NCBI GenBank assembly: GCA_013823855.1
Contig: PNMW01000059.1
Span: 1-64,000 of the forward strand
From: Lysobacteraceae bacterium
GTDB lineage: Bacteria; Pseudomonadota; Gammaproteobacteria; Nevskiales; Nevskiaceae
Direction: 5' to 3'
DNA: 64,000 nucleotides
Position numbers and translations under genes: made by a program. Shown one piece after another: positions 1 to 64,000 of this stretch; within the stretch, counting starts at the first letter, position 1, and every line of letters starts with the position of its first letter. A model generated the notes under the pieces. It was not told the origin of the DNA and did not search any database. It worked only from the letters and a program-made list of their open reading frames with translations.

Positions 1-61
1 AACCGAATCACTGAGTCCCCGTATTGAATACTGTTGGGCTCAGCTAGGTCCGAAGGAAGCT

Positions 62-3000
62 TCATCGTCGGCTCAGACCGATGCGCGTGATCTGGATGGC
101 CTGCTCGACGATGGACTTGGCGTGCTCCAGCCCGACTAGCGGAAACAGCTTCGGCAGAAGCGCCTTGCGGATGGCGGACTCGATGTTCTGTGGATTGAGG
201 GAATTCTCCGCAACGGCCGTCCTGACAACGCTGTCAATCAAGAGAGCAGCCTCCGTCAATTTGTCTTGGGCGGGTTCATCCAAGGCGTCAAACGCATCGT
301 CCCCGATCGTCATCCGGATCGCGCCGAAATAGGCCTTCGCGTGCGCGTTAGCGCCAAATTTATCGGGTACTCCGGGGGTCTCCCGCAAATCCAGCTTCTG
401 CTCAAAGTCCTTGAACAGCGCGTACTGCTTCAACGGATGCTCGAACATCGCCTCAGCTTCGGCGATCGCCTGCTTCAACAATTCGCCGAACACTTTCTGT
501 GCGTACGGATCGTCCGCCAGGTCCTGTTCTATCGTCTTGCGCAGCCTGGTGCGGATCAGGTCCGTCTCGTTGCGCGTCTTCTCCTCGTTCCAACCATCCG
601 CTTCGTCCGGCTGCCCCAACTGATGGACGAGGTAGACGCCCTCGAGCTCGCGCACCTGGTTACCGATCACTTGTTTGTCGACCAGCCGGCGAATTTGATC
701 TTCATACACGCCGTAATCCACGGTTTCCATCGCGTCCTGGCGCGCGATCTTTCTCAGGCTGGTGAAGAACTGGAGGTCTTCCTTGTAGCTCGCGATCAGG
801 GCTTCGGAAAAGCTCCGGTCCTCGAAGAAGCTGCGTGACGACAAGGCCGTTTGCAGGCAGAGGCCAAACGTGGTCAGCGCCGACGAGAAGTCATCACGCA
901 ACTTGCGGCGCTCGTCGTACTCCTCGCCGTCCGGGGCTTTCACGAACCGCGGGCTCAGCAGCTGACGGTACTGCTCGGTGTCCTTCTTGTTCACCACCGA
1001 CTTGAAGAACGACCACAGCCGGTCATGCAGCGTGGGAAGTTGCTTGTACTCGGTGCTGAACTGCCGATACAGCCCTTCGAGATCCGCCGGATCAAAGCCA
1101 CCCTGCGTCTGGGTTTCCAGGTTCTGGTATGCGCGGATCGCAGTATCCAGCTCCTTGAGGATGCCGCGGTAGTCGACCAGCACGCCATAACGCTTGGCAT
1201 CGTGCAGACGATTCACGCGCGCCACGGCCTGGATCAGGTTGTGGCCCTTCAGCGGCTTGTCGATATACAGCACCGCATTACGGGGCTCGTCGAAGCCGGT
1301 CAATAACTTATCCACCACGATCAACAGATCTGGCGAACCTTCACTGCCGAAGTCCTGCACCACCTGACGTTCGTACAGCTCGGGGTCGAGACCGGCATCG
1401 ATGATGTTTTTCTTCCACCACTTCTGAACCTCCGGTAGCTTGTCCTCATCTACCTCGCTGTTGCCCTCGCGGGTATCCGGCGGCGAGATGATTACGGCGC
1501 TGCTCACCAGGCCGGTTTCATCCATCGCCGTCTTGTAGCGGATCGCGTCCAGCTTGCTGTCGGTCGCCACCTGGCCTTTGAGGCCAGTTTCGAGCAGCTT
1601 GATGTTCTCGCTGAAGTGGGAGGCGATGTCCCAGGCGATCAGCTCGATGCGGTTGGCAGCGCCGTAGATGGCGCCCTTCTTCGCGAACTTCTTCTTCAGG
1701 TCCGAGCGCTGGGCGTCGGACAGGCTCGCGGTGATCTTGTCGAACCAGCGATTGACCGCGTCCTCGTTGATGGTCAGTTCCGGCACTCGCTCCTCGTACA
1801 ACAGCGGGGCGACGGTCTCGTCTTCCACCGCTCGCTGCATGCTGTAGGCGTGAACGATGGGGCCGAACTTGTTGGACGCCTTCTCGTTCTTCAGAAGCGG
1901 CGTGCCGGTGAAGGCTACGTAGGCGGCCCTGGGCAAAGCAGCACGCATGCGCTCATGGGTTTCGCCGCCGTGACTGCGATGACCCTCGTCCACCAGCACG
2001 ATCAGGTTGGCGGAGTCGTTGCGGCATTCGGGCAGCTTGGAGGCCGTGTTGAACTTCTGCACCAGGGTGAACGTGATGCGCTCGCTTCCGCTACTGATGC
2101 GCCGCGCCAGCTCACGGCCCGTGAGTGCCTTGGCTCGCTCGCCATCCTTCTTGGTGGCAATGGCAGAGCCGAACGCGCCGCCGGTCATGAAGTTGCGGGA
2201 GAGCTGCGTTTCCAGATCCACGCGGTCCGTCACCACCAGCACGCGGCATTCCTTTAGAGTGTCGTGCAACAGCAGCGCCTTGGTCAGAAACACCATCGTG
2301 AAGCTCTTGCCCGAGCCCGTGGTGTGCCACACCACGCCACCTTCGCGTCCACCGTCCGGTCGCAGGGTGCCAATACGGGCGATCAGTGCGCGGATACCAA
2401 AGAACTGCTGATACCGCGCCACCACCTTGCCGACCTTGCGGTCGAACAGGACGAAGCCGCGCAGGAACTCCAGCAGCCGAACCGGGGTGAGCAGTGCCGT
2501 TAGCAGGCGGTCCTGATCGTTGGGCAACATCGGCTGCGACCACAGCGATTCGAAGTAGGTCCGCAGAGACGCAGGCTTGCCCTCGAACAATGCGGCGGCG
2601 GTGACTGCGCCAAGCGGTCGGTTCTTGAGCGCCGTGAAATACGCCTCATCGAACTGCTCCTCGCGCCAGCGCGCCCAGAACTTGGCAGCAGTATGCGTGG
2701 TGCCGTAGCGGCCCTCGGTCTGGCTGATCGAGAACAGTAGCTGCGCATAGGCAAACAGATGCGGAATTTCATCCGGCCGCTGATTGCGTAGGTTCTGGCT
2801 GATGCCCTCGGTCACCATCGCCTTGCCGTCGCGACCCGACTCCGGCCGTTTGGCCTCGATCACCACGAGGGGAAGCCCGTTCACGTAGCAAACGATGTCG
2901 GGCGTGCGGTGATGCGTGCCGTGGGCGGACAGCACTTCCAACTCTTCTGTGACGTCCCAGCGATTGGCCTGTGGGTTGATCCAGTCGATCACCGGCACCG

Positions 3001-3358
3001 TCGGCTGGTGCTTCTTGCCGTCCGGCATGAACTCGGTGACGGTGATGCCGAGGGCGAGCTTTGAGTACAGCCGTTCATTGGCGGGCAACAGCCCCTCACC
3101 CAAACCCAGCGAGGACAGCTCGCGCACCATCTGGTCGATGCCGCTGGGCGACAGCGGATACCACTCGTTCTTGTATTCGAAGCGGCGTGTTTTGAGAACT
3201 TCGATGAGACGGGCCTTGAGCAACACCTCGCGAGTGTTGCTACGAAATGCCAATGCCTGGGCTGTGGTCAGAAAGTTCCAGCCCAGGTTGCTCAGCAGGT
3301 GCAGCGCTGGCAGGTGGGCGGCGTACTGCTCCTTCGGGTTCGGAACCTCAGCGGTCAT
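62..3358 (-). CDS. hsdR: Type I restriction-modification system endonuclease subunit R (HsdR)
   Basis: N-terminal nuclease-like motif (THHRTPDIVCYVNGLPLVVIEAKRP), helicase motifs (VVWHTTGSGKSFTMVFLTK, VDEGHRSH, AFTGTPL). Start placed at MTAEVPNPKEQ, which overlaps the hsdS stop (ATGA). Confidence 0.95.
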   Translation of the reverse strand: MTAEVPNPKEQYAAHLPALHLLSNLGWNFLTTAQALAFRSNTREVLLKARLIEVLKTRRFEYKNEWYPLSPSGIDQMVRELSSLGLGEGLLPANERLYSKLALGITVTEFMPDGKKHQPTVPVIDWINPQANRWDVTEELEVLSAHGTHHRTPDIVCYVNGLPLVVIEAKRPESGRDGKAMVTEGISQNLRNQRPDEIPHLFAYAQLLFSISQTEGRYGTTHTAAKFWARWREEQFDEAYFTALKNRPLGAVTAAALFEGKPASLRTYFESLWSQPMLPNDQDRLLTALLTPVRLLEFLRGFVLFDRKVGKVVARYQQFFGIRALIARIGTLRPDGGREGGVVWHTTGSGKSFTMVFLTKALLLHDTLKECRVLVVTDRVDLETQLSRNFMTGGAFGSAIATKKDGERAKALTGRELARRISSGSERITFTLVQKFNTASKLPECRNDSANLIVLVDEGHRSHGGETHERMRAALPRAAYVAFTGTPLLKNEKASNKFGPIVHAYSMQRAVEDETVAPLLYEERVPELTINEDAVNRWFDKITASLSDAQRSDLKKKFAKKGAIYGAANRIELIAWDIASHFSENIKLLETGLKGQVATDSKLDAIRYKTAMDETGLVSSAVIISPPDTREGNSEVDEDKLPEVQKWWKKNIIDAGLDPELYERQVVQDFGSEGSPDLLIVVDKLLTGFDEPRNAVLYIDKPLKGHNLIQAVARVNRLHDAKRYGVLVDYRGILKELDTAIRAYQNLETQTQGGFDPADLEGLYRQFSTEYKQLPTLHDRLWSFFKSVVNKKDTEQYRQLLSPRFVKAPDGEEYDERRKLRDDFSSALTTFGLCLQTALSSRSFFEDRSFSEALIASYKEDLQFFTSLRKIARQDAMETVDYGVYEDQIRRLVDKQVIGNQVRELEGVYLVHQLGQPDEADGWNEEKTRNETDLIRTRLRKTIEQDLADDPYAQKVFGELLKQAIAEAEAMFEHPLKQYALFKDFEQKLDLRETPGVPDKFGANAHAKAYFGAIRMTIGDDAFDALDEPAQDKLTEAALLIDSVVRTAVAENSLNPQNIESAIRKALLPKLFPLVGLEHAKSIVEQAIQITRIGLSRR

Positions 3359-4662
3359 GGCGACGCTTCCGCAGTCGGCACACGGACACGACGTTTGCCC
3401 GTGAGCAGATCGGCCATTAGCGCGGCCTTCTCTTGTTTCAGCTTGCTGATCTGTTCCGCAATCAAGTCCACCTCGCGCCGCGCGGTGTCCAGCACTTCGA
3501 CGATCCGGTGCTGGACGGGCAGTGGCGGAATATTGAAGGGCCACCTCAACCAGCGCTCAGTGTTGAAGATCATCTTCTCGACGTGCACGCCGATACTCGA
3601 GTGAAAGCAGGTCTGCTGGAAGTAGCGCGATTCGGACAGATAGCGCAGAAAGCGCAGATCGATCTGACCGTCGCTGTTCAGCACCGCGTACTCATTCGAG
3701 ACGACAGCGCCGTCAAGCTCGGGGGGCACCACGCCGCAAGCGCCATGAACAATCTGGCGTTTCGAAATTAGAAAGTCACCGGCGCGCACGTAGAACTGCG
3801 ATGGCGTCTTGATTTCTCTACCGGGCAGAACTTCGCGTAGTAAAACGCCGCCGCGAGAACGCTTGACGGTCACGAGCCTATATGTGTCCGCTGCAACCAG
3901 CAGCGCGGGACGTCGCACTTCTGTCAGGTGACGGCTAAGTGGCATGCGCTGCCAACCATCTGGGGTAGCTGGGAGGTTGGGAATACCTGGCTGTACCGAC
4001 GCGGGATAGCCACCGTTACCCAAATCACTATCGGCATCTGGATTGGCCGGAGGCAGATGAAGCGTCAAGGCAAGTATTGCCCGCAATTGCATTCGACGGT
4101 TCTCCAGTAACAACTTGGCCGTCGCGATCGCTCGGTCCCATGCTTCCAATACGTTCGAAATTCTTCGCTGTTGGCATAGCGGAGGGACGGTTACCTCAAG
4201 AGCCAGCAATTGTTCTTTGGAGATATTTTTCATGCTCCCGCTGGTCCCCGTAGCGAGCTTCGATATTCGAGATCGCGTCGGCGGAAAAGCCAGCCAGTAT
4301 GAAAGCCATCGCATGTGAGGTGGGTCGCTTAGCGAGGGCAGCATCTGCCATAACTTGTCTGATAGGAAAAGGTTGTTGCAGTCTGAAGGTACGTATGCGC
4401 TTGCGCCAACGAGCTCTTCGGTATTGCTACGGCTGACGATCACGCTATCTGCCTGAGGTTTGGTCGAAGCTCTTCCTACCTCGTCTGCTCGAATGACTTT
4501 GTTTTCAAGCGGATCGAACGTGCCCGAAGTGACCGCACTAATCTTCAAGACACCCGCTTCGTTTCGAAGGGCAGGTCGATCCTCTCCATTGACGCTCACG
4601 CCCGCATCGAGCGCTCTGACCAACTGCGCCAACGGGACACTGCGCCAACCCTCAGGCAGCAT
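3355..4662 (-). CDS. hsdS: Type I restriction-modification specificity subunit S (two TRDs)
   Basis: 436 aa from MLPEGWRSVPLAQLVRAL. Two TRD/conserved-helix units (PPLCQQRRISNVLEAWDRAI..., PPLPVQHRIVEVLDTARREVDLI...). Lies directly upstream of hsdR. Confidence 0.92.
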   Translation of the reverse strand: MLPEGWRSVPLAQLVRALDAGVSVNGEDRPALRNEAGVLKISAVTSGTFDPLENKVIRADEVGRASTKPQADSVIVSRSNTEELVGASAYVPSDCNNLFLSDKLWQMLPSLSDPPHMRWLSYWLAFPPTRSRISKLATGTSGSMKNISKEQLLALEVTVPPLCQQRRISNVLEAWDRAIATAKLLLENRRMQLRAILALTLHLPPANPDADSDLGNGGYPASVQPGIPNLPATPDGWQRMPLSRHLTEVRRPALLVAADTYRLVTVKRSRGGVLLREVLPGREIKTPSQFYVRAGDFLISKRQIVHGACGVVPPELDGAVVSNEYAVLNSDGQIDLRFLRYLSESRYFQQTCFHSSIGVHVEKMIFNTERWLRWPFNIPPLPVQHRIVEVLDTARREVDLIAEQISKLKQEKAALMADLLTGKRRVRVPTAEASP

Positions 4663-5689
4663 CAGGCTTCCCCTTCTTCGTGAGCTGTCGCTCCGCCTGC
4701 TCCAACTCTGCGATGTCCTCAGCATCGGCCGCGCGCGCATCTGCGACTCGACGCTGCGCATCGAACTGCTCATAGCGCTGATGTGCGATGGCCACCATGT
4801 CGTCATGGCTGACGCGACCGGCACCGCGCAAAAGCGGCCGCTCGTTGAACTCGATGAAGCTGTTCACGTACTGCCGCCAGTCCGCCATGTAGAGCTGCTT
4901 GCGTTGCATGACACGCAGTTCTGCGAACTCCAGGAAGGCAACGACGATGCGGTTCAGATGCTCGATCTCCTTCGCTGCGAGGTAGTTCTTGGCCACGATC
5001 ACGTCGGTCTTGCGCACGCGGCCCGCTTTCCATGCTGTCAGCGCCATGTTGGGCTGGCTCGGGTCGGCGCGCTTCATCACCAGTTCCGCCGCCGTGCATT
5101 CGGTGACGGCGAGCAGCATCTTGTTCTGCACTTCGGCGAAGAACTGGCCCATTGCCTCGCCGTCATCCCGGTAGTCGACTGAGAGTGCAAAGAGGTCGCG
5201 GACCTTGTGGTAGAACCGCTTTTCGGACGCCCGGATTTCACGGATGCGTTCCAGCAGTTCGTCGAAGTAATCCCAGCCAGCTGGTTCCTTGAGCCGGGCG
5301 TCGTCCATGACGAAGCCCTTGACCAGGAACTCCCGGAGGTGGGTCGTGGCCCACTGGCGGAACTGGGTGCCGCGCGGTGAGCGGACGCGGTAGCCCACCG
5401 CGAGGATGAGGTCGAGGTTGTACAGCTTGGTCGTGCGTCGAACCTCCCGGCTGCCCTCGGTTTGAACTGTCAAGTAATCCTTGACAGTTGCCGCGTCGGC
5501 CAACTCGCCCTCTTCCAGCACGTTCTTGATGTGCAAGCTGATGTTTTGCTTGGAGGTCTGGAATAGGTCCGCGAGCTCAGCCTGGGTCATCCAGACGGTG
5601 CCGTCCGCAGCCTTGAGGCTGAACTGAGCGCGGCCGTCCTCTGTGGAATAGAGGACCAATTCGCCGCTACCCGGCGCGGCGTCACTCAT
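4652..5689 (-). CDS. RhuM family (virulence-associated) protein
   Basis: 345 aa with typical RhuM N-terminus (VWMTQAELADLFQTSKQNISLHIKNVLEEGEL ... YNLDLILAVGYRVRSPRGTQFRQWAT). Embedded in the hsd operon. Confidence 0.9.
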   Translation of the reverse strand: MSDAAPGSGELVLYSTEDGRAQFSLKAADGTVWMTQAELADLFQTSKQNISLHIKNVLEEGELADAATVKDYLTVQTEGSREVRRTTKLYNLDLILAVGYRVRSPRGTQFRQWATTHLREFLVKGFVMDDARLKEPAGWDYFDELLERIREIRASEKRFYHKVRDLFALSVDYRDDGEAMGQFFAEVQNKMLLAVTECTAAELVMKRADPSQPNMALTAWKAGRVRKTDVIVAKNYLAAKEIEHLNRIVVAFLEFAELRVMQRKQLYMADWRQYVNSFIEFNERPLLRGAGRVSHDDMVAIAHQRYEQFDAQRRVADARAADAEDIAELEQAERQLTKKGKPDAA

Positions 5690-7193
5690 ATCCCAGCTCC
5701 TTCAGGTAGCCAGCCATTTTCTCCTCGAGCACCGCCAGCTCCTTCTTCAACACCTCGCGCTCCCGACGCACGGCGGCGAGATCGATCTCTTCTTCTTCCT
5801 CGAAGGTGTCGACGTAGCGGGGGATGTTGAGGTTGTAGTCATTGCCGGCGATCTCGGCCGGGGTGGCGAGGTGGGCGTACTTGGTGACCTCGATGCGAGC
5901 CAGGTAGGTATCGAGAATCCGCTGCAAGTCAGTCTCGCGCAGATAGTTCTGGTTCTTGCCGTCCTCGTAGTCGCGGCTGGCGTCGATGAAGAGCACGCTG
6001 TCGTCAGCCTTGCGCTTGCGTAACACGAGGACGGCAGCGGGGATGCCTGTGCCGTAAAACAGTTTCTCGGGCAGGCCGATCACGGCATCGAGCAGGTTTT
6101 CTTCGATGAGCTTCTGGCGGATGCGTCCTTCGGCCGCGCCGCGGAACAACACACCGTGCGGCACCACCACGGCCATGCGACCGGTGGCGGGCTTCATGGT
6201 CTCCACCATGTGCAAGATGAAGGCGTAGTCGCCCTTGGTGCGCGGCGGCACGCCGCGACGGAAGCGGCTGAACTTGTCGTTCTCCGCACCTTCGTGCCCC
6301 CACTTCTCCAACGAGAATGGCGGATTGGCGACCACGATGTCGAAGTGCTTGAGGCCGCTGACGCCGTCCAGCAGCTTCGGGTTACGCAGCGTGTCGCCCC
6401 ATTCGAGGCGGTGGTTGTCTTCACCGTGGAGGAACATGTTCATCTTGGCGAGCGCCCAGGTGCTGCCGATGGCCTCCTGCCCGTAGAGCGCGTACTTGCG
6501 TGAACCGGTCTGCTCGCGAATGAGCCGACCGCACTTCATGAGCAGCGAGCCGGAGCCGCAGCTCGGGTCGCAGATCTCGTCTCCTTCCTGCGGCGCCATG
6601 AGGCGCGCCATGAGGGTGGACACCTCGGGCGGGGTATAGAACTCGCCCGCTTTCTTGCCGCTGGTGGACGCGAAGTTCTTGATGAGAAACTCGTAGGCGT
6701 TGCCGATGACATCCAGCGTGCCGACGCGGCTGGGCCGCAGGTCCAGCTCAGGCTTCGAGAAGTCTTCCAGCAGGTGCTTGAGGATGTCGTTCTTCTGCTG
6801 CTCGTCGCCGAGCTTGTTGGAGTTGAAGCTGATGTCCTGGAAGACGTCACGCAGCTTGCCGATGTTGGCGTCTTCGATGGCGCTCAGGGCTTTGTCGATG
6901 CGCTCGCCATTGCCGGCCTCGTGCCGCTTGCCGTGCAGGGCGTAGAAGCTGGCGCTGGGCGGCAGCACGAAGCGCTCGTTCTTGAGCATCTCCTCGATCA
7001 GTTCGGGGTGATCGCCGTACTGCGCCCGGTACGCCTCGTAGTGGTCCTGCCAAACGTCGGACATGTACTTGAGGAAGAGCATGGTGAGGACGTAGTCCTT
7101 ATAGATGCTCGGATCCACGGTACCGCGGAAGGTGTCGCAGGCGGTCCAGACGGCATTGTTGATCGCGTCCTGGCTGATGGCGGTGCTGTTCAT
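5682..7193 (-). CDS. hsdM: Type I restriction-modification methyltransferase subunit M
   Basis: HsdM N-domain then DPSCGSGSLLMKCGRL and NPPF motif (DIVVANPPFSLEKWG). Start at MNSTAISQDAINNAVW. Confidence 0.95.
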   Translation of the reverse strand: MNSTAISQDAINNAVWTACDTFRGTVDPSIYKDYVLTMLFLKYMSDVWQDHYEAYRAQYGDHPELIEEMLKNERFVLPPSASFYALHGKRHEAGNGERIDKALSAIEDANIGKLRDVFQDISFNSNKLGDEQQKNDILKHLLEDFSKPELDLRPSRVGTLDVIGNAYEFLIKNFASTSGKKAGEFYTPPEVSTLMARLMAPQEGDEICDPSCGSGSLLMKCGRLIREQTGSRKYALYGQEAIGSTWALAKMNMFLHGEDNHRLEWGDTLRNPKLLDGVSGLKHFDIVVANPPFSLEKWGHEGAENDKFSRFRRGVPPRTKGDYAFILHMVETMKPATGRMAVVVPHGVLFRGAAEGRIRQKLIEENLLDAVIGLPEKLFYGTGIPAAVLVLRKRKADDSVLFIDASRDYEDGKNQNYLRETDLQRILDTYLARIEVTKYAHLATPAEIAGNDYNLNIPRYVDTFEEEEEIDLAAVRREREVLKKELAVLEEKMAGYLKELGYE

Positions 7194-7204
7194 GGGTTCT
7201 TGGG

Positions 7205-7801
7205 TCAGGAATTCGGCGGGGTCAGCAGCGCAGCCGCGAGGGCTTCGATCTGGCGTTCCCGATTTTTGACGAGGGTTTCGAGCACCGTCCGCTCTCGGCG
7301 GGCGGCATGGTCCAACGCGAGCAGTCGATGCTGGTGCTCGACAGAGGGAATCGTGAGGGGCAGCTCTTCGAGGATGGTGCGGCGGACACTGAGCTGGTCG
7401 CTGCCCTCCGCCGACTGCCGCAGATACCGCTGAGACGCCACGCGGTTGATCTGCCAGGCGATGAACTCCGGCAGGACGCTCGCCGGGTCTCTCACGCTCA
7501 GTACATATAGATGAGGCGAACAGACCGCTTTCACCGGCACGTTCGCCAAGTGGCCCGCGTAATTGCTGGGGCCACGTGACGCGAAAAGGATGTCGCCTGG
7601 CCGGAGCCATTCCGGCTCCTTCTTGGCTTCGAGTTCTGTCCGCCGGACCGAATGCCAGGCGAGGACGCCTTCCGACGTCAGATCTCGCATCTGGACGACA
7701 GCTACTGGACCGTCCGGTACCTCAGGGACGGATCCCCGAAACGGGTAGCCAAGGCGAACCTCCGCAACATCCCTGAGCACTTTTCTGATTGCGTCAATCA
7801 T
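7205..7801 (-). CDS. Half-length HsdS-like protein (single TRD)
   Basis: About 199 aa with one TRD plus one conserved helix (IPSVEHQHRLLALDHAARRERTVLETLVKNRERQIEAL). First gene of the hsd operon; the ORF extends to 7840 but MIDAIRKVL at 7801 is a more natural start. Confidence 0.8.
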   Translation of the reverse strand: MIDAIRKVLRDVAEVRLGYPFRGSVPEVPDGPVAVVQMRDLTSEGVLAWHSVRRTELEAKKEPEWLRPGDILFASRGPSNYAGHLANVPVKAVCSPHLYVLSVRDPASVLPEFIAWQINRVASQRYLRQSAEGSDQLSVRRTILEELPLTIPSVEHQHRLLALDHAARRERTVLETLVKNRERQIEALAAALLTPPNS

Positions 7802-7878
7802 GATGATGCGAATCATCTGTTGACGGGAGACAAATTGCAAGAGATAGTATCTGCATCAATACGATTGGTGCTAAACAA

Positions 7879-9066
7879 ATGAATACTGCAACAAGTGGAA
7901 AGGCTCGCGGAAAAATCCCGGAACGGATCAAAACGATTCTGTGGGCCGCCGCTGCTGGCCGCTGTGAATACGAAAACTGCAATGCGCCGTTGCTGGGCGA
8001 CCTGATTTCCGGAAAAGCGCAGCTCAACAAGGCGTACATCGCCCACATCGTCGCGGCCGAGCCGGACGGGCCGCGCGGCGACCCGATCCGTTCACCCATG
8101 CTGGCGAAGAAAGTCGAAAACCTGATGTTGATGTGCGACCCGCACCACCGCCTGATTGACCGCGAAGATGTTCCCGGTCACCCAGAGTCCCGTTTGCTGG
8201 CGATGAAGGCGGCGCACGAATCGCGGATTGAGGCCCTGACCGCCCTCTCGCGGGACCGCTCATCCCACGTTCTGCTCTATGCCGCGCGCATCGGCGAGCA
8301 CAATTGTCCGGTCAGCTTCGAGGCGGCGAAGACGGCGCTGATGAACCAAGGCCGTTACTCCGCCGAGAGTCAGCCATTGGCGCTGGACGTGGTCGGCTGT
8401 CCCTACCAGAGCAACGAACCCGACTACTGGAAATTCCAGATCGATGCGCTCCGCACCCAATTCCAGGCTGTGGTGCGGGAGCGAATTGCCAGGGGTAGCG
8501 TTTCGCACCTGTCTGTCTTTGCGCTTGCGCCTCAGCCGCTCCTCATTGAGCTGGGTCGCCTGCTGTCCGACATCCGCGCCTGCGACGTCTATCAACTTCA
8601 TCGCGAGCCCCCGGGCTGGAGCTGGGCGAAGGACGATGGACTCGATGTGCGCTGCTCTTCGTCCGAGCTGGCCGCGCACAACGGTTGCGTCGCGTTGAAG
8701 CTGGCGCTCAGCGCAACGGTTTCGGATGGCCGAATTCACGCGGCGCTGGGTGAAGCCGTTCCGATCTGGTCGATCACCGCCGAAACCCCGCACAACGATG
8801 TGCTCCAGTCCCCTGAAGATCTGAGCAGGCTACGGGCAGCGCTGCGCCGGACCTTCGACCGGATCAAGGCCCAGTACGGCGAGCACGTTGAGATTCACCT
8901 GTTCCCGGCGGCACCGGTATCTGCGGCGGTCGAGGTGGGGCGTGTGTGGATGCCGCGCTCCGATCTGGCGTTGGAGATTTATGACAACGACCGTGCGCAT
9001 GGCGGCTTCATCGCACGCACCCGGCTGGACGCCGCGACTTCCCCGAGCACACCCACCGGAGCATGA
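7879..9066 (+). CDS. HNH nuclease-SAVED domain protein (Cap5-like CBASS effector)
   Basis: N-terminal HNH (AAAAGRCEYENCNAPLL... AHIVAAEPDGPRGDP... NLMLMCDPHHRLID). C-terminal SAVED-like region (HLSVFALAPQPLLIELGRLLSDI... YQLHREPPGWSW ... HLFPAAPVSAAVEVGRVWMPRSDLALEIYD). Overlaps the downstream CD-NTase gene. Confidence 0.88.
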   Translation: MNTATSGKARGKIPERIKTILWAAAAGRCEYENCNAPLLGDLISGKAQLNKAYIAHIVAAEPDGPRGDPIRSPMLAKKVENLMLMCDPHHRLIDREDVPGHPESRLLAMKAAHESRIEALTALSRDRSSHVLLYAARIGEHNCPVSFEAAKTALMNQGRYSAESQPLALDVVGCPYQSNEPDYWKFQIDALRTQFQAVVRERIARGSVSHLSVFALAPQPLLIELGRLLSDIRACDVYQLHREPPGWSWAKDDGLDVRCSSSELAAHNGCVALKLALSATVSDGRIHAALGEAVPIWSITAETPHNDVLQSPEDLSRLRAALRRTFDRIKAQYGEHVEIHLFPAAPVSAAVEVGRVWMPRSDLALEIYDNDRAHGGFIARTRLDAATSPSTPTGA

Positions 9067-10268
9067 ACATGAATACGTACATCGACGTAAAGCAGCGCAA
9101 GCTTGAAGAACTCCTGCGACTCCTCGAACTGCCGGAAGGCGCCTACGAGAAGGCGAAGGACCGATACGAGGATCTCGGCGAGTGGCTGAACCGCGAATCC
9201 TCCACGCTCGCCGGCTTTGATCCGCACGTGCTGGTGCAGGGCTCGTTCGCATTGGGAACCGCGATTCGCCCTCTGCTGAAGGACGAGGAATACGACCTCG
9301 ACCTGACGTGCAAGCTGCGGGACAACGTGAGTCAGCAAACGCACACCCAAGCGGAGGTCAAGAACCTGCTGGGTCACGAGCTGGAGCTCTATCGTCAGGC
9401 CCGACGCATTGAGCAAAAGCTGGAGCCCAAACATCGCTGCTGGCGACTGAGTTATCAGGACCAGCTCGCGTTCCACATGGACGCGGTTCCAGCGATCCCT
9501 GCGGAAGATTCGCGGCGAACCGGTCTGACCCAGATGATGTTGAAGTCCGGCGTTGATCACAGGCTCGCCGCCGACGCATCTGCTACCGCGATCTGGATAA
9601 CGGACGATCGCAGCCCCACGTTCAAAGTGCTCAGTCCCGTCTGGACGCCGAGCAACCCGGAAGGTTATGCAGCGTGGTTCCGCTCCCGGCTCGATCCGTA
9701 TCCCCGCGGACTGCTAATGAAGGCGCAGATCGATCCCGTTCCCCTCTATCAGCGGAAATCTGCGCTGCAGCAGGTCATCCAGCTTCTGAAACGACACCGC
9801 GATCAGATGTTCCGTCGAGATGTCGATATCAAGCCTGCGTCCGTGATCCTGACCACACTGGCTGGCCGCGCGTTCATCGCTGGCCAAGACCTCGTCACCA
9901 CCATGACCACCGTCCTCAATGTGCTGGTGGCGTTCAAGCGATCAAACTCCAGCGTCGTGTTGAACCCCGTAGATCCGGCCGAGAACTTTGCGGACCGATG
10001 GTCACGTCCGGAGAATGCGCGCCTACAATTGAAGGACAATTTCCATGCGTGGATCGATCAGGCTTGCGCCGACTTCGAACTGATTCTTCAGTCGACTGAT
10101 CCCGAACTGCTCGCGAAACGTGCCAGTGATCGGTTCGCGCTCAGCATCGGCGCTGATCGCTTCGCGAAGGCATTGGGACAAGAGGCGACGAGTATCGTCG
10201 CACCGATTGAAGCGCCACATGTCGTAATCTCCCACAATCCGCCACGCCCTTGGCGCCGACTGCGGTGA
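9063..10268 (+). CDS. CBASS CD-NTase (cGAS/DncV-like nucleotidyltransferase)
   Basis: GS...D-x-D nucleotidyltransferase core (VLVQGSFALGTAIRPLLKDEEYDLDLTCKL). ATGA overlap with the HNH-SAVED gene. Confidence 0.9.
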   Translation: MNMNTYIDVKQRKLEELLRLLELPEGAYEKAKDRYEDLGEWLNRESSTLAGFDPHVLVQGSFALGTAIRPLLKDEEYDLDLTCKLRDNVSQQTHTQAEVKNLLGHELELYRQARRIEQKLEPKHRCWRLSYQDQLAFHMDAVPAIPAEDSRRTGLTQMMLKSGVDHRLAADASATAIWITDDRSPTFKVLSPVWTPSNPEGYAAWFRSRLDPYPRGLLMKAQIDPVPLYQRKSALQQVIQLLKRHRDQMFRRDVDIKPASVILTTLAGRAFIAGQDLVTTMTTVLNVLVAFKRSNSSVVLNPVDPAENFADRWSRPENARLQLKDNFHAWIDQACADFELILQSTDPELLAKRASDRFALSIGADRFAKALGQEATSIVAPIEAPHVVISHNPPRPWRRLR

Positions 10269-10918
10269 GGACAGCGTCCACCGACATCGCCGATTTTCTG
10301 CTTCATCAAATCGAGATGGAGATCGTACCCGGCCGACATTCGGGGACGGTCATCGAAGGTTTATTTTCATTCTCCGCTATGCCAAAAGACGGCCCAAGCG
10401 TTACAGACAGATTCCGTCTTAGGATTGCAGTACCGGACGGCTTTCCGCGGACGCTGCCTGAAGTGAGCGAGCTCAATCACAAGATCGCAAGAACGGCTGA
10501 GAATCACGTTAATCCTGATGGCACTCTTTGTCTCGGTTCGCCTCTAGGGCTGAGGGTCGCAATGGCTGGCGGGCAATCCTTGAGCGACTTTTCTGACCGA
10601 TGCTTGGTGCCTTTTCTGTATGCCACATCACTGCGATTATCTGGACAATTAGGATTTTACTTCGGGGAACTTGATCATGGTGCAGATGGAGTATTTCAGG
10701 ATTACAAACGAATATTTGGAGTTACGACGGAAGCTGCTACGTTGATGTGTACTCAGATGCTGAGCATTAAAAAGCGAGTGGCCAACAAGCGACAATGCCC
10801 CTGTTCATGCGGTCGCAGGCTCGGGAAATGCCCGTTACATTTACGGATCAATTCGATTCGCAGTCTTGTCCCGCGCTCGTGGTTCTTAGTTGGGCAGGCT
10901 AGACGCACACCTCCTTAG
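10250..10918 (+). CDS. E2-like (ubiquitin-conjugating-type) CBASS protein with Cys-rich C-terminal motif
   Basis: E2-like segment with candidate catalytic Cys (ENHVNPDGTLCLGSPLG), C-terminal CPCSCGRRLGKCPLH. Overlaps the CD-NTase 3' end; start codon TTG 10250 or GTG 10265. Confidence 0.8.
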   Translation: MAPTAVRTASTDIADFLLHQIEMEIVPGRHSGTVIEGLFSFSAMPKDGPSVTDRFRLRIAVPDGFPRTLPEVSELNHKIARTAENHVNPDGTLCLGSPLGLRVAMAGGQSLSDFSDRCLVPFLYATSLRLSGQLGFYFGELDHGADGVFQDYKRIFGVTTEAATLMCTQMLSIKKRVANKRQCPCSCGRRLGKCPLHLRINSIRSLVPRSWFLVGQARRTPP

Positions 10919-10990
10919 TTGCTTCGTTAGCCGAGCAGGCACTTCGAAGGCTGCTGATGAAAGTCGGCCTTAGATCGGCTTGAAGTCATT

Positions 10991-11095
10991 GGTAAAACTC
11001 GTAACTTCAAGCTTAGGCTAATTTTTCAGTAAAACCCGTAAACGGTAGGCCTGCCAGCGATTCAAGTTTGCACAGTTAGTAAAAATCGTAAACCG
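10991..11095 (+). repeat. Three dispersed iteron-like repeats GTAAAANYCGTAA
   Basis: ggtaaaactcgtaac (10991), cagtaaaacccgtaaacgg (11027), gttagtaaaaatcgtaaaccg (11075). Confidence 0.75.
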
Positions 11096-11167
11096 CTTCA
11101 TGAAACTGGTTGAACGGAGGTGCGGACGATTTCTTGGACTATTTGAGACTAAATTTTTAGCCTGGTT

Positions 11168-11680
11168 TTACCGGCTGAGATCTTTTTTGATTGCACTGAG
11201 CACGGACGCGACCTCGCGCGGCATCGTCTTTGCCAGCCTGTCTAGGACATCGAGCTTCCGGCTGAGATCATCAATCGGAGCGAATCGCGCTGCGATCGCG
11301 GAAAGCTCATCTCGCAATGAGGTGACAACGCCGCCAGTCGAGCCGGCGCGCTTTTTCTGCCCGCCCTTCTTTCCCGATGCGGACTTGGCCGATTTTGTCT
11401 TGGCGCCTTTTGAGCGGCCGCGCGCTGGCTTTTCGTTGATCACTACGCCTTCCGCCGCTTCGGCAAGGCGGTAAATCACCGATCGTCCTGCTCGTTCTGC
11501 TTCTACCAAGCCCTGATCTTTCAGCTTTTTCAGATTCAGGAAAGCGCCGGCATTCGAAAATCCACCGTCGCTGATCAGCTCAGCGGTCGTTTTTGCCCCG
11601 CCCTGTAGCAAGTTCAAGATTTTGGCGCTAACGCCTGTGACGCGCGTCGGGGTGGATTCACCAGCTTCGGTATCAGTCAT
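11168..11680 (-). CDS. Winged-helix DNA-binding protein with Lys/Ala/Gly-rich linker
   Basis: wHTH-like N-terminus (SAKILNLLQGGAKTTAELISDGGFSNAGAFLNLKKLKDQGLVEAERAGRSVIYRL) followed by KPARGRSKGAKTKSAKSASGKKGGQKK. Confidence 0.6.
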   Translation of the reverse strand: MTDTEAGESTPTRVTGVSAKILNLLQGGAKTTAELISDGGFSNAGAFLNLKKLKDQGLVEAERAGRSVIYRLAEAAEGVVINEKPARGRSKGAKTKSAKSASGKKGGQKKRAGSTGGVVTSLRDELSAIAARFAPIDDLSRKLDVLDRLAKTMPREVASVLSAIKKDLSR

Positions 11681-11909
11681 ATCTGTTCAAATATTTGGTC
11701 TAGATCGAGGAGTCTATACGTTTGGAAATTTAGAAGCACCGTGGATTCCCGGGAGGTCATGTCCTGAAAAGAGCTGACTAGGAGTGCACAGCTCAGGTCA
11801 CAACAATCATGCGGAGGAATCGTTGACCTTGAGCTCTATACAGCGGCCATATCACTCAACAGCAGCTTTCCTTAGGTCCGACACGATATCCGTTGCGGGT
11901 ATGCTTCAA

Positions 11910-13046
11910 TCAATTCACTGCTGCTGTTAGCTTTCTGAAGGACGCACGGTAGTCAAGCGGCTCGAGATTCACATGCCGATCAACTGCCCCGCGGAGTATG
12001 TACAGCGCAGGCTGGCTTCGAAAGCTGAATATGCGATACAGGTAGAACGCATCTTCGACCTCCTTCGAAAAATCGACTTCGTTCCGGCTGATGATGAACG
12101 AGGAGGCGTGATTCCCATTTGTTGTCTTCACCTCAATGTAGCGAGGCTGTTCCGCCGCATCCCATGATTGGATGTCGTAGCCGGTACCATCACCCAAGCG
12201 GTCCGACACCCAATCGAGCTTGCTGAACAGGGTGCCGAGCCCCGCATGGTTCAGCCGATGCTGTTCGAACTCGATGGCCCACTGCTCTCCGGCCCTGCCG
12301 AGCTTTCGATTGACCTCGTCTCGCGCCGCAAAGTCGATCTTGCGGGGTAGGCGCTCGCGGACGACTGGGGGCGCGTCAAAGATCTGCGGCACCGGCGGAT
12401 CCACCAGGCGCGCGACAAAGCTGGCGTCACCTGTTGGCCTAGCGTCCTCTAGGGCATCGACGACGCGTTCTAGGTCGTGAGTGTGGGCCAACACATACTG
12501 CTGTACGACCTGACGCAGCAACAGTTGGCTGTTGCCACGAGGCTTATAGCCCTGAATGAAGGGCAGATTCAGGTGATGCAGGACGGCGCTGATGTTCTGA
12601 TGCTTGAGCTCAACCGACGCTTTGCTACGGCCGCTGAGTTTGCGACGCAATGCCGCGTTGAACGTCGACTTGACGTAAGGCGTACCGGCTGCCTCATGTC
12701 GGAGCATCTCAAAGTAGGAAGCGACCGTGGCGCGGACTTCATCCTCGGTCCAGTCCTCCCCGATTCGAACAACTGAGAAGCCGAGGCTCTGAAGCTTCGG
12801 GAGAACGGTTGCCTCCCCGCCAGAGAAGTCGGCTGGCTTCAATGGGCCTTCGTCGGGATACTGATAGCCATAAGCGGCACCAACAACCGCCTTGGAGTCG
12901 CAGAGGGTATCCGTCTTGTTGTCGCGGACCATGAAGTCGCGTGACTTGCCGAAGCCGTAGCGGTTCAGGAATGCCGTTCTCCCGATGCGCACGAACTCGT
13001 CAATGGCCCTCTGCACCGCAAGCGCGCTGGTCAGCTTGCCAAGCAT
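11910..13046 (-). CDS. ScoMcrA-like N-terminal head domain plus DUF3883 (predicted restriction nuclease)
   Basis: N-terminus AVQRAIDEFVRIGRTAFLNRYGFGKSRDFMVRDNKTDTLCDSKAVVGAAYGYQ; C-terminal DUF3883-type segment AGEQWAIEFEQHRL ... GYDIQSWDAAEQPRYIEVKTTNG (D...ExK nuclease motif). Confidence 0.8.
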   Translation of the reverse strand: MLGKLTSALAVQRAIDEFVRIGRTAFLNRYGFGKSRDFMVRDNKTDTLCDSKAVVGAAYGYQYPDEGPLKPADFSGGEATVLPKLQSLGFSVVRIGEDWTEDEVRATVASYFEMLRHEAAGTPYVKSTFNAALRRKLSGRSKASVELKHQNISAVLHHLNLPFIQGYKPRGNSQLLLRQVVQQYVLAHTHDLERVVDALEDARPTGDASFVARLVDPPVPQIFDAPPVVRERLPRKIDFAARDEVNRKLGRAGEQWAIEFEQHRLNHAGLGTLFSKLDWVSDRLGDGTGYDIQSWDAAEQPRYIEVKTTNGNHASSFIISRNEVDFSKEVEDAFYLYRIFSFRSQPALYILRGAVDRHVNLEPLDYRASFRKLTAAVN

Positions 13047-13262
13047 ATGTGGTCTGCTCCGACACGTTCTATACCGAATGACGTGATGAGACTAAAGGTG
13101 ATCCGGGTGCGTCGGCTGCGATGCTGACCTATTTCGATACCCGTTTCGTTGGCTCTCTCCGACGTCTCGCTCCGAACCATACGATATTGCCCTTCCGATT
13201 GCCGATGCCATTTCTGGGAAGCCTCTCAGGACGTCAGATGAAGCATGACGGCCGCTAATTTC

Positions 13263-14969
13263 TCACATCCACTCCGTCACTTGCTGTTCCGTGCGAAGGC
13301 GCAGCCGACGCCATTCAAGCCCGTCGAAGACGTGCTCGAGCGTATCGGCGGATGCGATGGGGAGGGCCGCCTCAGCTTCACGTTCAAACTGCTGCCGAAG
13401 AACGGGATCATCAAGCCAAGCGCGCTCCCACCAGCTTTGAATATTCGTACGGGCGGTCGAAAGCCGGGCCTGTGAAGGAAGTCGTTCCCGCTTCTGGTTT
13501 CGATTGACCGATTCAGAGCTCGGCATCAGGTTCCACAGGTCATTGCAGGGCCATGCAGACCAGGGCAGGCAATGGTCGATGTCGACTTCGGATTTCCGAA
13601 GATCGGCCCCTGTCCAGACGCATCTCACGGGCACGCCGGCGGTTCGTATCCGTTCAACCGTCGATCGTGCAAAACGGGTGTCCCGATCGTGCTCGATCCA
13701 CGCCAAGGCATCGGTAACGTGGCCGAGTTCGATCGAAGATTGTGGTCCGGCATATACCTTGACCAACCGTGACCACTCTGCGATCAGCACCGGCTCGATC
13801 CAACTGCCGAGCTGCATCAGGCTGCGCCAAACCGGGCCGGGGATGGTCAGCGATCCGAACTGCTCGAGGAGAGTGCGGTCGATAACGCGACCGTCCGAGC
13901 GACTGGGGAGTTTCTGCCGTTGGGCGATGAAGATCGGCTGGCTCGATGCGGGGTAGGTGATGTGATGCGCCGGCATCCGTGTGATGAGTTCACTGGCCTC
14001 TGACAGAGCAAGGATGACGCTGTGGCCGGTTTCCGCGGAAAACTGGGCGCCGATCCGGAGGTCTTGGCTTAAAAACTGTCCGTTCAGTAACGCGCGAAAG
14101 CCCTCTTTCGCAAATCCCAGCCCATCAGGTCCCTGATTCCTCGGTGTCTGTGGCAAGCGCTTGGCCACAAGCGGCAGATACATGCGCACCCACGCGAGCG
14201 CAACGGCGCCCAACGGAATCTTTACTGCGTCTTCATCTGGCAGTGGCCTCGCCAGAGACGGCATTGCGTCGGCGACCTTTGCGATCGCCCGGAGCAGGCC
14301 CAGTTTGTACGTCGACGACTTGTCGTCCTTGAGGATGATCCCTCGCAGTGTCGGCAGAGCGCCGGAGCCGTCGTCGGGAAGCCGAAGCGCGACGCTGGTC
14401 CACGTGACCCCGGTTCGCCCCATTTGGTCGGTCGACGCCGCTGACTTCAGGACGACCAGCCCATGATTTCTGGCGAGTCCTTCTACCTCGCCGAGGGGCG
14501 CGGGCCACATTGGGCGATCCGCCTCGGCAGGTCCCTCCCGAAGGCTCATCAGCACCACGCCGCCGGGCTTGAGCAGGGTGACGATCTTGCGAAACGCGCG
14601 CTCGCGTTCGTCTGGCGGCACGTGCATCCATACAGCGCTCAGCAAGATCAGGTCGTACGCAATACCCCGCTCGTGAACACGAGCCAGCCCTGGAAGGCGG
14701 TCGTCCAGCCAATGAATGGCTGAATCAGCATGGCGGGTCTGTGCCTCGCGGCGCATCGCGGCGGAAGGTTCAACCGCCACCACGGTGTAACCCATGGATG
14801 CCAGCCACGCGGCATCGCGCCCGGACCCCGCACCGATGTCGAGGGCGGTTCGGTCAGTGCCCGGCAAGACGAATTCCCGGAGCGCGCCGTGCACCGCCTC
14901 CGATTGCAACGACTCGTAGCTCGCCGCAAAGCGTTCGGCGTTGCTGTTATAGGGCTCAACCGTGTTCAC
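13263..14969 (-). CDS. Class I SAM-dependent methyltransferase fused to HNH endonuclease
   Basis: N-terminal SAM motif (TALDIGAGSGRDAAWLASMGYTVVAVEPS); C-terminal HNH (VRCVWTGADLRKSEVDIDHCLPWSAWPCNDLWNLMPSSESVNRNQK). GTG start at 14969 preferred over 15029. Confidence 0.8.
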   Translation of the reverse strand: MNTVEPYNSNAERFAASYESLQSEAVHGALREFVLPGTDRTALDIGAGSGRDAAWLASMGYTVVAVEPSAAMRREAQTRHADSAIHWLDDRLPGLARVHERGIAYDLILLSAVWMHVPPDERERAFRKIVTLLKPGGVVLMSLREGPAEADRPMWPAPLGEVEGLARNHGLVVLKSAASTDQMGRTGVTWTSVALRLPDDGSGALPTLRGIILKDDKSSTYKLGLLRAIAKVADAMPSLARPLPDEDAVKIPLGAVALAWVRMYLPLVAKRLPQTPRNQGPDGLGFAKEGFRALLNGQFLSQDLRIGAQFSAETGHSVILALSEASELITRMPAHHITYPASSQPIFIAQRQKLPSRSDGRVIDRTLLEQFGSLTIPGPVWRSLMQLGSWIEPVLIAEWSRLVKVYAGPQSSIELGHVTDALAWIEHDRDTRFARSTVERIRTAGVPVRCVWTGADLRKSEVDIDHCLPWSAWPCNDLWNLMPSSESVNRNQKRERLPSQARLSTARTNIQSWWERAWLDDPVLRQQFEREAEAALPIASADTLEHVFDGLEWRRLRLRTEQQVTEWM

Positions 14970-15048
14970 AGACCAAGCATAGCGACCTGTCTGGCATCGC
15001 AGTCGGTTGCCGCGCTCCCAGTACAACACTCCACCGACTCGTCCTCAT

Positions 15049-15588
15049 TTATCCGCCTCTGTTCGGCTTCTTGCGTTTCTGGGCCCGGAATTCCCAAGGC
15101 GGCATCGGATCGGCATCCGCCCATAGCCCGGAACGCGCTCGCTTGGCAGCCGCCTCGTCGTCGAGCAGCGTCATGTCCGTCAGGTACTTTCGGTAGGCCC
15201 ACGCATAGCCGCGCCGGATCATTTCCCGGTTGGCATCCGTCCTTCCGATCCAGACCCTGGCAATGCTGCGGCCGTATCGGTCCGTGTCGGTGATGTCGAG
15301 GCGAACCTCGCGCCCGAACACCAGATCCGAGAGCGCGACCTTGGCCTTGGCACCAAAGGGCTGACCGCGCTCCGGCGCGTCGATCTCGGCCGGGCGCACT
15401 TTCACTTCCGTCCGGTCGCACAGCACCTTGATGGTGTCGCCGTCGGTGACGCCGACGACCCGGCCGGTACAAGCGAAAGCCGCACCGGCGACCAGCAGCA
15501 GGATGGCGCCGATCCCAGCCTTGATCGCTTCGGGGAGGATTGATGGATTTCTGTCCACCAGTGGATGAATCACGAGGTCCCAGATCAC
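15049..15588 (-). CDS. Staphylococcal-nuclease-like (thermonuclease family) protein with N-terminal hydrophobic segment
   Basis: GRVVGVTDGDTIKVLCDRTEVKVRPAEIDAPERGQPFGAKAK...DRYGRSIARVWIG is a typical SNase core. GTG start. Confidence 0.85.
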   Translation of the reverse strand: MIWDLVIHPLVDRNPSILPEAIKAGIGAILLLVAGAAFACTGRVVGVTDGDTIKVLCDRTEVKVRPAEIDAPERGQPFGAKAKVALSDLVFGREVRLDITDTDRYGRSIARVWIGRTDANREMIRRGYAWAYRKYLTDMTLLDDEAAAKRARSGLWADADPMPPWEFRAQKRKKPNRGG

Positions 15589-15704
15589 TGATCGCCGTCC
15601 GCTGCCCGGCCGCGCGGCTCCACGACCCGTGTGAGGATGTCGGCGTACCGCGCCTTATCCACCTTGAAGGCCTTGTTGCCGCGGGGACAGACGATGTCGT
15701 GCAT
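15585..15704 (-). CDS. Small 39-aa ORF overlapping the SNase start
   Basis: My own translation from ATG 15704: MHDIVCPRGNKAFKVDKARYADILTRVVEPRGRAADGDQ*. Its TGA overlaps the GTG start of the SNase gene. Confidence 0.4.
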   Translation of the reverse strand: MHDIVCPRGNKAFKVDKARYADILTRVVEPRGRAADGDQ

Positions 15705-15862
15705 GGGTTTCAGGGGAGGGGGCGGTGGAGAGCGACGACAGCTTCAATGCCAATCTGATTGTCCGTGAGCCGCGGCAGGCATGACGCGACCTGATGGCCG
15801 GTACCGTGACCTGCGGCAGCAATCGGGGCTTGAAGTCGCGCTTGCGATCACGTTGAATTACG

Positions 15863-15882
15863 ATATGGCTAAATTTCCATAT
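15863..15882. promoter_or_regulatory. Candidate operator palindrome ATATGG-N8-CCATAT upstream of umuD
   Basis: atatgg ctaaattt ccatat read directly, 19-38 bp upstream of the likely umuD start (ATG 15901). Confidence 0.4.
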
Positions 15883-15900
15883 TCGCAATGTGATGGCCCC

Positions 15901-16452
15901 ATGTCTGACCTACCGCCGCCTTCTTCTCCGGACCCCGTACGGCTCTCGGGCGCGGGTCTCACCGCGCGCCGGGTGCCGTTCCGTCGGTCTTTCTTCGATC
16001 TCCCAGACGCCCCGACCCTGATCCCGGTTGCATCAAGCCCGCCGAAACTGAAGATCACCGCCAAGCTGACCCGGGTGGCGGCGGGGTTTCCGTCGCCGGC
16101 CGATGACTACCTCGAGGACGGGATCGACCTGAACCGGCTGCTGGTCCGGAATGCGCCAGCGACGTTCTTCTACACCGTCGAGAAAGGCGCGGATTCGATG
16201 CTGAATCGTGGCATCGAGGGCGGTGACCGACTGCTGGTCGACCGGTCGATCGAACCCCGGAGCGGCCACTTGGTGCTGGCGATCATTCCCGGTGAAGGGG
16301 CAACGGTGAAGGAGCTTCAGATCCGGGGGATGACGACCCGGCTGGTGCCGCACTCCCCGAACCCGGCACACAAAGCCCGGGTATTCCGGGAGGGAGACGA
16401 GCTGGTGGTGGTCGGTGTGGTCACCAGCTGCATCAAGCAGTTCCGGACGTGA
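15901..16452 (+). CDS. umuD: UmuD-like/LexA-family S24 autopeptidase, error-prone repair accessory
   Basis: [41 protein letters not shown] with Ala-Gly cleavage-like site and catalytic Ser; Lys in [12 protein letters not shown]-type overlap with umuC. Confidence 0.9.
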
Positions 16453-17723
16453 CCGGGTCGGTCTTCGCGCTCGTCGACGTCAACAACTTCTACGTCAGCT
16501 GCGAGCGGGTCTTTGACTGGCGGCTCTGGGGTAAGCCGGTGGTGGTGCTGTCGAACAACGACGGCTGTGTCGTGGCCCGGAGTCCGGAGATCAAGGCGCT
16601 GGGCATCAAGATGGGTACGCCCTGGCACAAGCTGAAAGACCAGGCCCGGCAGCACGGCATCGTCGCCCTGTCCTCGAACTACACGCTGTATGGCGACATG
16701 AGCCGCCGGGTTATGACGATCCTGGCGGACTTCGCGCCCCGACAGGAGGTGTATTCCATCGACGAGTGCTTCCTCGATGTCACCGGAATCCCCGGGCTGA
16801 CGGCCTATGGGCATCAGATCCGGGCTCGTATCCAGCAGTGGGTGGGGCTGCCGGTCTGTGTCGGCTACGCCGAAACCAAGACGCTGGCGAAGCTTGCGAA
16901 CCATTGCGCCAAGACAGGTCTGGCTGGCGCTGACGGGGTTTGCGATCTGACCGCGCTCAGCCGAACCGACCGCGATGCCCTCATCGATCGGATCGATGTT
17001 GGCGAGGTGTGGGGTGTGGGTCGTCGGCTGGTGCCGCAGCTCGAGGCGATGCGGATCAACACTGTCGGCGATCTACGTCGTGCGGACGTTGCGACGATCC
17101 GGTCGAGGTTCGGGGTGGTGCTGGAACGCACGGTCCGAGAACTGAGGGAAGAAGACTGCCTGCAGCTGGAAGCCGTCGCGCCCGACAAGGACCAGATCAT
17201 GGCGTCGCGATCCTTCGGGCGGCCGGTGACGGAACTGAGTGAACTACGAGAAGCGGTAATCACCTACGTCACCCGGGCGGGCGAAAAGCTGCGCCGGCAG
17301 AAGTCGGTGGCGTCTTCGGTGCTGGTGTCGCTACGAACCAACCCCTTCAACGATGACCCGCAATACGCCCGGCAGATCGTGATGCCGCTACCGCACCCGA
17401 CCGACGACACGTTGGCACTGGCTGACGCAGCAGAGCGCGGGATCCGGCAGATCTACCGACCCAGGTTCCGATACCACAAGGCAGGGGTGATGCTGATGGG
17501 GCTGATGCCCGCCGAGCACCGACAGACGACGTTGTTCGAGGACACGGACGCCATCGCACGGCGGAAGCGTCTCAACGACGCCGTCGACAAGATCAACGGC
17601 AAGTTCGGGCGGCGAACGGTTGAGCTGGCCGGGGCGGGTATAGCCAAGTCCTGGTCGATGCGTGCTCGGAATCGGACGCCGGCTTACACCACTGACTGGG
17701 AGGCGCTGCCGACCGCCCGGTAA
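16449..17723 (+). CDS. umuC: Y-family DNA polymerase UmuC
   Basis: [51 protein letters not shown] ... [13 protein letters not shown]. Confidence 0.95.
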
Positions 17724-17874
17724 ATAAGTCAGAGTTTGGTAAAAACCTAGTTGACCGGAATGATGTGTCGCCGAAAAAGCGAACGTCGCAGCCCAAAGCG
17801 GTCATCTGAAAATGCTTGGCAATAACTCGTATGCTTACCAGATACGAAGACTAGCTTAAATCCAAAAGCAAACA

Positions 17875-18801
17875 GTGACAGACCACAAGCACGACCTAGG
17901 GGCCATGGGTGAGGGACTAGCTTCATGGCAATTAGCGACAGTTATGAACGGCGAAGCAGTCCGAGAAACCATGCGTGGTGAAGGTATTGGGGCACTAGAT
18001 CTGCAGGTTAAAGTTCCTGTGATGTTCCCGACGAAAACTCACCACCAAATTGCTGTTCAAGTAAAGGCTGGAAAGAGCTTTGCCACCTGGACGCCCACCA
18101 AGAATCGATGGCGATTCAACAATATTGATCGCGGACACATTGAAAAATGGCGAGGTTCGAACCAGCCCACCCTTCTTCTTTGGGTGAGAATGGATCCAAG
18201 GACCAAGGTGTACTGGAAATTTGTAGGTCCAACCACCCCTCTAGCAGCACTATCGTTTTCGGAGCATCACACGCTGACGCCCGCTGCTCGTTTCGAGATT
18301 GAGCGATTGCTACAAATGTACAGAATGCCCCGCACCGCCGTGCCCAAAATAACTGTGCCAAAAATGGCAGGGGTTATCGCCGTTAGGAACTGGGCTGCCC
18401 CGAAGTTCCAGAAAATTCGCGGGACCCATGAATGCCCGCTTGGAACGGTCATCATCTCGAATTATGTATGGCGGCATTTAACGCGTATAACGAGAACACA
18501 GTCACATGTTGTTGATAGCCTTACCGCACTTCCGTACATTAAGACGTTACTGGATATTCGTCCGCATCAGCTACAGACGCTCAATCAATCCCTAACCGAA
18601 CTGAACGGAGTCACCAAGGTATCTAGGAAAGTTCTCGCGATCTATAGAGATGTCCGTTTTTCGGACAAAGGAACCTGCGTGACTTATGTTCGACTAGATG
18701 AGCGCGTAACCTTCCCGAGCAATTGGCGAGAGACAGGGCTCACACGGGGGAACATTAGGCAACAGCTTCGACTTGAGAGTATTTTTCGCAAGCCAACCTA
18801 A
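17875..18801 (+). CDS. DUF4365 domain-containing protein with uncharacterised C-terminal region
   Basis: N-terminus HDLGAMGEGLASWQL ... GIGALDLQVKVPVMFPTKTHHQIAVQVKAGKSF (nuclease-like DUF4365 pattern with QVKAG). GTG start. Confidence 0.65.
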   Translation: MTDHKHDLGAMGEGLASWQLATVMNGEAVRETMRGEGIGALDLQVKVPVMFPTKTHHQIAVQVKAGKSFATWTPTKNRWRFNNIDRGHIEKWRGSNQPTLLLWVRMDPRTKVYWKFVGPTTPLAALSFSEHHTLTPAARFEIERLLQMYRMPRTAVPKITVPKMAGVIAVRNWAAPKFQKIRGTHECPLGTVIISNYVWRHLTRITRTQSHVVDSLTALPYIKTLLDIRPHQLQTLNQSLTELNGVTKVSRKVLAIYRDVRFSDKGTCVTYVRLDERVTFPSNWRETGLTRGNIRQQLRLESIFRKPT

Positions 18802-19158
18802 GAAGGCGCGACCCCCCCCTCTTCGCATACCACCCTGTCGAGTTTGTGCGCATGAATGCGCCCAAGGTTTCAACACGTGCTTGTGAAGCGCTAGAGCACG
18901 AACGCGCGCGAGAACTGGGGGGTCGCCAGGGGATGCTGCGACTAATTCGCTTCCGCGTCAATCCCTAGGATAAGAAGCGCCAGCTGTCCGTTTCTGGCAC
19001 CTAGGGGCGGCCAAAAGTCGCTTTGCAGCCCGAAGCGGACCTTGGAAAGAACGCGTGGCGCCCTCGCATTGACAGTTCTTCACCGATGCATTTGCAGTGC
19101 GTCGGGCTATCTCGGGAACACAATGAATTTGCATAGCTAATCGCCAGGGAGCTGGAAA

Positions 19159-22100
19159 TTGAATACCGATGAATATGAGCGCACAGGCCGTGCCCTACAC
19201 GCGGACTTCGCGGAAACGGTAGCGTCCATCTTGGAGTCGGCGATCTCCAAGGCCGGCGGTTTCAGGCTACAGCAGGTCAAGTCTCGGGCGAAGGACTGCG
19301 GGTCTCTACGCAAGAAGCTTATCGGGCGCGGGCTTCAGGACTCGCAGACCATCGAAGCAGAGATCAAGGATCTCGCGGGATGCCGCGCAATCTTCTACAC
19401 CAATGGCGACGTCACACGATTCGTCCGTTCCGGCCTAGTGCAAGAAAACTTCGAAGTGCTTGAGGTGAAGCTGCATCAGCCTGCGCCAACGGTGGATGAC
19501 GCCAAGGATCTATATGTGTCGAACCACTTTGTAGTCCGGCTGAAGCCAGATCGACTTTCTCTTACGGAGTACTCGCATCTGGCAGCGCTTCGCTGCGAGA
19601 TTCAGGTGCAGACTATCCTGAATCACACTTGGGCTGAGATGGCTCACGACATCATTTACAAGGAGCCCGAGATCGGCTCCGCCTTTGGCAGGGCTGCTTT
19701 TCAGCTGATCAAGGACCGCATGAAGCGGATCGCCGAGGTCTACTTGGTTCCAGCCGGCCACGAGGTGCAAAAGGTCGCGACCGATTTTCAAAGGTTGGTC
19801 GAAGGTAAAGAACTCTTTGACGGCAGGGCCCTAGATGAGGTTGTTTCGGCAGCGAATAACAACGCACGGGCCGACGCGCTCTCGACCTTTGCCGAGAACG
19901 TGCTCCCGCTGTACGACGATATCAACTCCGTTTACCCGGAGGTGGTATGGAAGCTTGTTGAGGCAACACGTCTTGCTAAAGACACTGCGTCGATCCCGAT
20001 CGAGACACCTTTCGGCACGCTCAATGCCAAGACCTTCGACGACATCGTGGCGGCTGTCGCGGAGGTGTTCAGGCAATACCGTTACGTTGATATCAAGCTA
20101 ACGATGGAGGCTCTACTGAGTCTATGGCTGCTTGAGCCGTCGGAAAAAGGTCGCAAGGCACTTCTGAAACTAGCGAAGGCCCTCGCGGATCACCAGATAG
20201 AGGTCTGGAAAAAGGTGGGCCCTAGAGTCCAAGAGATCCTCGTCGAGCGGATCGCGAAATTCGGTGACGACGAACTTGAAGCTTATCGCACCTTGGTTGT
20301 CGCCATGCTCGAAAGCTTGCTCGGAACCGAAGTGCGGGGAACGACATCCAGTTCATCAGCAGTCACGCTCCACCGCGGAGCAGTTGTCGCATCGAGCCGA
20401 TTGGCCGAATTGAGGGCAGTTGCGATCGCGCAGCTAAAGCGGCTTTTTGAACTGGCGACGACGGACAAAGATCGGGCCTTCGTGCTCCAGGCGCTGTACA
20501 AGGCGACGCAGCATCCCATCAATGTTTCAGGGAGTGACGCGCTCGCATTGCAGATCATGGAAGACTGCGCGCGCGTGATCGATTACTGGATCGAGATCGC
20601 GCCACGGTTGAGTCTTGAGCTGACACAACGCACAGAGGTCCGGGTTCACTGGCTACATCGCGCCTACTCCGCCCTACCGCCGTTGTTGCAGGGGAAACCA
20701 GAGTTCGAGGCCATGCAGGCTCATCTGATCGATTCGGCCATCCGCTTCCGCGACGCCGTCAACGCCAACGAGGACTACGTCATCTACAAAACCTTGGTCG
20801 GCTTTGACTCGGTGTTTGCGCCGCACTGGGAGCATCCGCCGCACGATTACGAGAGAGACAAGAAATACAGGAAAAGCCTGGAAGACCAACTGCTGGAGCG
20901 AGTCGACGAAGGCGGCGCGGAATTGTGGTTCGATCGCCTGAACCGCTACGCGATGACCGACGACACCGATCGCGCGACATTCATGACCTTTGGTAGCTTC
21001 ATCCACCAGATCGCCGCGACTCGCCCGCATGTGGCGATGCGGTTTATCGCGCGACTACAGCCGCCTTTGGAAAGCTTTCTGCCCGCGTTCCTGAAGGGGC
21101 TGGGCGAGAGCACGGCGCGCAAACAGGCCGAAGCGCTGATGAATCACTGGATAGATACCAACCGATACCTGGTCGAGATCAGCTTGTACTTTCGATCGAT
21201 GGTACCACCCGACCACGACCTTTTCCGCAAGTTGCTGGTCCGCGCCAAGGAGGTTGGCGACTTGCGGTCGGTCTGCAACATGATCATCGCCGCGTCCGAT
21301 CAATTTGAACGCGAGCCCGGAACGCTGATCGACGAAATTTTGCTTCCTGCGATCAGTTACCTGGCCGAACGGGGCAACTTCGACTGGCTGCACAACAGCA
21401 TGGTGTCTTGGTATGAAAGCAAGGTTGCCATGGCAATGGAACTGCCTCAGGCTGAAAGGATGTTGCAGGCCTTGGCTCGGCTACCCGAAATTGAGTCGAG
21501 TGCCGAACAGGTGCTGGGAGCCGTTGCAGAGAGATGGCCAGCAGCCGTTCTACAGTATTTCGCTGAACGTCTCGCACTTGAGCGTACGGACGCTAAGCCG
21601 ACGGGGTTCAATGCGATCCCTTATTCCATCCATCAGCTCTCACGCCCGCTGTCGGCTCAGCCGGACTTGCTGCTGGCCGTTGCCAGGGGGTGGTACGAAC
21701 AATATCCAGAACACTTCCAGTTCGAAGGCGGTCGGCTCATAGCAGCTGTGTTCAACGGGCTGCCTCCGGAGCTATCCGAACGACTCGACCGTATCGCGGA
21801 CGAGGGAACCACGGAAGCGCTCGAGTTCGTACTCGCAGTTCTCGACTGCATGGAAGGTGTGCCGCAGATCTTCGAGCTGGTTCGCAAAGTCGTCTCGATG
21901 CTACCCGCGGACAGTCCTTTACTCTCGGACGCGCATTCGGTGCTTATGAAGACTAGCGTGGTGAGAGGCGAGTTTGGGTTCGCCGAAGCCTATGAACAGA
22001 AGCGTCTAGCGGTCGCACCTTGGAGGGAGGACACCAGCGAACCAGTGCGATCGTTCGCCACCGAGTTCGTTCGCCGGATGGACGGCGAGATCGCGGCCGA

Positions 22101-22188
22101 ACATCGGTCCGCAGAAGCGTCCATCGCCATGCGCAAGCTGAGCTACGGAGAAAGCATTCGGCCCATGGACGGAGCGACGGGATCCTAG
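19159..22188 (+). CDS. Long RelA/SpoT-domain protein (1009 aa) with about 800-aa helical C-terminal region
   Basis: Synthetase-type motifs: CGSLRKKLIGRG, IKDLAGCRAIFY, YVSNHFVVRL, LRCEIQVQTILNHTWAEMAHDIIYK. The rest is unrecognised alpha-helical, possibly HEAT-like. TTG start. Confidence 0.8.
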   Translation: MNTDEYERTGRALHADFAETVASILESAISKAGGFRLQQVKSRAKDCGSLRKKLIGRGLQDSQTIEAEIKDLAGCRAIFYTNGDVTRFVRSGLVQENFEVLEVKLHQPAPTVDDAKDLYVSNHFVVRLKPDRLSLTEYSHLAALRCEIQVQTILNHTWAEMAHDIIYKEPEIGSAFGRAAFQLIKDRMKRIAEVYLVPAGHEVQKVATDFQRLVEGKELFDGRALDEVVSAANNNARADALSTFAENVLPLYDDINSVYPEVVWKLVEATRLAKDTASIPIETPFGTLNAKTFDDIVAAVAEVFRQYRYVDIKLTMEALLSLWLLEPSEKGRKALLKLAKALADHQIEVWKKVGPRVQEILVERIAKFGDDELEAYRTLVVAMLESLLGTEVRGTTSSSSAVTLHRGAVVASSRLAELRAVAIAQLKRLFELATTDKDRAFVLQALYKATQHPINVSGSDALALQIMEDCARVIDYWIEIAPRLSLELTQRTEVRVHWLHRAYSALPPLLQGKPEFEAMQAHLIDSAIRFRDAVNANEDYVIYKTLVGFDSVFAPHWEHPPHDYERDKKYRKSLEDQLLERVDEGGAELWFDRLNRYAMTDDTDRATFMTFGSFIHQIAATRPHVAMRFIARLQPPLESFLPAFLKGLGESTARKQAEALMNHWIDTNRYLVEISLYFRSMVPPDHDLFRKLLVRAKEVGDLRSVCNMIIAASDQFEREPGTLIDEILLPAISYLAERGNFDWLHNSMVSWYESKVAMAMELPQAERMLQALARLPEIESSAEQVLGAVAERWPAAVLQYFAERLALERTDAKPTGFNAIPYSIHQLSRPLSAQPDLLLAVARGWYEQYPEHFQFEGGRLIAAVFNGLPPELSERLDRIADEGTTEALEFVLAVLDCMEGVPQIFELVRKVVSMLPADSPLLSDAHSVLMKTSVVRGEFGFAEAYEQKRLAVAPWREDTSEPVRSFATEFVRRMDGEIAAEHRSAEASIAMRKLSYGESIRPMDGATGS

Positions 22189-22556
22189 CTTTTTGAGGCA
22201 GAAAACACATCGCGCTAACTAGTTTGATGGCATTCCGGTTGGATTGGACGTCACAATCAAATGCATCATGATGAGGGCCTTAGCCACGATAGTCCAACTT
22301 AAAACGCGACTGGCAGCTTCTGGCACCTCACGGACAGACATTGTTCTGACTTGACCCGTGATGCTCCGATGGCGCTCCAAGATGTCTTGGCGGTCAGGCC
22401 GATAAGGGGCAGGACTGCCGAAGTGCGGCAAACGGGAAGGTCCGACGATCCTCCGGCTGGGGCGGTACGCCCAATCGACGCGCAGCATTTGCTTCCACTG
22501 TTGCTGCTGACCAGCCCCCGCGACGTCGCTCTGAGCGGTCTACGGAAGGCTGGCCG

Positions 22557-22853
22557 GTCCAAATCGCCGGACTGAAGGCGATCTATCGGGACGGCTATCG
22601 GTACAAGAAGTCAGGCGTGATGCTGATGCAACTGATGCCGAAAGCGGAACGGCAGGCGACGCTGTTCGAGGATGTCAATGCCATCGCTCGGCGTGCTCGA
22701 CTGAACGAAGCGGTTGATCGGATCAATGCCCGGTTCGGTCGCAGGACCGTCGGGCTGGCCGGTGCAGGACTCGCGAAACGATGGGCGATGCGCTCGGAAA
22801 ATCGGACGCAGGCTTACACCACCCGGTGGGATGAGCTGCCGATGGTGAGATAG
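22557..22853 (+). pseudogene. 3' remnant of a second umuC
   Basis: YKKSGVMLMQLMPKAERQATLFEDVNAIARRARLNEAVDRINARFGRRTVGLAGAGLAKRWAMRSENRTQAYTTRWDELPMVR parallels the UmuC C-terminus ([83 protein letters not shown]). No polymerase core upstream. Confidence 0.85.
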
Positions 22854-22865
22854 GCTCCTTCCAGC

Positions 22866-24092
22866 TGCGGGTTCAACCGGTGGATGCAACAGCTTGGCGA
22901 TATCGTTCTGCTGGGGTCTGATAGTTGAGCGTTTTTCTCGGCCGTTCGTTCAGACGCCGAGCGATTGCGTTGAGCTTGGCCTGCGAGTGGACGGATAGAT
23001 CGGTGCCCTTCGGTAGATATTGCCGCAATAGTCCATTTGTATTTTCGTTCGTCCCTCTTTGCCACGGGTTCTGCGGGTCGCAGAAGTAAACCTGGACATC
23101 AGTCGCCAGCGTGAAGCGCCGATGCTCAGCCATCTCATGACCGCGATCCCAGGTCAGCGACCGGTAGAGCTCCTGCGGCAGCTTCCGTGCGTTCTTGATC
23201 AGTGCGTCGACGACGACTTCCGTGTGCTTGCTGGCCACCTTCACGAGCATTACATATCTCGTCTGCCGCTCGACGAGCGTCGCAATCTGGGTATCGGTAG
23301 TGCCGAAGAGCAGGTCGCCTTCCCAGTGCCCGGGTACGGCACGGTCATCGACCGACGGCGGCCGCTCACTGATCGACACGGTTTCGAGAATACGACCATG
23401 GTCACCGGTCTTCTGCGTGTGGTGTCGCGACCGGCGCATCGTTCGGGTACGACGCAGATACGCGAGGAGCTCCTTCTTCAAAGCCCCTCGCGTTTGAATG
23501 TAAAGCGTTCGGTAGATGGTCTCGTGGGACACCTGATCACTCGCGTCGAGGCAGGTCCGCTTTAGCCACCCAGCAATCTGCTCCGGCGACCATTCACGCT
23601 GCAGCTTCTCGGCCACCTGGCGAGCCAGGCTGGTATTCAACGCGAGCTTACAGACCTTGGGGCGCTTTGCCCGGTCCCATGCGGCGGCATCTGCTTGATG
23701 TGCCCGATAGCCGCCCGGGCCGCCGTTGCGCGTTATCTCCCGGCTGATCGTTGAAGGCGCTCGGCCCAATGCATCAGCGATCGACCGGATCGACCGACCG
23801 GCAACTAGGCTCCGAGAGACTTCTTCCCGCTCCGCCAACGTCATTGCACGGTCTGAGCGTCGCCGCCGAGGCGGCTCAATGCCGCCAGTGACCGATAAAA
23901 TCCGCTGAACCGATGAGTGGTTTCGATCAAATAGCTGAGCGATCTTCTGTAACGAGTCGCCTTTGCGCCAGCGCTCCCACATCAACGCTTTCTGGCTTTC
24001 GCTGTAATAAATCCGAGGTCTTTGAGGCATTTGCAGCACTCCCTCCTGCTCAGGGCAGGATCAGTGTGTTGCATCCACCGGTTGAACCCGCA
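22866..24092 (-). mobile_element. IS30-family insertion sequence
   Basis: Perfect 26-bp terminal inverted repeats tgcgggttcaaccggtggatgcaaca (22866-22891) and its reverse complement (24067-24092), flanked by a possible 2-bp GC duplication. Confidence 0.92.
22873..24039 (-). CDS. IS30 family transposase
   Basis: HTH regions plus DDE core (VPGHWEGDLLFGTTDTQIATLVERQTRYVMLVKV ... LTWDRGHEMAEHRRF ... DPQNPWQRGTNENTNGLLRQYLPKGTDL). Confidence 0.95.
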   Translation of the reverse strand: MLQMPQRPRIYYSESQKALMWERWRKGDSLQKIAQLFDRNHSSVQRILSVTGGIEPPRRRRSDRAMTLAEREEVSRSLVAGRSIRSIADALGRAPSTISREITRNGGPGGYRAHQADAAAWDRAKRPKVCKLALNTSLARQVAEKLQREWSPEQIAGWLKRTCLDASDQVSHETIYRTLYIQTRGALKKELLAYLRRTRTMRRSRHHTQKTGDHGRILETVSISERPPSVDDRAVPGHWEGDLLFGTTDTQIATLVERQTRYVMLVKVASKHTEVVVDALIKNARKLPQELYRSLTWDRGHEMAEHRRFTLATDVQVYFCDPQNPWQRGTNENTNGLLRQYLPKGTDLSVHSQAKLNAIARRLNERPRKTLNYQTPAERYRQAVASTG

Positions 24093-24200
24093 GCCCGAAG
24101 CGGACAGTGACAGCATCATGCGATCTGCCGACACGAAGACGTTCTTGCGTTACTGATTCGGCGTCAGCCTTGCGCATCATCCGGGAACTCTGCAACGCGT

Positions 24201-25328
24201 TCAGTCTCGCTGCAGGGGCCCTGTCTTCGACTCGGTCCGCATTGATCGTACGCGTTTCGCTGCCCGCCGGACCGAGTCCTTTCGCGTGCCGTTCGCTGGC
24301 GTCATCACGTGCTGCTTTGCGCGCGTAGTCTGCGCTGCCGTCACAGAGGAATTCGAATCGGGTGCCGCTTCTACATCGGTGGCATTGCGGCGAATCACGC
24401 GCGGCGATTGGCCCAGAACACGGAGAAACGCCAGGCGCATGTGATCCGCGCTCGTGAAGCCGACCGCAGCCGCGATCACCTCGAGAGTCTCGCGGCCCTC
24501 CTCGGCCCTCGGCTTGGCCGCCTCGACGCGAAGCCGCTCCACGAGCTTGGCGGGTGTTGTGCCCGTGGCGTGCATGAACGCGCGGCCGAATTGCCGGACG
24601 CTGAGGTTGGCGATCTCCGCGAGGCGCTCCACCGTCAGTGAATCCCCGAGGTGCTCGCGCACATGCGACAAGACTCGGCGCATCCGGTCGGTATCCGGGT
24701 CTACCCTGAGCAGGGTCGAGAACTGGAGCTGTCCTCCCGTCCGCCGCTGTGCGATCACGAGCTGACGCGCGATGGTCCGGGTGAGCTCGCGCCCGTAATC
24801 ATCCTCGATCATGGCCAGCGCGAGGTCGATCCCCGCGGTGATGCCGGCCGATGTCCAGAGTCGGCCGTCACGCGTGAAGATGCGATCGCCATCGACGCGA
24901 ATGCGGGGGTAAGCGGCCTGGAGGGCCGAGGCGTAAAACCAGTGCGTCGTCGCGCGCCGACCGTTCAGTGCTCCCGCGGCTGCAAGGACGAAGGCGCCCA
25001 CGCAGACACTCGCCACGCGACGCACGCGACGACGAATCGCCGACTGCACAAGCGCGATCTGATCGGAGGGCACTGCGACCTGTGTGCTGCGTTCCCCGGC
25101 GATGACGAACAAGGTGTCGAGCCCTTCGATGGAAGCCGGCTCGGTGGAGATGACCAGGCCTTCGCAACTCCGCACCGGGCCACCGTTGTGCGACAGGAAT
25201 CGCAGTCGGTAGCGCTCTTGTCCATCGGCATTGGCCAGAAAGAACGGCTCGAGCGCGCCGCTCAGGTCTAGAACGACGAAATCCGGGGTGACGAAGAAGC
25301 CGATCGTCAACGTGGAGCGCGGGGCCAT
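24201..25328 (-). CDS. GlxA-family AraC-type transcriptional regulator (DJ-1/PfpI domain plus AraC HTH)
   Basis: MAPRSTLTIGFFVTPDFVVLDLSGALEPF... VASVCVGAFVLAAAGALNGRRATTHW... and HTH LTVERLAEIANLSVRQFGRAFMHATGTTPAKLVERLRVEAAK. Confidence 0.9.
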   Translation of the reverse strand: MAPRSTLTIGFFVTPDFVVLDLSGALEPFFLANADGQERYRLRFLSHNGGPVRSCEGLVISTEPASIEGLDTLFVIAGERSTQVAVPSDQIALVQSAIRRRVRRVASVCVGAFVLAAAGALNGRRATTHWFYASALQAAYPRIRVDGDRIFTRDGRLWTSAGITAGIDLALAMIEDDYGRELTRTIARQLVIAQRRTGGQLQFSTLLRVDPDTDRMRRVLSHVREHLGDSLTVERLAEIANLSVRQFGRAFMHATGTTPAKLVERLRVEAAKPRAEEGRETLEVIAAAVGFTSADHMRLAFLRVLGQSPRVIRRNATDVEAAPDSNSSVTAAQTTRAKQHVMTPANGTRKDSVRRAAKRVRSMRTESKTGPLQRD

Positions 25329-25470
25329 GGTCGGTGCGAAAGAAGTTCGGAGACGCCAGTCTAGGACAGTGCAAATCGGCCGTACCGAAGATGGCCTTAA
25401 TCGACGGAAGAATGACCTTGTGTGGAACGGTGCTGCCGACGATCCTGCATGCACACCACCGGAGTCGCTC

Positions 25471-26169
25471 ATGAAGATCGCTTGCTATCTGTATCCCGGC
25501 TTCACTTCCCTGGACCTCATTGCCCCGATCACGGTCTGGCAGTTCGTACCGGGCGTGCAGTTCGAATTCATTGCTGCGAAGAAGGGTCCGGTCGACACCG
25601 ACACGGGCTTGGCGATGAGCGCCACCCACACCTACGCCGATGCATCCAGTGCTCCCGATGTCGTGTTCGTTCCCGGTGGTGCAACGCCGACGTACGAGGC
25701 GCTTTCGGACCAGGCGCTGCTCGACTCCATCGCCAAGTCGAGCACCCATGCGAAATGGGTCAGCAGTGTCTGCACCGGATCGCTGTTGCTCGGTGCCGCT
25801 GGCCTGCTGCAGGGATACCGCGCGGCCAGCCACTGGTTTGCACGCGATCTCCTGAGCGAGTTCGGCGCGATGCCCGACGACGCACGCGTCGTGATCGATC
25901 GCAACCGTGCGACTGGCGGCGGCGTCACCGCGGGCATGGACTTCGCGCTGCACATGGCGGGCCAGTGGGGTGGCGAACCCGCCGGCAAGTTGATCGAACT
26001 GATCGTGGAGTACGCGCCGCAGCCGCCGTTCAAGACTGGCCGACCGGAACTGGCCGACGCGGAGACCTTGGCGACCGCTCGCCAGGTCATCGAACCGTTG
26101 ATGCCGGCCGCGCTGGCCCAGCAGGCGGGAGCGCGACTCAAGCATCGACGAGCGGCGCATCCCGCCTGA
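25471..26169 (+). CDS. DJ-1/PfpI family protein
   Basis: MKIACYLYPGFTSLDLIAPITVWQFVPG ... WVSSVCTGSLLLGAAGLLQGYRAASHW (nucleophile elbow Cys). Confidence 0.92.
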   Translation: MKIACYLYPGFTSLDLIAPITVWQFVPGVQFEFIAAKKGPVDTDTGLAMSATHTYADASSAPDVVFVPGGATPTYEALSDQALLDSIAKSSTHAKWVSSVCTGSLLLGAAGLLQGYRAASHWFARDLLSEFGAMPDDARVVIDRNRATGGGVTAGMDFALHMAGQWGGEPAGKLIELIVEYAPQPPFKTGRPELADAETLATARQVIEPLMPAALAQQAGARLKHRRAAHPA

Positions 26170-26211
26170 TCGACCGCAGACCGCGATGCCCCGCTCGACC
26201 CAGGAACCCAC

Positions 26212-26958
26212 ATGAGACTCTCAGGAAAAGCCGCCTTGATCACCGGCGGCACCAGCGGCATAGGCGTGGCAACCGCCAAGCTGTTCGTCCAGGAAGGCGC
26301 GAAGGTCGCAGTCACGGGGCGCGACGAATCCAAGTTCGACGAGGTCAGAAAATCCCTCGGCACGGATGCTCTAATCATCAAGGTCGAGGTCCGTTCGCTC
26401 GCCGACGTGAAGGAGATGAGCCGGCAGGTCGGGGACCGTTTCGGTGGGGTCGACATCTTCTTCGGCAATGCCGGTCGCGCCCTTGCTTCGCCGCTGGACT
26501 CCACGGATGAAGCGCTATACGACGAGCTCATGGATAGCAACGTGAAGGGCCTGTTCTTCTCGATGCAGGCCATTGCACCCCTTCTGCGAGAAGGCGGCTC
26601 TGTGATCCTCAACACCAGCTTCCTGAATTCGACCGGCCGCATTGGGCTGTCACTCACGGCCGCGTCGAAGGCGGCCGTGCGCTCCTTCGCGCGGACCTGG
26701 TCGCAGGAACTGCTGCCGCGCAAGATTCGCGTCAACGCCGTGTCGCCTGGATTCATCAAGACCCCGATCATGTTGCGGATGGGCATGAGCGCAGAAGAAG
26801 TGAAGACACAGCAGGCCGGGGCCGCCTCGATCATTCCCATCGGCCGCATGGGAGAGCCGGAGGAGATTGCCGCCGCCACGCTGTTTCTCGCGAGCGATGA
26901 CTCAAGGTACGTCGTCGGCGCCGAGCTGGTGGTCGACGGTGGCATCTCGCAGCTCTGA
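26212..26958 (+). CDS. SDR family oxidoreductase
   Basis: KAALITGGTSGIGVATAKLF, catalytic SLTAASKAAV region, C-terminal YVVGAELVVDGGISQL. Confidence 0.95.
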   Translation: MRLSGKAALITGGTSGIGVATAKLFVQEGAKVAVTGRDESKFDEVRKSLGTDALIIKVEVRSLADVKEMSRQVGDRFGGVDIFFGNAGRALASPLDSTDEALYDELMDSNVKGLFFSMQAIAPLLREGGSVILNTSFLNSTGRIGLSLTAASKAAVRSFARTWSQELLPRKIRVNAVSPGFIKTPIMLRMGMSAEEVKTQQAGAASIIPIGRMGEPEEIAAATLFLASDDSRYVVGAELVVDGGISQL

Positions 26959-26996
26959 GTCTCATTCGTGGCCTGTATCTGCAACGGAGCCATTTC

Positions 26997-27410
26997 GTGC
27001 CCAAGACCATCGTCGAGATTCCAGAGGACAACCCGCAATTCAAAGGCGACCACTGGACGTTCGAGGAGTACGGCTATTCCGCAGCCGTGCGCGCCGGCGG
27101 TCTGCTCTTTATCGCTGGCATCGTGGGCTTCCGGCCTGACGGCACCATTCCCGAGTCGGTAGCCGAGCAGTCTGAGCTGGCCCTGAAGCGCACAGCGGAA
27201 CTGCTGCGCCTTGAAGGCCTGACGATGGCCGACCTCGTCGAGGTCGTCAGCTACCACGTGGATCTCGCAAAGAATTTGCCCGACTTCATCGCGGCCAAGG
27301 AACGCTACTTTCAGAAGCCGTTTCCCACCTGGACCATCCTCGGCATTCAAGCACTCGCACTGCCCGCGCTGAAGATCGAGGTTCGCAGCATCGCGGCCCT
27401 GAAGGCGTAG
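26997..27410 (+). CDS. RidA (YjgF/UK114) family protein
   Basis: YGYSAAVRAGGLLFIAGIVGFRPDGT ... LTMADLVEVVSYHVDL ... LPALKIEVRSIAAL. GTG start. Confidence 0.85.
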   Translation: MPKTIVEIPEDNPQFKGDHWTFEEYGYSAAVRAGGLLFIAGIVGFRPDGTIPESVAEQSELALKRTAELLRLEGLTMADLVEVVSYHVDLAKNLPDFIAAKERYFQKPFPTWTILGIQALALPALKIEVRSIAALKA

Positions 27411-27652
27411 CTCGTCCGATTCACGGGCGCTGATCCAATGTTGCTGTTGGCGTCACGGCAGCTCGCAGGGACGTGGCGAGCGTTGCTGTCGACTCCGATT
27501 GCGGATACTGGCGGCTGACCGCTTTTGGCACGCAACCGACCGATTAGCCGACGGGTGCTGTTAGCCCCAAGCGGTCGTTTGACGAAGTTGCCCGGCCCAT
27601 TCGAAGGAGACATTCGAGAGCGCCCATTGCCAGTGAAACGATGGGTGGCGGC

Positions 27653-28099
27653 TCAGACGGCGGGCGAACGCTTGGGGCGAGTTGGCAGCGGGAATTCGGA
27701 CTGGCGCAGGGCGCCCGATGCTGCGTCTTTCAGGAGACGCTGAAACGTCGCGCACTCCGCGTGACTCGGTGCAGGACAGGCTGCGGCGTGGCGCAGTCCG
27801 CGGCTGACGGCGCGCAGCTGCTTGATGCGGGTGTCGATCTCGTGCGCCTTCTGCGAGAGCAGCGTGCGGTCGATCTCGAACTTCCCCTGCGGCGTGAGCA
27901 TGAGCTTGATCTCGTCGAGGGACAGACCTGCTGTTTGGCCTAGGGCGATGAGGCCGAGCTGCTGGATCACCGTCGGAGCGAAGATCCGCCGAGCGCCGCG
28001 GCGGTTGAGGGAGGTAATCAAGCCCTGGCGCTCGTAGTAGCGCAGGGCCGACGCAGCGATACCGGTTTGCCTCGCCACCTGCGAAATATCCACCTGCAC
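27653..28099 (-). CDS. MerR family transcriptional regulator
   Basis: MQVDISQVARQTGIAASALRYYERQGLITSLNRRGARRIF. Confidence 0.92.
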   Translation of the reverse strand: MQVDISQVARQTGIAASALRYYERQGLITSLNRRGARRIFAPTVIQQLGLIALGQTAGLSLDEIKLMLTPQGKFEIDRTLLSQKAHEIDTRIKQLRAVSRGLRHAAACPAPSHAECATFQRLLKDAASGALRQSEFPLPTRPKRSPAV

Positions 28100-28107
28100 C
28101 CCCTTGC

Positions 28108-28125
28108 GTTGAAGTCGACTTCAAC
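28108..28125. promoter_or_regulatory. MerR-type operator palindrome GTTGAAGTCGACTTCAAC
   Basis: Perfect 18-bp palindrome between the divergent merR gene and the 28177 gene, adjacent to TTGCGT (28104) with a TATCGT 19 bp downstream. Confidence 0.7.
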
Positions 28126-28176
28126 TTGTATCGTCGCTTCTCACTTCAACGCAAAGCAACTGCACGGGGGTTCGCC

Positions 28177-28668
28177 ATGTCCACGATCGCCATCATTCTC
28201 TCAGTCCTTGCCATCGGGAGCGGCGCGACGTTGGTGATGGACGCCTGGCTTGTAGTCCTGCGTCGGTTGGGCGTGCGCACCGCCAGCATCGGCTTGATCG
28301 GGCGATGGGTGGCGCACATGCCGCGTGGACGCTTCTTGCACGCTTCGATCGCCAAGGCCGCGCCCGTCGAGCGCGAGAACGCGTTGGGCTGGGCCGTGCA
28401 CTACGCCATCGGTGTCGTCTTCGCGGGCCTGTTGGTCGCGATGACCGGCACCGGGTGGATCCAGACGCCGACCTGGGTCCCGGCGCTGATGTTCGGGGTG
28501 GTCTCAGTGGCAGCGCCGTTATTGGTCATGCAGCCGACAATGGGCTCGGGGCTTCTCGCCTCGAAGACTCCGACACCCTGGGCCAATTGCTTGCGCAGCT
28601 TGGTGAACCACAGCGTCTTCGGTATGGGCCTCTACGCCTCGGCGCTCGCGGTGGCGCAGCTCGTGTAG
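28177..28668 (+). CDS. DUF2938-like membrane protein
   Basis: MSTIAIILSVLAIGSGATLVMDAWLVVLRRLGV ... WAVHYAIGVVFAGLLVAMTGTGW; several TM segments. Confidence 0.75.
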   Translation: MSTIAIILSVLAIGSGATLVMDAWLVVLRRLGVRTASIGLIGRWVAHMPRGRFLHASIAKAAPVERENALGWAVHYAIGVVFAGLLVAMTGTGWIQTPTWVPALMFGVVSVAAPLLVMQPTMGSGLLASKTPTPWANCLRSLVNHSVFGMGLYASALAVAQLV

Positions 28669-28711
28669 CAGCGAACCTTCTTCCTATTCACATTCAACAT
28701 CGGAGCATTCC

Positions 28712-29302
28712 ATGAACAAGATCGCAGTTGTGTATCACAGTGCCCACGGGCACACGGCGTTTATTGCCGGCGAGATCGCAGAGGGCGTTGCGGCGCAGGG
28801 CGACGCAACGGTCGCGGTACTCAAGGCGGAGGCGTTGATCGCGCGCCCCGACGAGCTGGTCGCCTATGACGGACTGATCCTTGGGTCGCCTACCTATCTC
28901 GGCGGCGTCTCCGGTGTGTTCAAGACGATGATGGATGCCACTGGCGGCCTTTGGAAGCGCCAGGAGTTGGCAGGCAAGCTCGCCGCGGGCTTCACCGTGT
29001 CGTCATTGCCGGCCGGCGACAAGCAGTCGACCTTGCAGTCGATGTTCACGTTCTGCATGCAGCACGGGATGATCTGGGTCGGGAATGCGGTGCTGCCGGA
29101 GCAACATTCCGGCGTGGCCTACGACGAGGCGTCAAACCGGCTCGGATCATGGACCGGGCTGATGGCGCAGGCGCGGCATGGGGCGCCGTCCGATGCGTTC
29201 CCGCCGGGCGATTCCAAGGGGGCCCGACTGTTCGGCGCGAACTTCTCACGCACGCTTGCACGCGTCGGCAGGGCGCAGATCGTCGAGCGGGTGGCCGCAT
29301 GA
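28712..29302 (+). CDS. Flavodoxin/NAD(P)H:quinone oxidoreductase family protein
   Basis: MNKIAVVYHSAHGHTAFIAGEIAEG ... YDGLILGSPTYLGGVSGVFKTMMDATGGLW. Confidence 0.9.
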   Translation: MNKIAVVYHSAHGHTAFIAGEIAEGVAAQGDATVAVLKAEALIARPDELVAYDGLILGSPTYLGGVSGVFKTMMDATGGLWKRQELAGKLAAGFTVSSLPAGDKQSTLQSMFTFCMQHGMIWVGNAVLPEQHSGVAYDEASNRLGSWTGLMAQARHGAPSDAFPPGDSKGARLFGANFSRTLARVGRAQIVERVAA

Positions 29303-29529
29303 TCGCGCCTCGATATGCGCCGGTGCTGCTCAGCGCGATCCTGTCCGGGACGATGTCGCTCATCGTGTCGGCGATTTCGACCCTGCGTGTTCTGGGGCTT
29401 GATTCGGATTTTGTGCCGGCGTGGCTTGCGTCGTGGGGCATCGCTTGGGCGATCTCGTTTCCGACCGTGGCGGTGATCGCCCCCGTCACTCGTTGGATCG
29501 TTCAGGCAATGACCGCACGGACGCCATGA
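29299..29529 (+). CDS. DUF2798-like small membrane protein
   Basis: MIAPRYAPVLLSAILSGTMSLIVSAISTLRVLGLDSDFVPAWLASWGIAWAISFPTVAVIAPVTRWIVQ; ATGA overlap with the flavodoxin gene. Confidence 0.7.
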   Translation: MIAPRYAPVLLSAILSGTMSLIVSAISTLRVLGLDSDFVPAWLASWGIAWAISFPTVAVIAPVTRWIVQAMTARTP

Positions 29530-29904
29530 GGATCGGCGCCACCGAACTATTCACCGCCGCCACTATCCGCTCCCGAGTGAAGGTCTGATCGAAATAAATT
29601 CGCGTCCTTAAGCCTGGGCGCGTATCGGTCCCGCGTCCATGACTTATTTTTCTCAGACGTCAGAGCGTTGGCCCAACTGCAATTTTGGGCTATGGGAAGA
29701 CGGAGGCAGACATTCGCGATCGGCGGGAATTGGCACAAATGTGACGTAGATCACAGTCCGCTGCCAGCTGTTTGCAGACATTCGTCGCAAGCACCTTCTT
29801 CTAGACAGAGTTACGAATCGCAGATCAACGGCTACAAATTTTTACGAGATTTACCAAAACTTACTGGTTTTACCAAATACATCAGGCTGTCACCAGCCAC
29901 TATA

Positions 29905-29964
29905 TTGTTCATGACTTTATTAGCTTGTTCACGACTTTATTAACTTGTTCACGACTTTAATTGT
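29905..29964. repeat. 20-bp unit x3 (TTGTTCAYGACTTTATTARC)
   Basis: ttgttcatgactttattagc / ttgttcacgactttattaac / ttgttcacgactttaattgt read directly. Confidence 0.92.
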
Positions 29965-29972
29965 CGAGAACA
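29905..29972 (-). mobile_element. Putative Tn7-like right end (three TnsB-like sites) at attTn7 next to glmS
   Basis: Read on the minus strand from glmS: TGTTCTCGACAATTAAAGTCGTGAACAAGTTAATAAAGTCGTGAACAAGCTAATAAAGTCATGAACAA. Terminal TGT plus three ~20-bp repeats, ending about 20 bp downstream of the glmS stop. Confidence 0.75.
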
Positions 29973-29995
29973 TCAATAAAAACAAATATTTGAAT

Positions 29996-31831
29996 CTATT
30001 CAACGGTCACGCTCTTGGCCAGGTTCCGGGGCTGGTCGACGTCGGTGCCGCGCAGCAGGGCGACGTGGTAGGCCAGCATCTGCAATGGCAGCGTGTAGAC
30101 GATCGGCGCCTGCAGCGGCGTGATGTGCTCGGGCATGGTAATCACTTCCACGCCGTCGCTGGCGGTGAAGCCGGACTCCGGGTCGGCGAACACGTAGAGC
30201 TTGCCGCCGCGGGCGCGGACTTCCTCGAGATTGGATTTCAGCTTTTCCAGCAGTGCGTTGTTCGGCGCCACGGCGATCACCGGCATGTCCTCGTCGATCA
30301 GTGCCAGCGGGCCGTGCTTGAGTTCGCCGGCCGGGTAGGCCTCGGCGTGGATGTAGGAGATTTCCTTCAGCTTCAGTGCGCCTTCGAGCGCCACCGGCCA
30401 GGTCGGGCCGCGGCCCAGGAACAGCGCGTGGCGCTTGTCGGCGAAGTGCCGCGCCAGCGCCTGGATCTGCACTTCCAGCTTCAGCGTGCGCTCGATCATT
30501 TCCGGCACGTGGGCCATCTGCCGCACGTACTGCGCTTCCACGGAAGCGCTCATGCCGTTGTGCCGGGCCAGCGCCACGCCGAGGATGCCGAGTGCGACCA
30601 GCTGGGTGGTGAAGGCCTTGGTCGAAGCGACGCCGATTTCCGGACCGGCGCGGGTCATCAGCACCAGATTGGCTTCGCGGACCAGCGACGATTCGGGCAC
30701 GTTGCAGATTGCCGCCGTTGCCAGATAGCCGAGCTTCTTCGCCTCGCGCAGCGCCGCCAGCGTGTCGGCGGTTTCGCCGGACTGGGAAATGGCCAGGAAC
30801 AGCGTGTCCTTCGGCACCACCGGATTGCGGTAGCGGTACTCGCTGGCGACCTCGACGGTGCACGGCAGCTTGGCGCCCTGCTCGATGTAGTAGCGGGCGA
30901 TCAGGCCGGCGTGATAGCTGGTGCCGCAGGCGACGATGTGGACATTGCGGATCTTCGGCAGCAGGGCTTCGGCCAGCGGGCCGAGTGCGCCGGTCAATAC
31001 CCGCTTGCCGGTGATCCGCTCGGCCAGGGTGTCGGCGATGGCGCGCGGCTGCTCGTGGATTTCCTTCTGCATGAAGTGCGCGTAGTCGCCGCGCTCGACG
31101 GCGTCTGCGGACAGGCTCGATTCGCGCACCGGGCGCTCGACGCGCGTGCCCTGGCGATCGACGATCAGCACGCTGTCCTCGCGGATTTCGGCGACATCGC
31201 CTTCCTCGAGGAAGCAGAAGCGGCGAGTTACCGGCAGCAGGGCCTGGACGTCGGAGGCGATGTAGTGCTCGCCGACGCCATAGCCGACCACCACCGGGCA
31301 GCCGGCGCGGGCCGCGACGATGCAGTCCGGGTCGAGCGGCGACACCAGGACGATCGCGTAGGCGCCGTGCAGCCGTGTGATCGCTGATTGCACGGCGGCG
31401 CGCAGCGAGCCGCAGGATTTCAACTCGTCGGCGACCAGGTGGGCGACCACTTCGGTGTCGGTTTCGCTGCTGAACGGGTAGCCCTTGCCGCGCAGTTCCT
31501 CGCGCAGTTCGTCGTGGTTCTCGATGATGCCGTTGTGCACCAGGCCGACGAGGTTGCTGCTGAAGTGCGGGTGGGCGTTGCGTTCGCTGGGCACGCCGTG
31601 AGTGGCCCAGCGGGTGTGCGAGATGCCGCGATGGCCGGTGATCGGATTGGCCGCGATGTCGTTGGCCAGTTGCTGCACCTTGCCCTGGGCGCGCCGTCGC
31701 TCCAGCTCGCCGTGGCAGGTCAGCAGCGCCACGCCGGCGGAGTCGTAGCCGCGATATTCGAGCCGGCGCAGACCTTCGACCAGGATCGGCGTGACATCAC
31801 GGGGGGCGACGGCGCCGACGATTCCGCACAT
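29996..31831 (-). CDS. glmS: Glutamine--fructose-6-phosphate aminotransferase (isomerizing)
   Basis: MCGIVGAVAPRDVTPILVEGLRRLEYRGYDSAGVAL ... C-terminus DVDQPRNLAKSVTVE. Confidence 0.98.
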   Translation of the reverse strand: MCGIVGAVAPRDVTPILVEGLRRLEYRGYDSAGVALLTCHGELERRRAQGKVQQLANDIAANPITGHRGISHTRWATHGVPSERNAHPHFSSNLVGLVHNGIIENHDELREELRGKGYPFSSETDTEVVAHLVADELKSCGSLRAAVQSAITRLHGAYAIVLVSPLDPDCIVAARAGCPVVVGYGVGEHYIASDVQALLPVTRRFCFLEEGDVAEIREDSVLIVDRQGTRVERPVRESSLSADAVERGDYAHFMQKEIHEQPRAIADTLAERITGKRVLTGALGPLAEALLPKIRNVHIVACGTSYHAGLIARYYIEQGAKLPCTVEVASEYRYRNPVVPKDTLFLAISQSGETADTLAALREAKKLGYLATAAICNVPESSLVREANLVLMTRAGPEIGVASTKAFTTQLVALGILGVALARHNGMSASVEAQYVRQMAHVPEMIERTLKLEVQIQALARHFADKRHALFLGRGPTWPVALEGALKLKEISYIHAEAYPAGELKHGPLALIDEDMPVIAVAPNNALLEKLKSNLEEVRARGGKLYVFADPESGFTASDGVEVITMPEHITPLQAPIVYTLPLQMLAYHVALLRGTDVDQPRNLAKSVTVE

Positions 31832-31834
31832 GGC

Positions 31835-32263
31835 ATGGAGAAGGATTGGGAGGCCGCGTTATTGTATCGGCAACGGTCTGCATGCCTGCGGACACCCTCG
31901 GTTCGGTTCCCGGAGTCGCCCTTGAGTCTGCTGCTGGCTGCGCTGTCGCTGCTGATCGTCCTGCTGGCTGCCGGTCTCGGCTGGGCCCTGCTGCGGCTGC
32001 AGCGGCGCGTCGACGCGCTGCACGGCCAGCTGGTTGGTGACGCGATCGGCGTCGCCGCGCCGGGGCGCAGCGGGCCGGTGATCGAGATCCGCATCCTCAA
32101 TCCCTTCGATCTCGCGGTGAAGGAAACCCCGCTGGCCGGCCCGGCCGCCCGGGTCGCGCCGCGGATGATCGAGCGGATCGTCTATTCCCGGGCGGCCCAG
32201 CAGATTGCCGAGCAGCTGAAGGCGCAGGGCGTCGAAGCACAGGTGACCACCCATGGGGCTTGA
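31835..32263 (+). CDS. Hypothetical protein with one N-terminal TM segment
   Basis: ORF with LSLLLAALSLLIVLLAAGLGWALLRLQRRVDAL; a TTG start at 31922 is possible. Overlaps the next ORF by a few bases. Confidence 0.55.
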   Translation: MEKDWEAALLYRQRSACLRTPSVRFPESPLSLLLAALSLLIVLLAAGLGWALLRLQRRVDALHGQLVGDAIGVAAPGRSGPVIEIRILNPFDLAVKETPLAGPAARVAPRMIERIVYSRAAQQIAEQLKAQGVEAQVTTHGA

Positions 32264-32750
32264 ACTCGTTCTCGGCGCGGCGCTGCTGGTGACCATCGGC
32301 CTGTTGCTGCTGGTCGGACTGCGGGTGCTGAAGCTGAAGGCCGAACTGCAGCAACTCGATGCCGACCTGCAGCGCGCGCTCGCCGACGGCCGTCATCAGG
32401 CCGAGCGCCTGGCCGGGCTGGAAAAGCTGCGCGAGGCGCAGGCCACGGCGGAAGAGGCGATCGCCGCCGGCGGCTCGGTGGTGCGCGACGTGCACCGGAA
32501 CATCGCCAGCATCCCGTTCGACGTGCTGGAGTCGATCCCGGCGACCCGCGAGCGCGCGAAGGCGGTCCGCGATGTCCATGACTCGATCACGGATGGTGTC
32601 TACGGCGCCCTGGCCGGGCTGAACCGCGCCGTCGGCCGGGAACTGCGCAAGACCCTGAAGCAGGGGAGCGATGACGCCGCAACGCGGATCGGGCCGCCCG
32701 ATCCCCGGCCAACGGACTCCCCACCCGATCGGGAACCGCCGAAGCGCTGA
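32253..32750 (+). CDS. Hypothetical membrane-anchored coiled-coil protein
   Basis: MGLELVLGAALLVTIGLLLLVGLRVLKLKAELQQLDADLQRAL; translationally coupled to the upstream ORF. Confidence 0.55.
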   Translation: MGLELVLGAALLVTIGLLLLVGLRVLKLKAELQQLDADLQRALADGRHQAERLAGLEKLREAQATAEEAIAAGGSVVRDVHRNIASIPFDVLESIPATRERAKAVRDVHDSITDGVYGALAGLNRAVGRELRKTLKQGSDDAATRIGPPDPRPTDSPPDREPPKR

Positions 32751-33429
32751 GCGGCAGGCAAAAAAAACGCGAGAGCGGCCGAAGCCGTCTCGCGCAGTGC
32801 TTGCAGGATGCGGGCCGTTGCGTTCGACGGGGACGAACGTCAGCCGGAGGAGAATCCCGTCCTGCGACAGCGAAAAGCTCAGAGCCCTGCGTGGTCGTGT
32901 GCAGCCGGCGGCACCTGGGCGCCACCGGGCAGCGTCGGTACCGCGCGCAGCCGGGCACTGATGTTGTCGATTTGCATCAGGCTCAGGGCCTGATGCAGTG
33001 AAATCCGTTCCAGCATGTCGCCGTCGATCAGCACCACGACGACCCAGACGCCGCTGCCGTCGTCGCGGCGCAGTTGGCGCAGCGAACCTTCGGCAGGCAG
33101 GGCGTATTCCTGCAGCGTGCGGTTCAGCGTGTCGAGGCGGTTGGCGCCGAGCATCACGCGATAGATGTCGTCGGCGACGAAGCTGCGAAGCATGGCGATG
33201 ACTCCCGTTTCGTGGTGGGACGCCAGCTGGGCAACAGCGGGCGCATCTGCGGAACGGATGTTGCGGGAGCGGCGCGGGATCGTCGTTGATCCAGGTCGCA
33301 AAACGTCGGCAACTGTCGGCATCGCTGTGAATCAGCGCACAAAGCGGGGTGCGGGCCGCGTCGCCGATCCGGTTCGCGGGGCGTCATCGCCTTCCGCTAC
33401 AGTGCTGGCTCCTTCACATGGAGCGGCGC

Positions 33430-33681
33430 ATGAGCCTCATCGGAACGCTGTTCATCGGCCTGATCGTCGGCTGGCTGGCGCGCTGGCTGAAGCCGGGCTC
33501 GGACAAGATGGGCCTGATCCTGACCACCGTGCTCGGGGTCGCCGGCTCGTTCTTTGCAACCTACGCCGGGACCTTCCTTGGCCTGTACCAGCCGGGCGAG
33601 CCGGCCGGTTTCATCGGTGCGCTGATCGGCGCGATCGTGCTGCTGTACATCGTCGGCGCGATCAAGGCGCGGCAGGACTGA
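33430..33681 (+). CDS. GlsB/YeaQ/YmgE-family membrane protein
   Basis: MSLIGTLFIGLIVGWLARWLKPGSDKMGLILTTVLGVAGSFFATYAGTFLG ... IGALIGAIVLLYI. Confidence 0.88.
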   Translation: MSLIGTLFIGLIVGWLARWLKPGSDKMGLILTTVLGVAGSFFATYAGTFLGLYQPGEPAGFIGALIGAIVLLYIVGAIKARQD

Positions 33682-33850
33682 AGCGCGCGGACGTGGCGGT
33701 GCGGCGGCGCGCGCCGCCGCAGCCTGCAAGCTGACGCGCCACGTCTTCGCCGATGGCGTGACCATGCCGGCCGGTCGCCGCGCGCGTGCCGTGCCGCCGT
33801 GATCATCGCTGCGCGATCGGCGCGCTGATCGGACCTGCCACGGGGCATGC

Positions 33851-35233
33851 ATGAACTGGATACTGCTAGCGCTGCTCGGTTACGTCGTGCTGCAACTGGC
33901 GGTGGTGTTCCTGCTGGCCCGCAAGCCGCAGACCGAGAGCGATTACCTGCTCGCCGGCCGCAGCCTCGGTCCGTGGCTGGCGGTGTTCTCGGTGTTCGCG
34001 ACCTGGTTCGGCGCGGAAACCTGCATCGGCGCCGCTGCCGAAGCCTATGCCGGCGGCCTGGAGGCAGTGGCCGCCGATCCTTTCGGCTACGCGCTGGGGA
34101 TCGTCGCGATGGGCCTGCTGTTCGCGGCGGCGCTGCGCCGGCGTGGCCTGCTGACACTGGCCGACCTGTTCCGCCATCGCTGGGGTTCCGGCGTCGAGCG
34201 GCTGGCGGCGCTGGTGATGATTCCCTCGTCGCTGCTCTGGGCGGCGGCACAGGTCCGGGCCTTTGGCCAGGTGATCGCCTCGGTCAGCGATCTGAGCCTG
34301 ATCGCCGCCACCGGCCTCGCGGCGTTCGTGGTCATCGCCTACACGGCGGTCGGCGGCATGTGGGCCGACGCCTGGACCGATCTGGTCCAGGGGCTGGTGC
34401 TGATCCTCGGGCTGGTGCTGCTGCTGGCGGTGTTCATGCTGGCCGGCGGTTTCGAGACCTTGCCGGAGACGGCCGCAGCGGCGGCGGCCCGTGCGTCGAG
34501 CCGCGACCGGCCGCTGATCGAGGTGCTGGCGGTGCCGATCTTCGGCACCATCGCCGCGCAGGAACTGACCTCGCGGGTGCTGGCGATGCGCGATGTGACA
34601 TTGGCCCGTTCGGCGACGGTGGCCGCCGGGCTGGTCTACCTGGCGGTCGGCATGATTCCGGTGCTGATCGGCCTTGGCGCCGCCAGCACGCTGGGCACCG
34701 ATGTCGAGCCGGAGCAGGTGCTGTCGCGCTACGCCCGGGCGCAGCTGCCGACCGTGCTCTACGTGGTGTTCCTCGGTGCGCTGCTGTCGGCGATCCTGTC
34801 GACCCTGTCCGGCGCCCTGCTGGTCGCCGGCTCGCTGGCCGCCCACAACCTGATCGCGCCGCTGGCCGGGCCGAGACTCGGCGAGCGCGCCAGGCTGCGC
34901 CTGAATCGCGGCGCGGTCGTGGTCTTCGGGGTGATCGCCTATCTGCTGTCGCTGGGCAGCGAAAGCCTGTACGCGCTGGTCGAACAGGCGTCCGGCCTGG
35001 CCTCGGCCGGAGTCCTGGTGCTGATGGTCGTCGCGATCTTCGTGCCCGCCGTCGGCGGCGTGGCCAGCGCCGCCGCAGCGCTGATCGCCAGCGTCGTGGT
35101 CTACGCGCTGGCCTCGGCGCTGGAATGGTCGATGCCGTACCTCGCGTCGCTGGCTGCGGCCGTGCTGGCCTATGCCGCGCTGGCCCCGTTCGGACCGCGC
35201 GCGGTCGAGGCGCCTGTACTTAGCCGTACTTGA
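33851..35233 (+). CDS. Sodium:solute symporter family protein
   Basis: ESDYLLAGRSLGPWLAVFSVFATWFGAETCIGAAAEAYAGG; about 12 TM segments. Confidence 0.9.
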   Translation: MNWILLALLGYVVLQLAVVFLLARKPQTESDYLLAGRSLGPWLAVFSVFATWFGAETCIGAAAEAYAGGLEAVAADPFGYALGIVAMGLLFAAALRRRGLLTLADLFRHRWGSGVERLAALVMIPSSLLWAAAQVRAFGQVIASVSDLSLIAATGLAAFVVIAYTAVGGMWADAWTDLVQGLVLILGLVLLLAVFMLAGGFETLPETAAAAAARASSRDRPLIEVLAVPIFGTIAAQELTSRVLAMRDVTLARSATVAAGLVYLAVGMIPVLIGLGAASTLGTDVEPEQVLSRYARAQLPTVLYVVFLGALLSAILSTLSGALLVAGSLAAHNLIAPLAGPRLGERARLRLNRGAVVVFGVIAYLLSLGSESLYALVEQASGLASAGVLVLMVVAIFVPAVGGVASAAAALIASVVVYALASALEWSMPYLASLAAAVLAYAALAPFGPRAVEAPVLSRT

Positions 35234-35828
35234 CCGAGCAGCCGTACGGCTTGGTGGACGGGTTCGCCACCGGCTTGCCGGCCAGCACCGCATCGACCGC
35301 CAGCTTCAGATACGGCGTCGCCTTGGCGACATCGTCGGCGTCGGCGCTCGGCACGCTGTCGATGCCGCCGGCATAGGCCAGCACGCCCTTGGCATCGACC
35401 ACGAACAGATGCGGCGTGGTCTTGGCGTCGTAGAGCTTGCCCACGGCACCCGAGGGATCCAGCAGCACAGCGGTTGGCGCCGCTCCGCGATCGGCCGACA
35501 GTTTGTTGGCCGCGGCACCATCGACATGGCCCTGCTGGCCGGGCGCCGAGGAGATCACCGACAGCCAGGCGACGTTCTTCGCCGTGAACGCCTTCTGCAG
35601 CGCCTGGATGTTGCCGGAGCCGTAGTGCTTCTTGACGAACGGACAGCCGTCGTTGGTCCATTCGAGGACCACCGGCCGGCCCTTGAAGTCGGCCAGCGAA
35701 ACTGTCCTGCCGTTGCTGTCGACTGCTGAAAAGGCCGGGGCTGGCTGGCCGACAGTGGGACCGGCGAGGGCAGTGGCGGAGATCAGCAGGGCTGCCGCGA
35801 AGCCGGCGAAACGGGTTTTCAGGTGCAT
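35220..35828 (-). CDS. Redoxin/thioredoxin-like exported protein
   Basis: Signal peptide MHLKTRFAGFAAALLISATALA; GQPAPAFSAVDSNGRTVSLADFKGRPVVLEWTNDGCPFVKKHY. Confidence 0.88.
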   Translation of the reverse strand: MHLKTRFAGFAAALLISATALAGPTVGQPAPAFSAVDSNGRTVSLADFKGRPVVLEWTNDGCPFVKKHYGSGNIQALQKAFTAKNVAWLSVISSAPGQQGHVDGAAANKLSADRGAAPTAVLLDPSGAVGKLYDAKTTPHLFVVDAKGVLAYAGGIDSVPSADADDVAKATPYLKLAVDAVLAGKPVANPSTKPYGCSVKYG

Positions 35829-35850
35829 GGTGAATCCTCGGGGCGGGTGA

Positions 35851-37980
35851 TCAGGGCGGAGCGGGCGGCAGTGCGCCGATGACGATCGAGGGGGTCAGCA
35901 GCTGCGGCAGCACGGCAGCCTCGGCGTTGCCGTTGTAGACCAGATACAGCGGCACGCCATTGCGGCCGAAGCGTTCCAGCGTGCGGGTGATCAGCGGGTC
36001 CTCGCGCGTCCAGTCGCCGACCAGCCAGGCGACCTTGCGTTCGGCAAATGCCTTGCGGACGTCGGACGACGCCAGCGCCACCCGCTCGTTGACCTTGCAG
36101 GTGATGCACCAGTCGGCGGTGAAATCGACGAACACCGTGCGGCCTTCGGCACGCAGCTCGGCCAGCCGCGCGTCCGAATACGGCTCGTGCGCGGCACCGG
36201 CGACGGCGGTGCCCGGCCCGGCGACCTGCTTGGCCATCAGCGGGCTGGCCAGCAGGGCCAGCGCACCGCCGATCGCGGCGATCTTCAGTACCGTGGCGAA
36301 CCCTCCGCTGCGGTTCCATAGCCACAGCGCGAAGGCAATCAGGGTCAGACCGAGCAGCGCCAGGGTCATGCCGTTTCGGTCGGTCAGGCCGCCGAGCACC
36401 CAGAGCAGCCAGACCGTGGTCAGGTACAGCGGGAACGCCATGAACTGCTTGAAGTTTTCCATCCACTTGCCAGGGCGCGGCAGCGCCTTGGCGAGCGCCG
36501 GCACGAAACCGATGGCGAGGAACGGCAGCGCCAGGCCGAGGCCCAGTGCCGCGAACACGGTCAGCGCCACATAGGCCGGCTGCGACAGCGCGTAGCCGAG
36601 TGCGGTGCCCATGAATGGCGCCGTGCAGGGGCTGGCGACGGCGACCGCGAGCACGCCGGTGAAGAACGAGCCTCGATAGCCTTCGGCGCTGGCCAGCGAC
36701 TGGCCGACGCCCATCAGCCGGGTGCCGAATTCGACGACGCCGGACAACGACAGGCCCATCGCGAAGAACAGATAGGCGAGGGCGGCGACGAAGCCCGGAT
36801 GCTGCAGCTGGAAGCCCCAGCCGATCGCCGCACCGGAGCTGCGCAGCGCGATCAGCAGGCCGGACAGGCCGAGGAAGCTCAGCAACACGCCGGCGGTATA
36901 GGCGAGCGCATGGCTGCGCTGCTTGGCCAGCGTGGCGCCACGGGCATCGACCAGGCTCATCGCCTTGATCGACAGCACCGGGAACACGCAGGGCATCAGG
37001 TTCAGCACCAGGCCGCCGAGCATCGCCAGTACCAGCACCAGCAGATAGGCCGGTGGCGCAGCAGGCGTCGGAACGGCGGCCTCGGCCACCGGCGGTGCTC
37101 CGGCGGACGGCGGCACCCGCTTGACCGAGCCCGGCGTGGCGCTGATCTCCCAGGCCTTGTCGCCGCCGCTGCCATGGATCACCAGCACGCCGTCGACGGT
37201 GGCCGGTGCCTTGACGAAGTAGTCGCTGAGGGTCTGGGACAGGCGCAGGTTGCCATCGCTGTCGAGCACCCGGCGTGTGGTGGCCGAATGGTTGATCAGG
37301 TCATTGGCGTACGGAAAGAACGCCAGATCGTCGGCGCTGCCGATGCCGGTGCCGCGAATCGCCAGTGCGAAGGCCTTGTCATCCGGCTGCTCGTGAATCT
37401 GGAAACGCAGCTGCCAGTCGGCCGGCGCCGGCTGCGGCAGTTCGCTGCGTGTCTTGGCGAAGGCCTCGCGCCAGCGCTCGTCGCTGCCGCCGGGGCTAGC
37501 ATCGCTGGCCAGCGGCAGCTGCAGGTCCAGGTCGGCGCTGCCGGGGATGCAGATGTCCTTGCAGACCAGCCACTTGGCCTTGGCGCGGATCAGCAGCGGC
37601 TCCGGCGTCTGCAGGTCGGCGGCGACCGTCAGCGTGACCGGCAGCAGCACTTGTTCGGCGTAGCCGTAGTTGACGATAGGCCCCAGCGTTTCGCGGTGCG
37701 GATACGGCCACTGCAGCTCGCCGGCGGTGAGCCCGTCGGGCAGGGTCCAGCTGATCGAGGTGGCCAGGCCGGAATCGCCGGGATTGCGCCAGTAGACGTG
37801 CCAGCCGGGTTCGGGCTGCAGGCGCAGCGCCAGACTTTGATCGGCGCCGGGGCGCAGCGTCGTCGACTCGGCGACCAGTTCGGCTTCGACGTGATCGGTC
37901 TTCACGGCGGCCGCGCGGGCCGTCGTGGTGGGGAGCAGCAGCGCCAGCGAGGTGGCGATGAGGTACGGTGCAGATCGCAT
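35851..37980 (-). CDS. DsbD-like thiol:disulfide interchange protein
   Basis: Signal peptide MRSAPYLIATSLALLLPTTTARA; TM core with NLMPCVFPVLSIK; C-terminal thioredoxin CxxC (VDFTADWCITCKVNERVAL). Confidence 0.92.
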   Translation of the reverse strand: MRSAPYLIATSLALLLPTTTARAAAVKTDHVEAELVAESTTLRPGADQSLALRLQPEPGWHVYWRNPGDSGLATSISWTLPDGLTAGELQWPYPHRETLGPIVNYGYAEQVLLPVTLTVAADLQTPEPLLIRAKAKWLVCKDICIPGSADLDLQLPLASDASPGGSDERWREAFAKTRSELPQPAPADWQLRFQIHEQPDDKAFALAIRGTGIGSADDLAFFPYANDLINHSATTRRVLDSDGNLRLSQTLSDYFVKAPATVDGVLVIHGSGGDKAWEISATPGSVKRVPPSAGAPPVAEAAVPTPAAPPAYLLVLVLAMLGGLVLNLMPCVFPVLSIKAMSLVDARGATLAKQRSHALAYTAGVLLSFLGLSGLLIALRSSGAAIGWGFQLQHPGFVAALAYLFFAMGLSLSGVVEFGTRLMGVGQSLASAEGYRGSFFTGVLAVAVASPCTAPFMGTALGYALSQPAYVALTVFAALGLGLALPFLAIGFVPALAKALPRPGKWMENFKQFMAFPLYLTTVWLLWVLGGLTDRNGMTLALLGLTLIAFALWLWNRSGGFATVLKIAAIGGALALLASPLMAKQVAGPGTAVAGAAHEPYSDARLAELRAEGRTVFVDFTADWCITCKVNERVALASSDVRKAFAERKVAWLVGDWTREDPLITRTLERFGRNGVPLYLVYNGNAEAAVLPQLLTPSIVIGALPPAPP

Positions 37981-38080
37981 GTCGAATTCCGGAACCAGGG
38001 AGTGCGCGGCAGTGTATGAAATCGGGCGCCGGCGGAAGGCCGCCGGCAGCATCACTGGTCCATTCCCGCCGATACGCGGG

Positions 38081-38662
38081 ATGATGCTGATTTCATTAAT
38101 TTTTATCCATTTTTCCGGAGCGGCGGGAAGCAGTCTTCGGTGTGGTTCGCGAATCGTGTCGGTCGAGGATTCCATGGCGCGCGTGCAGGCTGCCTGCGGC
38201 GAACCGGCGCTGCGAGACCCGCAGCCGCTATTCGACCTGCGTCAGGGTCGCGTGTTCAATGACATCGAGATATGGACCTATAACTTCGGCACCAGGCAGC
38301 TGCTGCGGCTGCTGCGCTTCCGCGGCGGGCGGCTGGTGGCGATCGATACCGAAGGCTATGGCTTCACGCCACCGGCGCAACCGCGCTGCACGCCATTCGA
38401 CCTGGTTGGCGGGCTGTCGAAGTACCGCCTGCTGGCGCGCTGCGGCGCCCCGGCGGAGCAGCGCGGCATCAGCCTGCTGAGCCCGGTCATCCGCGGCGAC
38501 GGCCGGCGCCACCTGCCGCTGCCGGATTCGCTGGTGACGCCGGTGTACCGCGAGGAATGGACCTACAACTTCGGGTCCCGCTCGCTGCTGCGAAGGGTGG
38601 TGCTGGAGAACGGCATCGTCGTCGACATCGAGGACGACGGTCGCGGCTACGATGTGCGCTGA
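38081..38662 (+). CDS. DUF2845-like protein (two repeats)
   Basis: SSLRCGSRIVSVEDSMARVQAACGEP; repeated EIWTYNFGTRQLLRLLRF / EEWTYNFGSRSLLRRVVL. Confidence 0.75.
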   Translation: MMLISLIFIHFSGAAGSSLRCGSRIVSVEDSMARVQAACGEPALRDPQPLFDLRQGRVFNDIEIWTYNFGTRQLLRLLRFRGGRLVAIDTEGYGFTPPAQPRCTPFDLVGGLSKYRLLARCGAPAEQRGISLLSPVIRGDGRRHLPLPDSLVTPVYREEWTYNFGSRSLLRRVVLENGIVVDIEDDGRGYDVR

Positions 38663-38707
38663 CGCCGTTACGGCGTCATTCCATTTCCCGCTGGCCACCG
38701 ATCGACG

Positions 38708-39079
38708 ATGACTCCGAAACTGATGCTGATGCTGGGTGCGCTGTACGGTTTTGTCGGCGTGGCCTTCGGTGCCTTCGGCGCCCATGCGCTGCGCGCGCGG
38801 CTGACGCCGGAATTGCTCGCGGTCTGGCGCACCGGCGTCGAATACCAGTTCTGGCATGCGTTGGCGCTGATCGCGATCGGACTGCTGGCGCTGTCGCGTC
38901 CGGGCCCGCTGCTCAACGCCGCCGGCTGGAGTTTCGCGATCGGCGTGCTGCTGTTTTCCGGAAGCCTTTACGCGCTCGCCTTGAGCGGCGTGCGCGGTCT
39001 GGGCGCGGTGACGCCGCTCGGCGGCCTGCTGTTCCTGATCGGCTGGGCGTCGCTGCTGGTGCACGCCGCGCGGAGCTGA
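38708..39079 (+). CDS. DUF423 family membrane protein
   Basis: MTPKLMLMLGALYGFVGVAFGAFGAHALRARLTPELLAVWRTGVEYQFWHALALIAIGLLAL. Confidence 0.92.
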   Translation: MTPKLMLMLGALYGFVGVAFGAFGAHALRARLTPELLAVWRTGVEYQFWHALALIAIGLLALSRPGPLLNAAGWSFAIGVLLFSGSLYALALSGVRGLGAVTPLGGLLFLIGWASLLVHAARS

Positions 39080-39128
39080 GGCACGCTGCCGGTACACTGC
39101 GCCGCCGCCCCGCCATCGAGTCACCGCC

Positions 39129-39428
39129 ATGAAGCACTTCCTGGTCGAAAGCACCTATCTCGTCCCGCCCGCCGCGCTGGAAGCGGTACGCGGCGCCCAT
39201 CGCGTGTACCTGCAGGCCGGCATCGACCAGGGCATCGTGCTGTGCGCCGGGCCGCAGGCCTCCGGCATCGGAGGTGTGGTCCTGGTGCGCGGCGATTCCC
39301 AGGCGACGATCGAGACGTTCTTCGCGTCCGATCCCTTCGTCCGCGAAGGCTGTGCCACCTACCGCTATGTCGAGTTCAAGCCGGTGCTCCACGCCCCGTT
39401 GCTGGCCGACTGGACCGGCCAGGCCTGA
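39129..39428 (+). CDS. YciI family protein
   Basis: MKHFLVESTYLVPPAALEAVRGAHRVYLQAGIDQGIVLCAGPQ ... FFASDPFVREGCATYRYVEFKPV. Confidence 0.88.
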   Translation: MKHFLVESTYLVPPAALEAVRGAHRVYLQAGIDQGIVLCAGPQASGIGGVVLVRGDSQATIETFFASDPFVREGCATYRYVEFKPVLHAPLLADWTGQA

Positions 39429-39933
39429 TTCCCACGTTGCCGGCGACGCTCGGTCGCCGCGATCGGGAATCGTGATGTCGACGCCGATGCCGCGTCGGTG
39501 GCCGCCGAGCCGCAGCGCAGGACGTCCGGCGTGCAGCGGCCATTCGGCGAGGCGAGCGGTGCAGCCCGCAACGCGGCCTGCAGCCGTGCCACTGCCGCCG
39601 GTGCGATCTGGCCCGGCTGTTCGCCCGCGTCGGCGACGGAGCGCTCGCCCAGAACGCGCACCGCGCCGTCTCCCCGCAGGCTGAGCCGATAGGACGGACA
39701 GCGGCCCAAGCAGCCGCTGCGTCTCGATTCCACCTCGAAATCCCCCCGGCGCGACGACGGCATCCGGCAACGCTGCCGCCGGTGTCGAGAGACGCGACGC
39801 CAGCGCCGGGTCTGGCCGCAGGGGTCTGGCTGGCCGGCGGCGAGGCAACGGCTGCGGCCGGAGGGGCGTGCGCCTTGCAGGCGGTCAGCCTGCAGATCAG
39901 GCCGAGGGTGAAGCTGCGGATCGATAGATTTCA
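39365..39933 (-). pseudogene. DUF6438-like protein, possibly frameshifted
   Basis: FEVESRRSGCLGRCPSYRLSLRGDGAVRVLGE matches the DUF6438 pattern. A signal-peptide-like stretch (SFTLGLICRLTACKAHAPPAAAVASPPA) lies in a different frame. Confidence 0.4.
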
Positions 39934-39969
39934 TGTTGCGAACCTCGTCGACTGCAGCCGTCCGGCGCA

Positions 39970-40003
39970 CAAAAAAATCCCGGGGAGCCGAAGCTCCCCG
40001 GGA
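39970..40003 (-). terminator. Rho-independent terminator for the M36 peptidase gene
   Basis: Inverted repeat tcccggggagc...gctccccggga with T-run on the minus strand. Confidence 0.85.
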
Positions 40004-40028
40004 TGATCAGCGAACGATTTGCGGCGGA

Positions 40029-43000
40029 TTACTTGCCGATGCGGCGGCGACGCAGCCAGACAGCCACCAGGCCCGGCAGCAGCATCAGGAAGCCGAACGA
40101 GCCACCGGCCGGAATCGTCGCGTTGACGGTGACGAAGTCTTCCGAGACGGCACCTGACTGCGAGTCGGTCACCCGCAGCCGGAACACGTAGGCACTCGCT
40201 TCGCCGGTCTTGAAGCTCGGCGTTGCGGTGCTGGCACCGGTCAGCGTGATGGTCGGACCGCTGGTCTGCGCCCAGGCGTAGCTCAGCGTGCTGCCTGGCG
40301 CTGGCGCGCTGGATCCGCGGCCATCGAGCTGCACATCGCGGAACGGCCGAGTCGTCTGGTCCGGCCCGGCATTGGCGATCGGCGCCGCGATCACGGTCAG
40401 CGTGACCGAATCGGTGCTGGAGACGGCGCGCTCGTCGGTAACGGTCAGGCTGAAGCTGTACTCGCCGAGCGAGGTCGGGGTGAACGTAGCGGTTGCCGTA
40501 TCGGCATCGGTCAGTTCGACTTCCGGACCACCGGTCTGCACCCAGGCATAGCTCACGACCCCGACGTCGTCCGAGGATTCCGTACCGTCGAGCGTTGCCT
40601 CGCGACCTGCAGCGACGATGCTGTCATCGCCCGCCACCGCAACTGGCGCGGCATTGTCGGCAACGCCATCCTCGGCGACCACGGCGCTGAACGGCGCCAC
40701 CGTCACCCCGGTGAACGACACGTTGTCGATCGACCAGCCGAACTCGCCGGTGTTGACGTCCGACAGCATGCGGAAGCGCAGCCGGACCGTCTTGCCGGCA
40801 AAGCTGTCAGGCAAGGTCAGCGTGACCGGCTCGAGAAAGCCGTCGTTGGCACCGAAGTTGTCGCCGACGAAGCCGGTGGCCGGCGTGTCGGAACCGAACG
40901 GTGCGAAGCTGCCGTCTTCCGACAGTGCCAGCACCAGGCCGTTGTAGCCGCCACCCGAGGTGAAGGTGCCGCCGGCCGCGACCACATCCTGCCAGGTCGC
41001 ACCACCGTCGCTGGTGATCTCGATGACGGCGCCGTCGTAGCCGACCGGCGTGCCATCTTCTGCGAAGCCGGCGAACTCGAACTGGAAGTAGTGCTCGAAG
41101 CTCATCGTGAACGGACCGCTGCCCGTCGCGGTGGGGGCTTCCGCCGCGGCTACGATCAGCGGCGGCGTGGTCAGGCGGGCATCGGCAGGCGAACCGTTGT
41201 CCGGAATCGACCAGATGTTGCCCGACTCGAACAGGAACGGCGGCGGATTGCCATCGACGATCTGCCAGTTCTCGCCCTGGCCGATCAGCGTACGGCCCCA
41301 GTCGAGGCTCGACGCTTGCGGCTGTTCGAGATCATCCGCTTCGCGCTGGTTCAGTGCGATGTCGTAGTTGACGTCGAGGGCGATGACCTGCGAGCCCGGT
41401 TCGAAGACCGACGTCGGCGCTTCGCCGGCATCCGGGAAGTCGAGCGTCAGGTTCACCCGCTGTGCCGTGGTCGTCGCCGAAACCAGCTTGACTTCGATGG
41501 TACCGGTGGCCGTCCCGCCAATCGGGATCGGCCCCGGGAAGGTGATGGTGCCGGTTGCCGAGCCCGGCACCGGCGTTTCTGCCGTGCGGTCCGCAGTGGT
41601 CTGGAACAGCACATCGCCATCGGCACTGACCGTTGCTGTCACGGCATCGGTGATCTCCGCCGTGCCGTTGTTGACCAGCGACACGCTCAGCAGCGCGGTT
41701 TCACCCGGATCAAGCACGCCATCGTTGTCGATGAAGCCCACGGCACCGTCGAAGAACGTGAAGTCCAGCGACGCATCGGTCACCGACAGGTTGCCCGCGA
41801 AGACGGTGAAGTCCTCGACTGCGCGCGGGTTCTGGTTGGTGGCGCTGTTGCGATCCGGCGCGATGGCACCGGCGCCCATGCCGCGCTTCGCGAACGCCGC
41901 AGCGGCCAGCTCGTAGTCGGTGGCATCGGTGGCCAGCGCGGCGGCGAGGATGGCATCGCGTGCCTCCAGCAGCGTCGGCGCGTTCGGCGTCATCTTCAGG
42001 CCGGCGATCACGTAGTCCTTCATCCGCTCCTGGGCCTGAACGAAACTGTAGCGCGGATCGTTCAGCAGGCTGGCGTAGAGCTCCCAGAGCGTGTTGGCCC
42101 AGATTTCACCGGTGTTGTGAACTTCCGAGTTGGCACCGAAGTTCAGGAACGGCGCAACGCCGGTCGGCAGCGCGACGCCGTCGGAGATGTGCTTGAAGGT
42201 GAATGGGAACAGGCTGAAGCTGGTCGAGTACGGGGCGCGGCGAATGCCGTAGTAGGAATCAGCCGTCGCGTAGACACCCTGCGGGTAGGCCCCCTCGAAG
42301 TTGGCGTTGCCCGGCGCGTTGCGGTCTTCCGGACGCACCGTCAGCATCATCGCCGAGAAGTCGGCCCAGCCTTCGCCCATGCCACGACCCTGCTGGTTCG
42401 ACAGACCCGCAGCATTGCCGACCAGACGATTCGACGTGTAGTGGAACCATTCGTGGGCAATGATCTGTGTGTCGAGCGTGCCGTCGATGTCGGTCGACGC
42501 GCCACGACGCAGCCGTGCCGTGGTCGGCAGCGCCGCCAGAATCGCAGCGCCGTCGGCCTGCGAGACCGACAGCGTGCCGATGGTGATCGCCGGGTCGGCG
42601 CCGCCGAGGCCGGGTGCCGCGCCAGCCTGATTGTTGGCGATGATCACCCCGGTGGCTCCGGCATCCTGGGCGAACTTGACCTTCACCACGAAGCCGCAGG
42701 TACCGCGATTGATGATCGCGATATTGCCGGCGATAGCCGCCGCATTGCTCAGTGCCGTACAACCGTCGGCCGGCTCCGACGCCACGACCGGGCCGCTGAC
42801 ATCGAAAATCTGCGCGCCGAACCCTGCGGTGTTGAACGCCAGCGATCCGACCGGTGCCGACACCGTCAGTTCACCGTTGACCGGGCCGTCGAACAAGTAC
42901 ATCTGCTGCCGCGGCGAGGCGCCGTCCGCCGGGGTGCGCTGGTTGGCGTTGTTGCGGCCACTGAAGTCCTGCCCCTCGGCCAGCAGCAGGTCACCTTCTT

Positions 43001-44447
43001 CGCCGCCGCGTCCGTAGTTGTCGGTCTGGGCATTGCCGGCGGCTTCATTGAAGCCGTTGTCGTACCACCAGTCGTGCAGCCAGTTGTTGATGTAGAACAG
43101 GTGGGTCGCCGCGTGCTGGCGCTGCGTCGTCGTCGTCGGGTTGGCGTCCGGCGTGTACGGGTAGGAGAAGGTGTTGGCGGCGTTGACCGTGCCGCGCTGA
43201 TCGTCGGTGTCCGGCGTGAAGCCGTCGACGCGATCATCCGGATTGGTGCCAGGCGGGCGGACGCCACCGTCGACGAGGTCGAGATAGGCATCGACGTTGT
43301 TGCCGAGCGTGGTCGTGGCGTCGTCGGCCAGCCAGGGATCGCCGGTCGAGATCGGACCGCTTTCCAGCGTCACCAGATTCGGCGTCGCGGCGATGCGCGG
43401 CAGTTTCTGGTTCTGCGTGCCCGGTGCCGGGTACGGTGCGGTGTCGTTGCCGATCGGGGTGTCGAACGGCTGGTTGATGCCGTTCGCGTCGGCGAAGACG
43501 CGATAGTTGAACGCGGCATCTTCCGACAGGTTCTTGCGGAACAGCACGGCGCCGTCGGTTGCCGACACCACGTAGCTGTAACCGTAATCGTCGACCAGAT
43601 CGACCGAGCGGCCGCTGACTTCGACGTACCAGGCCGAGCTGAGCTTGCCTTCGTTGTAGTACCAGACCTTCTTCGCCCGTGGCGTTCCGTAGGCGCGGAT
43701 CTCGTCATGCTGGCCGCCGATGGCGAACTGGGTGTAGTCGCCCTTCTGCGTCTTCGCCGTGAACAGCGACGGCGAGGTCCTCTGGCCGGTGATGTCGGAG
43801 AACGCTCGTGCGAGCGCCTGTTCGGCGCTCAGCGAGAACGCGCCGCGTGCCGAAGTCACCGGGCCGTTCTTCGAGGTCCTCTCGAAGGCGCTGGACGGCG
43901 CGAAGTAGCCGGAGGTCGCGACCAGCTTCATGTCGCGGCCCATCAGCACGTTCAGATTCTGGCCGAACACTTCGATGCCGTCGTGATACTGGCGGAAGCG
44001 GGCGATGATCGGGCCGCGACCGACGTCGTGGACATCGACCATGCGGGCGTCGGCAACCGTGGCCTTCGACAGCTTGAGCGGACCCGCCTGCTTCAGCAGG
44101 TAATCGCGGGCGGCTGTTTCAGCGAGCTTCTGGCGCTTGACCGGTGCCAGCAGGGCGGTCGGCGTGCGGGCATCGGCCCACAGGAAGGTGGTGGCGTCGA
44201 GCTTGGCGTCGTAGATCGACTTGATGCCGGCGCGCGTCGAGCCCGCGGCGCTGGATACGGAGACCGAACCCTTGCGGCTCGCTGCATTGCGCAGTTGCGC
44301 TGTCGACTTGCGCTTGGCGACAACGCCGTTGTTGCCGTTGCGCGACGAGGCGCTGAGCGCCGCGTCGTAATTGGCCGGCGCTTGCGCCGCGAGTGCGCTG
44401 GACGCACCCAGGGCTGCAGCGATCAGCCCGATCGCATATTTCTTCAT
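40029..44447 (-). CDS. M36 (fungalysin)-family metallopeptidase with PA and PKD-like domains and GlyGly-CTERM-like tail
   Basis: Signal peptide MKKYAIGLIAAALGASSALA; zinc site IIAHEWFHYTSNRL; PA-like insert (IAIINRGTCGFVVKVKFAQDAGATGVIIANN); PKD-like repeats; C-terminus GGSFGFLMLLPGLVAVWLRRRRIGK. Confidence 0.92.
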   Translation of the reverse strand: MKKYAIGLIAAALGASSALAAQAPANYDAALSASSRNGNNGVVAKRKSTAQLRNAASRKGSVSVSSAAGSTRAGIKSIYDAKLDATTFLWADARTPTALLAPVKRQKLAETAARDYLLKQAGPLKLSKATVADARMVDVHDVGRGPIIARFRQYHDGIEVFGQNLNVLMGRDMKLVATSGYFAPSSAFERTSKNGPVTSARGAFSLSAEQALARAFSDITGQRTSPSLFTAKTQKGDYTQFAIGGQHDEIRAYGTPRAKKVWYYNEGKLSSAWYVEVSGRSVDLVDDYGYSYVVSATDGAVLFRKNLSEDAAFNYRVFADANGINQPFDTPIGNDTAPYPAPGTQNQKLPRIAATPNLVTLESGPISTGDPWLADDATTTLGNNVDAYLDLVDGGVRPPGTNPDDRVDGFTPDTDDQRGTVNAANTFSYPYTPDANPTTTTQRQHAATHLFYINNWLHDWWYDNGFNEAAGNAQTDNYGRGGEEGDLLLAEGQDFSGRNNANQRTPADGASPRQQMYLFDGPVNGELTVSAPVGSLAFNTAGFGAQIFDVSGPVVASEPADGCTALSNAAAIAGNIAIINRGTCGFVVKVKFAQDAGATGVIIANNQAGAAPGLGGADPAITIGTLSVSQADGAAILAALPTTARLRRGASTDIDGTLDTQIIAHEWFHYTSNRLVGNAAGLSNQQGRGMGEGWADFSAMMLTVRPEDRNAPGNANFEGAYPQGVYATADSYYGIRRAPYSTSFSLFPFTFKHISDGVALPTGVAPFLNFGANSEVHNTGEIWANTLWELYASLLNDPRYSFVQAQERMKDYVIAGLKMTPNAPTLLEARDAILAAALATDATDYELAAAAFAKRGMGAGAIAPDRNSATNQNPRAVEDFTVFAGNLSVTDASLDFTFFDGAVGFIDNDGVLDPGETALLSVSLVNNGTAEITDAVTATVSADGDVLFQTTADRTAETPVPGSATGTITFPGPIPIGGTATGTIEVKLVSATTTAQRVNLTLDFPDAGEAPTSVFEPGSQVIALDVNYDIALNQREADDLEQPQASSLDWGRTLIGQGENWQIVDGNPPPFLFESGNIWSIPDNGSPADARLTTPPLIVAAAEAPTATGSGPFTMSFEHYFQFEFAGFAEDGTPVGYDGAVIEITSDGGATWQDVVAAGGTFTSGGGYNGLVLALSEDGSFAPFGSDTPATGFVGDNFGANDGFLEPVTLTLPDSFAGKTVRLRFRMLSDVNTGEFGWSIDNVSFTGVTVAPFSAVVAEDGVADNAAPVAVAGDDSIVAAGREATLDGTESSDDVGVVSYAWVQTGGPEVELTDADTATATFTPTSLGEYSFSLTVTDERAVSSTDSVTLTVIAAPIANAGPDQTTRPFRDVQLDGRGSSAPAPGSTLSYAWAQTSGPTITLTGASTATPSFKTGEASAYVFRLRVTDSQSGAVSEDFVTVNATIPAGGSFGFLMLLPGLVAVWLRRRRIGK

Positions 44448-44822
44448 GGTTGGACCCACTCCCGGATAGGTATTTGCGAATTCCCCGGCCGTCGCAGCAG
44501 CGACCTTGATGGAAGGACCCAGGCGACGGACGTTCGATTTGTCGGTGACTCGGCGAGATGGCAAGAATCGAGCCGTTGTCCGTGTCGTCGACTTTCACTG
44601 CTGGACCGAGAATAGGCCGCTTGTCTGCTCGAAGCAAACGCTTGATTCAGGGCGAATTTCTGCTGCATCGCAACAGTTGAGGGGGCGCCAAGACGGGTAT
44701 TTGCGCCCGCTGGACGAGGTCGTTCGCGCCGTGTTGGTGCCCGATGAACAGGGGTGTGCACGCGGATGGTCGCGGCCTGAGCCGAACGAGTCGCGCCTGC
44801 AATATGACAGGCGGTCGGCGGC

Positions 44823-45830
44823 TCAGTGAGCGGCGCCGCTGACAGCGGCGGCGCCACGCAGCAGGCGCTGGTTGTAGCGGGCGATCTGGGCGATCGCCGG
44901 AAAGCGGAAGCCGCCCGAGGCGGCCAGTGGCGCGGTCGCCGCAGCAAGTACCAGGCTCAGGTGCACGGTGTCGTCCTGGATCGCATCGCCGAGCAGCGGG
45001 TTGGGCGCTCGCCGCAGGCCGTCGAGCACGTCGAGCAGCGCGCGGATTCTGGCCAGCGCGTGGTCACGGGTGGTGTCGTCGCCGTGGATCGTGGCCCGCA
45101 CGGCCACGGCGGCCGCTTCCAGTGGATGGGTGTCCTCGGTGATCACGGCGGTGATCCGCCCGCCTTCGGTCAAGGTGGCGACCGGCTTCTCGCCGCGCGC
45201 GGTTTCGGGCGTGCGGGCGAGACTGACGTAATGCATGAAGTAATCGTGGAAGCGATCCGGACGAATCACCCGGATCGGCTCCGGCGCCGATTCGCCTTGA
45301 TCGAGCAGCACCGCGCAGGCGTCGAGGTGCAGGATGATCGAGCGCATCTCGATCAGGGCGCGACTGCCTGCGGGGGCGTTCTCTTCGCCGAGCGCCACAT
45401 AGAAGCGCTGGATCGCCTGCGACAGCGGCACGTGGATGGCGTCCGGGGATTGTTCGGCAATCGCCATCTGCCGGGTCAGTCGCTCGGCCTGGTTCTTCAG
45501 CGCCGGCAGCTGTGCGCGGGCTTCCGGCAGGAAGCTGGCGATGGCGTCGCCCGCGGCATCCAGTGCCAGGGCCTCGTCCGGCGGCGGTTCGTCGAAGACC
45601 AGCCGGTGATGGGCGGCGAGGGTCGCCCGCGCGAAGACCAGCGGCACCGCGCCGCGGATACGGGCGCTGCGGACCGCATCGATCACCAGCGGCCACGCTT
45701 CGTCGATGGCTTCGCTGCCGTCGAACAGGAAGCCGTCCAGGTCTTCGTAGAGCTGGCGGATCAGCTGCTCGGAGAAGTCGTGGGGATGCGGCGGTTCGCC
45801 GGCAGCGGCCGGATCGTGGGCACTGACCAT
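44823..45830 (-). CDS. Hypothetical protein
   Basis: ORF from MVSAHDPAAAGEPPHPHDFSEQLIRQLYEDLDGF. The supplied 996-aa ORF extends spuriously upstream through neighbouring genes. Confidence 0.65.
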   Translation of the reverse strand: MVSAHDPAAAGEPPHPHDFSEQLIRQLYEDLDGFLFDGSEAIDEAWPLVIDAVRSARIRGAVPLVFARATLAAHHRLVFDEPPPDEALALDAAGDAIASFLPEARAQLPALKNQAERLTRQMAIAEQSPDAIHVPLSQAIQRFYVALGEENAPAGSRALIEMRSIILHLDACAVLLDQGESAPEPIRVIRPDRFHDYFMHYVSLARTPETARGEKPVATLTEGGRITAVITEDTHPLEAAAVAVRATIHGDDTTRDHALARIRALLDVLDGLRRAPNPLLGDAIQDDTVHLSLVLAAATAPLAASGGFRFPAIAQIARYNQRLLRGAAAVSGAAH

Positions 45831-45868
45831 GGGGATCGAAGGGTGCGAAGGGAAAACCGAGGGCGACG

Positions 45869-46894
45869 TCAGATCAGTCGCAGGCGCGACAGCTCTTCCT
45901 TGTAGTAGGCGTAAAAGATCGGCGCCGCGATGAGGCCGCTGATCCCGAACGCGGCTTCCATCGCCATCATCGCGATCAGCAGTTCCCAGGCGCGGGAACG
46001 GATCTGCGAGCCGATGATGCGCGCGTTCAGGAAATACTCGAGCTTGTGGATGACCACCAGATAGGCCAGCGAGATGAAGGCCAGTTCGAGCGAATGGCCG
46101 ACGCTGACGGCGACGATCACGGTGTTCGAGATCAGGTTGCCGAGAATTGGTAGCAAGCCGGCCATCAGGGTCACCAGCACCAGGGTCTTGACCTGCGGCA
46201 GGTCGACACCGAACAGCGGCAGCGCGATGCCCAGGTAGAGCCAGGTGAACAGCGCGTTGATCGATGCGATCCAGGTCTGGGCGAAGACCACGCGCCGGAA
46301 CGACTCCGCCAGCCGTGCCGCCCGTTCGGCGATCGATCTCGACAACGGGCCGCGTACCCCGTTCGGGGTTGCCTCGCGCAGCGCCAGCATGGCGCCGACG
46401 ATCATGCCGATCAGGATGTGCGCGAGGCTGCGCCCGAACGACTTGCCGAAGCCTTGCACCGCCGCGCCATGCTCGCGCAGCCAGCCGACCAGATCGTGGC
46501 GCAGTGCCTCTGCATCGCTGGGCAGCGAACTCACGATCCATTCCGGCAGGCGGCCGCGCGAATTGTCGATGGCCTCGGCTAGGCGGACCAGCAGCGCCGG
46601 CAGGCTGTCCGTACCATTGCGCAGGAAGTTGCCCACCCCGAGCACCGCCGCCGTCAGCAGCCCGACGACAATCACCGCGAGCAGTGCCACGGCGACCAGC
46701 TTGGCCGACTCGCGGCCCAGCGCGGCAACGCGCAGCCGCGCCGCCAGCACATGCACGAGTTCGTAGACCAGCAGGCCGCCGATCAGCGCCGACAGCAAGT
46801 GCAGGTACAGGACCGCGACCATGGCGACGGCGGCAGCGGTGAGCGACAGGACATCGGCCCGAAGCAGGCGGACGCCGTTGGCAGTGGAATTCAT
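45869..46894 (-). CDS. AI-2E family transporter
   Basis: Multi-TM protein with typical TLVLVTLMAGLLPILGNLISNTVIVAVSVGHS segment. Confidence 0.88.
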   Translation of the reverse strand: MNSTANGVRLLRADVLSLTAAAVAMVAVLYLHLLSALIGGLLVYELVHVLAARLRVAALGRESAKLVAVALLAVIVVGLLTAAVLGVGNFLRNGTDSLPALLVRLAEAIDNSRGRLPEWIVSSLPSDAEALRHDLVGWLREHGAAVQGFGKSFGRSLAHILIGMIVGAMLALREATPNGVRGPLSRSIAERAARLAESFRRVVFAQTWIASINALFTWLYLGIALPLFGVDLPQVKTLVLVTLMAGLLPILGNLISNTVIVAVSVGHSLELAFISLAYLVVIHKLEYFLNARIIGSQIRSRAWELLIAMMAMEAAFGISGLIAAPIFYAYYKEELSRLRLI

Positions 46895-46965
46895 CGAGAC
46901 ATATTAATGGAGCATCCCCGTCGTCGTTCGGCGCACGCGGCGCGGCGATCGGCGAAAATGCCGGC

Positions 46966-47958
46966 ATGAGGATCGGCCCCCACTTGATCGAACCGGCGCT
47001 GGTACTGGCGCCGATGGCCGGCGTCACCGATCGGCCGTTCCGCATGCTGTGTCGACGGCTCGGCGCCGGACTGGCGGTGTCAGAGATGACCATTTCCGAT
47101 TCCCGGATGTGGAAGACCGAGAAGTCCCGAACCCGCATGGACCACGACGGCGAATCAGGGCCGGTATCGGTGCAGATCGCCGGCCACGATCCGCAGCTGC
47201 TGGCCGAGGCTGCGCGGCATAACGTCGGCCATGGCGCCGACATCATCGACATCAATATGGGCTGTCCGGCCAAGAAGGTCTGCAAGGTCGACGCCGGTTC
47301 GGCGCTTCTGCGCGACGAAGCACTGGTGGCCCGGATCTGCTCGGCGGTGACGGCTGCGGTGCCGGTGCCGGTGACCTTGAAGATCCGCACCGGCTGGTCT
47401 CGTGCGGAGCGCAATGGCGTGAGGATCGCTCGGATCGCCGAGGACTGCGGCATCGCCGCACTCGCCGTCCACGGGCGCAGCCGTGAGGATCGCTTCGAGG
47501 GCGAGGCCGAGTACGACACCATCGCTGCGATCAAGCAGACGGTGGCCATTCCGGTCATCGCCAACGGCGACATCCGTACGCCAGAACAGGCGCGCCGGGT
47601 CCTTGCGCTCACCGGTGCAGACGCTTTGATGATCGGGCGGGCGGCACAGGGGCGACCGTGGATATTCAGCGAGATCCAGCACTTCCTCGCGACTGGCGAG
47701 CATCTGCCGGCGCCTTCGCGGGCGTGGATCGGCGCCTTGCTGCTCGAGCATCTCGACGCGATGGCCGGTTTGTACGGCGAGGCACAGGGCGTGCGTATCG
47801 GCCGCAAGCACATCCGTTGGTACTGCGAGGACCATCCGGATGCCGGGGCGTTCTGGCCGACCGTCAGCGGCGAATCCTGCGGGCTCCGGCAGCGTCATGC
47901 CGTCGCGCGCTTCTTCGGCATCGAATGGTCGGCGGACGGATTGGCGGCTGCTGCCTGA
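46966..47958 (+). CDS. dusB: tRNA-dihydrouridine synthase (DusB-like)
   Basis: LVLAPMAGVTDRPFRMLCRRLGAGLAVSEM ... VQIAGHDPQLLAEAARHN ... IIDINMGCPAKKV ... ALMIGRAAQGRPWIF. Confidence 0.92.
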   Translation: MRIGPHLIEPALVLAPMAGVTDRPFRMLCRRLGAGLAVSEMTISDSRMWKTEKSRTRMDHDGESGPVSVQIAGHDPQLLAEAARHNVGHGADIIDINMGCPAKKVCKVDAGSALLRDEALVARICSAVTAAVPVPVTLKIRTGWSRAERNGVRIARIAEDCGIAALAVHGRSREDRFEGEAEYDTIAAIKQTVAIPVIANGDIRTPEQARRVLALTGADALMIGRAAQGRPWIFSEIQHFLATGEHLPAPSRAWIGALLLEHLDAMAGLYGEAQGVRIGRKHIRWYCEDHPDAGAFWPTVSGESCGLRQRHAVARFFGIEWSADGLAAAA

Positions 47959-47971
47959 GCGTGATCCCCAC

Positions 47972-48003
47972 AAAAAAGGCTCGGCATGTACAGTGCCGAG
48001 CCT
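47972..48003 (-). terminator. Rho-independent terminator of the histone-like gene
   Basis: aggctcggca-loop-tgccgagcct stem with A-run on + (T-run on -). Confidence 0.8.
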
Positions 48004-48027
48004 GACAACGCTGCCGCGACGACCTGA

Positions 48028-48291
48028 TTAAGGCGTCGGCGCCTTCTTTACAGCAGCCTTCTTGGCAGGTGCCTTCTTTGCAACGGCTTTCTTTGCCGGA
48101 GCAGCGGCCTTCTTGACCGGGGCAGCGGCAACCTTCTTGGCCGGAGCAGCGGCGACCTTCTTGGCGATAGCCTTGGTGGCAACAGCCTTCTTAGCGGGCG
48201 CCTTGGTGGCGACTGCTTTCTTCGCAACAGCCTTCTTCGCGACCGCTTTCTTTGCGACGGCTTTCTTGGCAGCAGCTTTCTTCACAGCCAT
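48028..48291 (-). CDS. Histone H1-like Ala/Lys-rich repeat protein
   Basis: MAVKKAAAKKAVAKKAVAKKAVAKKAVATKAPAKKAVATKAIAKKVAAAPAKK... Confidence 0.85.
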   Translation of the reverse strand: MAVKKAAAKKAVAKKAVAKKAVAKKAVATKAPAKKAVATKAIAKKVAAAPAKKVAAAPVKKAAAPAKKAVAKKAPAKKAAVKKAPTP

Positions 48292-49303
48292 GGGAACCTC
48301 CCAACTTTCAAGGTAATGACCCGATCGTTCAACGCCTTTCGCTGACAATTCTGAGGTCACAGCCAATAGTGTCATCGCTGGACAACAAACACAATATCTA
48401 GTAGCGCACCGTTATGTGTATGCCAATGCAGGCTGCACAACGGCCATTTCGTTGCCGGTCTGCTTTTCTGAAAGCCTGACGGATCGAATGCTGGGACTTC
48501 ATGGAGTTGGCGCTCATGCTGCAGCGCAGCGAAGCCCTGGAGGCGGTCGTGCTCATGTATGGCACGCACTCAAGTTTTCTTTGATGGCCGATCTTCCTCG
48601 AAACAGGGTGACCGTCCGGTTCGACCCCGTGGCGACGCGTACTGAAAAGCTCTGCCGTGACGGCCATTGCCGAGCTCGCGGGTCGCGCCGGAACGACATT
48701 CGACGGAACGCCTCGGACCGTTGCGCCATCGACATCGATATCTGACATGCGAACCATTGCGAAGAGCCGGTCTCAAGGCCGCAGGGCGGGCGCTGATGTC
48801 TGGCGTCGTTCGGTTTCGCGAATGGGGTTTGTAGCGGGCCGGCGTTCGCGCCACCCATGCAATCGGGCAACGATCGGTTACAGCGCGACAGGCCTTCGCT
48901 GCCGTCGTGTTTGTTGCAGGCAAACTTGCCTGTAGGCTTCTTCAGATCTCGTCCGGCCTAGCAATCAGGCCGGAAGCTGCCAATCAAAAGCGACTCGAAT
49001 GCGTCCGACCGGCCCCTGGAGCGGCGTTGCGGCCGGCGATCGGTGGGCCGGATCCGGATGCTGCATTGCAATAGCAAAACTGAAGCGTGACGGGCGTCGC
49101 GGCAAGTGTCCTGACGGTTAGACAGCGGCAAAATTAGCGCGTACAGTGCGTCGGCAGCCGTTTCAAGCAAGGTATTCACCGTGGTCAGTTTTCCCGCGAC
49201 AAACGGGTTCTGTCGTTTCCCGGCTACATTTCTTGATCGTCCGCAAATGCGATGCAGCACGCACCGCGAACACATCGTCAATTATCGTTAAAGGAATGTA
49301 GCA

Positions 49304-49513
49304 ATGTCAGATTCGACCGGTACCGTTAAGTGGTTCAATGACGCCAAGGGCTTCGGGTTCATCACCCCGGCCGACGGCGGCGAAGACCTTTTCGCCCACT
49401 TCAAGGAAATCCAGGGCACCGGATTCAAGACCCTGAAGGAAGGCCAGCGCGTTGAGTACAAGGCGCAGCGCGGCCCGAAGGGCATGCAGGCGACCCAGAT
49501 CCGCCCGCTCTAA
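49304..49513 (+). CDS. Cold-shock protein (CspA family)
   Basis: [69 protein letters not shown]. Confidence 0.97.
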
Positions 49514-49532
49514 TAGAGCGCGCGTATTGAAG

Positions 49533-49559
49533 AACCGCAGCCTCGGCTGCGGTTTTTTT
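49533..49559 (+). terminator. Rho-independent terminator after the csp gene
   Basis: aaccgcagcctcggctgcggttttttt. Confidence 0.88.
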
Positions 49560-49615
49560 ATGTTCGACGTTCCGATGCCGATACTGTGTTCAAGCCTATT
49601 CCCGAGCGACCCGCG

Positions 49616-50758
49616 ATGACTGCTGCAAAGCCCGAAACCCGTCCGCCCTACAACGGGCCGGCCCTGATCATGTTCGTTGTCAGTACTGGCCTGCTGCTGA
49701 CGGCGTTTCCTTGGTACTTGATGACCCACGCGATCGGCGCTGGCGCCTGGATCGCGGGTCTGGTGTTGCTGTACGCCTGTGGGCTGTCGATCACCGGCGG
49801 CTACCACCGTCTGTGGGCGCATCGCGCCTACCAGGCCCATTGGAGCCTGAAGACCTTCTACCTGTTGTTCGGCGCCATGGCTTTCCAAAACTCCGTGCTG
49901 GTCTGGGCGTCGACACATCGAATTCATCATGCGAACGTCGATGACGTCGACCACGATCCCTACTCGATCAACCGGGGTCTCTGGTACGCCCACATGGGCT
50001 GGATGCTGCGTGACTATCCGAGCGCGAAGACCGATTTTTCGAACGCGCGTGACCTGCTCGATGATCGGTTGGTGATGCTGCAGCATCGCTACTACCTGCC
50101 GCTGGCGCTGTTCATGAACATTGGCGTGCCGATGCTGATCGGTGTGGCCGCCGGGGATGTCTGGGGATACCTGATGATTGCCGGCCTGCTGCGGCTGGTC
50201 GTCAATCACCACGTGACCTTCCTGATCAACTCGCTGGCCCATTATTGGGGCCGTCGTCCGTATACGGCCGAGAATACGGCGCGCGACAATGACCTGCTGG
50301 CCTTCCTGACCTACGGCGAGGGCTATCACAACTATCACCACCTGTTTCAGTGGGACTACCGCAACGGCGTGCGCTGGTGGCAGTACGACCCGACCAAGTG
50401 GCTGATCGCCGGCCTGTCCTGGGTCGGGATCACCCGGGAACTGCGCCGCGTCCCCGAATTCCGCATCCAGCGGGCGATGCTGCAGCGTCAGTTCGAAGCC
50501 GTGCGGGAACGCATGACTCGCTGCAAGCACGAGGGTCGACTGGCCGCGCTGCGTCAGCAGTTCGAGCACGAGATGGAAACCTTCCGGGCCACGGTCGACG
50601 CCTGGAGCCAGCTGCAGAGCCAGCGCATCGAGGCGGCGCGCGACAAGCTCGCCGACCAGTGGCAGCACAGCGATGTGCGCCAGCAACTGCTGGTGCTCGA
50701 GGATCGCCTGCGCGAGCAGCGCGAGCGGATGCGCTCGATGCATCTGCAGATCGCCTGA
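49616..50758 (+). CDS. Acyl-CoA/fatty-acid desaturase
   Basis: Histidine boxes HRLWAHR, HRIHHANVDDVDHDP, EGYHNYHH. Confidence 0.93.
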   Translation: MTAAKPETRPPYNGPALIMFVVSTGLLLTAFPWYLMTHAIGAGAWIAGLVLLYACGLSITGGYHRLWAHRAYQAHWSLKTFYLLFGAMAFQNSVLVWASTHRIHHANVDDVDHDPYSINRGLWYAHMGWMLRDYPSAKTDFSNARDLLDDRLVMLQHRYYLPLALFMNIGVPMLIGVAAGDVWGYLMIAGLLRLVVNHHVTFLINSLAHYWGRRPYTAENTARDNDLLAFLTYGEGYHNYHHLFQWDYRNGVRWWQYDPTKWLIAGLSWVGITRELRRVPEFRIQRAMLQRQFEAVRERMTRCKHEGRLAALRQQFEHEMETFRATVDAWSQLQSQRIEAARDKLADQWQHSDVRQQLLVLEDRLREQRERMRSMHLQIA

Positions 50759-50776
50759 GCGAACTGCGGGACCCCG

Positions 50777-50803
50777 AAAAGCGCAGCCCCGGCTGCGCTT
50801 TTT
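50777..50803. terminator. Bidirectional-looking intrinsic terminator between convergent genes
   Basis: aaaagcgcagccccggctgcgcttttt. Confidence 0.8.
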
Positions 50804-50820
50804 CTTTGCGGCCGAGCAAC

Positions 50821-51810
50821 CTACATGGTCAGCACGATCTTGCCGATGTGCTGGCTCGATTCCATCAGCCGATGCGCATCGGTGGCTTGCGCCAGCGGAA
50901 AACGGGCGGCGATCGGCAGCCGGATCAGACCTCGTTCGATCAGTGGCCAGACCCGCTCGCGCAGCTCGCGGGCCAGTGCGGCCTTCTCGTCGTGCGTCTG
51001 TGGCCGCAGCATCGAGCCGGTGACGACGATCTGCTTACGCATGATCGCGGTCAGATCAATGGTCGCAGCGGGGCCGCGCTGAAAGCCGACCAGCAGCAAG
51101 CGGCCATCGGTCCCGAGCGCCGCCAGATTGCGCGCCGTGTAATCGCCACCGACGATGTCGAGCACCGCATCGACCCCGCGGCCCGCAGTCAGCCGCTGCA
51201 CCTCGACGACGAAATCCTGGCGGCCGTAGTCGATCGCGGCATCCGCGCCCAGTGCGACACAGGCCGTACACTTCTCCGCGCCATTGGCGGTCGCGAACAC
51301 CTGCGCGCCGAAGGCTTTGGCGAACTGGATCGCCGTGCTGCCGATGCCGCTGGTGCCGCCGTGGACCAGCACCGTTTCGCCCGCCGCCAGCCGGCCGCGC
51401 CGGAACAGATTGCCCCAGACGGTGAACGCGGTTTCCGGAAGTGTGGCGGCTTCGGTCATCGACAGGCCGGCCGGCACCGGTAGGCAGTGCGCGGCCGGCG
51501 TCACACAGTATTCGGCGTAGCCGCCGCCCGGAGTCAGGGCGCAGACCGGATCGCCGATCCGCCACTCGGTGACGCCGCTGCCAATCGCCGCGATGGTGCC
51601 GGCCACTTCAAGGCCGAGGATCGGCGAAGCGCCTGGCGGCGGCGGATAGACGCCCTTGCGCTGCAGCACATCAGGCCGATTGATGCCGGCGGCGATGGCC
51701 TTGATCAGCACCTCGCCTGGCGCCGGCTGCGGCCGCGCGCCCTCGGCAAGGGTCATGACCTCCGGCGGGCCGGGCTGTTCGATGCGGATGTAGCGGTGCC
51801 GTTCGTTCAT
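50821..51810 (-). CDS. NAD(P)H-quinone oxidoreductase (MDR/PIG3-like)
   Basis: PEVMTLAEGARPQPAPGEVLIKAIAAGINRPDVLQRKGVYPPPPGASPILGLEVAG ... LVHGGTSGIGSTAIQFAKAFGA. Confidence 0.93.
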   Translation of the reverse strand: MNERHRYIRIEQPGPPEVMTLAEGARPQPAPGEVLIKAIAAGINRPDVLQRKGVYPPPPGASPILGLEVAGTIAAIGSGVTEWRIGDPVCALTPGGGYAEYCVTPAAHCLPVPAGLSMTEAATLPETAFTVWGNLFRRGRLAAGETVLVHGGTSGIGSTAIQFAKAFGAQVFATANGAEKCTACVALGADAAIDYGRQDFVVEVQRLTAGRGVDAVLDIVGGDYTARNLAALGTDGRLLLVGFQRGPAATIDLTAIMRKQIVVTGSMLRPQTHDEKAALARELRERVWPLIERGLIRLPIAARFPLAQATDAHRLMESSQHIGKIVLTM

Positions 51811-51908
51811 GCCGCGACTGTAGCGGCAAAGAAAACGGAACAAGTGTTCTGTTAAGGTTTTGCGACTGCCGATGCATTGCCAGATCGGTCCTTGCCCTTC
51901 CCGAATCC

Positions 51909-53156
51909 ATGCCCGTATTCCAGCCGATGAAGGTGCGCGTGCCGCGCGACCTGCACGCCATCACCACCATTGCCGACGATGTCGAGCACGATGCCGCGCG
52001 CGCCGGCCTGTCCGTCGCCGACACCAAGGCGATCTGGTCGGCGTTGAAAGGCCTGTACCGCAGCGGCGCCTATCCGGGCGTGGCCTTCACGCTGCGCCGT
52101 CATGGCCAGGTGGTGTTCAACCGGACGATCGGTCACGCCGAAGGCAATGGACCGGCGGATCCGGTCGATGCGCCGAAGCGCCTGCTGACGCCGGCCACGC
52201 CGATCTGCCTGTTCTCGGCGTCCAAGGCGGTCACCGCCGTGCTGATCCACAAGCTGGCCGAGGACGGCGGCATCCGGCTCGAGGAGCGGGTCAGCCATTA
52301 CCTGCCGGAGTTCGCGCAGGCCGGCAAGCAGGACACCACGGTCAGCGACGTGCTCGCGCATCGCGGCGGCTTCCCGATGATGAAGATCCGCGCCGCCGAC
52401 AAGAAGGTCGAGCTGATGGAGGACTGGGATCGGGTGATCCAGCTGATCTGTGCTTCGCCACCGACCGCGACCCGCCAGCAGGCCTATCACGCGATGACTG
52501 GCGGCTTCATCCTGGCCGAGGTGCTGAAGCGCGTCACTGGCGCGCCGATCACCGACTACCTCGACGCGCAGATCCGCAAACCGCTGAAGTTCGGGCATTT
52601 CACCTACGGCATCGCGAAGAAGCACTGGCCTGAGGTGGCACTGAACTACGAAGCCGGAGCACCGGTGCGGTTTCCGCTGTCGACGGTCGCCGAGCGCGCG
52701 CTGTTCGTGCCGTTCCCGGAAGTGGTACGCGCCTCGAACACATCTAGCTTCAGGCAGGCGGTGATCCCGGCTGGCAACATCTACGCGACCGCCGACGAAC
52801 TGAGCCGCTTCTTCCAGATGCTGCTCGATGGCGGCACCGCCCACGGCAAGCAGATCCTGAAGCCGGAAACGGTGGCGCGGCTGCGCCGGCCGGTCGGCCG
52901 CATCGGTATCGACCGGATGCTGATGATTCCACTTCAGTACAGCGAAGGCATGATGCTCGGCGCACGCCCCGCCGGCCTGTACGGCCCGGATACGCCGGAG
53001 GCCTACGGCCACCTCGGCTTCATGAACATCCTCGGCTGGGCGGACCCGTCGCGACACCTGTCGGCAGCCCTGCTGACGACCGGCAAGGCGATCCTCGGCA
53101 CCCACCTGATTGCCCTGAGCCGCCTGCTGGCGGTGATCAACGGGCGCTGCGCCTGA
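51909..53156 (+). CDS. Serine hydrolase, beta-lactamase/esterase family
   Basis: SASK nucleophile motif (ICLFSASKAVTAVLI), YHAMTGGFILAEVLKRVTG, C-terminal GHLGFMNILGWADP. Confidence 0.9.
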   Translation: MPVFQPMKVRVPRDLHAITTIADDVEHDAARAGLSVADTKAIWSALKGLYRSGAYPGVAFTLRRHGQVVFNRTIGHAEGNGPADPVDAPKRLLTPATPICLFSASKAVTAVLIHKLAEDGGIRLEERVSHYLPEFAQAGKQDTTVSDVLAHRGGFPMMKIRAADKKVELMEDWDRVIQLICASPPTATRQQAYHAMTGGFILAEVLKRVTGAPITDYLDAQIRKPLKFGHFTYGIAKKHWPEVALNYEAGAPVRFPLSTVAERALFVPFPEVVRASNTSSFRQAVIPAGNIYATADELSRFFQMLLDGGTAHGKQILKPETVARLRRPVGRIGIDRMLMIPLQYSEGMMLGARPAGLYGPDTPEAYGHLGFMNILGWADPSRHLSAALLTTGKAILGTHLIALSRLLAVINGRCA

Positions 53157-53213
53157 ACCTTCGGGTGGCGGGCCGGCGCGGCTGGTTCGCCGCGCGCGGA
53201 GCGGAACGCGCGC

Positions 53214-53681
53214 TCAGCGCTTCGGCTTGAGCATCGTCCCGGTACAGCTCGGCGCGCCGCAGCGGCATTCCCAGATCTTCTTCATCCGGGCGGTATGGCG
53301 GCATTCGAGCTTGATGCCGTAATCGAAGGTCAGCTCTTCGCCGGCCTCGATCTCGCGCAGGGTCTCGATGATGATGCGGTCGCGCTTCGGATCCTTGTCC
53401 GGCGACTCGATCACGTACGGCTTGCAGTTCGGTTCGCAGCTGTGATTGATCCAGCGCGCATCGTTGGCGTCGAAGTTGCCGTCGATGACGTAGCGATCGT
53501 TGAGCGTGAACAAGAAGGTGTGACCGGATTCGACGGTGTTGGCGTAGGCCTTGTCGATCCAGGCGTGTGTGCGCAGGCGCCCCGCATAATCCATCACCTC
53601 CAGCCCGGCCGGCAGTTTCTGCGCGGCGAAGACGCCGTTGCCGTGAATCTCAGAACGACGGGTGACGGTGTAGCCGGACAT
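53214..53681 (-). CDS. SET domain-containing protein
   Basis: GNGVFAAQKLPAGLEVMDYAG ... DANDARWINHSCEPNCKPYV ... EAGEELTFDYG, C-terminal Cys cluster CRCGAPSCTGTM. Confidence 0.92.
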   Translation of the reverse strand: MSGYTVTRRSEIHGNGVFAAQKLPAGLEVMDYAGRLRTHAWIDKAYANTVESGHTFLFTLNDRYVIDGNFDANDARWINHSCEPNCKPYVIESPDKDPKRDRIIIETLREIEAGEELTFDYGIKLECRHTARMKKIWECRCGAPSCTGTMLKPKR

Positions 53682-53783
53682 GCGCGAACCGGAAAAAGGT
53701 GTGCACGCATTGTGATCCAGAAATCGTGCCGCGCGCATGTCGGGCCGTGCCGATGTGAGCGACGTGACGTCGCCGCGCAGCGG

Positions 53784-54197
53784 TCAGTCGTCGATCGAGC
53801 GGCGCAGCGCCTTGATGCCGCCGCGGCGGGTCTTGTCGTCGACCCGGCGCTGCTTCGCTGCCCGGCTGGGGCGGGTGGCGCGGCGCGGTGCCGGGACATG
53901 CAGCGCCCGCACCAGCAGGTCGGCAAGGCGGGCGAGTGCGGCCTCGCGGTTGGCTTCCTGGCTGCGATGCTGCTGCGCCTTGATCACCACCACGCCGTCG
54001 CGGGTGATCCGCTGGTCGGCCTTGAGCAGCACCCTTGCCTTGAGGTCGTCGGCCAGGCTCGAGGCCCGGATGTCGAAGCGCAGGTGGATGGCGGTCGACG
54101 TGGTGTTGACGTGCTGGCCGCCATTGCCCTGGGCGCGGGTGGCGCTCAGTTCGATCTCGCTCAGCGGAATGCTGAGCCGTTCGTTGACCACCAGCAC
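53784..54197 (-). CDS. arfB: Alternative ribosome-rescue factor/peptidyl-tRNA hydrolase ArfB-like
   Basis: IPLSEIELSATRAQGNGGQHVNTTSTAIHLRFDI (GGQ motif), basic C-terminus. GTG start. Confidence 0.9.
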   Translation of the reverse strand: MLVVNERLSIPLSEIELSATRAQGNGGQHVNTTSTAIHLRFDIRASSLADDLKARVLLKADQRITRDGVVVIKAQQHRSQEANREAALARLADLLVRALHVPAPRRATRPSRAAKQRRVDDKTRRGGIKALRRSIDD

Positions 54198-54207
54198 GGC
54201 ACGCGCC

Positions 54208-54831
54208 TCAGTTGCTGTTGGCGGCGACGCAGACATCGGCGGTCCGCCCGGCATGCAGGCGGTCGAGACCGGTCGCGATGCGGCCGGCCAGATCGGCCAG
54301 CGCGCGCTGGTGGCCATCGGCGAGCGCCGGATAGCCACCAGCGATGCTCGTGGCCACCTGGGTGTCGCAGGTCGCCGCGCGTTGCGGATCCCGGGTGCTT
54401 TCCAGGGTCCAGCCGGCGTCGACCAGCGCCTGCCGGCCGAGCACCGAATCGAAGCGGCGCAGCACCACGCGCAAGCGGTACAGCGGCAGCGTCCCGTCGC
54501 CTTGGGCGCCAGGGCCTGCGACCACGGGGCCGAGCTTGTCGACCAGCGCGGCGCGCACTTCATCGGCCAGCGGCGCGGCCCAGCGCTGCGCTTCGACCTG
54601 CACCAGCTGGCTGCGGCCTTCGCGCACCACCATGTACGGCGTGTCGACCTGGGCCGGCACGCCGACCGGCTCGACCACGACCCGATAGGCCGGATCCTGG
54701 GCCGCGGCCGCCTCGCCCGACTTGGCGGGCACCAGCGTGTAGTAGCGGATCGGTGGCGCGCTCTGGCAGGCGGCCAGCAGCAGGCACAGGGCGGCGAGGG
54801 TCAGCGGCTTGCGCATCGGCGATTCAGTCAT
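54208..54831 (-). CDS. pqiC: PqiC-like membrane-integrity lipoprotein
   Basis: Lipobox LLLAACQSAPPIRYYTLVP; adjacent to pqiB. Confidence 0.88.
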   Translation of the reverse strand: MTESPMRKPLTLAALCLLLAACQSAPPIRYYTLVPAKSGEAAAAQDPAYRVVVEPVGVPAQVDTPYMVVREGRSQLVQVEAQRWAAPLADEVRAALVDKLGPVVAGPGAQGDGTLPLYRLRVVLRRFDSVLGRQALVDAGWTLESTRDPQRAATCDTQVATSIAGGYPALADGHQRALADLAGRIATGLDRLHAGRTADVCVAANSN

Positions 54832-56485
54832 GGTTCTGGACATCGGGGGTCTCCGGCGGCGCGCGGGGCGGCTCGGCGTCCGCCGGGCGACCGCGCAACA
54901 GGGATTCCGGATGTTTCTCGAGGTAGTCGGCCAGCACCCGGAACGAAGCCGCGGTGCGATTCAGCTGTTCGAGCACGCGTCGCGTGTCCTGCTGCAGCGG
55001 CGCCTCCGGCGAAGTCAGGTTCTGTTCCAGGGAACGGATCGCGGCGGCGGCATTGTTCAGCGTCTGCTTCGCCTGCGGCGCGATCTCCCGATCGAAGGTC
55101 TGCAGCAGCGTGTTGGCGCTGTTGACCGTGGTGCGCAGGTCGGCGCCGAGTTCTGCGAACGGGATCTTGTCGAGCTTGGTGACGATGCTTTCGATCTGGG
55201 TCTGGATCTCTTCCAGACTGCCCGCCGCGGTGGGGATTTCCGGCACCGCGTCGAGCGTGGCGACGCGTCGGGCCTTGGCGCCAGGCTTGAGGAACAGCGC
55301 CACGTACTGCTGGCCGGTCAGCAGGTTGCCGGCGCGCAACTGGGCGGTCAGCCCCTGGTCGATCAGCTTGTGGAGCACTGTCAGTCCAGGCTGTTCGGCG
55401 CTCGGATGCAGTTCCTTCAGCGTCGTCCAGGCCGGCCCGAGGCGTTCGAGGAACAGCTCGACCAGCACCTTCGAGTAGAAGACCTGCGTACGCGTGTCGT
55501 ACTGCGGCTCGATCGAGCGGATCGCGCCGATGACGATGCCGTTGAAGTCGACCGGCGTGCCGGCGGTCAGGCCTCGTGTCGACTGCCGCAGCACCAGCAG
55601 CGCCCGCACCGAAGGACCATCCGGCGGCGCCAGTGCGGTGGCGATGCTGTCGTACAGCACGAAACGGCTGTCTTCCTGGGCCGGCTCGCCGGGATTGCGC
55701 TCGTCGATCGCCTGGAAGGCGATGCCGCCGGCCAGCACCGTGGCCAGCGACTGGGTGTTCAGCTTGAGTCCTTCCGACGACACCGCCAGATCGACACCGC
55801 CGGCGTTCCAGAAGCGCACGCCGCCGGTGACGAAACGGTCGTACGGCGCATCGATGAAGACCTGCACGGTGATCCGCTTGCCGTCCTCGTCGAGCGCGGC
55901 GTCGACGATCCGCCCGACCGCCACCCGCCGGTAGTAGACCGGCGCGCCGATGGTCACCGAGCCGGCGTCCAGCGTGGTCAGCGTGAACTGCCTTCCCTTC
56001 TGGTCGTTGGTCACTGCTGGCGGCTTCTCGAGGCCGACGAAATCGCGCTGCGATTCGGCCGAGCGGCCGACATCGACGCCGATGTAGGCCCCGGACAGCA
56101 GGGTATTGATGCCGGACACGCCGCCGATGCCGATCCGCGGCCTGACCACCCAGAAGCGGCTGTCCTTGACGGCGATGCGCTTGGCGTCCGGCGTCAGTTC
56201 GACTTCGACGACCACGCCGCTGTCGTCCTCGCGCAGCTGGATGCTCGACACCTTGCCGACCACCACGTCCTTGTAGCGGACCTCGGTAGTGCCGTCCTCG
56301 AGGCTTTCGGCGGTATCGAAAGTGATCGTGATCGTCGGGCCGGTCTGCAGCCAGGTGCGCACCACCAGCGCCAGCCCGACTAGCGCCGCCACCAGCGGTA
56401 CCAGCCAGATCAGCGACAGCCGCTTGCGGCCGTCGCGGCGCGGTTCCGGTGCAGGCAGCGCGGAGGTCGGGGAAGTTTCGCTCAT
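54824..56485 (-). CDS. pqiB: PqiB-like MlaD-domain protein
   Basis: RLSLIWLVPLVAALVGLALVVRTWLQTGPTITITFDTAESLEDGTTEVRYKDVVVGKV; repeated MCE modules. Confidence 0.93.
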   Translation of the reverse strand: MSETSPTSALPAPEPRRDGRKRLSLIWLVPLVAALVGLALVVRTWLQTGPTITITFDTAESLEDGTTEVRYKDVVVGKVSSIQLREDDSGVVVEVELTPDAKRIAVKDSRFWVVRPRIGIGGVSGINTLLSGAYIGVDVGRSAESQRDFVGLEKPPAVTNDQKGRQFTLTTLDAGSVTIGAPVYYRRVAVGRIVDAALDEDGKRITVQVFIDAPYDRFVTGGVRFWNAGGVDLAVSSEGLKLNTQSLATVLAGGIAFQAIDERNPGEPAQEDSRFVLYDSIATALAPPDGPSVRALLVLRQSTRGLTAGTPVDFNGIVIGAIRSIEPQYDTRTQVFYSKVLVELFLERLGPAWTTLKELHPSAEQPGLTVLHKLIDQGLTAQLRAGNLLTGQQYVALFLKPGAKARRVATLDAVPEIPTAAGSLEEIQTQIESIVTKLDKIPFAELGADLRTTVNSANTLLQTFDREIAPQAKQTLNNAAAAIRSLEQNLTSPEAPLQQDTRRVLEQLNRTAASFRVLADYLEKHPESLLRGRPADAEPPRAPPETPDVQNHD

Positions 56486-57138
56486 GTCGGATGACGGTCG
56501 GTGGCGCGGCGGGCGGGAATGCGGGTGGCATCCCAGATCAGCCGGGGATCGAAGCTCATCGTCGCCAGCATGGTCAGCACCACAACCGCCCCGAAGGCCA
56601 CGATGCCGGCGCCAGGTTCGGCGTTGGCGAGGCTGCCGAAGTGTACCAACGCGATCAGCAGCGCCACCGCGAAAACGTCGAGCATCGACCAGTGGCCGAT
56701 GAATTCGAGGATCCGGTACAGCCGGGTCCGCTCGCGCGGCAGATGCGCGGAGCCGCGCTGCACCTGCACCAGCAGCAGCGCCAGCGCCCCCATCTTCAGC
56801 AGCGGCACCACCACCGACGCGGTGAACACGACGATCGCGAGGTCGTACGAGCCGTCGTTCCACAGCGACACGACGCCGGACATGATGGTGTCCGACCACT
56901 CCTTGAACAGTTTCGAGGAGTGCAGCACCGGCAGCAGGTTGGCCGGCAGGTAGAGGATGAACGCGGCGACCAGATAGGCCCAGCTGCGGGTCAGCGAGTC
57001 CGGCTTGCGCGCGTGCAGGCGGCTGCCGCAGCGCGGGCAGGGCGCATCGGCGGCCGCGTGCTCGACGACCAGGCCACAGGCTTCGCAGCCAGTCAGGCCA
57101 AGCGCGGCACCCCTCGGGATCAGGCTGTCGTCAGGCAT
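56482..57138 (-). CDS. pqiA: PqiA-like protein (second half gene)
   Basis: GLTGCEACGLVVEHAAADAPCPRCGSRLHARKPDSLTRSWAYLVAAFILYLPANLLPVL. Confidence 0.9.
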   Translation of the reverse strand: MPDDSLIPRGAALGLTGCEACGLVVEHAAADAPCPRCGSRLHARKPDSLTRSWAYLVAAFILYLPANLLPVLHSSKLFKEWSDTIMSGVVSLWNDGSYDLAIVVFTASVVVPLLKMGALALLLVQVQRGSAHLPRERTRLYRILEFIGHWSMLDVFAVALLIALVHFGSLANAEPGAGIVAFGAVVVLTMLATMSFDPRLIWDATRIPARRATDRHPT

Positions 57139-57763
57139 CGTGGGCGTCCCAGAGTTCGCGCAGCTCGAAGGTGCTGAGCGCGGTCAGCAGGATGGTCAGC
57201 ACGCCGAAACCCCAGAGGCCGGCCTCGGCGGTGACCCGGGCCAGCGAGGACATCTTGATGATCGACACCAGGATGCCGATCAGGAACACCTCGACCATGC
57301 TCCACGGCCTGAGCCAGCGCAGCCCGTGCATCGCCGCGACGAAACCCCGCGGCCGGGCTGGCAGCTTCACCGCCAGCAGCACGAACAGGTACAGCGCCAG
57401 CTGGGCCAGCGGGAACAGGAAGACGGTGCCCGCGGCGATCGCCGCGACCGGGCCGACGCCGTGATCCCAGGCGCTGGCGACGATGGTCATCAGCCAGCCG
57501 CGGGTGGTGACGCCGCCGGACTGCATGGTGACGATCGGCGCGGCATTGGCGAGCACGAACACGATCAGCGCCGCGAGGGTCAGCGCCAGCATGGCGTCGA
57601 CATCGAGCCGCGAGCGCCGGTACAGCGTCGCGCCGCAGACGCGGCAGTCGGCGGCCTCGCCCGGCGCCAGCGCGCCGCGCCGATGCACACTGTCGCAGTG
57701 TTCGCAGATGGCGAGATCGGCCCTGATCCGCATCGGCGCTGTCACGCCGTCCTTCATATCCAT
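57131..57763 (-). CDS. pqiA: PqiA-like protein (first half gene)
   Basis: ADLAICEHCDSVHRRGALAPGEAADCRVCGATLYRRSRLDVDAMLALTLAALIVFVLANAAPIVTM. Confidence 0.9.
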   Translation of the reverse strand: MDMKDGVTAPMRIRADLAICEHCDSVHRRGALAPGEAADCRVCGATLYRRSRLDVDAMLALTLAALIVFVLANAAPIVTMQSGGVTTRGWLMTIVASAWDHGVGPVAAIAAGTVFLFPLAQLALYLFVLLAVKLPARPRGFVAAMHGLRWLRPWSMVEVFLIGILVSIIKMSSLARVTAEAGLWGFGVLTILLTALSTFELRELWDAHDA

Positions 57764-57824
57764 GCGGCAAGCATAGCCTGTGCCTGCCGCTACACTGCCG
57801 CGCCCGCCCTGTTCGCCGCCCGCC

Positions 57825-58064
57825 ATGACCTCAAGCCCCGATGCCGATCCGACCGCCGCCCTCGAAGCGCGCGTGGTCGAACTTGAATCGCGTCTGGCCT
57901 GGGCCGACGACACGCTGTCGACGCTCGGCGCCGAGATCGCCCGGCAGCAGAAGGCCATCGAGGCGCTGGAGATGAAGCTGCGGGCGCTGAACGATCGCCT
58001 GGCCACGGCCGACGAGCCGGTGTTCCGTGGCACCGCGCGGGACGAGATCCCGCCGCACTGGTAG
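57825..58064 (+). CDS. slyX: SlyX family protein
   Basis: LEARVVELESRLAWADDTLSTLGAEIARQQKAIEALEMKLRALNDRL ... IPPHW. Confidence 0.88.
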   Translation: MTSSPDADPTAALEARVVELESRLAWADDTLSTLGAEIARQQKAIEALEMKLRALNDRLATADEPVFRGTARDEIPPHW

Positions 58065-58077
58065 TCCGAGGTCGCGC

Positions 58078-58917
58078 TCAGACCTGCACGACATCGCCGA
58101 GCTGTTCGAGCGTCGCCGGCAGCACCTCGCCGCAAGGCGCCTCGATCTTCAGCGGCGCCAGCGGATCGGCGCGGCTGCGGCCCTGGGTCAGCACCGCGAT
58201 CGGCAGGCCCTGCTGCTGCGCGGCGACCGCGAAACGGTAGCCGGAATAGACCATCAGCGACGAGCCGACCACCAGCAGGCCATCCGACGCGGCGAGTGCG
58301 GCAAACGTCGCGTCGACCCGCTCGCGCGGCACGTTCTCGCCGAAGAACACGACATCCGGCTTCAGCAGGCCACCGCAGTGCGTGCACGCCGGCACCACGA
58401 AGCCGCTGAAGTCGACGTGCTCCAGATCGGCATCGCCGTCGGGCAGCGCCTCGGCCTTGCGGTGGGTCCAGTCCGGATTGGCCTCATGCAGGCGGGACTG
58501 GAACCGGCTGCGCGGCGTGCGCGCGCCGCAGGCCAGGCAGACCAGCACGTCGAGCCGGCCATGCAGGTCGATCACCCCGGTGCTGCCGGCGGCCTGGTGC
58601 AGGCCGTCGACGTTCTGGGTCACCAGCCGGGTGACGCGGCCGGCGTCCTGCAGCCGCGCCAGCGCCCGGTGCGCCGCGTTCGGCTGCGCGGTTGCCAGCA
58701 GCGGCCAACCGATCATGCTGCGCGCCCAGTAGCGGGCCCGCTGCAGCGGATCGCCCCGGAAGACCTGGCCGGTGATCGGCGGCCGGCGTTTCCACTGGCC
58801 GTCGGCGTCGCGGTAGTCCGGAATGCCGCTTCCGGTCGACACCCCGGCGCCGGTCAGCACCAGCAGCTTCGGGTGGGCGCGCAGGAAGCCGGCGAGGGTG
58901 GTCGCCGGGTCAGTCAT
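58078..58917 (-). CDS. Sir2-family NAD-dependent deacetylase
   Basis: LLVLTGAGVSTGSGIPDYRD ... VTQNVDGLHQAAGS ... CxxC pairs ... LKPDVVFFGENVP. Confidence 0.95.
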   Translation of the reverse strand: MTDPATTLAGFLRAHPKLLVLTGAGVSTGSGIPDYRDADGQWKRRPPITGQVFRGDPLQRARYWARSMIGWPLLATAQPNAAHRALARLQDAGRVTRLVTQNVDGLHQAAGSTGVIDLHGRLDVLVCLACGARTPRSRFQSRLHEANPDWTHRKAEALPDGDADLEHVDFSGFVVPACTHCGGLLKPDVVFFGENVPRERVDATFAALAASDGLLVVGSSLMVYSGYRFAVAAQQQGLPIAVLTQGRSRADPLAPLKIEAPCGEVLPATLEQLGDVVQV

Positions 58918-59071
58918 CGACCGGAAGGCCCAGCTGCCGCGCCTGCTTCTGCCAGCGCTGCAGCTCGCGCAGGTAGATGCGCAGCTCGCAGTCGGCGCAG
59001 CCGCCGCCGCAGCAGTCGTAATCGACCGGGGCTTGCGGCTTCGGCGGCAGGGCGGAGGGCGCGGATTCCAT
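58910..59071 (-). CDS. Oxidoreductase-like domain small protein
   Basis: MESAPSALPPKPQAPVDYDCCGGGCADCELRIYLRELQRWQ. Confidence 0.75.
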   Translation of the reverse strand: MESAPSALPPKPQAPVDYDCCGGGCADCELRIYLRELQRWQKQARQLGLPVDD

Positions 59072-59167
59072 GGCCGAAAGGATAGCGGCTCGCGACTGCC
59101 GATCGGCGATCGCCTGTGCCAAGCTTGCGAACGAGTGTTTACCTGAACCGAACCAAGGACAACCACG

Positions 59168-60202
59168 ATGGCCGAGAAGAAGACGGGACTGGCGGCAGCA
59201 CTGTTCGACGCCCACGTCGAATACGTGATCGACGAGCTGACCGGACCGGGGCTCAGCACGCTGATCGACGAGGAAGTCGAGGCGGCGCTGGTCATGGCCG
59301 GCAAGCTGAGCCTGGGCGCCGTTGTCAGCCGCAAGCAGATCAAGGACACCGCCCGGATCTTTGCCGCCAAGATCGAGTTCGGGCCCGGACTGCCGGAGAT
59401 GGTCGGCGACATTGCCCGCAAGCTGTTCGCCCACGCCATCCATGACCAGACCGACGTCGGCACCCTGCTGACCGACCAGCACTTCGAGGACTTCACCAGC
59501 CAGGCGCTGGAACTCGAGACGCTGCGCGAGAAGATCATCCGCGGCGTGGTCACCAGCCCGCTGTACAACGATTTCGCGTCGGACCTGCTGTACAGCGGCA
59601 TCACCGGCTATCTGGCGCAGAGCAATGTCACCAAGAACATTCCCGGTGCCAGCTCGATGCTCAAGCTCGGCCGGGCGGCGCTGAGCGTTGCCAAGCCGAC
59701 GCTCGAAGCCTCGCTCGAAGAGAGCCTGCGCAAGTACATCGCCAAGGCCGTGCAGGCCTCCACCGCGCGCAGTGCCGAGTTCCTGATCAACCACGCCGAT
59801 GCCGAGGCGCTGAAGGAACTGGCGCTCGACACCTGGGACCGGATCAAGGTGCAGCCGATCGGCGCGCTGCGCGAGGACATCGAGGCGCGCAATGTCGAGG
59901 AGCTGTTCGTCACCGGCTTCGAGGCCTGGCGGCACCTGCGCCAGCAGGACTGGTACGCGGTGATCATCGACGCCGGCATCGACGGCTTCTTCGACAAGTA
60001 CGAGGAGGTCAGCCTGGCGGCGCTGCTCGAGGACCTCGGCGTCACCCGCGGCCACATCATCGACGAGGCCCATCGCTACGCGCCGAGCGTGATCAAGGTG
60101 CTGAAGAAGAAAAAGCTGCTGGAGCCGATCGTCCGCCGCCGGCTGGCCGGCTTCTACAGCTCGCCGGCGCTGAAGGCGGTGCTCGACAGGGCCGCTGGCT
60201 GA
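59168..60202 (+). CDS. Conserved hypothetical protein
   Basis: Long intact 344-aa ORF, MAEKKTGLAAALFDAHVEYVIDELTGPGL. Confidence 0.8.
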   Translation: MAEKKTGLAAALFDAHVEYVIDELTGPGLSTLIDEEVEAALVMAGKLSLGAVVSRKQIKDTARIFAAKIEFGPGLPEMVGDIARKLFAHAIHDQTDVGTLLTDQHFEDFTSQALELETLREKIIRGVVTSPLYNDFASDLLYSGITGYLAQSNVTKNIPGASSMLKLGRAALSVAKPTLEASLEESLRKYIAKAVQASTARSAEFLINHADAEALKELALDTWDRIKVQPIGALREDIEARNVEELFVTGFEAWRHLRQQDWYAVIIDAGIDGFFDKYEEVSLAALLEDLGVTRGHIIDEAHRYAPSVIKVLKKKKLLEPIVRRRLAGFYSSPALKAVLDRAAG

Positions 60203-60293
60203 TCTCGGCACCGGTCCGGGCTTCGAGGCCGGGATGGCGGCGACCCTGCCGGCCTCGCTACCATCGCGGTCAGACCCTCCCGCCAGCCCCGCC

Positions 60294-60968
60294 ATGTCGA
60301 GCGCGCCCGATCCGGCCGAACCGACGCCCGCCGCCGTTCCCGCCGTCGCAGCGCCGGTGGCGGCGCGGCTGCGGCTGATCGAGCGCCACGGCTGGCAGCG
60401 CGCGGTGTTCGAGGTGGCACTGCTGATCGCGTCGGCGATGCTGGCGCTGGCGGTCAACGACTGGACCGAGGAGCGCGAACGGACCCGGCTGGCGCAGCGC
60501 GTGCTGCTGGAGCTGAAGCTGGAAGTCGAGCAGAACCAGCAGGCGATCGTCGAGGCGCTGCCGTACCACGAGAAGATGTACGACGGCTTCCGGGCGTCCC
60601 GGCAGGCGCTGAACAAGGGCGAGGCCTGGGAGTACCCGGCGGCGTTCGACGGCCTCAACCAGATCCTGTTCCAGCGCGCGGCCTACGATTCCGCGCTGCT
60701 CAGCCAGACCCTGCCGCATCTGGAATCACGGACCTTGTCGGCGATCTCGGCGCTGTACACCCAGCAGGAGGAATACACGCAGAACCTGCGGATGTTCGCG
60801 GCCGCCACCTTGCAGACCGACGACAAGGACAGCCGCCGCGACCTGCGGCTGACCGAGAACTGCTTCAAGCAGATGGCGTCCAGCGAGCGGCGCCTGATCA
60901 CGCTGCTCGACAAGGCGAAGGCCGCCATCGGCGCCGAACTGGGCGAGACCCCGGCCGTGAGGCCTTAG
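60294..60968 (+). CDS. Hypothetical protein with one TM segment
   Basis: VFEVALLIASAMLALAVNDWTEERERTRLAQRVLLELKLEVEQNQQAI. Confidence 0.75.
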   Translation: MSSAPDPAEPTPAAVPAVAAPVAARLRLIERHGWQRAVFEVALLIASAMLALAVNDWTEERERTRLAQRVLLELKLEVEQNQQAIVEALPYHEKMYDGFRASRQALNKGEAWEYPAAFDGLNQILFQRAAYDSALLSQTLPHLESRTLSAISALYTQQEEYTQNLRMFAAATLQTDDKDSRRDLRLTENCFKQMASSERRLITLLDKAKAAIGAELGETPAVRP

Positions 60969-62734
60969 TGCTGCGCCGCGATCCAGCGGTCGATCTTCGT
61001 CGCCAGCACGTCCAGCGGCACGGAGCCGTCCTTCAGCACTTCGCCGTGGAAGGCCTGGATGTCGAAGCGACTGCCGAGCGCGGCCTCGGCCCGATGGCGC
61101 AGTTCGAGGATCTTCAGCTCGCCGATCTTGTAGGCCAGCGCCTGCCCGGGAATCGCCATGTAGCGCTCGGTTTCCGAGATCGACTGGGTCAGGCCCTGCG
61201 CCGAGTTGGCGAGCATGTAGTCGATGACCTGCTGGCGGGTCCAGCCCTTCGAATGCAGCCCGGTGTCGACGACCAGCCGGATCGCGCGGAACAGTTCGGC
61301 CTGCAGCCGACCGAAGTACGGGTAGGGATCGCGATAGACGCCGAGTTCCTTGCCCAGTGACTCGGCGTAGAGGCCCCAGCCCTCGATGTAGGCGGTGAAA
61401 CTGCCGAAGCGGCGGAACGCCGGCACGCCGACGAGTTCCTGCTGGATGCCGATCTGGAAGTGATGGCCAGGAATCGCCTCGTGCAGGAACAGCGATTCCG
61501 CGGCCCAGGTCTTGCGCGACGGCAGATCGTAGGTGTTCAGGTAGAAGATGCCGGGCCGCGAGCCGTCCTCGCTCGGCCGCTGGTAGCTGCCGCCGGCGGC
61601 GCTCTGGGCCCGGAACGCCTCGACCGGCCGGATCTCGAAGCCGGCCTTCGGACGCACCGCGAACAGCCGGCTGGCGCCGCGATCGACGACCGCCGACAGA
61701 TCGTTGTAGGCCTGCAGCGCCGCGGCCTCGCTGGGATAGGTGAAACGCGGATCGTCGGATACGAACGAGAAGAACGCCGGCAGATCGCCGCTGAAGCCGA
61801 CCTGCTGCATCACGCCGCGCATCTCGGCATGGATGCGCGCCACTTCCTTGAGGCCGATGTCGTGGATGTCCGCAGGGGTCAGCGCCGTGGTGGTGATCGC
61901 CCGCACCTTCGAGGCATACCAGGCGGCGCCGTCCGGTAGTGCCGCGAGGCCGGCGCTCTTGCGGCAGACCGGCAGATAGTCGTCGCGGATGTAGTCGCGC
62001 AGCCGCACATAGGCCGGCAGCACGGCGCCGGCGATCAGCGTCCGGTAATCGGCGGTCAGGCGGCTGCGGTCGGCGTCGCTGAAGTCGCTCGGGAACGCGG
62101 TGACCGGCTTCCAGAACAGGCTGTCCTCGGGCTTGGCCACCGCCAGCGCATCGAGCTGCGACAGCACCTTGGTCATCAGCACGTCGGGCTGGACCACCCC
62201 TTTCGCGGCGCCCTCGCGCAGGTTGGCGATCGCCTGATCGAACAGCACCGGGATCTGCGCGGCGCGCGTCGCCCAGCGCTGGTAGTCGGCAACGGTCTTG
62301 AACGGCTGCGCGCCGGTGCCGGTGCCGAGCTGGGCCAGCTGCGCGGCCAGGTTGTAGAACTGGTTGATCGGGAGCAGGTGTTCAGGAAAGCGTGCCGCCT
62401 CGATCGAACGCTCCAGCTGCCGGCGCAGGATGTCGAGACTCAGTGCGTCGTCCGCGGTCAGCGCGGCCGGGCTGATCGCCTTGACCTCGGCCAGCCAGCG
62501 CGCATCGAACGCGGCTTCCCGGGCGCGGTAGTCGGCGGACAGCAGGTTCGGCAGCCGGTCGTTGTAGCGACCGTCGCCGATGTAGGTGGCGCGCAGCGGG
62601 TCGAGTTCCAGCGCTTCGTCCCAGTAGCGCGCGAACATCGGTGCCAGATCGAGCGGCACGGCGGCCGTTTGCGGTGTCGGCGCGCTGCAGGCGGCGGACA
62701 GCAAGGCGCAAGCGATGACGAGATGACGGAACAT
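60965..62734 (-). CDS. DUF885 family lipoprotein
   Basis: Lipobox ALLSAACSAP; ESLFLHEAIPGHHFQIGIQQEL and FTAYIEGWGLYAESLG motifs. Confidence 0.92.
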   Translation of the reverse strand: MFRHLVIACALLSAACSAPTPQTAAVPLDLAPMFARYWDEALELDPLRATYIGDGRYNDRLPNLLSADYRAREAAFDARWLAEVKAISPAALTADDALSLDILRRQLERSIEAARFPEHLLPINQFYNLAAQLAQLGTGTGAQPFKTVADYQRWATRAAQIPVLFDQAIANLREGAAKGVVQPDVLMTKVLSQLDALAVAKPEDSLFWKPVTAFPSDFSDADRSRLTADYRTLIAGAVLPAYVRLRDYIRDDYLPVCRKSAGLAALPDGAAWYASKVRAITTTALTPADIHDIGLKEVARIHAEMRGVMQQVGFSGDLPAFFSFVSDDPRFTYPSEAAALQAYNDLSAVVDRGASRLFAVRPKAGFEIRPVEAFRAQSAAGGSYQRPSEDGSRPGIFYLNTYDLPSRKTWAAESLFLHEAIPGHHFQIGIQQELVGVPAFRRFGSFTAYIEGWGLYAESLGKELGVYRDPYPYFGRLQAELFRAIRLVVDTGLHSKGWTRQQVIDYMLANSAQGLTQSISETERYMAIPGQALAYKIGELKILELRHRAEAALGSRFDIQAFHGEVLKDGSVPLDVLATKIDRWIAAQH

Positions 62735-62943
62735 CGGGCACTCCGGATCAGGATCTGGTGTCAACAATGCCGCAGTTGCCGGGCCGGCAGGAATGCCGGT
62801 CTTCAGATTCCGTTCAGCCAGCCCGGTGCATTGTCCGTCCGCCTCGTCGCCGGCCCTGCCGGCCGCGAGGCCGTTGACGATCGCGGCATGCTCCCGCCTG
62901 CCGGATCGCCATCGCCAACCAATAAGAATGGAGAGACATCCCC

Positions 62944-63483
62944 GTGAAACTCGCAACGACCGTTCGTACCACTTCGATTGCCCTGGCCCTGGCCAGCCTG
63001 TCCGGCATCGCCTCGGCGGCCAACTACAACTACGTCGAAGGCGGCTTCCTGTACCGCGACACCTATGGCAACGACGATGCCGGCTTCCGCGTCGGCGGCT
63101 CGGTGGCGCTGGCCGCCCCGCTGGCCGCGTACGGCGAGTTCAGCAGCAACGATCGCCTCGACCAGTTCAGCGCCGGTGCCGTGTTCCATCAGCCGATCAA
63201 TTCGGAACTCGACTGGTTCGCCGGCGGTGGCCTGGAATACGTCGATGTCGGCCCGCAGGACGACCTCGGCTTCGGTCTGCGCGGCGGTCTGCGCTGGACG
63301 CCGCTGAAGGCGTTTGAAGTGACGCCGGAACTGCGCTACTTCGATGCCGTCGGCGATGGCCGCGTGTCGTTCCGGGTCGGTGGCGTCTACGCCTTCTCGC
63401 CGCCGTTCGCGCTGACCGCAGCGGTGCAGGGCGGCGACGACGATCGCGTCGAAGTCGGCGTGCGCTGGAACTTCGGCACCTGA
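62944..63483 (+). CDS. Outer-membrane beta-barrel-like protein
   Basis: Signal peptide ALALASLSGIASA; alternating beta-strand pattern ending VGVRWNFGT. GTG start. Confidence 0.75.
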   Translation: MKLATTVRTTSIALALASLSGIASAANYNYVEGGFLYRDTYGNDDAGFRVGGSVALAAPLAAYGEFSSNDRLDQFSAGAVFHQPINSELDWFAGGGLEYVDVGPQDDLGFGLRGGLRWTPLKAFEVTPELRYFDAVGDGRVSFRVGGVYAFSPPFALTAAVQGGDDDRVEVGVRWNFGT

Positions 63484-63505
63484 GGCCGAGGCTCGACCGC
63501 TTCCC

Positions 63506-63531
63506 GAAAAGGCCGCGCAAGCGGCCTTTTC
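63506..63531 (+). terminator. Rho-independent terminator
   Basis: gaaaaggccgcgcaagcggccttttc. Confidence 0.75.
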
Positions 63532-63633
63532 GCTGTCCGGGGGCTGACCCGCAGCTGGCGAACGGCCGCTTTTCGGTATTCTCGCGGCACCCTCGATCGT
63601 CACGCGCCAGACACGCATCCCCGGAGACTGCCG

Positions 63634-64000
63634 ATGAGCTTCGCCTTGTCCGTACTCGATCTGGTGCCCAACTGCACCGGCTCGAATCCTGCCGAAGCGC
63701 TGCGCCGCACGGTCGATCTGGCCCGGCTGGCCGAGCGGCTCGGCTACAGCCGCTACTGGTTCGCCGAGCATCACGCGCTGGCCAGCGTCGCCAGCAGCGC
63801 GCCGGAAATCCTGATCGGCCACATCGCTTCGGCGACCCGCTCGATCCGGGTCGGCTCCGGCGGCATGATGCTGCCGAACCACATCCCGTACCGGATGGCG
63901 GAGATTTTCCGCACGCTGGAGGCGCTGCATCCGGGCCGCATCGACCTCGGCATCGGCCGGGCGCCGGGCACCAATGGTGCGGCGACGCGGGCGCTGCGGG
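63634..64000 (+). CDS. LLM class flavin-dependent oxidoreductase (truncated by window end)
   Basis: My own translation: MSFALSVLDLVPNCTGSNPAEALRRTVDLARLAERLGYSRYWFAEHHALASVASSAPEILIGHIA...; open at the window edge. Confidence 0.9.
   Translation, partial: MSFALSVLDLVPNCTGSNPAEALRRTVDLARLAERLGYSRYWFAEHHALASVASSAPEILIGHIASATRSIRVGSGGMMLPNHIPYRMAEIFRTLEALHPGRIDLGIGRAPGTNGAATRALR

Follow-up and report, generated by a model that had tools for sequence, protein, structure and literature searches.

The glmS locus and the island beside it

In the window, by which we mean the whole 64-kb stretch of DNA that was analysed, the attachment-site gene glmS occupies positions 29996-31831 of the minus strand and encodes a 611-aa protein with SIS and GATase domains that ends in NLAKSVTVE; its stop codon, TAG, lies at 29996-29998. 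Beyond the stop come the target DNA of attTn7 (29978-29995), a copy of the 5-bp target-site duplication TCAAT (29973-29977) and, at 29905-29972 on the minus strand, three abutting 20-bp sites of TnsB type that form a right transposon end, with the terminal TGT at 29972 in minus-strand reading and a distance of 23 bp from the stop when the duplication is counted. A preliminary description of this stretch had proposed here a Tn7-like right end in attTn7, with three ~20-bp repeats and a terminal TGT on the minus strand near glmS; the string that it quoted is present as given, and repeats, terminus and position are borne out. Of the range that it assigned to the feature, 29905-29998, the part up to 29972 stands; what follows is the duplication and then target DNA with the glmS stop.

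With up to 3 mismatches allowed (<=3), AATAAAGTCGTGAACAA has three matches in the 64-kb window and no others: 29905-29921, 29925-29941 and 29945-29961 of the minus strand, spaced by exactly 20 bp, where shuffling predicts 0.03. An independent scan that assumed no motif and asked where three similar 14-mers cluster recovered the same place. AAAGTCRTGAACAA has no further occurrence anywhere in the 3.87-Mb genome, and no viral contig scanned contained the repeat pair.

The island that this end delimits reaches back to position 1 of the window, which is the first base of its contig (C6). It starts with a type I restriction-modification operon on the minus strand, which comprises the restriction subunit hsdR (62-3544), the methyltransferase hsdM (5682-7610), an hsdS-like specificity subunit (3355-4824; the end of this ORF overlaps the start of the hsdR ORF) and a RhuM-family gene (4652-5689). 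A CBASS locus follows on the plus strand (7879-10918), composed of a SAVED endonuclease effector (7879-9066), a CD-NTase (9063-10268) and an E2-like protein (10250-10918). Further cargo within 11910-29302 comprises genes for a NOV_C protein, a methyltransferase-HNH protein, a umuDC-like pair (15781-17723), DUF4365, a RelA/SpoT-domain protein, an IS30-type transposase (22873-24039, minus strand), AraC/DJ-1, SDR, RidA-like, MerR and DUF2938 proteins and a flavodoxin. The flavodoxin gene (28712-29302) and the DUF2798 gene (in frame within 28951-29529) that had been described just inside the right end are both real. The 1009-aa protein encoded at 19159-22188, with its N-terminal RelA/SpoT domain, weakly matches the candidate defence family PDC-S33. 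A 38-bp intergenic stretch at 29731-29768, with a CRP-site-like core, recurs at C1:166346 in the same genome (87%); that copy lies in intergenic DNA and was rejected as a transposon end. No tns gene is found in the 64-kb window.

The left end and the transposition genes on a second contig

Another contig of the same genome, C5, carries at 21453-21583 three spaced inverted copies of TAAAGTCGTGAAC, ending in TGTTTTCAACC with a terminal TGT, which constitute the left end, about 5 kb beyond tnsA; these copies differ from AAAGTCRTGAACAA in their tail (GAACTC/GAACAG) and were picked up by the mismatch scan. Directly outside this end lies TCAAT (C5:21584-21588), in the same orientation as the TCAAT that adjoins the right end, so that both the inverted left end and the duplication foreseen in the preliminary description have been located. 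Sites of this element's end type, hereafter N-type, number six in total, three per end, with no others inside the island; C5 holds only the left end of this type and C6 only the right.

The empty site was looked for in 61 genomes, with a 1200-base query made by joining the flank on C5 to the one beside glmS and keeping a single TCAAT. A relative of the same genus (G014) matches positions 8-1200 of 1200 in one stretch at 84%, its convergent chaN-type and glmS genes lying 95 bp apart without the repeats, and in a further genome (G005) the chaN-type and glmS genes are likewise neighbours, about 0.5 kb apart. Because the joined outer flanks are uninterrupted in G014 and the two genes are neighbours in G005, a single insertion site has C5 on one side and C6 on the other; the relative with an empty glmS site that the preliminary description had called for thus exists. 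The features of a Tn7-like element, namely inverted multi-site ends with terminal TGT/ACA, a 5-bp duplication and an uninterrupted site in a relative, are all present, as is the position typical of the attTn7 subgroup (~20-25 bp past the glmS stop, with the R end adjoining glmS), the distance being 23 bp here and 22 and 23 bp in the relatives.

C5 opens with ygjP and tnsD (627 aa), after which come the gene for a small HTH protein, a second tniQ (423 aa; its product is called TniQ2 below), a Wadjet-like operon, tnsC, tnsB and tnsA; tnsABC lie just inside the left end, and tnsD, the HTH gene and the second tniQ are convergent to them. All four of the genes tnsABCD that had been missing beside glmS are therefore on C5. 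Compared with the Tn7 proteins in PDB, TnsB gave 2e-39 with the three acidic residues of the D-D-E site aligned, TnsA 2e-19 with the E, D and K positions aligned, TnsC 2e-13 with the Walker A and B motifs aligned, and TnsD 5e-14; the catalytic positions are those of Tn7. The target selectors were also recognised by Pfam (TnsD 1.6e-48; TniQ 2.1e-10). All tns reading frames are open, and because TnsA, TnsB and TnsC keep their catalytic or ATPase motifs the element appears to be autonomous. The cas genes of a CAST were found nowhere among the Pfam-scanned ORFs of the C5 or C6 half.

TnsA-like and TniQ/TnsD domains occur in this genome on C5 and on C1, where a second, distant tnsABCD cluster, for which neither ends nor a target could be located, lies at 176652-182805 (L015 6652-12805). 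We considered the C1 cluster (176.6-182.8 kb) as part of the present element and rejected it, its TnsB being only 25% identical to that of C5 and no N-type site cluster lying nearby.

The two contigs were tested for an overlap of their ends and none was found. C6 starts with hsdR and C5 with ygjP (C5:44-649), in orientations that would make them consecutive genes of one operon if the contigs were joined, and within the order the two loci whose hsdR is most closely related each have a ygjP homologue directly after it; the type I operon thus seems to run on over the contig break and to include ygjP. We infer from this arrangement that C5 and C6 join directly, which would give 21,583 + 29,972 = 51,555 bp plus any gap and hence a full length of at least 51.6 kb. 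The window lacks tns genes because of the contig break and because these genes lie inside the left end, distal to glmS.

The C5 half adds to the cargo a Wadjet-like operon between the second tniQ and tnsC (C5 4900-11305), with DUF3584, MksE-like and DUF7281/JetD-like genes, of which PADLOC recognises only JetD. Judged by these predicted systems (type I restriction-modification, CBASS and Wadjet-like), the element is a defence island.

Relatives in the order and a nested second family of ends

A TnsB search of the contigs of related genomes returned no relative, and the DNA site pattern was used there instead; plasmid searches with TnsB and TniQ2 gave distant relatives only. Panacagrimonas perspica DSM 26377 (NZ_SOBT01000013.1, G021:C6 about 88.7-119.0 kb) carries a contiguous 30-kb sister element at the same glmS target, bounded by N-type sites, of which the three next to glmS abut and the three at the opposite end are spaced; its duplication, CCGTA on both sides, is perfect. 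Its tnsABC lie inside the left end with tnsD, the HTH gene and tniQ2 convergent to them, and its TnsB and TnsD are 45% and 51% identical to those of the present element; its cargo includes BREX genes and a SIR2 protein, with no Wadjet operon between tniQ2 and tnsC. The element of genome G060 has another site sequence with the same design of three abutting and three spaced sites and CGGCC on both sides; its tns genes are likewise on the left-end side, but tnsABC there point towards the left end. The left-end position of the tns genes is thus common to the present element, P. perspica and G060, unlike Tn7.

In Hydrocarboniphaga effusa AP103 (L060 3250-3640 / L079 2250-2640), glmS is followed by a right end of a second type, described below as X, and ~270 bp on by an orphan right end of N type, identical to that of the window over its first 18 bases; the genome gave no TnsB, TnsD or TniQ match. 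Repeats of right-end type can therefore persist without a transposase, as in this organism. Genome G002, in which TniQ has no match, contains beside glmS a right-end-like tandem site, AAATAAAGTCYGAGACA, with 20-bp spacing (L056 about 14966-15000).

The X ends belong to a Tn7-type end family different from that of the N ends, and damaged examples are nested inside the island. Site scans and motif-free cluster scans located three spaced copies of TTNGTAAAAYYCGTAA on the plus strand at 10988-11095, a left-end-like relic, and two abutting X-type sites on the minus strand at 29841-29884, a right-end-like relic ~20 bp inside the N right end that is without a terminal TGT and lacks the terminal bases seen in the G005 copy. 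X-type right ends directly adjoin glmS in G005, G013, G015 and H. effusa, and TniQ has no match in the last three of these. To judge by the placement of these relics, an older element without tns genes, now enclosed in the present one, probably makes up the right part of the island, and since they lie inside the island its assembly was not a single step.

Readings of the island and a candidate second target selector

We read the locus, with a probability of about 0.95, as a Tn7-like transposon of the cut-and-paste type, at least 51.6 kb (>=51.6 kb) long, in attTn7 downstream of glmS, with mostly anti-phage defence cargo. The ends, the duplication, the empty site, the intact tns frames with conserved putative catalytic residues and the sister elements are established at the level of sequence, and the Tn7-like defence element is apparently complete. 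The earlier suggestion that the 0-30 kb island is cargo of a Tn7-like element is supported, and of the three explanations then offered for its missing transposase the right one is that the tns genes lie outside the window; a non-autonomous element is not supported. By analogy with Tn7 biochemistry, TnsB would bind the three spaced sites of the left end and the three abutting sites of the right end and, together with TnsA, would excise the element; the 3' end of glmS would be the binding site of TnsD, and TnsC would connect this target with the transposase. The expected outcome would be insertion ~23 bp beyond the glmS stop, in which the 5 bp TCAAT are duplicated and the R end comes to adjoin glmS. 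What looked like an oddity, a Tn7 end without a transposase, is thus one side of an apparently complete defence island whose boundaries are known. Tn7-like elements with glmS-distal tns genes deliver islands of this kind in this bacterial order, and short windows beside glmS therefore miss those genes.

Repeated insertion at the same site could also have produced a composite island, in which the left and right ends derive from two insertions and the interior ends were deleted, leaving an older N-type element on the far side, an X-type element in the middle and, beside glmS, the last 68 bp of another N-type element. The nested X sites are in keeping with such a history, as are the closeness of the truncated X right relic to the N right end and the tandem X and N ends of H. 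effusa, and each insertion at one attTn7 position would produce an identical duplication. No second N-type end is left inside the island, however, the six N sites being divided three per end, and a single element with later nesting is a simpler account of the ends and the duplication; we therefore consider the composite origin rather unlikely. Far less probable is a non-autonomous element or orphan end, with a tns-less 30-kb island and a C5 tns cluster that belongs to a separate element: it would agree with the absence of any tns gene from the window and with the tns-less orphan end of the same type in H. effusa, but it leaves unexplained that C5 holds only a left and C6 only a right N-type end, that the outer flanks, each bearing TCAAT, are neighbours at the empty site, and that the type I operon appears to run across the contig break. 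We give practically no weight to the reading that the repeats have nothing to do with transposition and are an ordinary tandem or regulatory array following glmS, since the only other place with this site is the opposite boundary of the island, where it is inverted and adjoins the matching duplication, and the empty relative G014 is without the repeats.

The element so delimited shares with Tn7 of E. coli homologues of TnsA, TnsB, TnsC and TnsD with conserved active sites, the terminal TGT/ACA, abutting R and spaced L TnsB sites, the 5-bp duplication and an R end at about +23 from glmS. In Tn7 the right end contains four TnsB sites that partly overlap and the left end three that are separated (PMC13370975), whereas here the right end has three. 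The canonical tnsABCDE genes of Tn7 are situated just inside the right end; here tnsABC are inside the left end and tnsD is interior, a second TniQ is present, no TnsE is found among the Pfam-scanned C5 genes and the cargo is defensive instead of the antibiotic-resistance cassettes of Tn7. The combination of a long TnsD (627 aa) and a shorter TniQ (423 aa) with one tnsABC set is shared with the dual TniQ-TnsD elements (Faure et al. 2023, PMC10293859), from which the present one is set apart by the small HTH gene that accompanies its short tniQ. About 1,000 (~1,000) such dual loci are known and were proposed to give two targeting options (PMC10293859); the term 'xre' is absent from that paper. 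With the defence-carrying Tn7-like transposons of Benler et al. 2021 (PMC8649781) it shares the classes restriction-modification, CBASS and Wadjet, with BREX and SIR2 in the sister; none of those elements matched it by name, and it is otherwise ordinary. The element is thus Tn7-like, of a kind already known, and the HTH-tniQ2 pair is the one feature worth an experiment.

This pair consists of the small HTH gene (C5:2641-3132) and, downstream of it in the same direction, the second tniQ, and offers a concrete candidate for a target selector not recognised so far. TniQ2 and the HTH protein might form a second, protein-guided module for targets other than glmS, in which the HTH protein would recognise DNA and TniQ2 would pass the site to TnsC. 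Xre-type regulators of transposon genes are known, and the HTH protein may accordingly be either selector or regulator; for this reason the selector reading is put forward tentatively, as possible but on the doubtful side. Outside the order, a class-wide search with a TniQ2 profile gave only core-domain matches. Within it, the pair is found in four elements, those of the present genome (L012, on C5, 2641-4407), P. perspica, G060 and G050 (the other loci being L051 2866-4631, L054 5548-7280 and L122 8317-10043), with the gene order kept at TniQ2 identities down to 22%.
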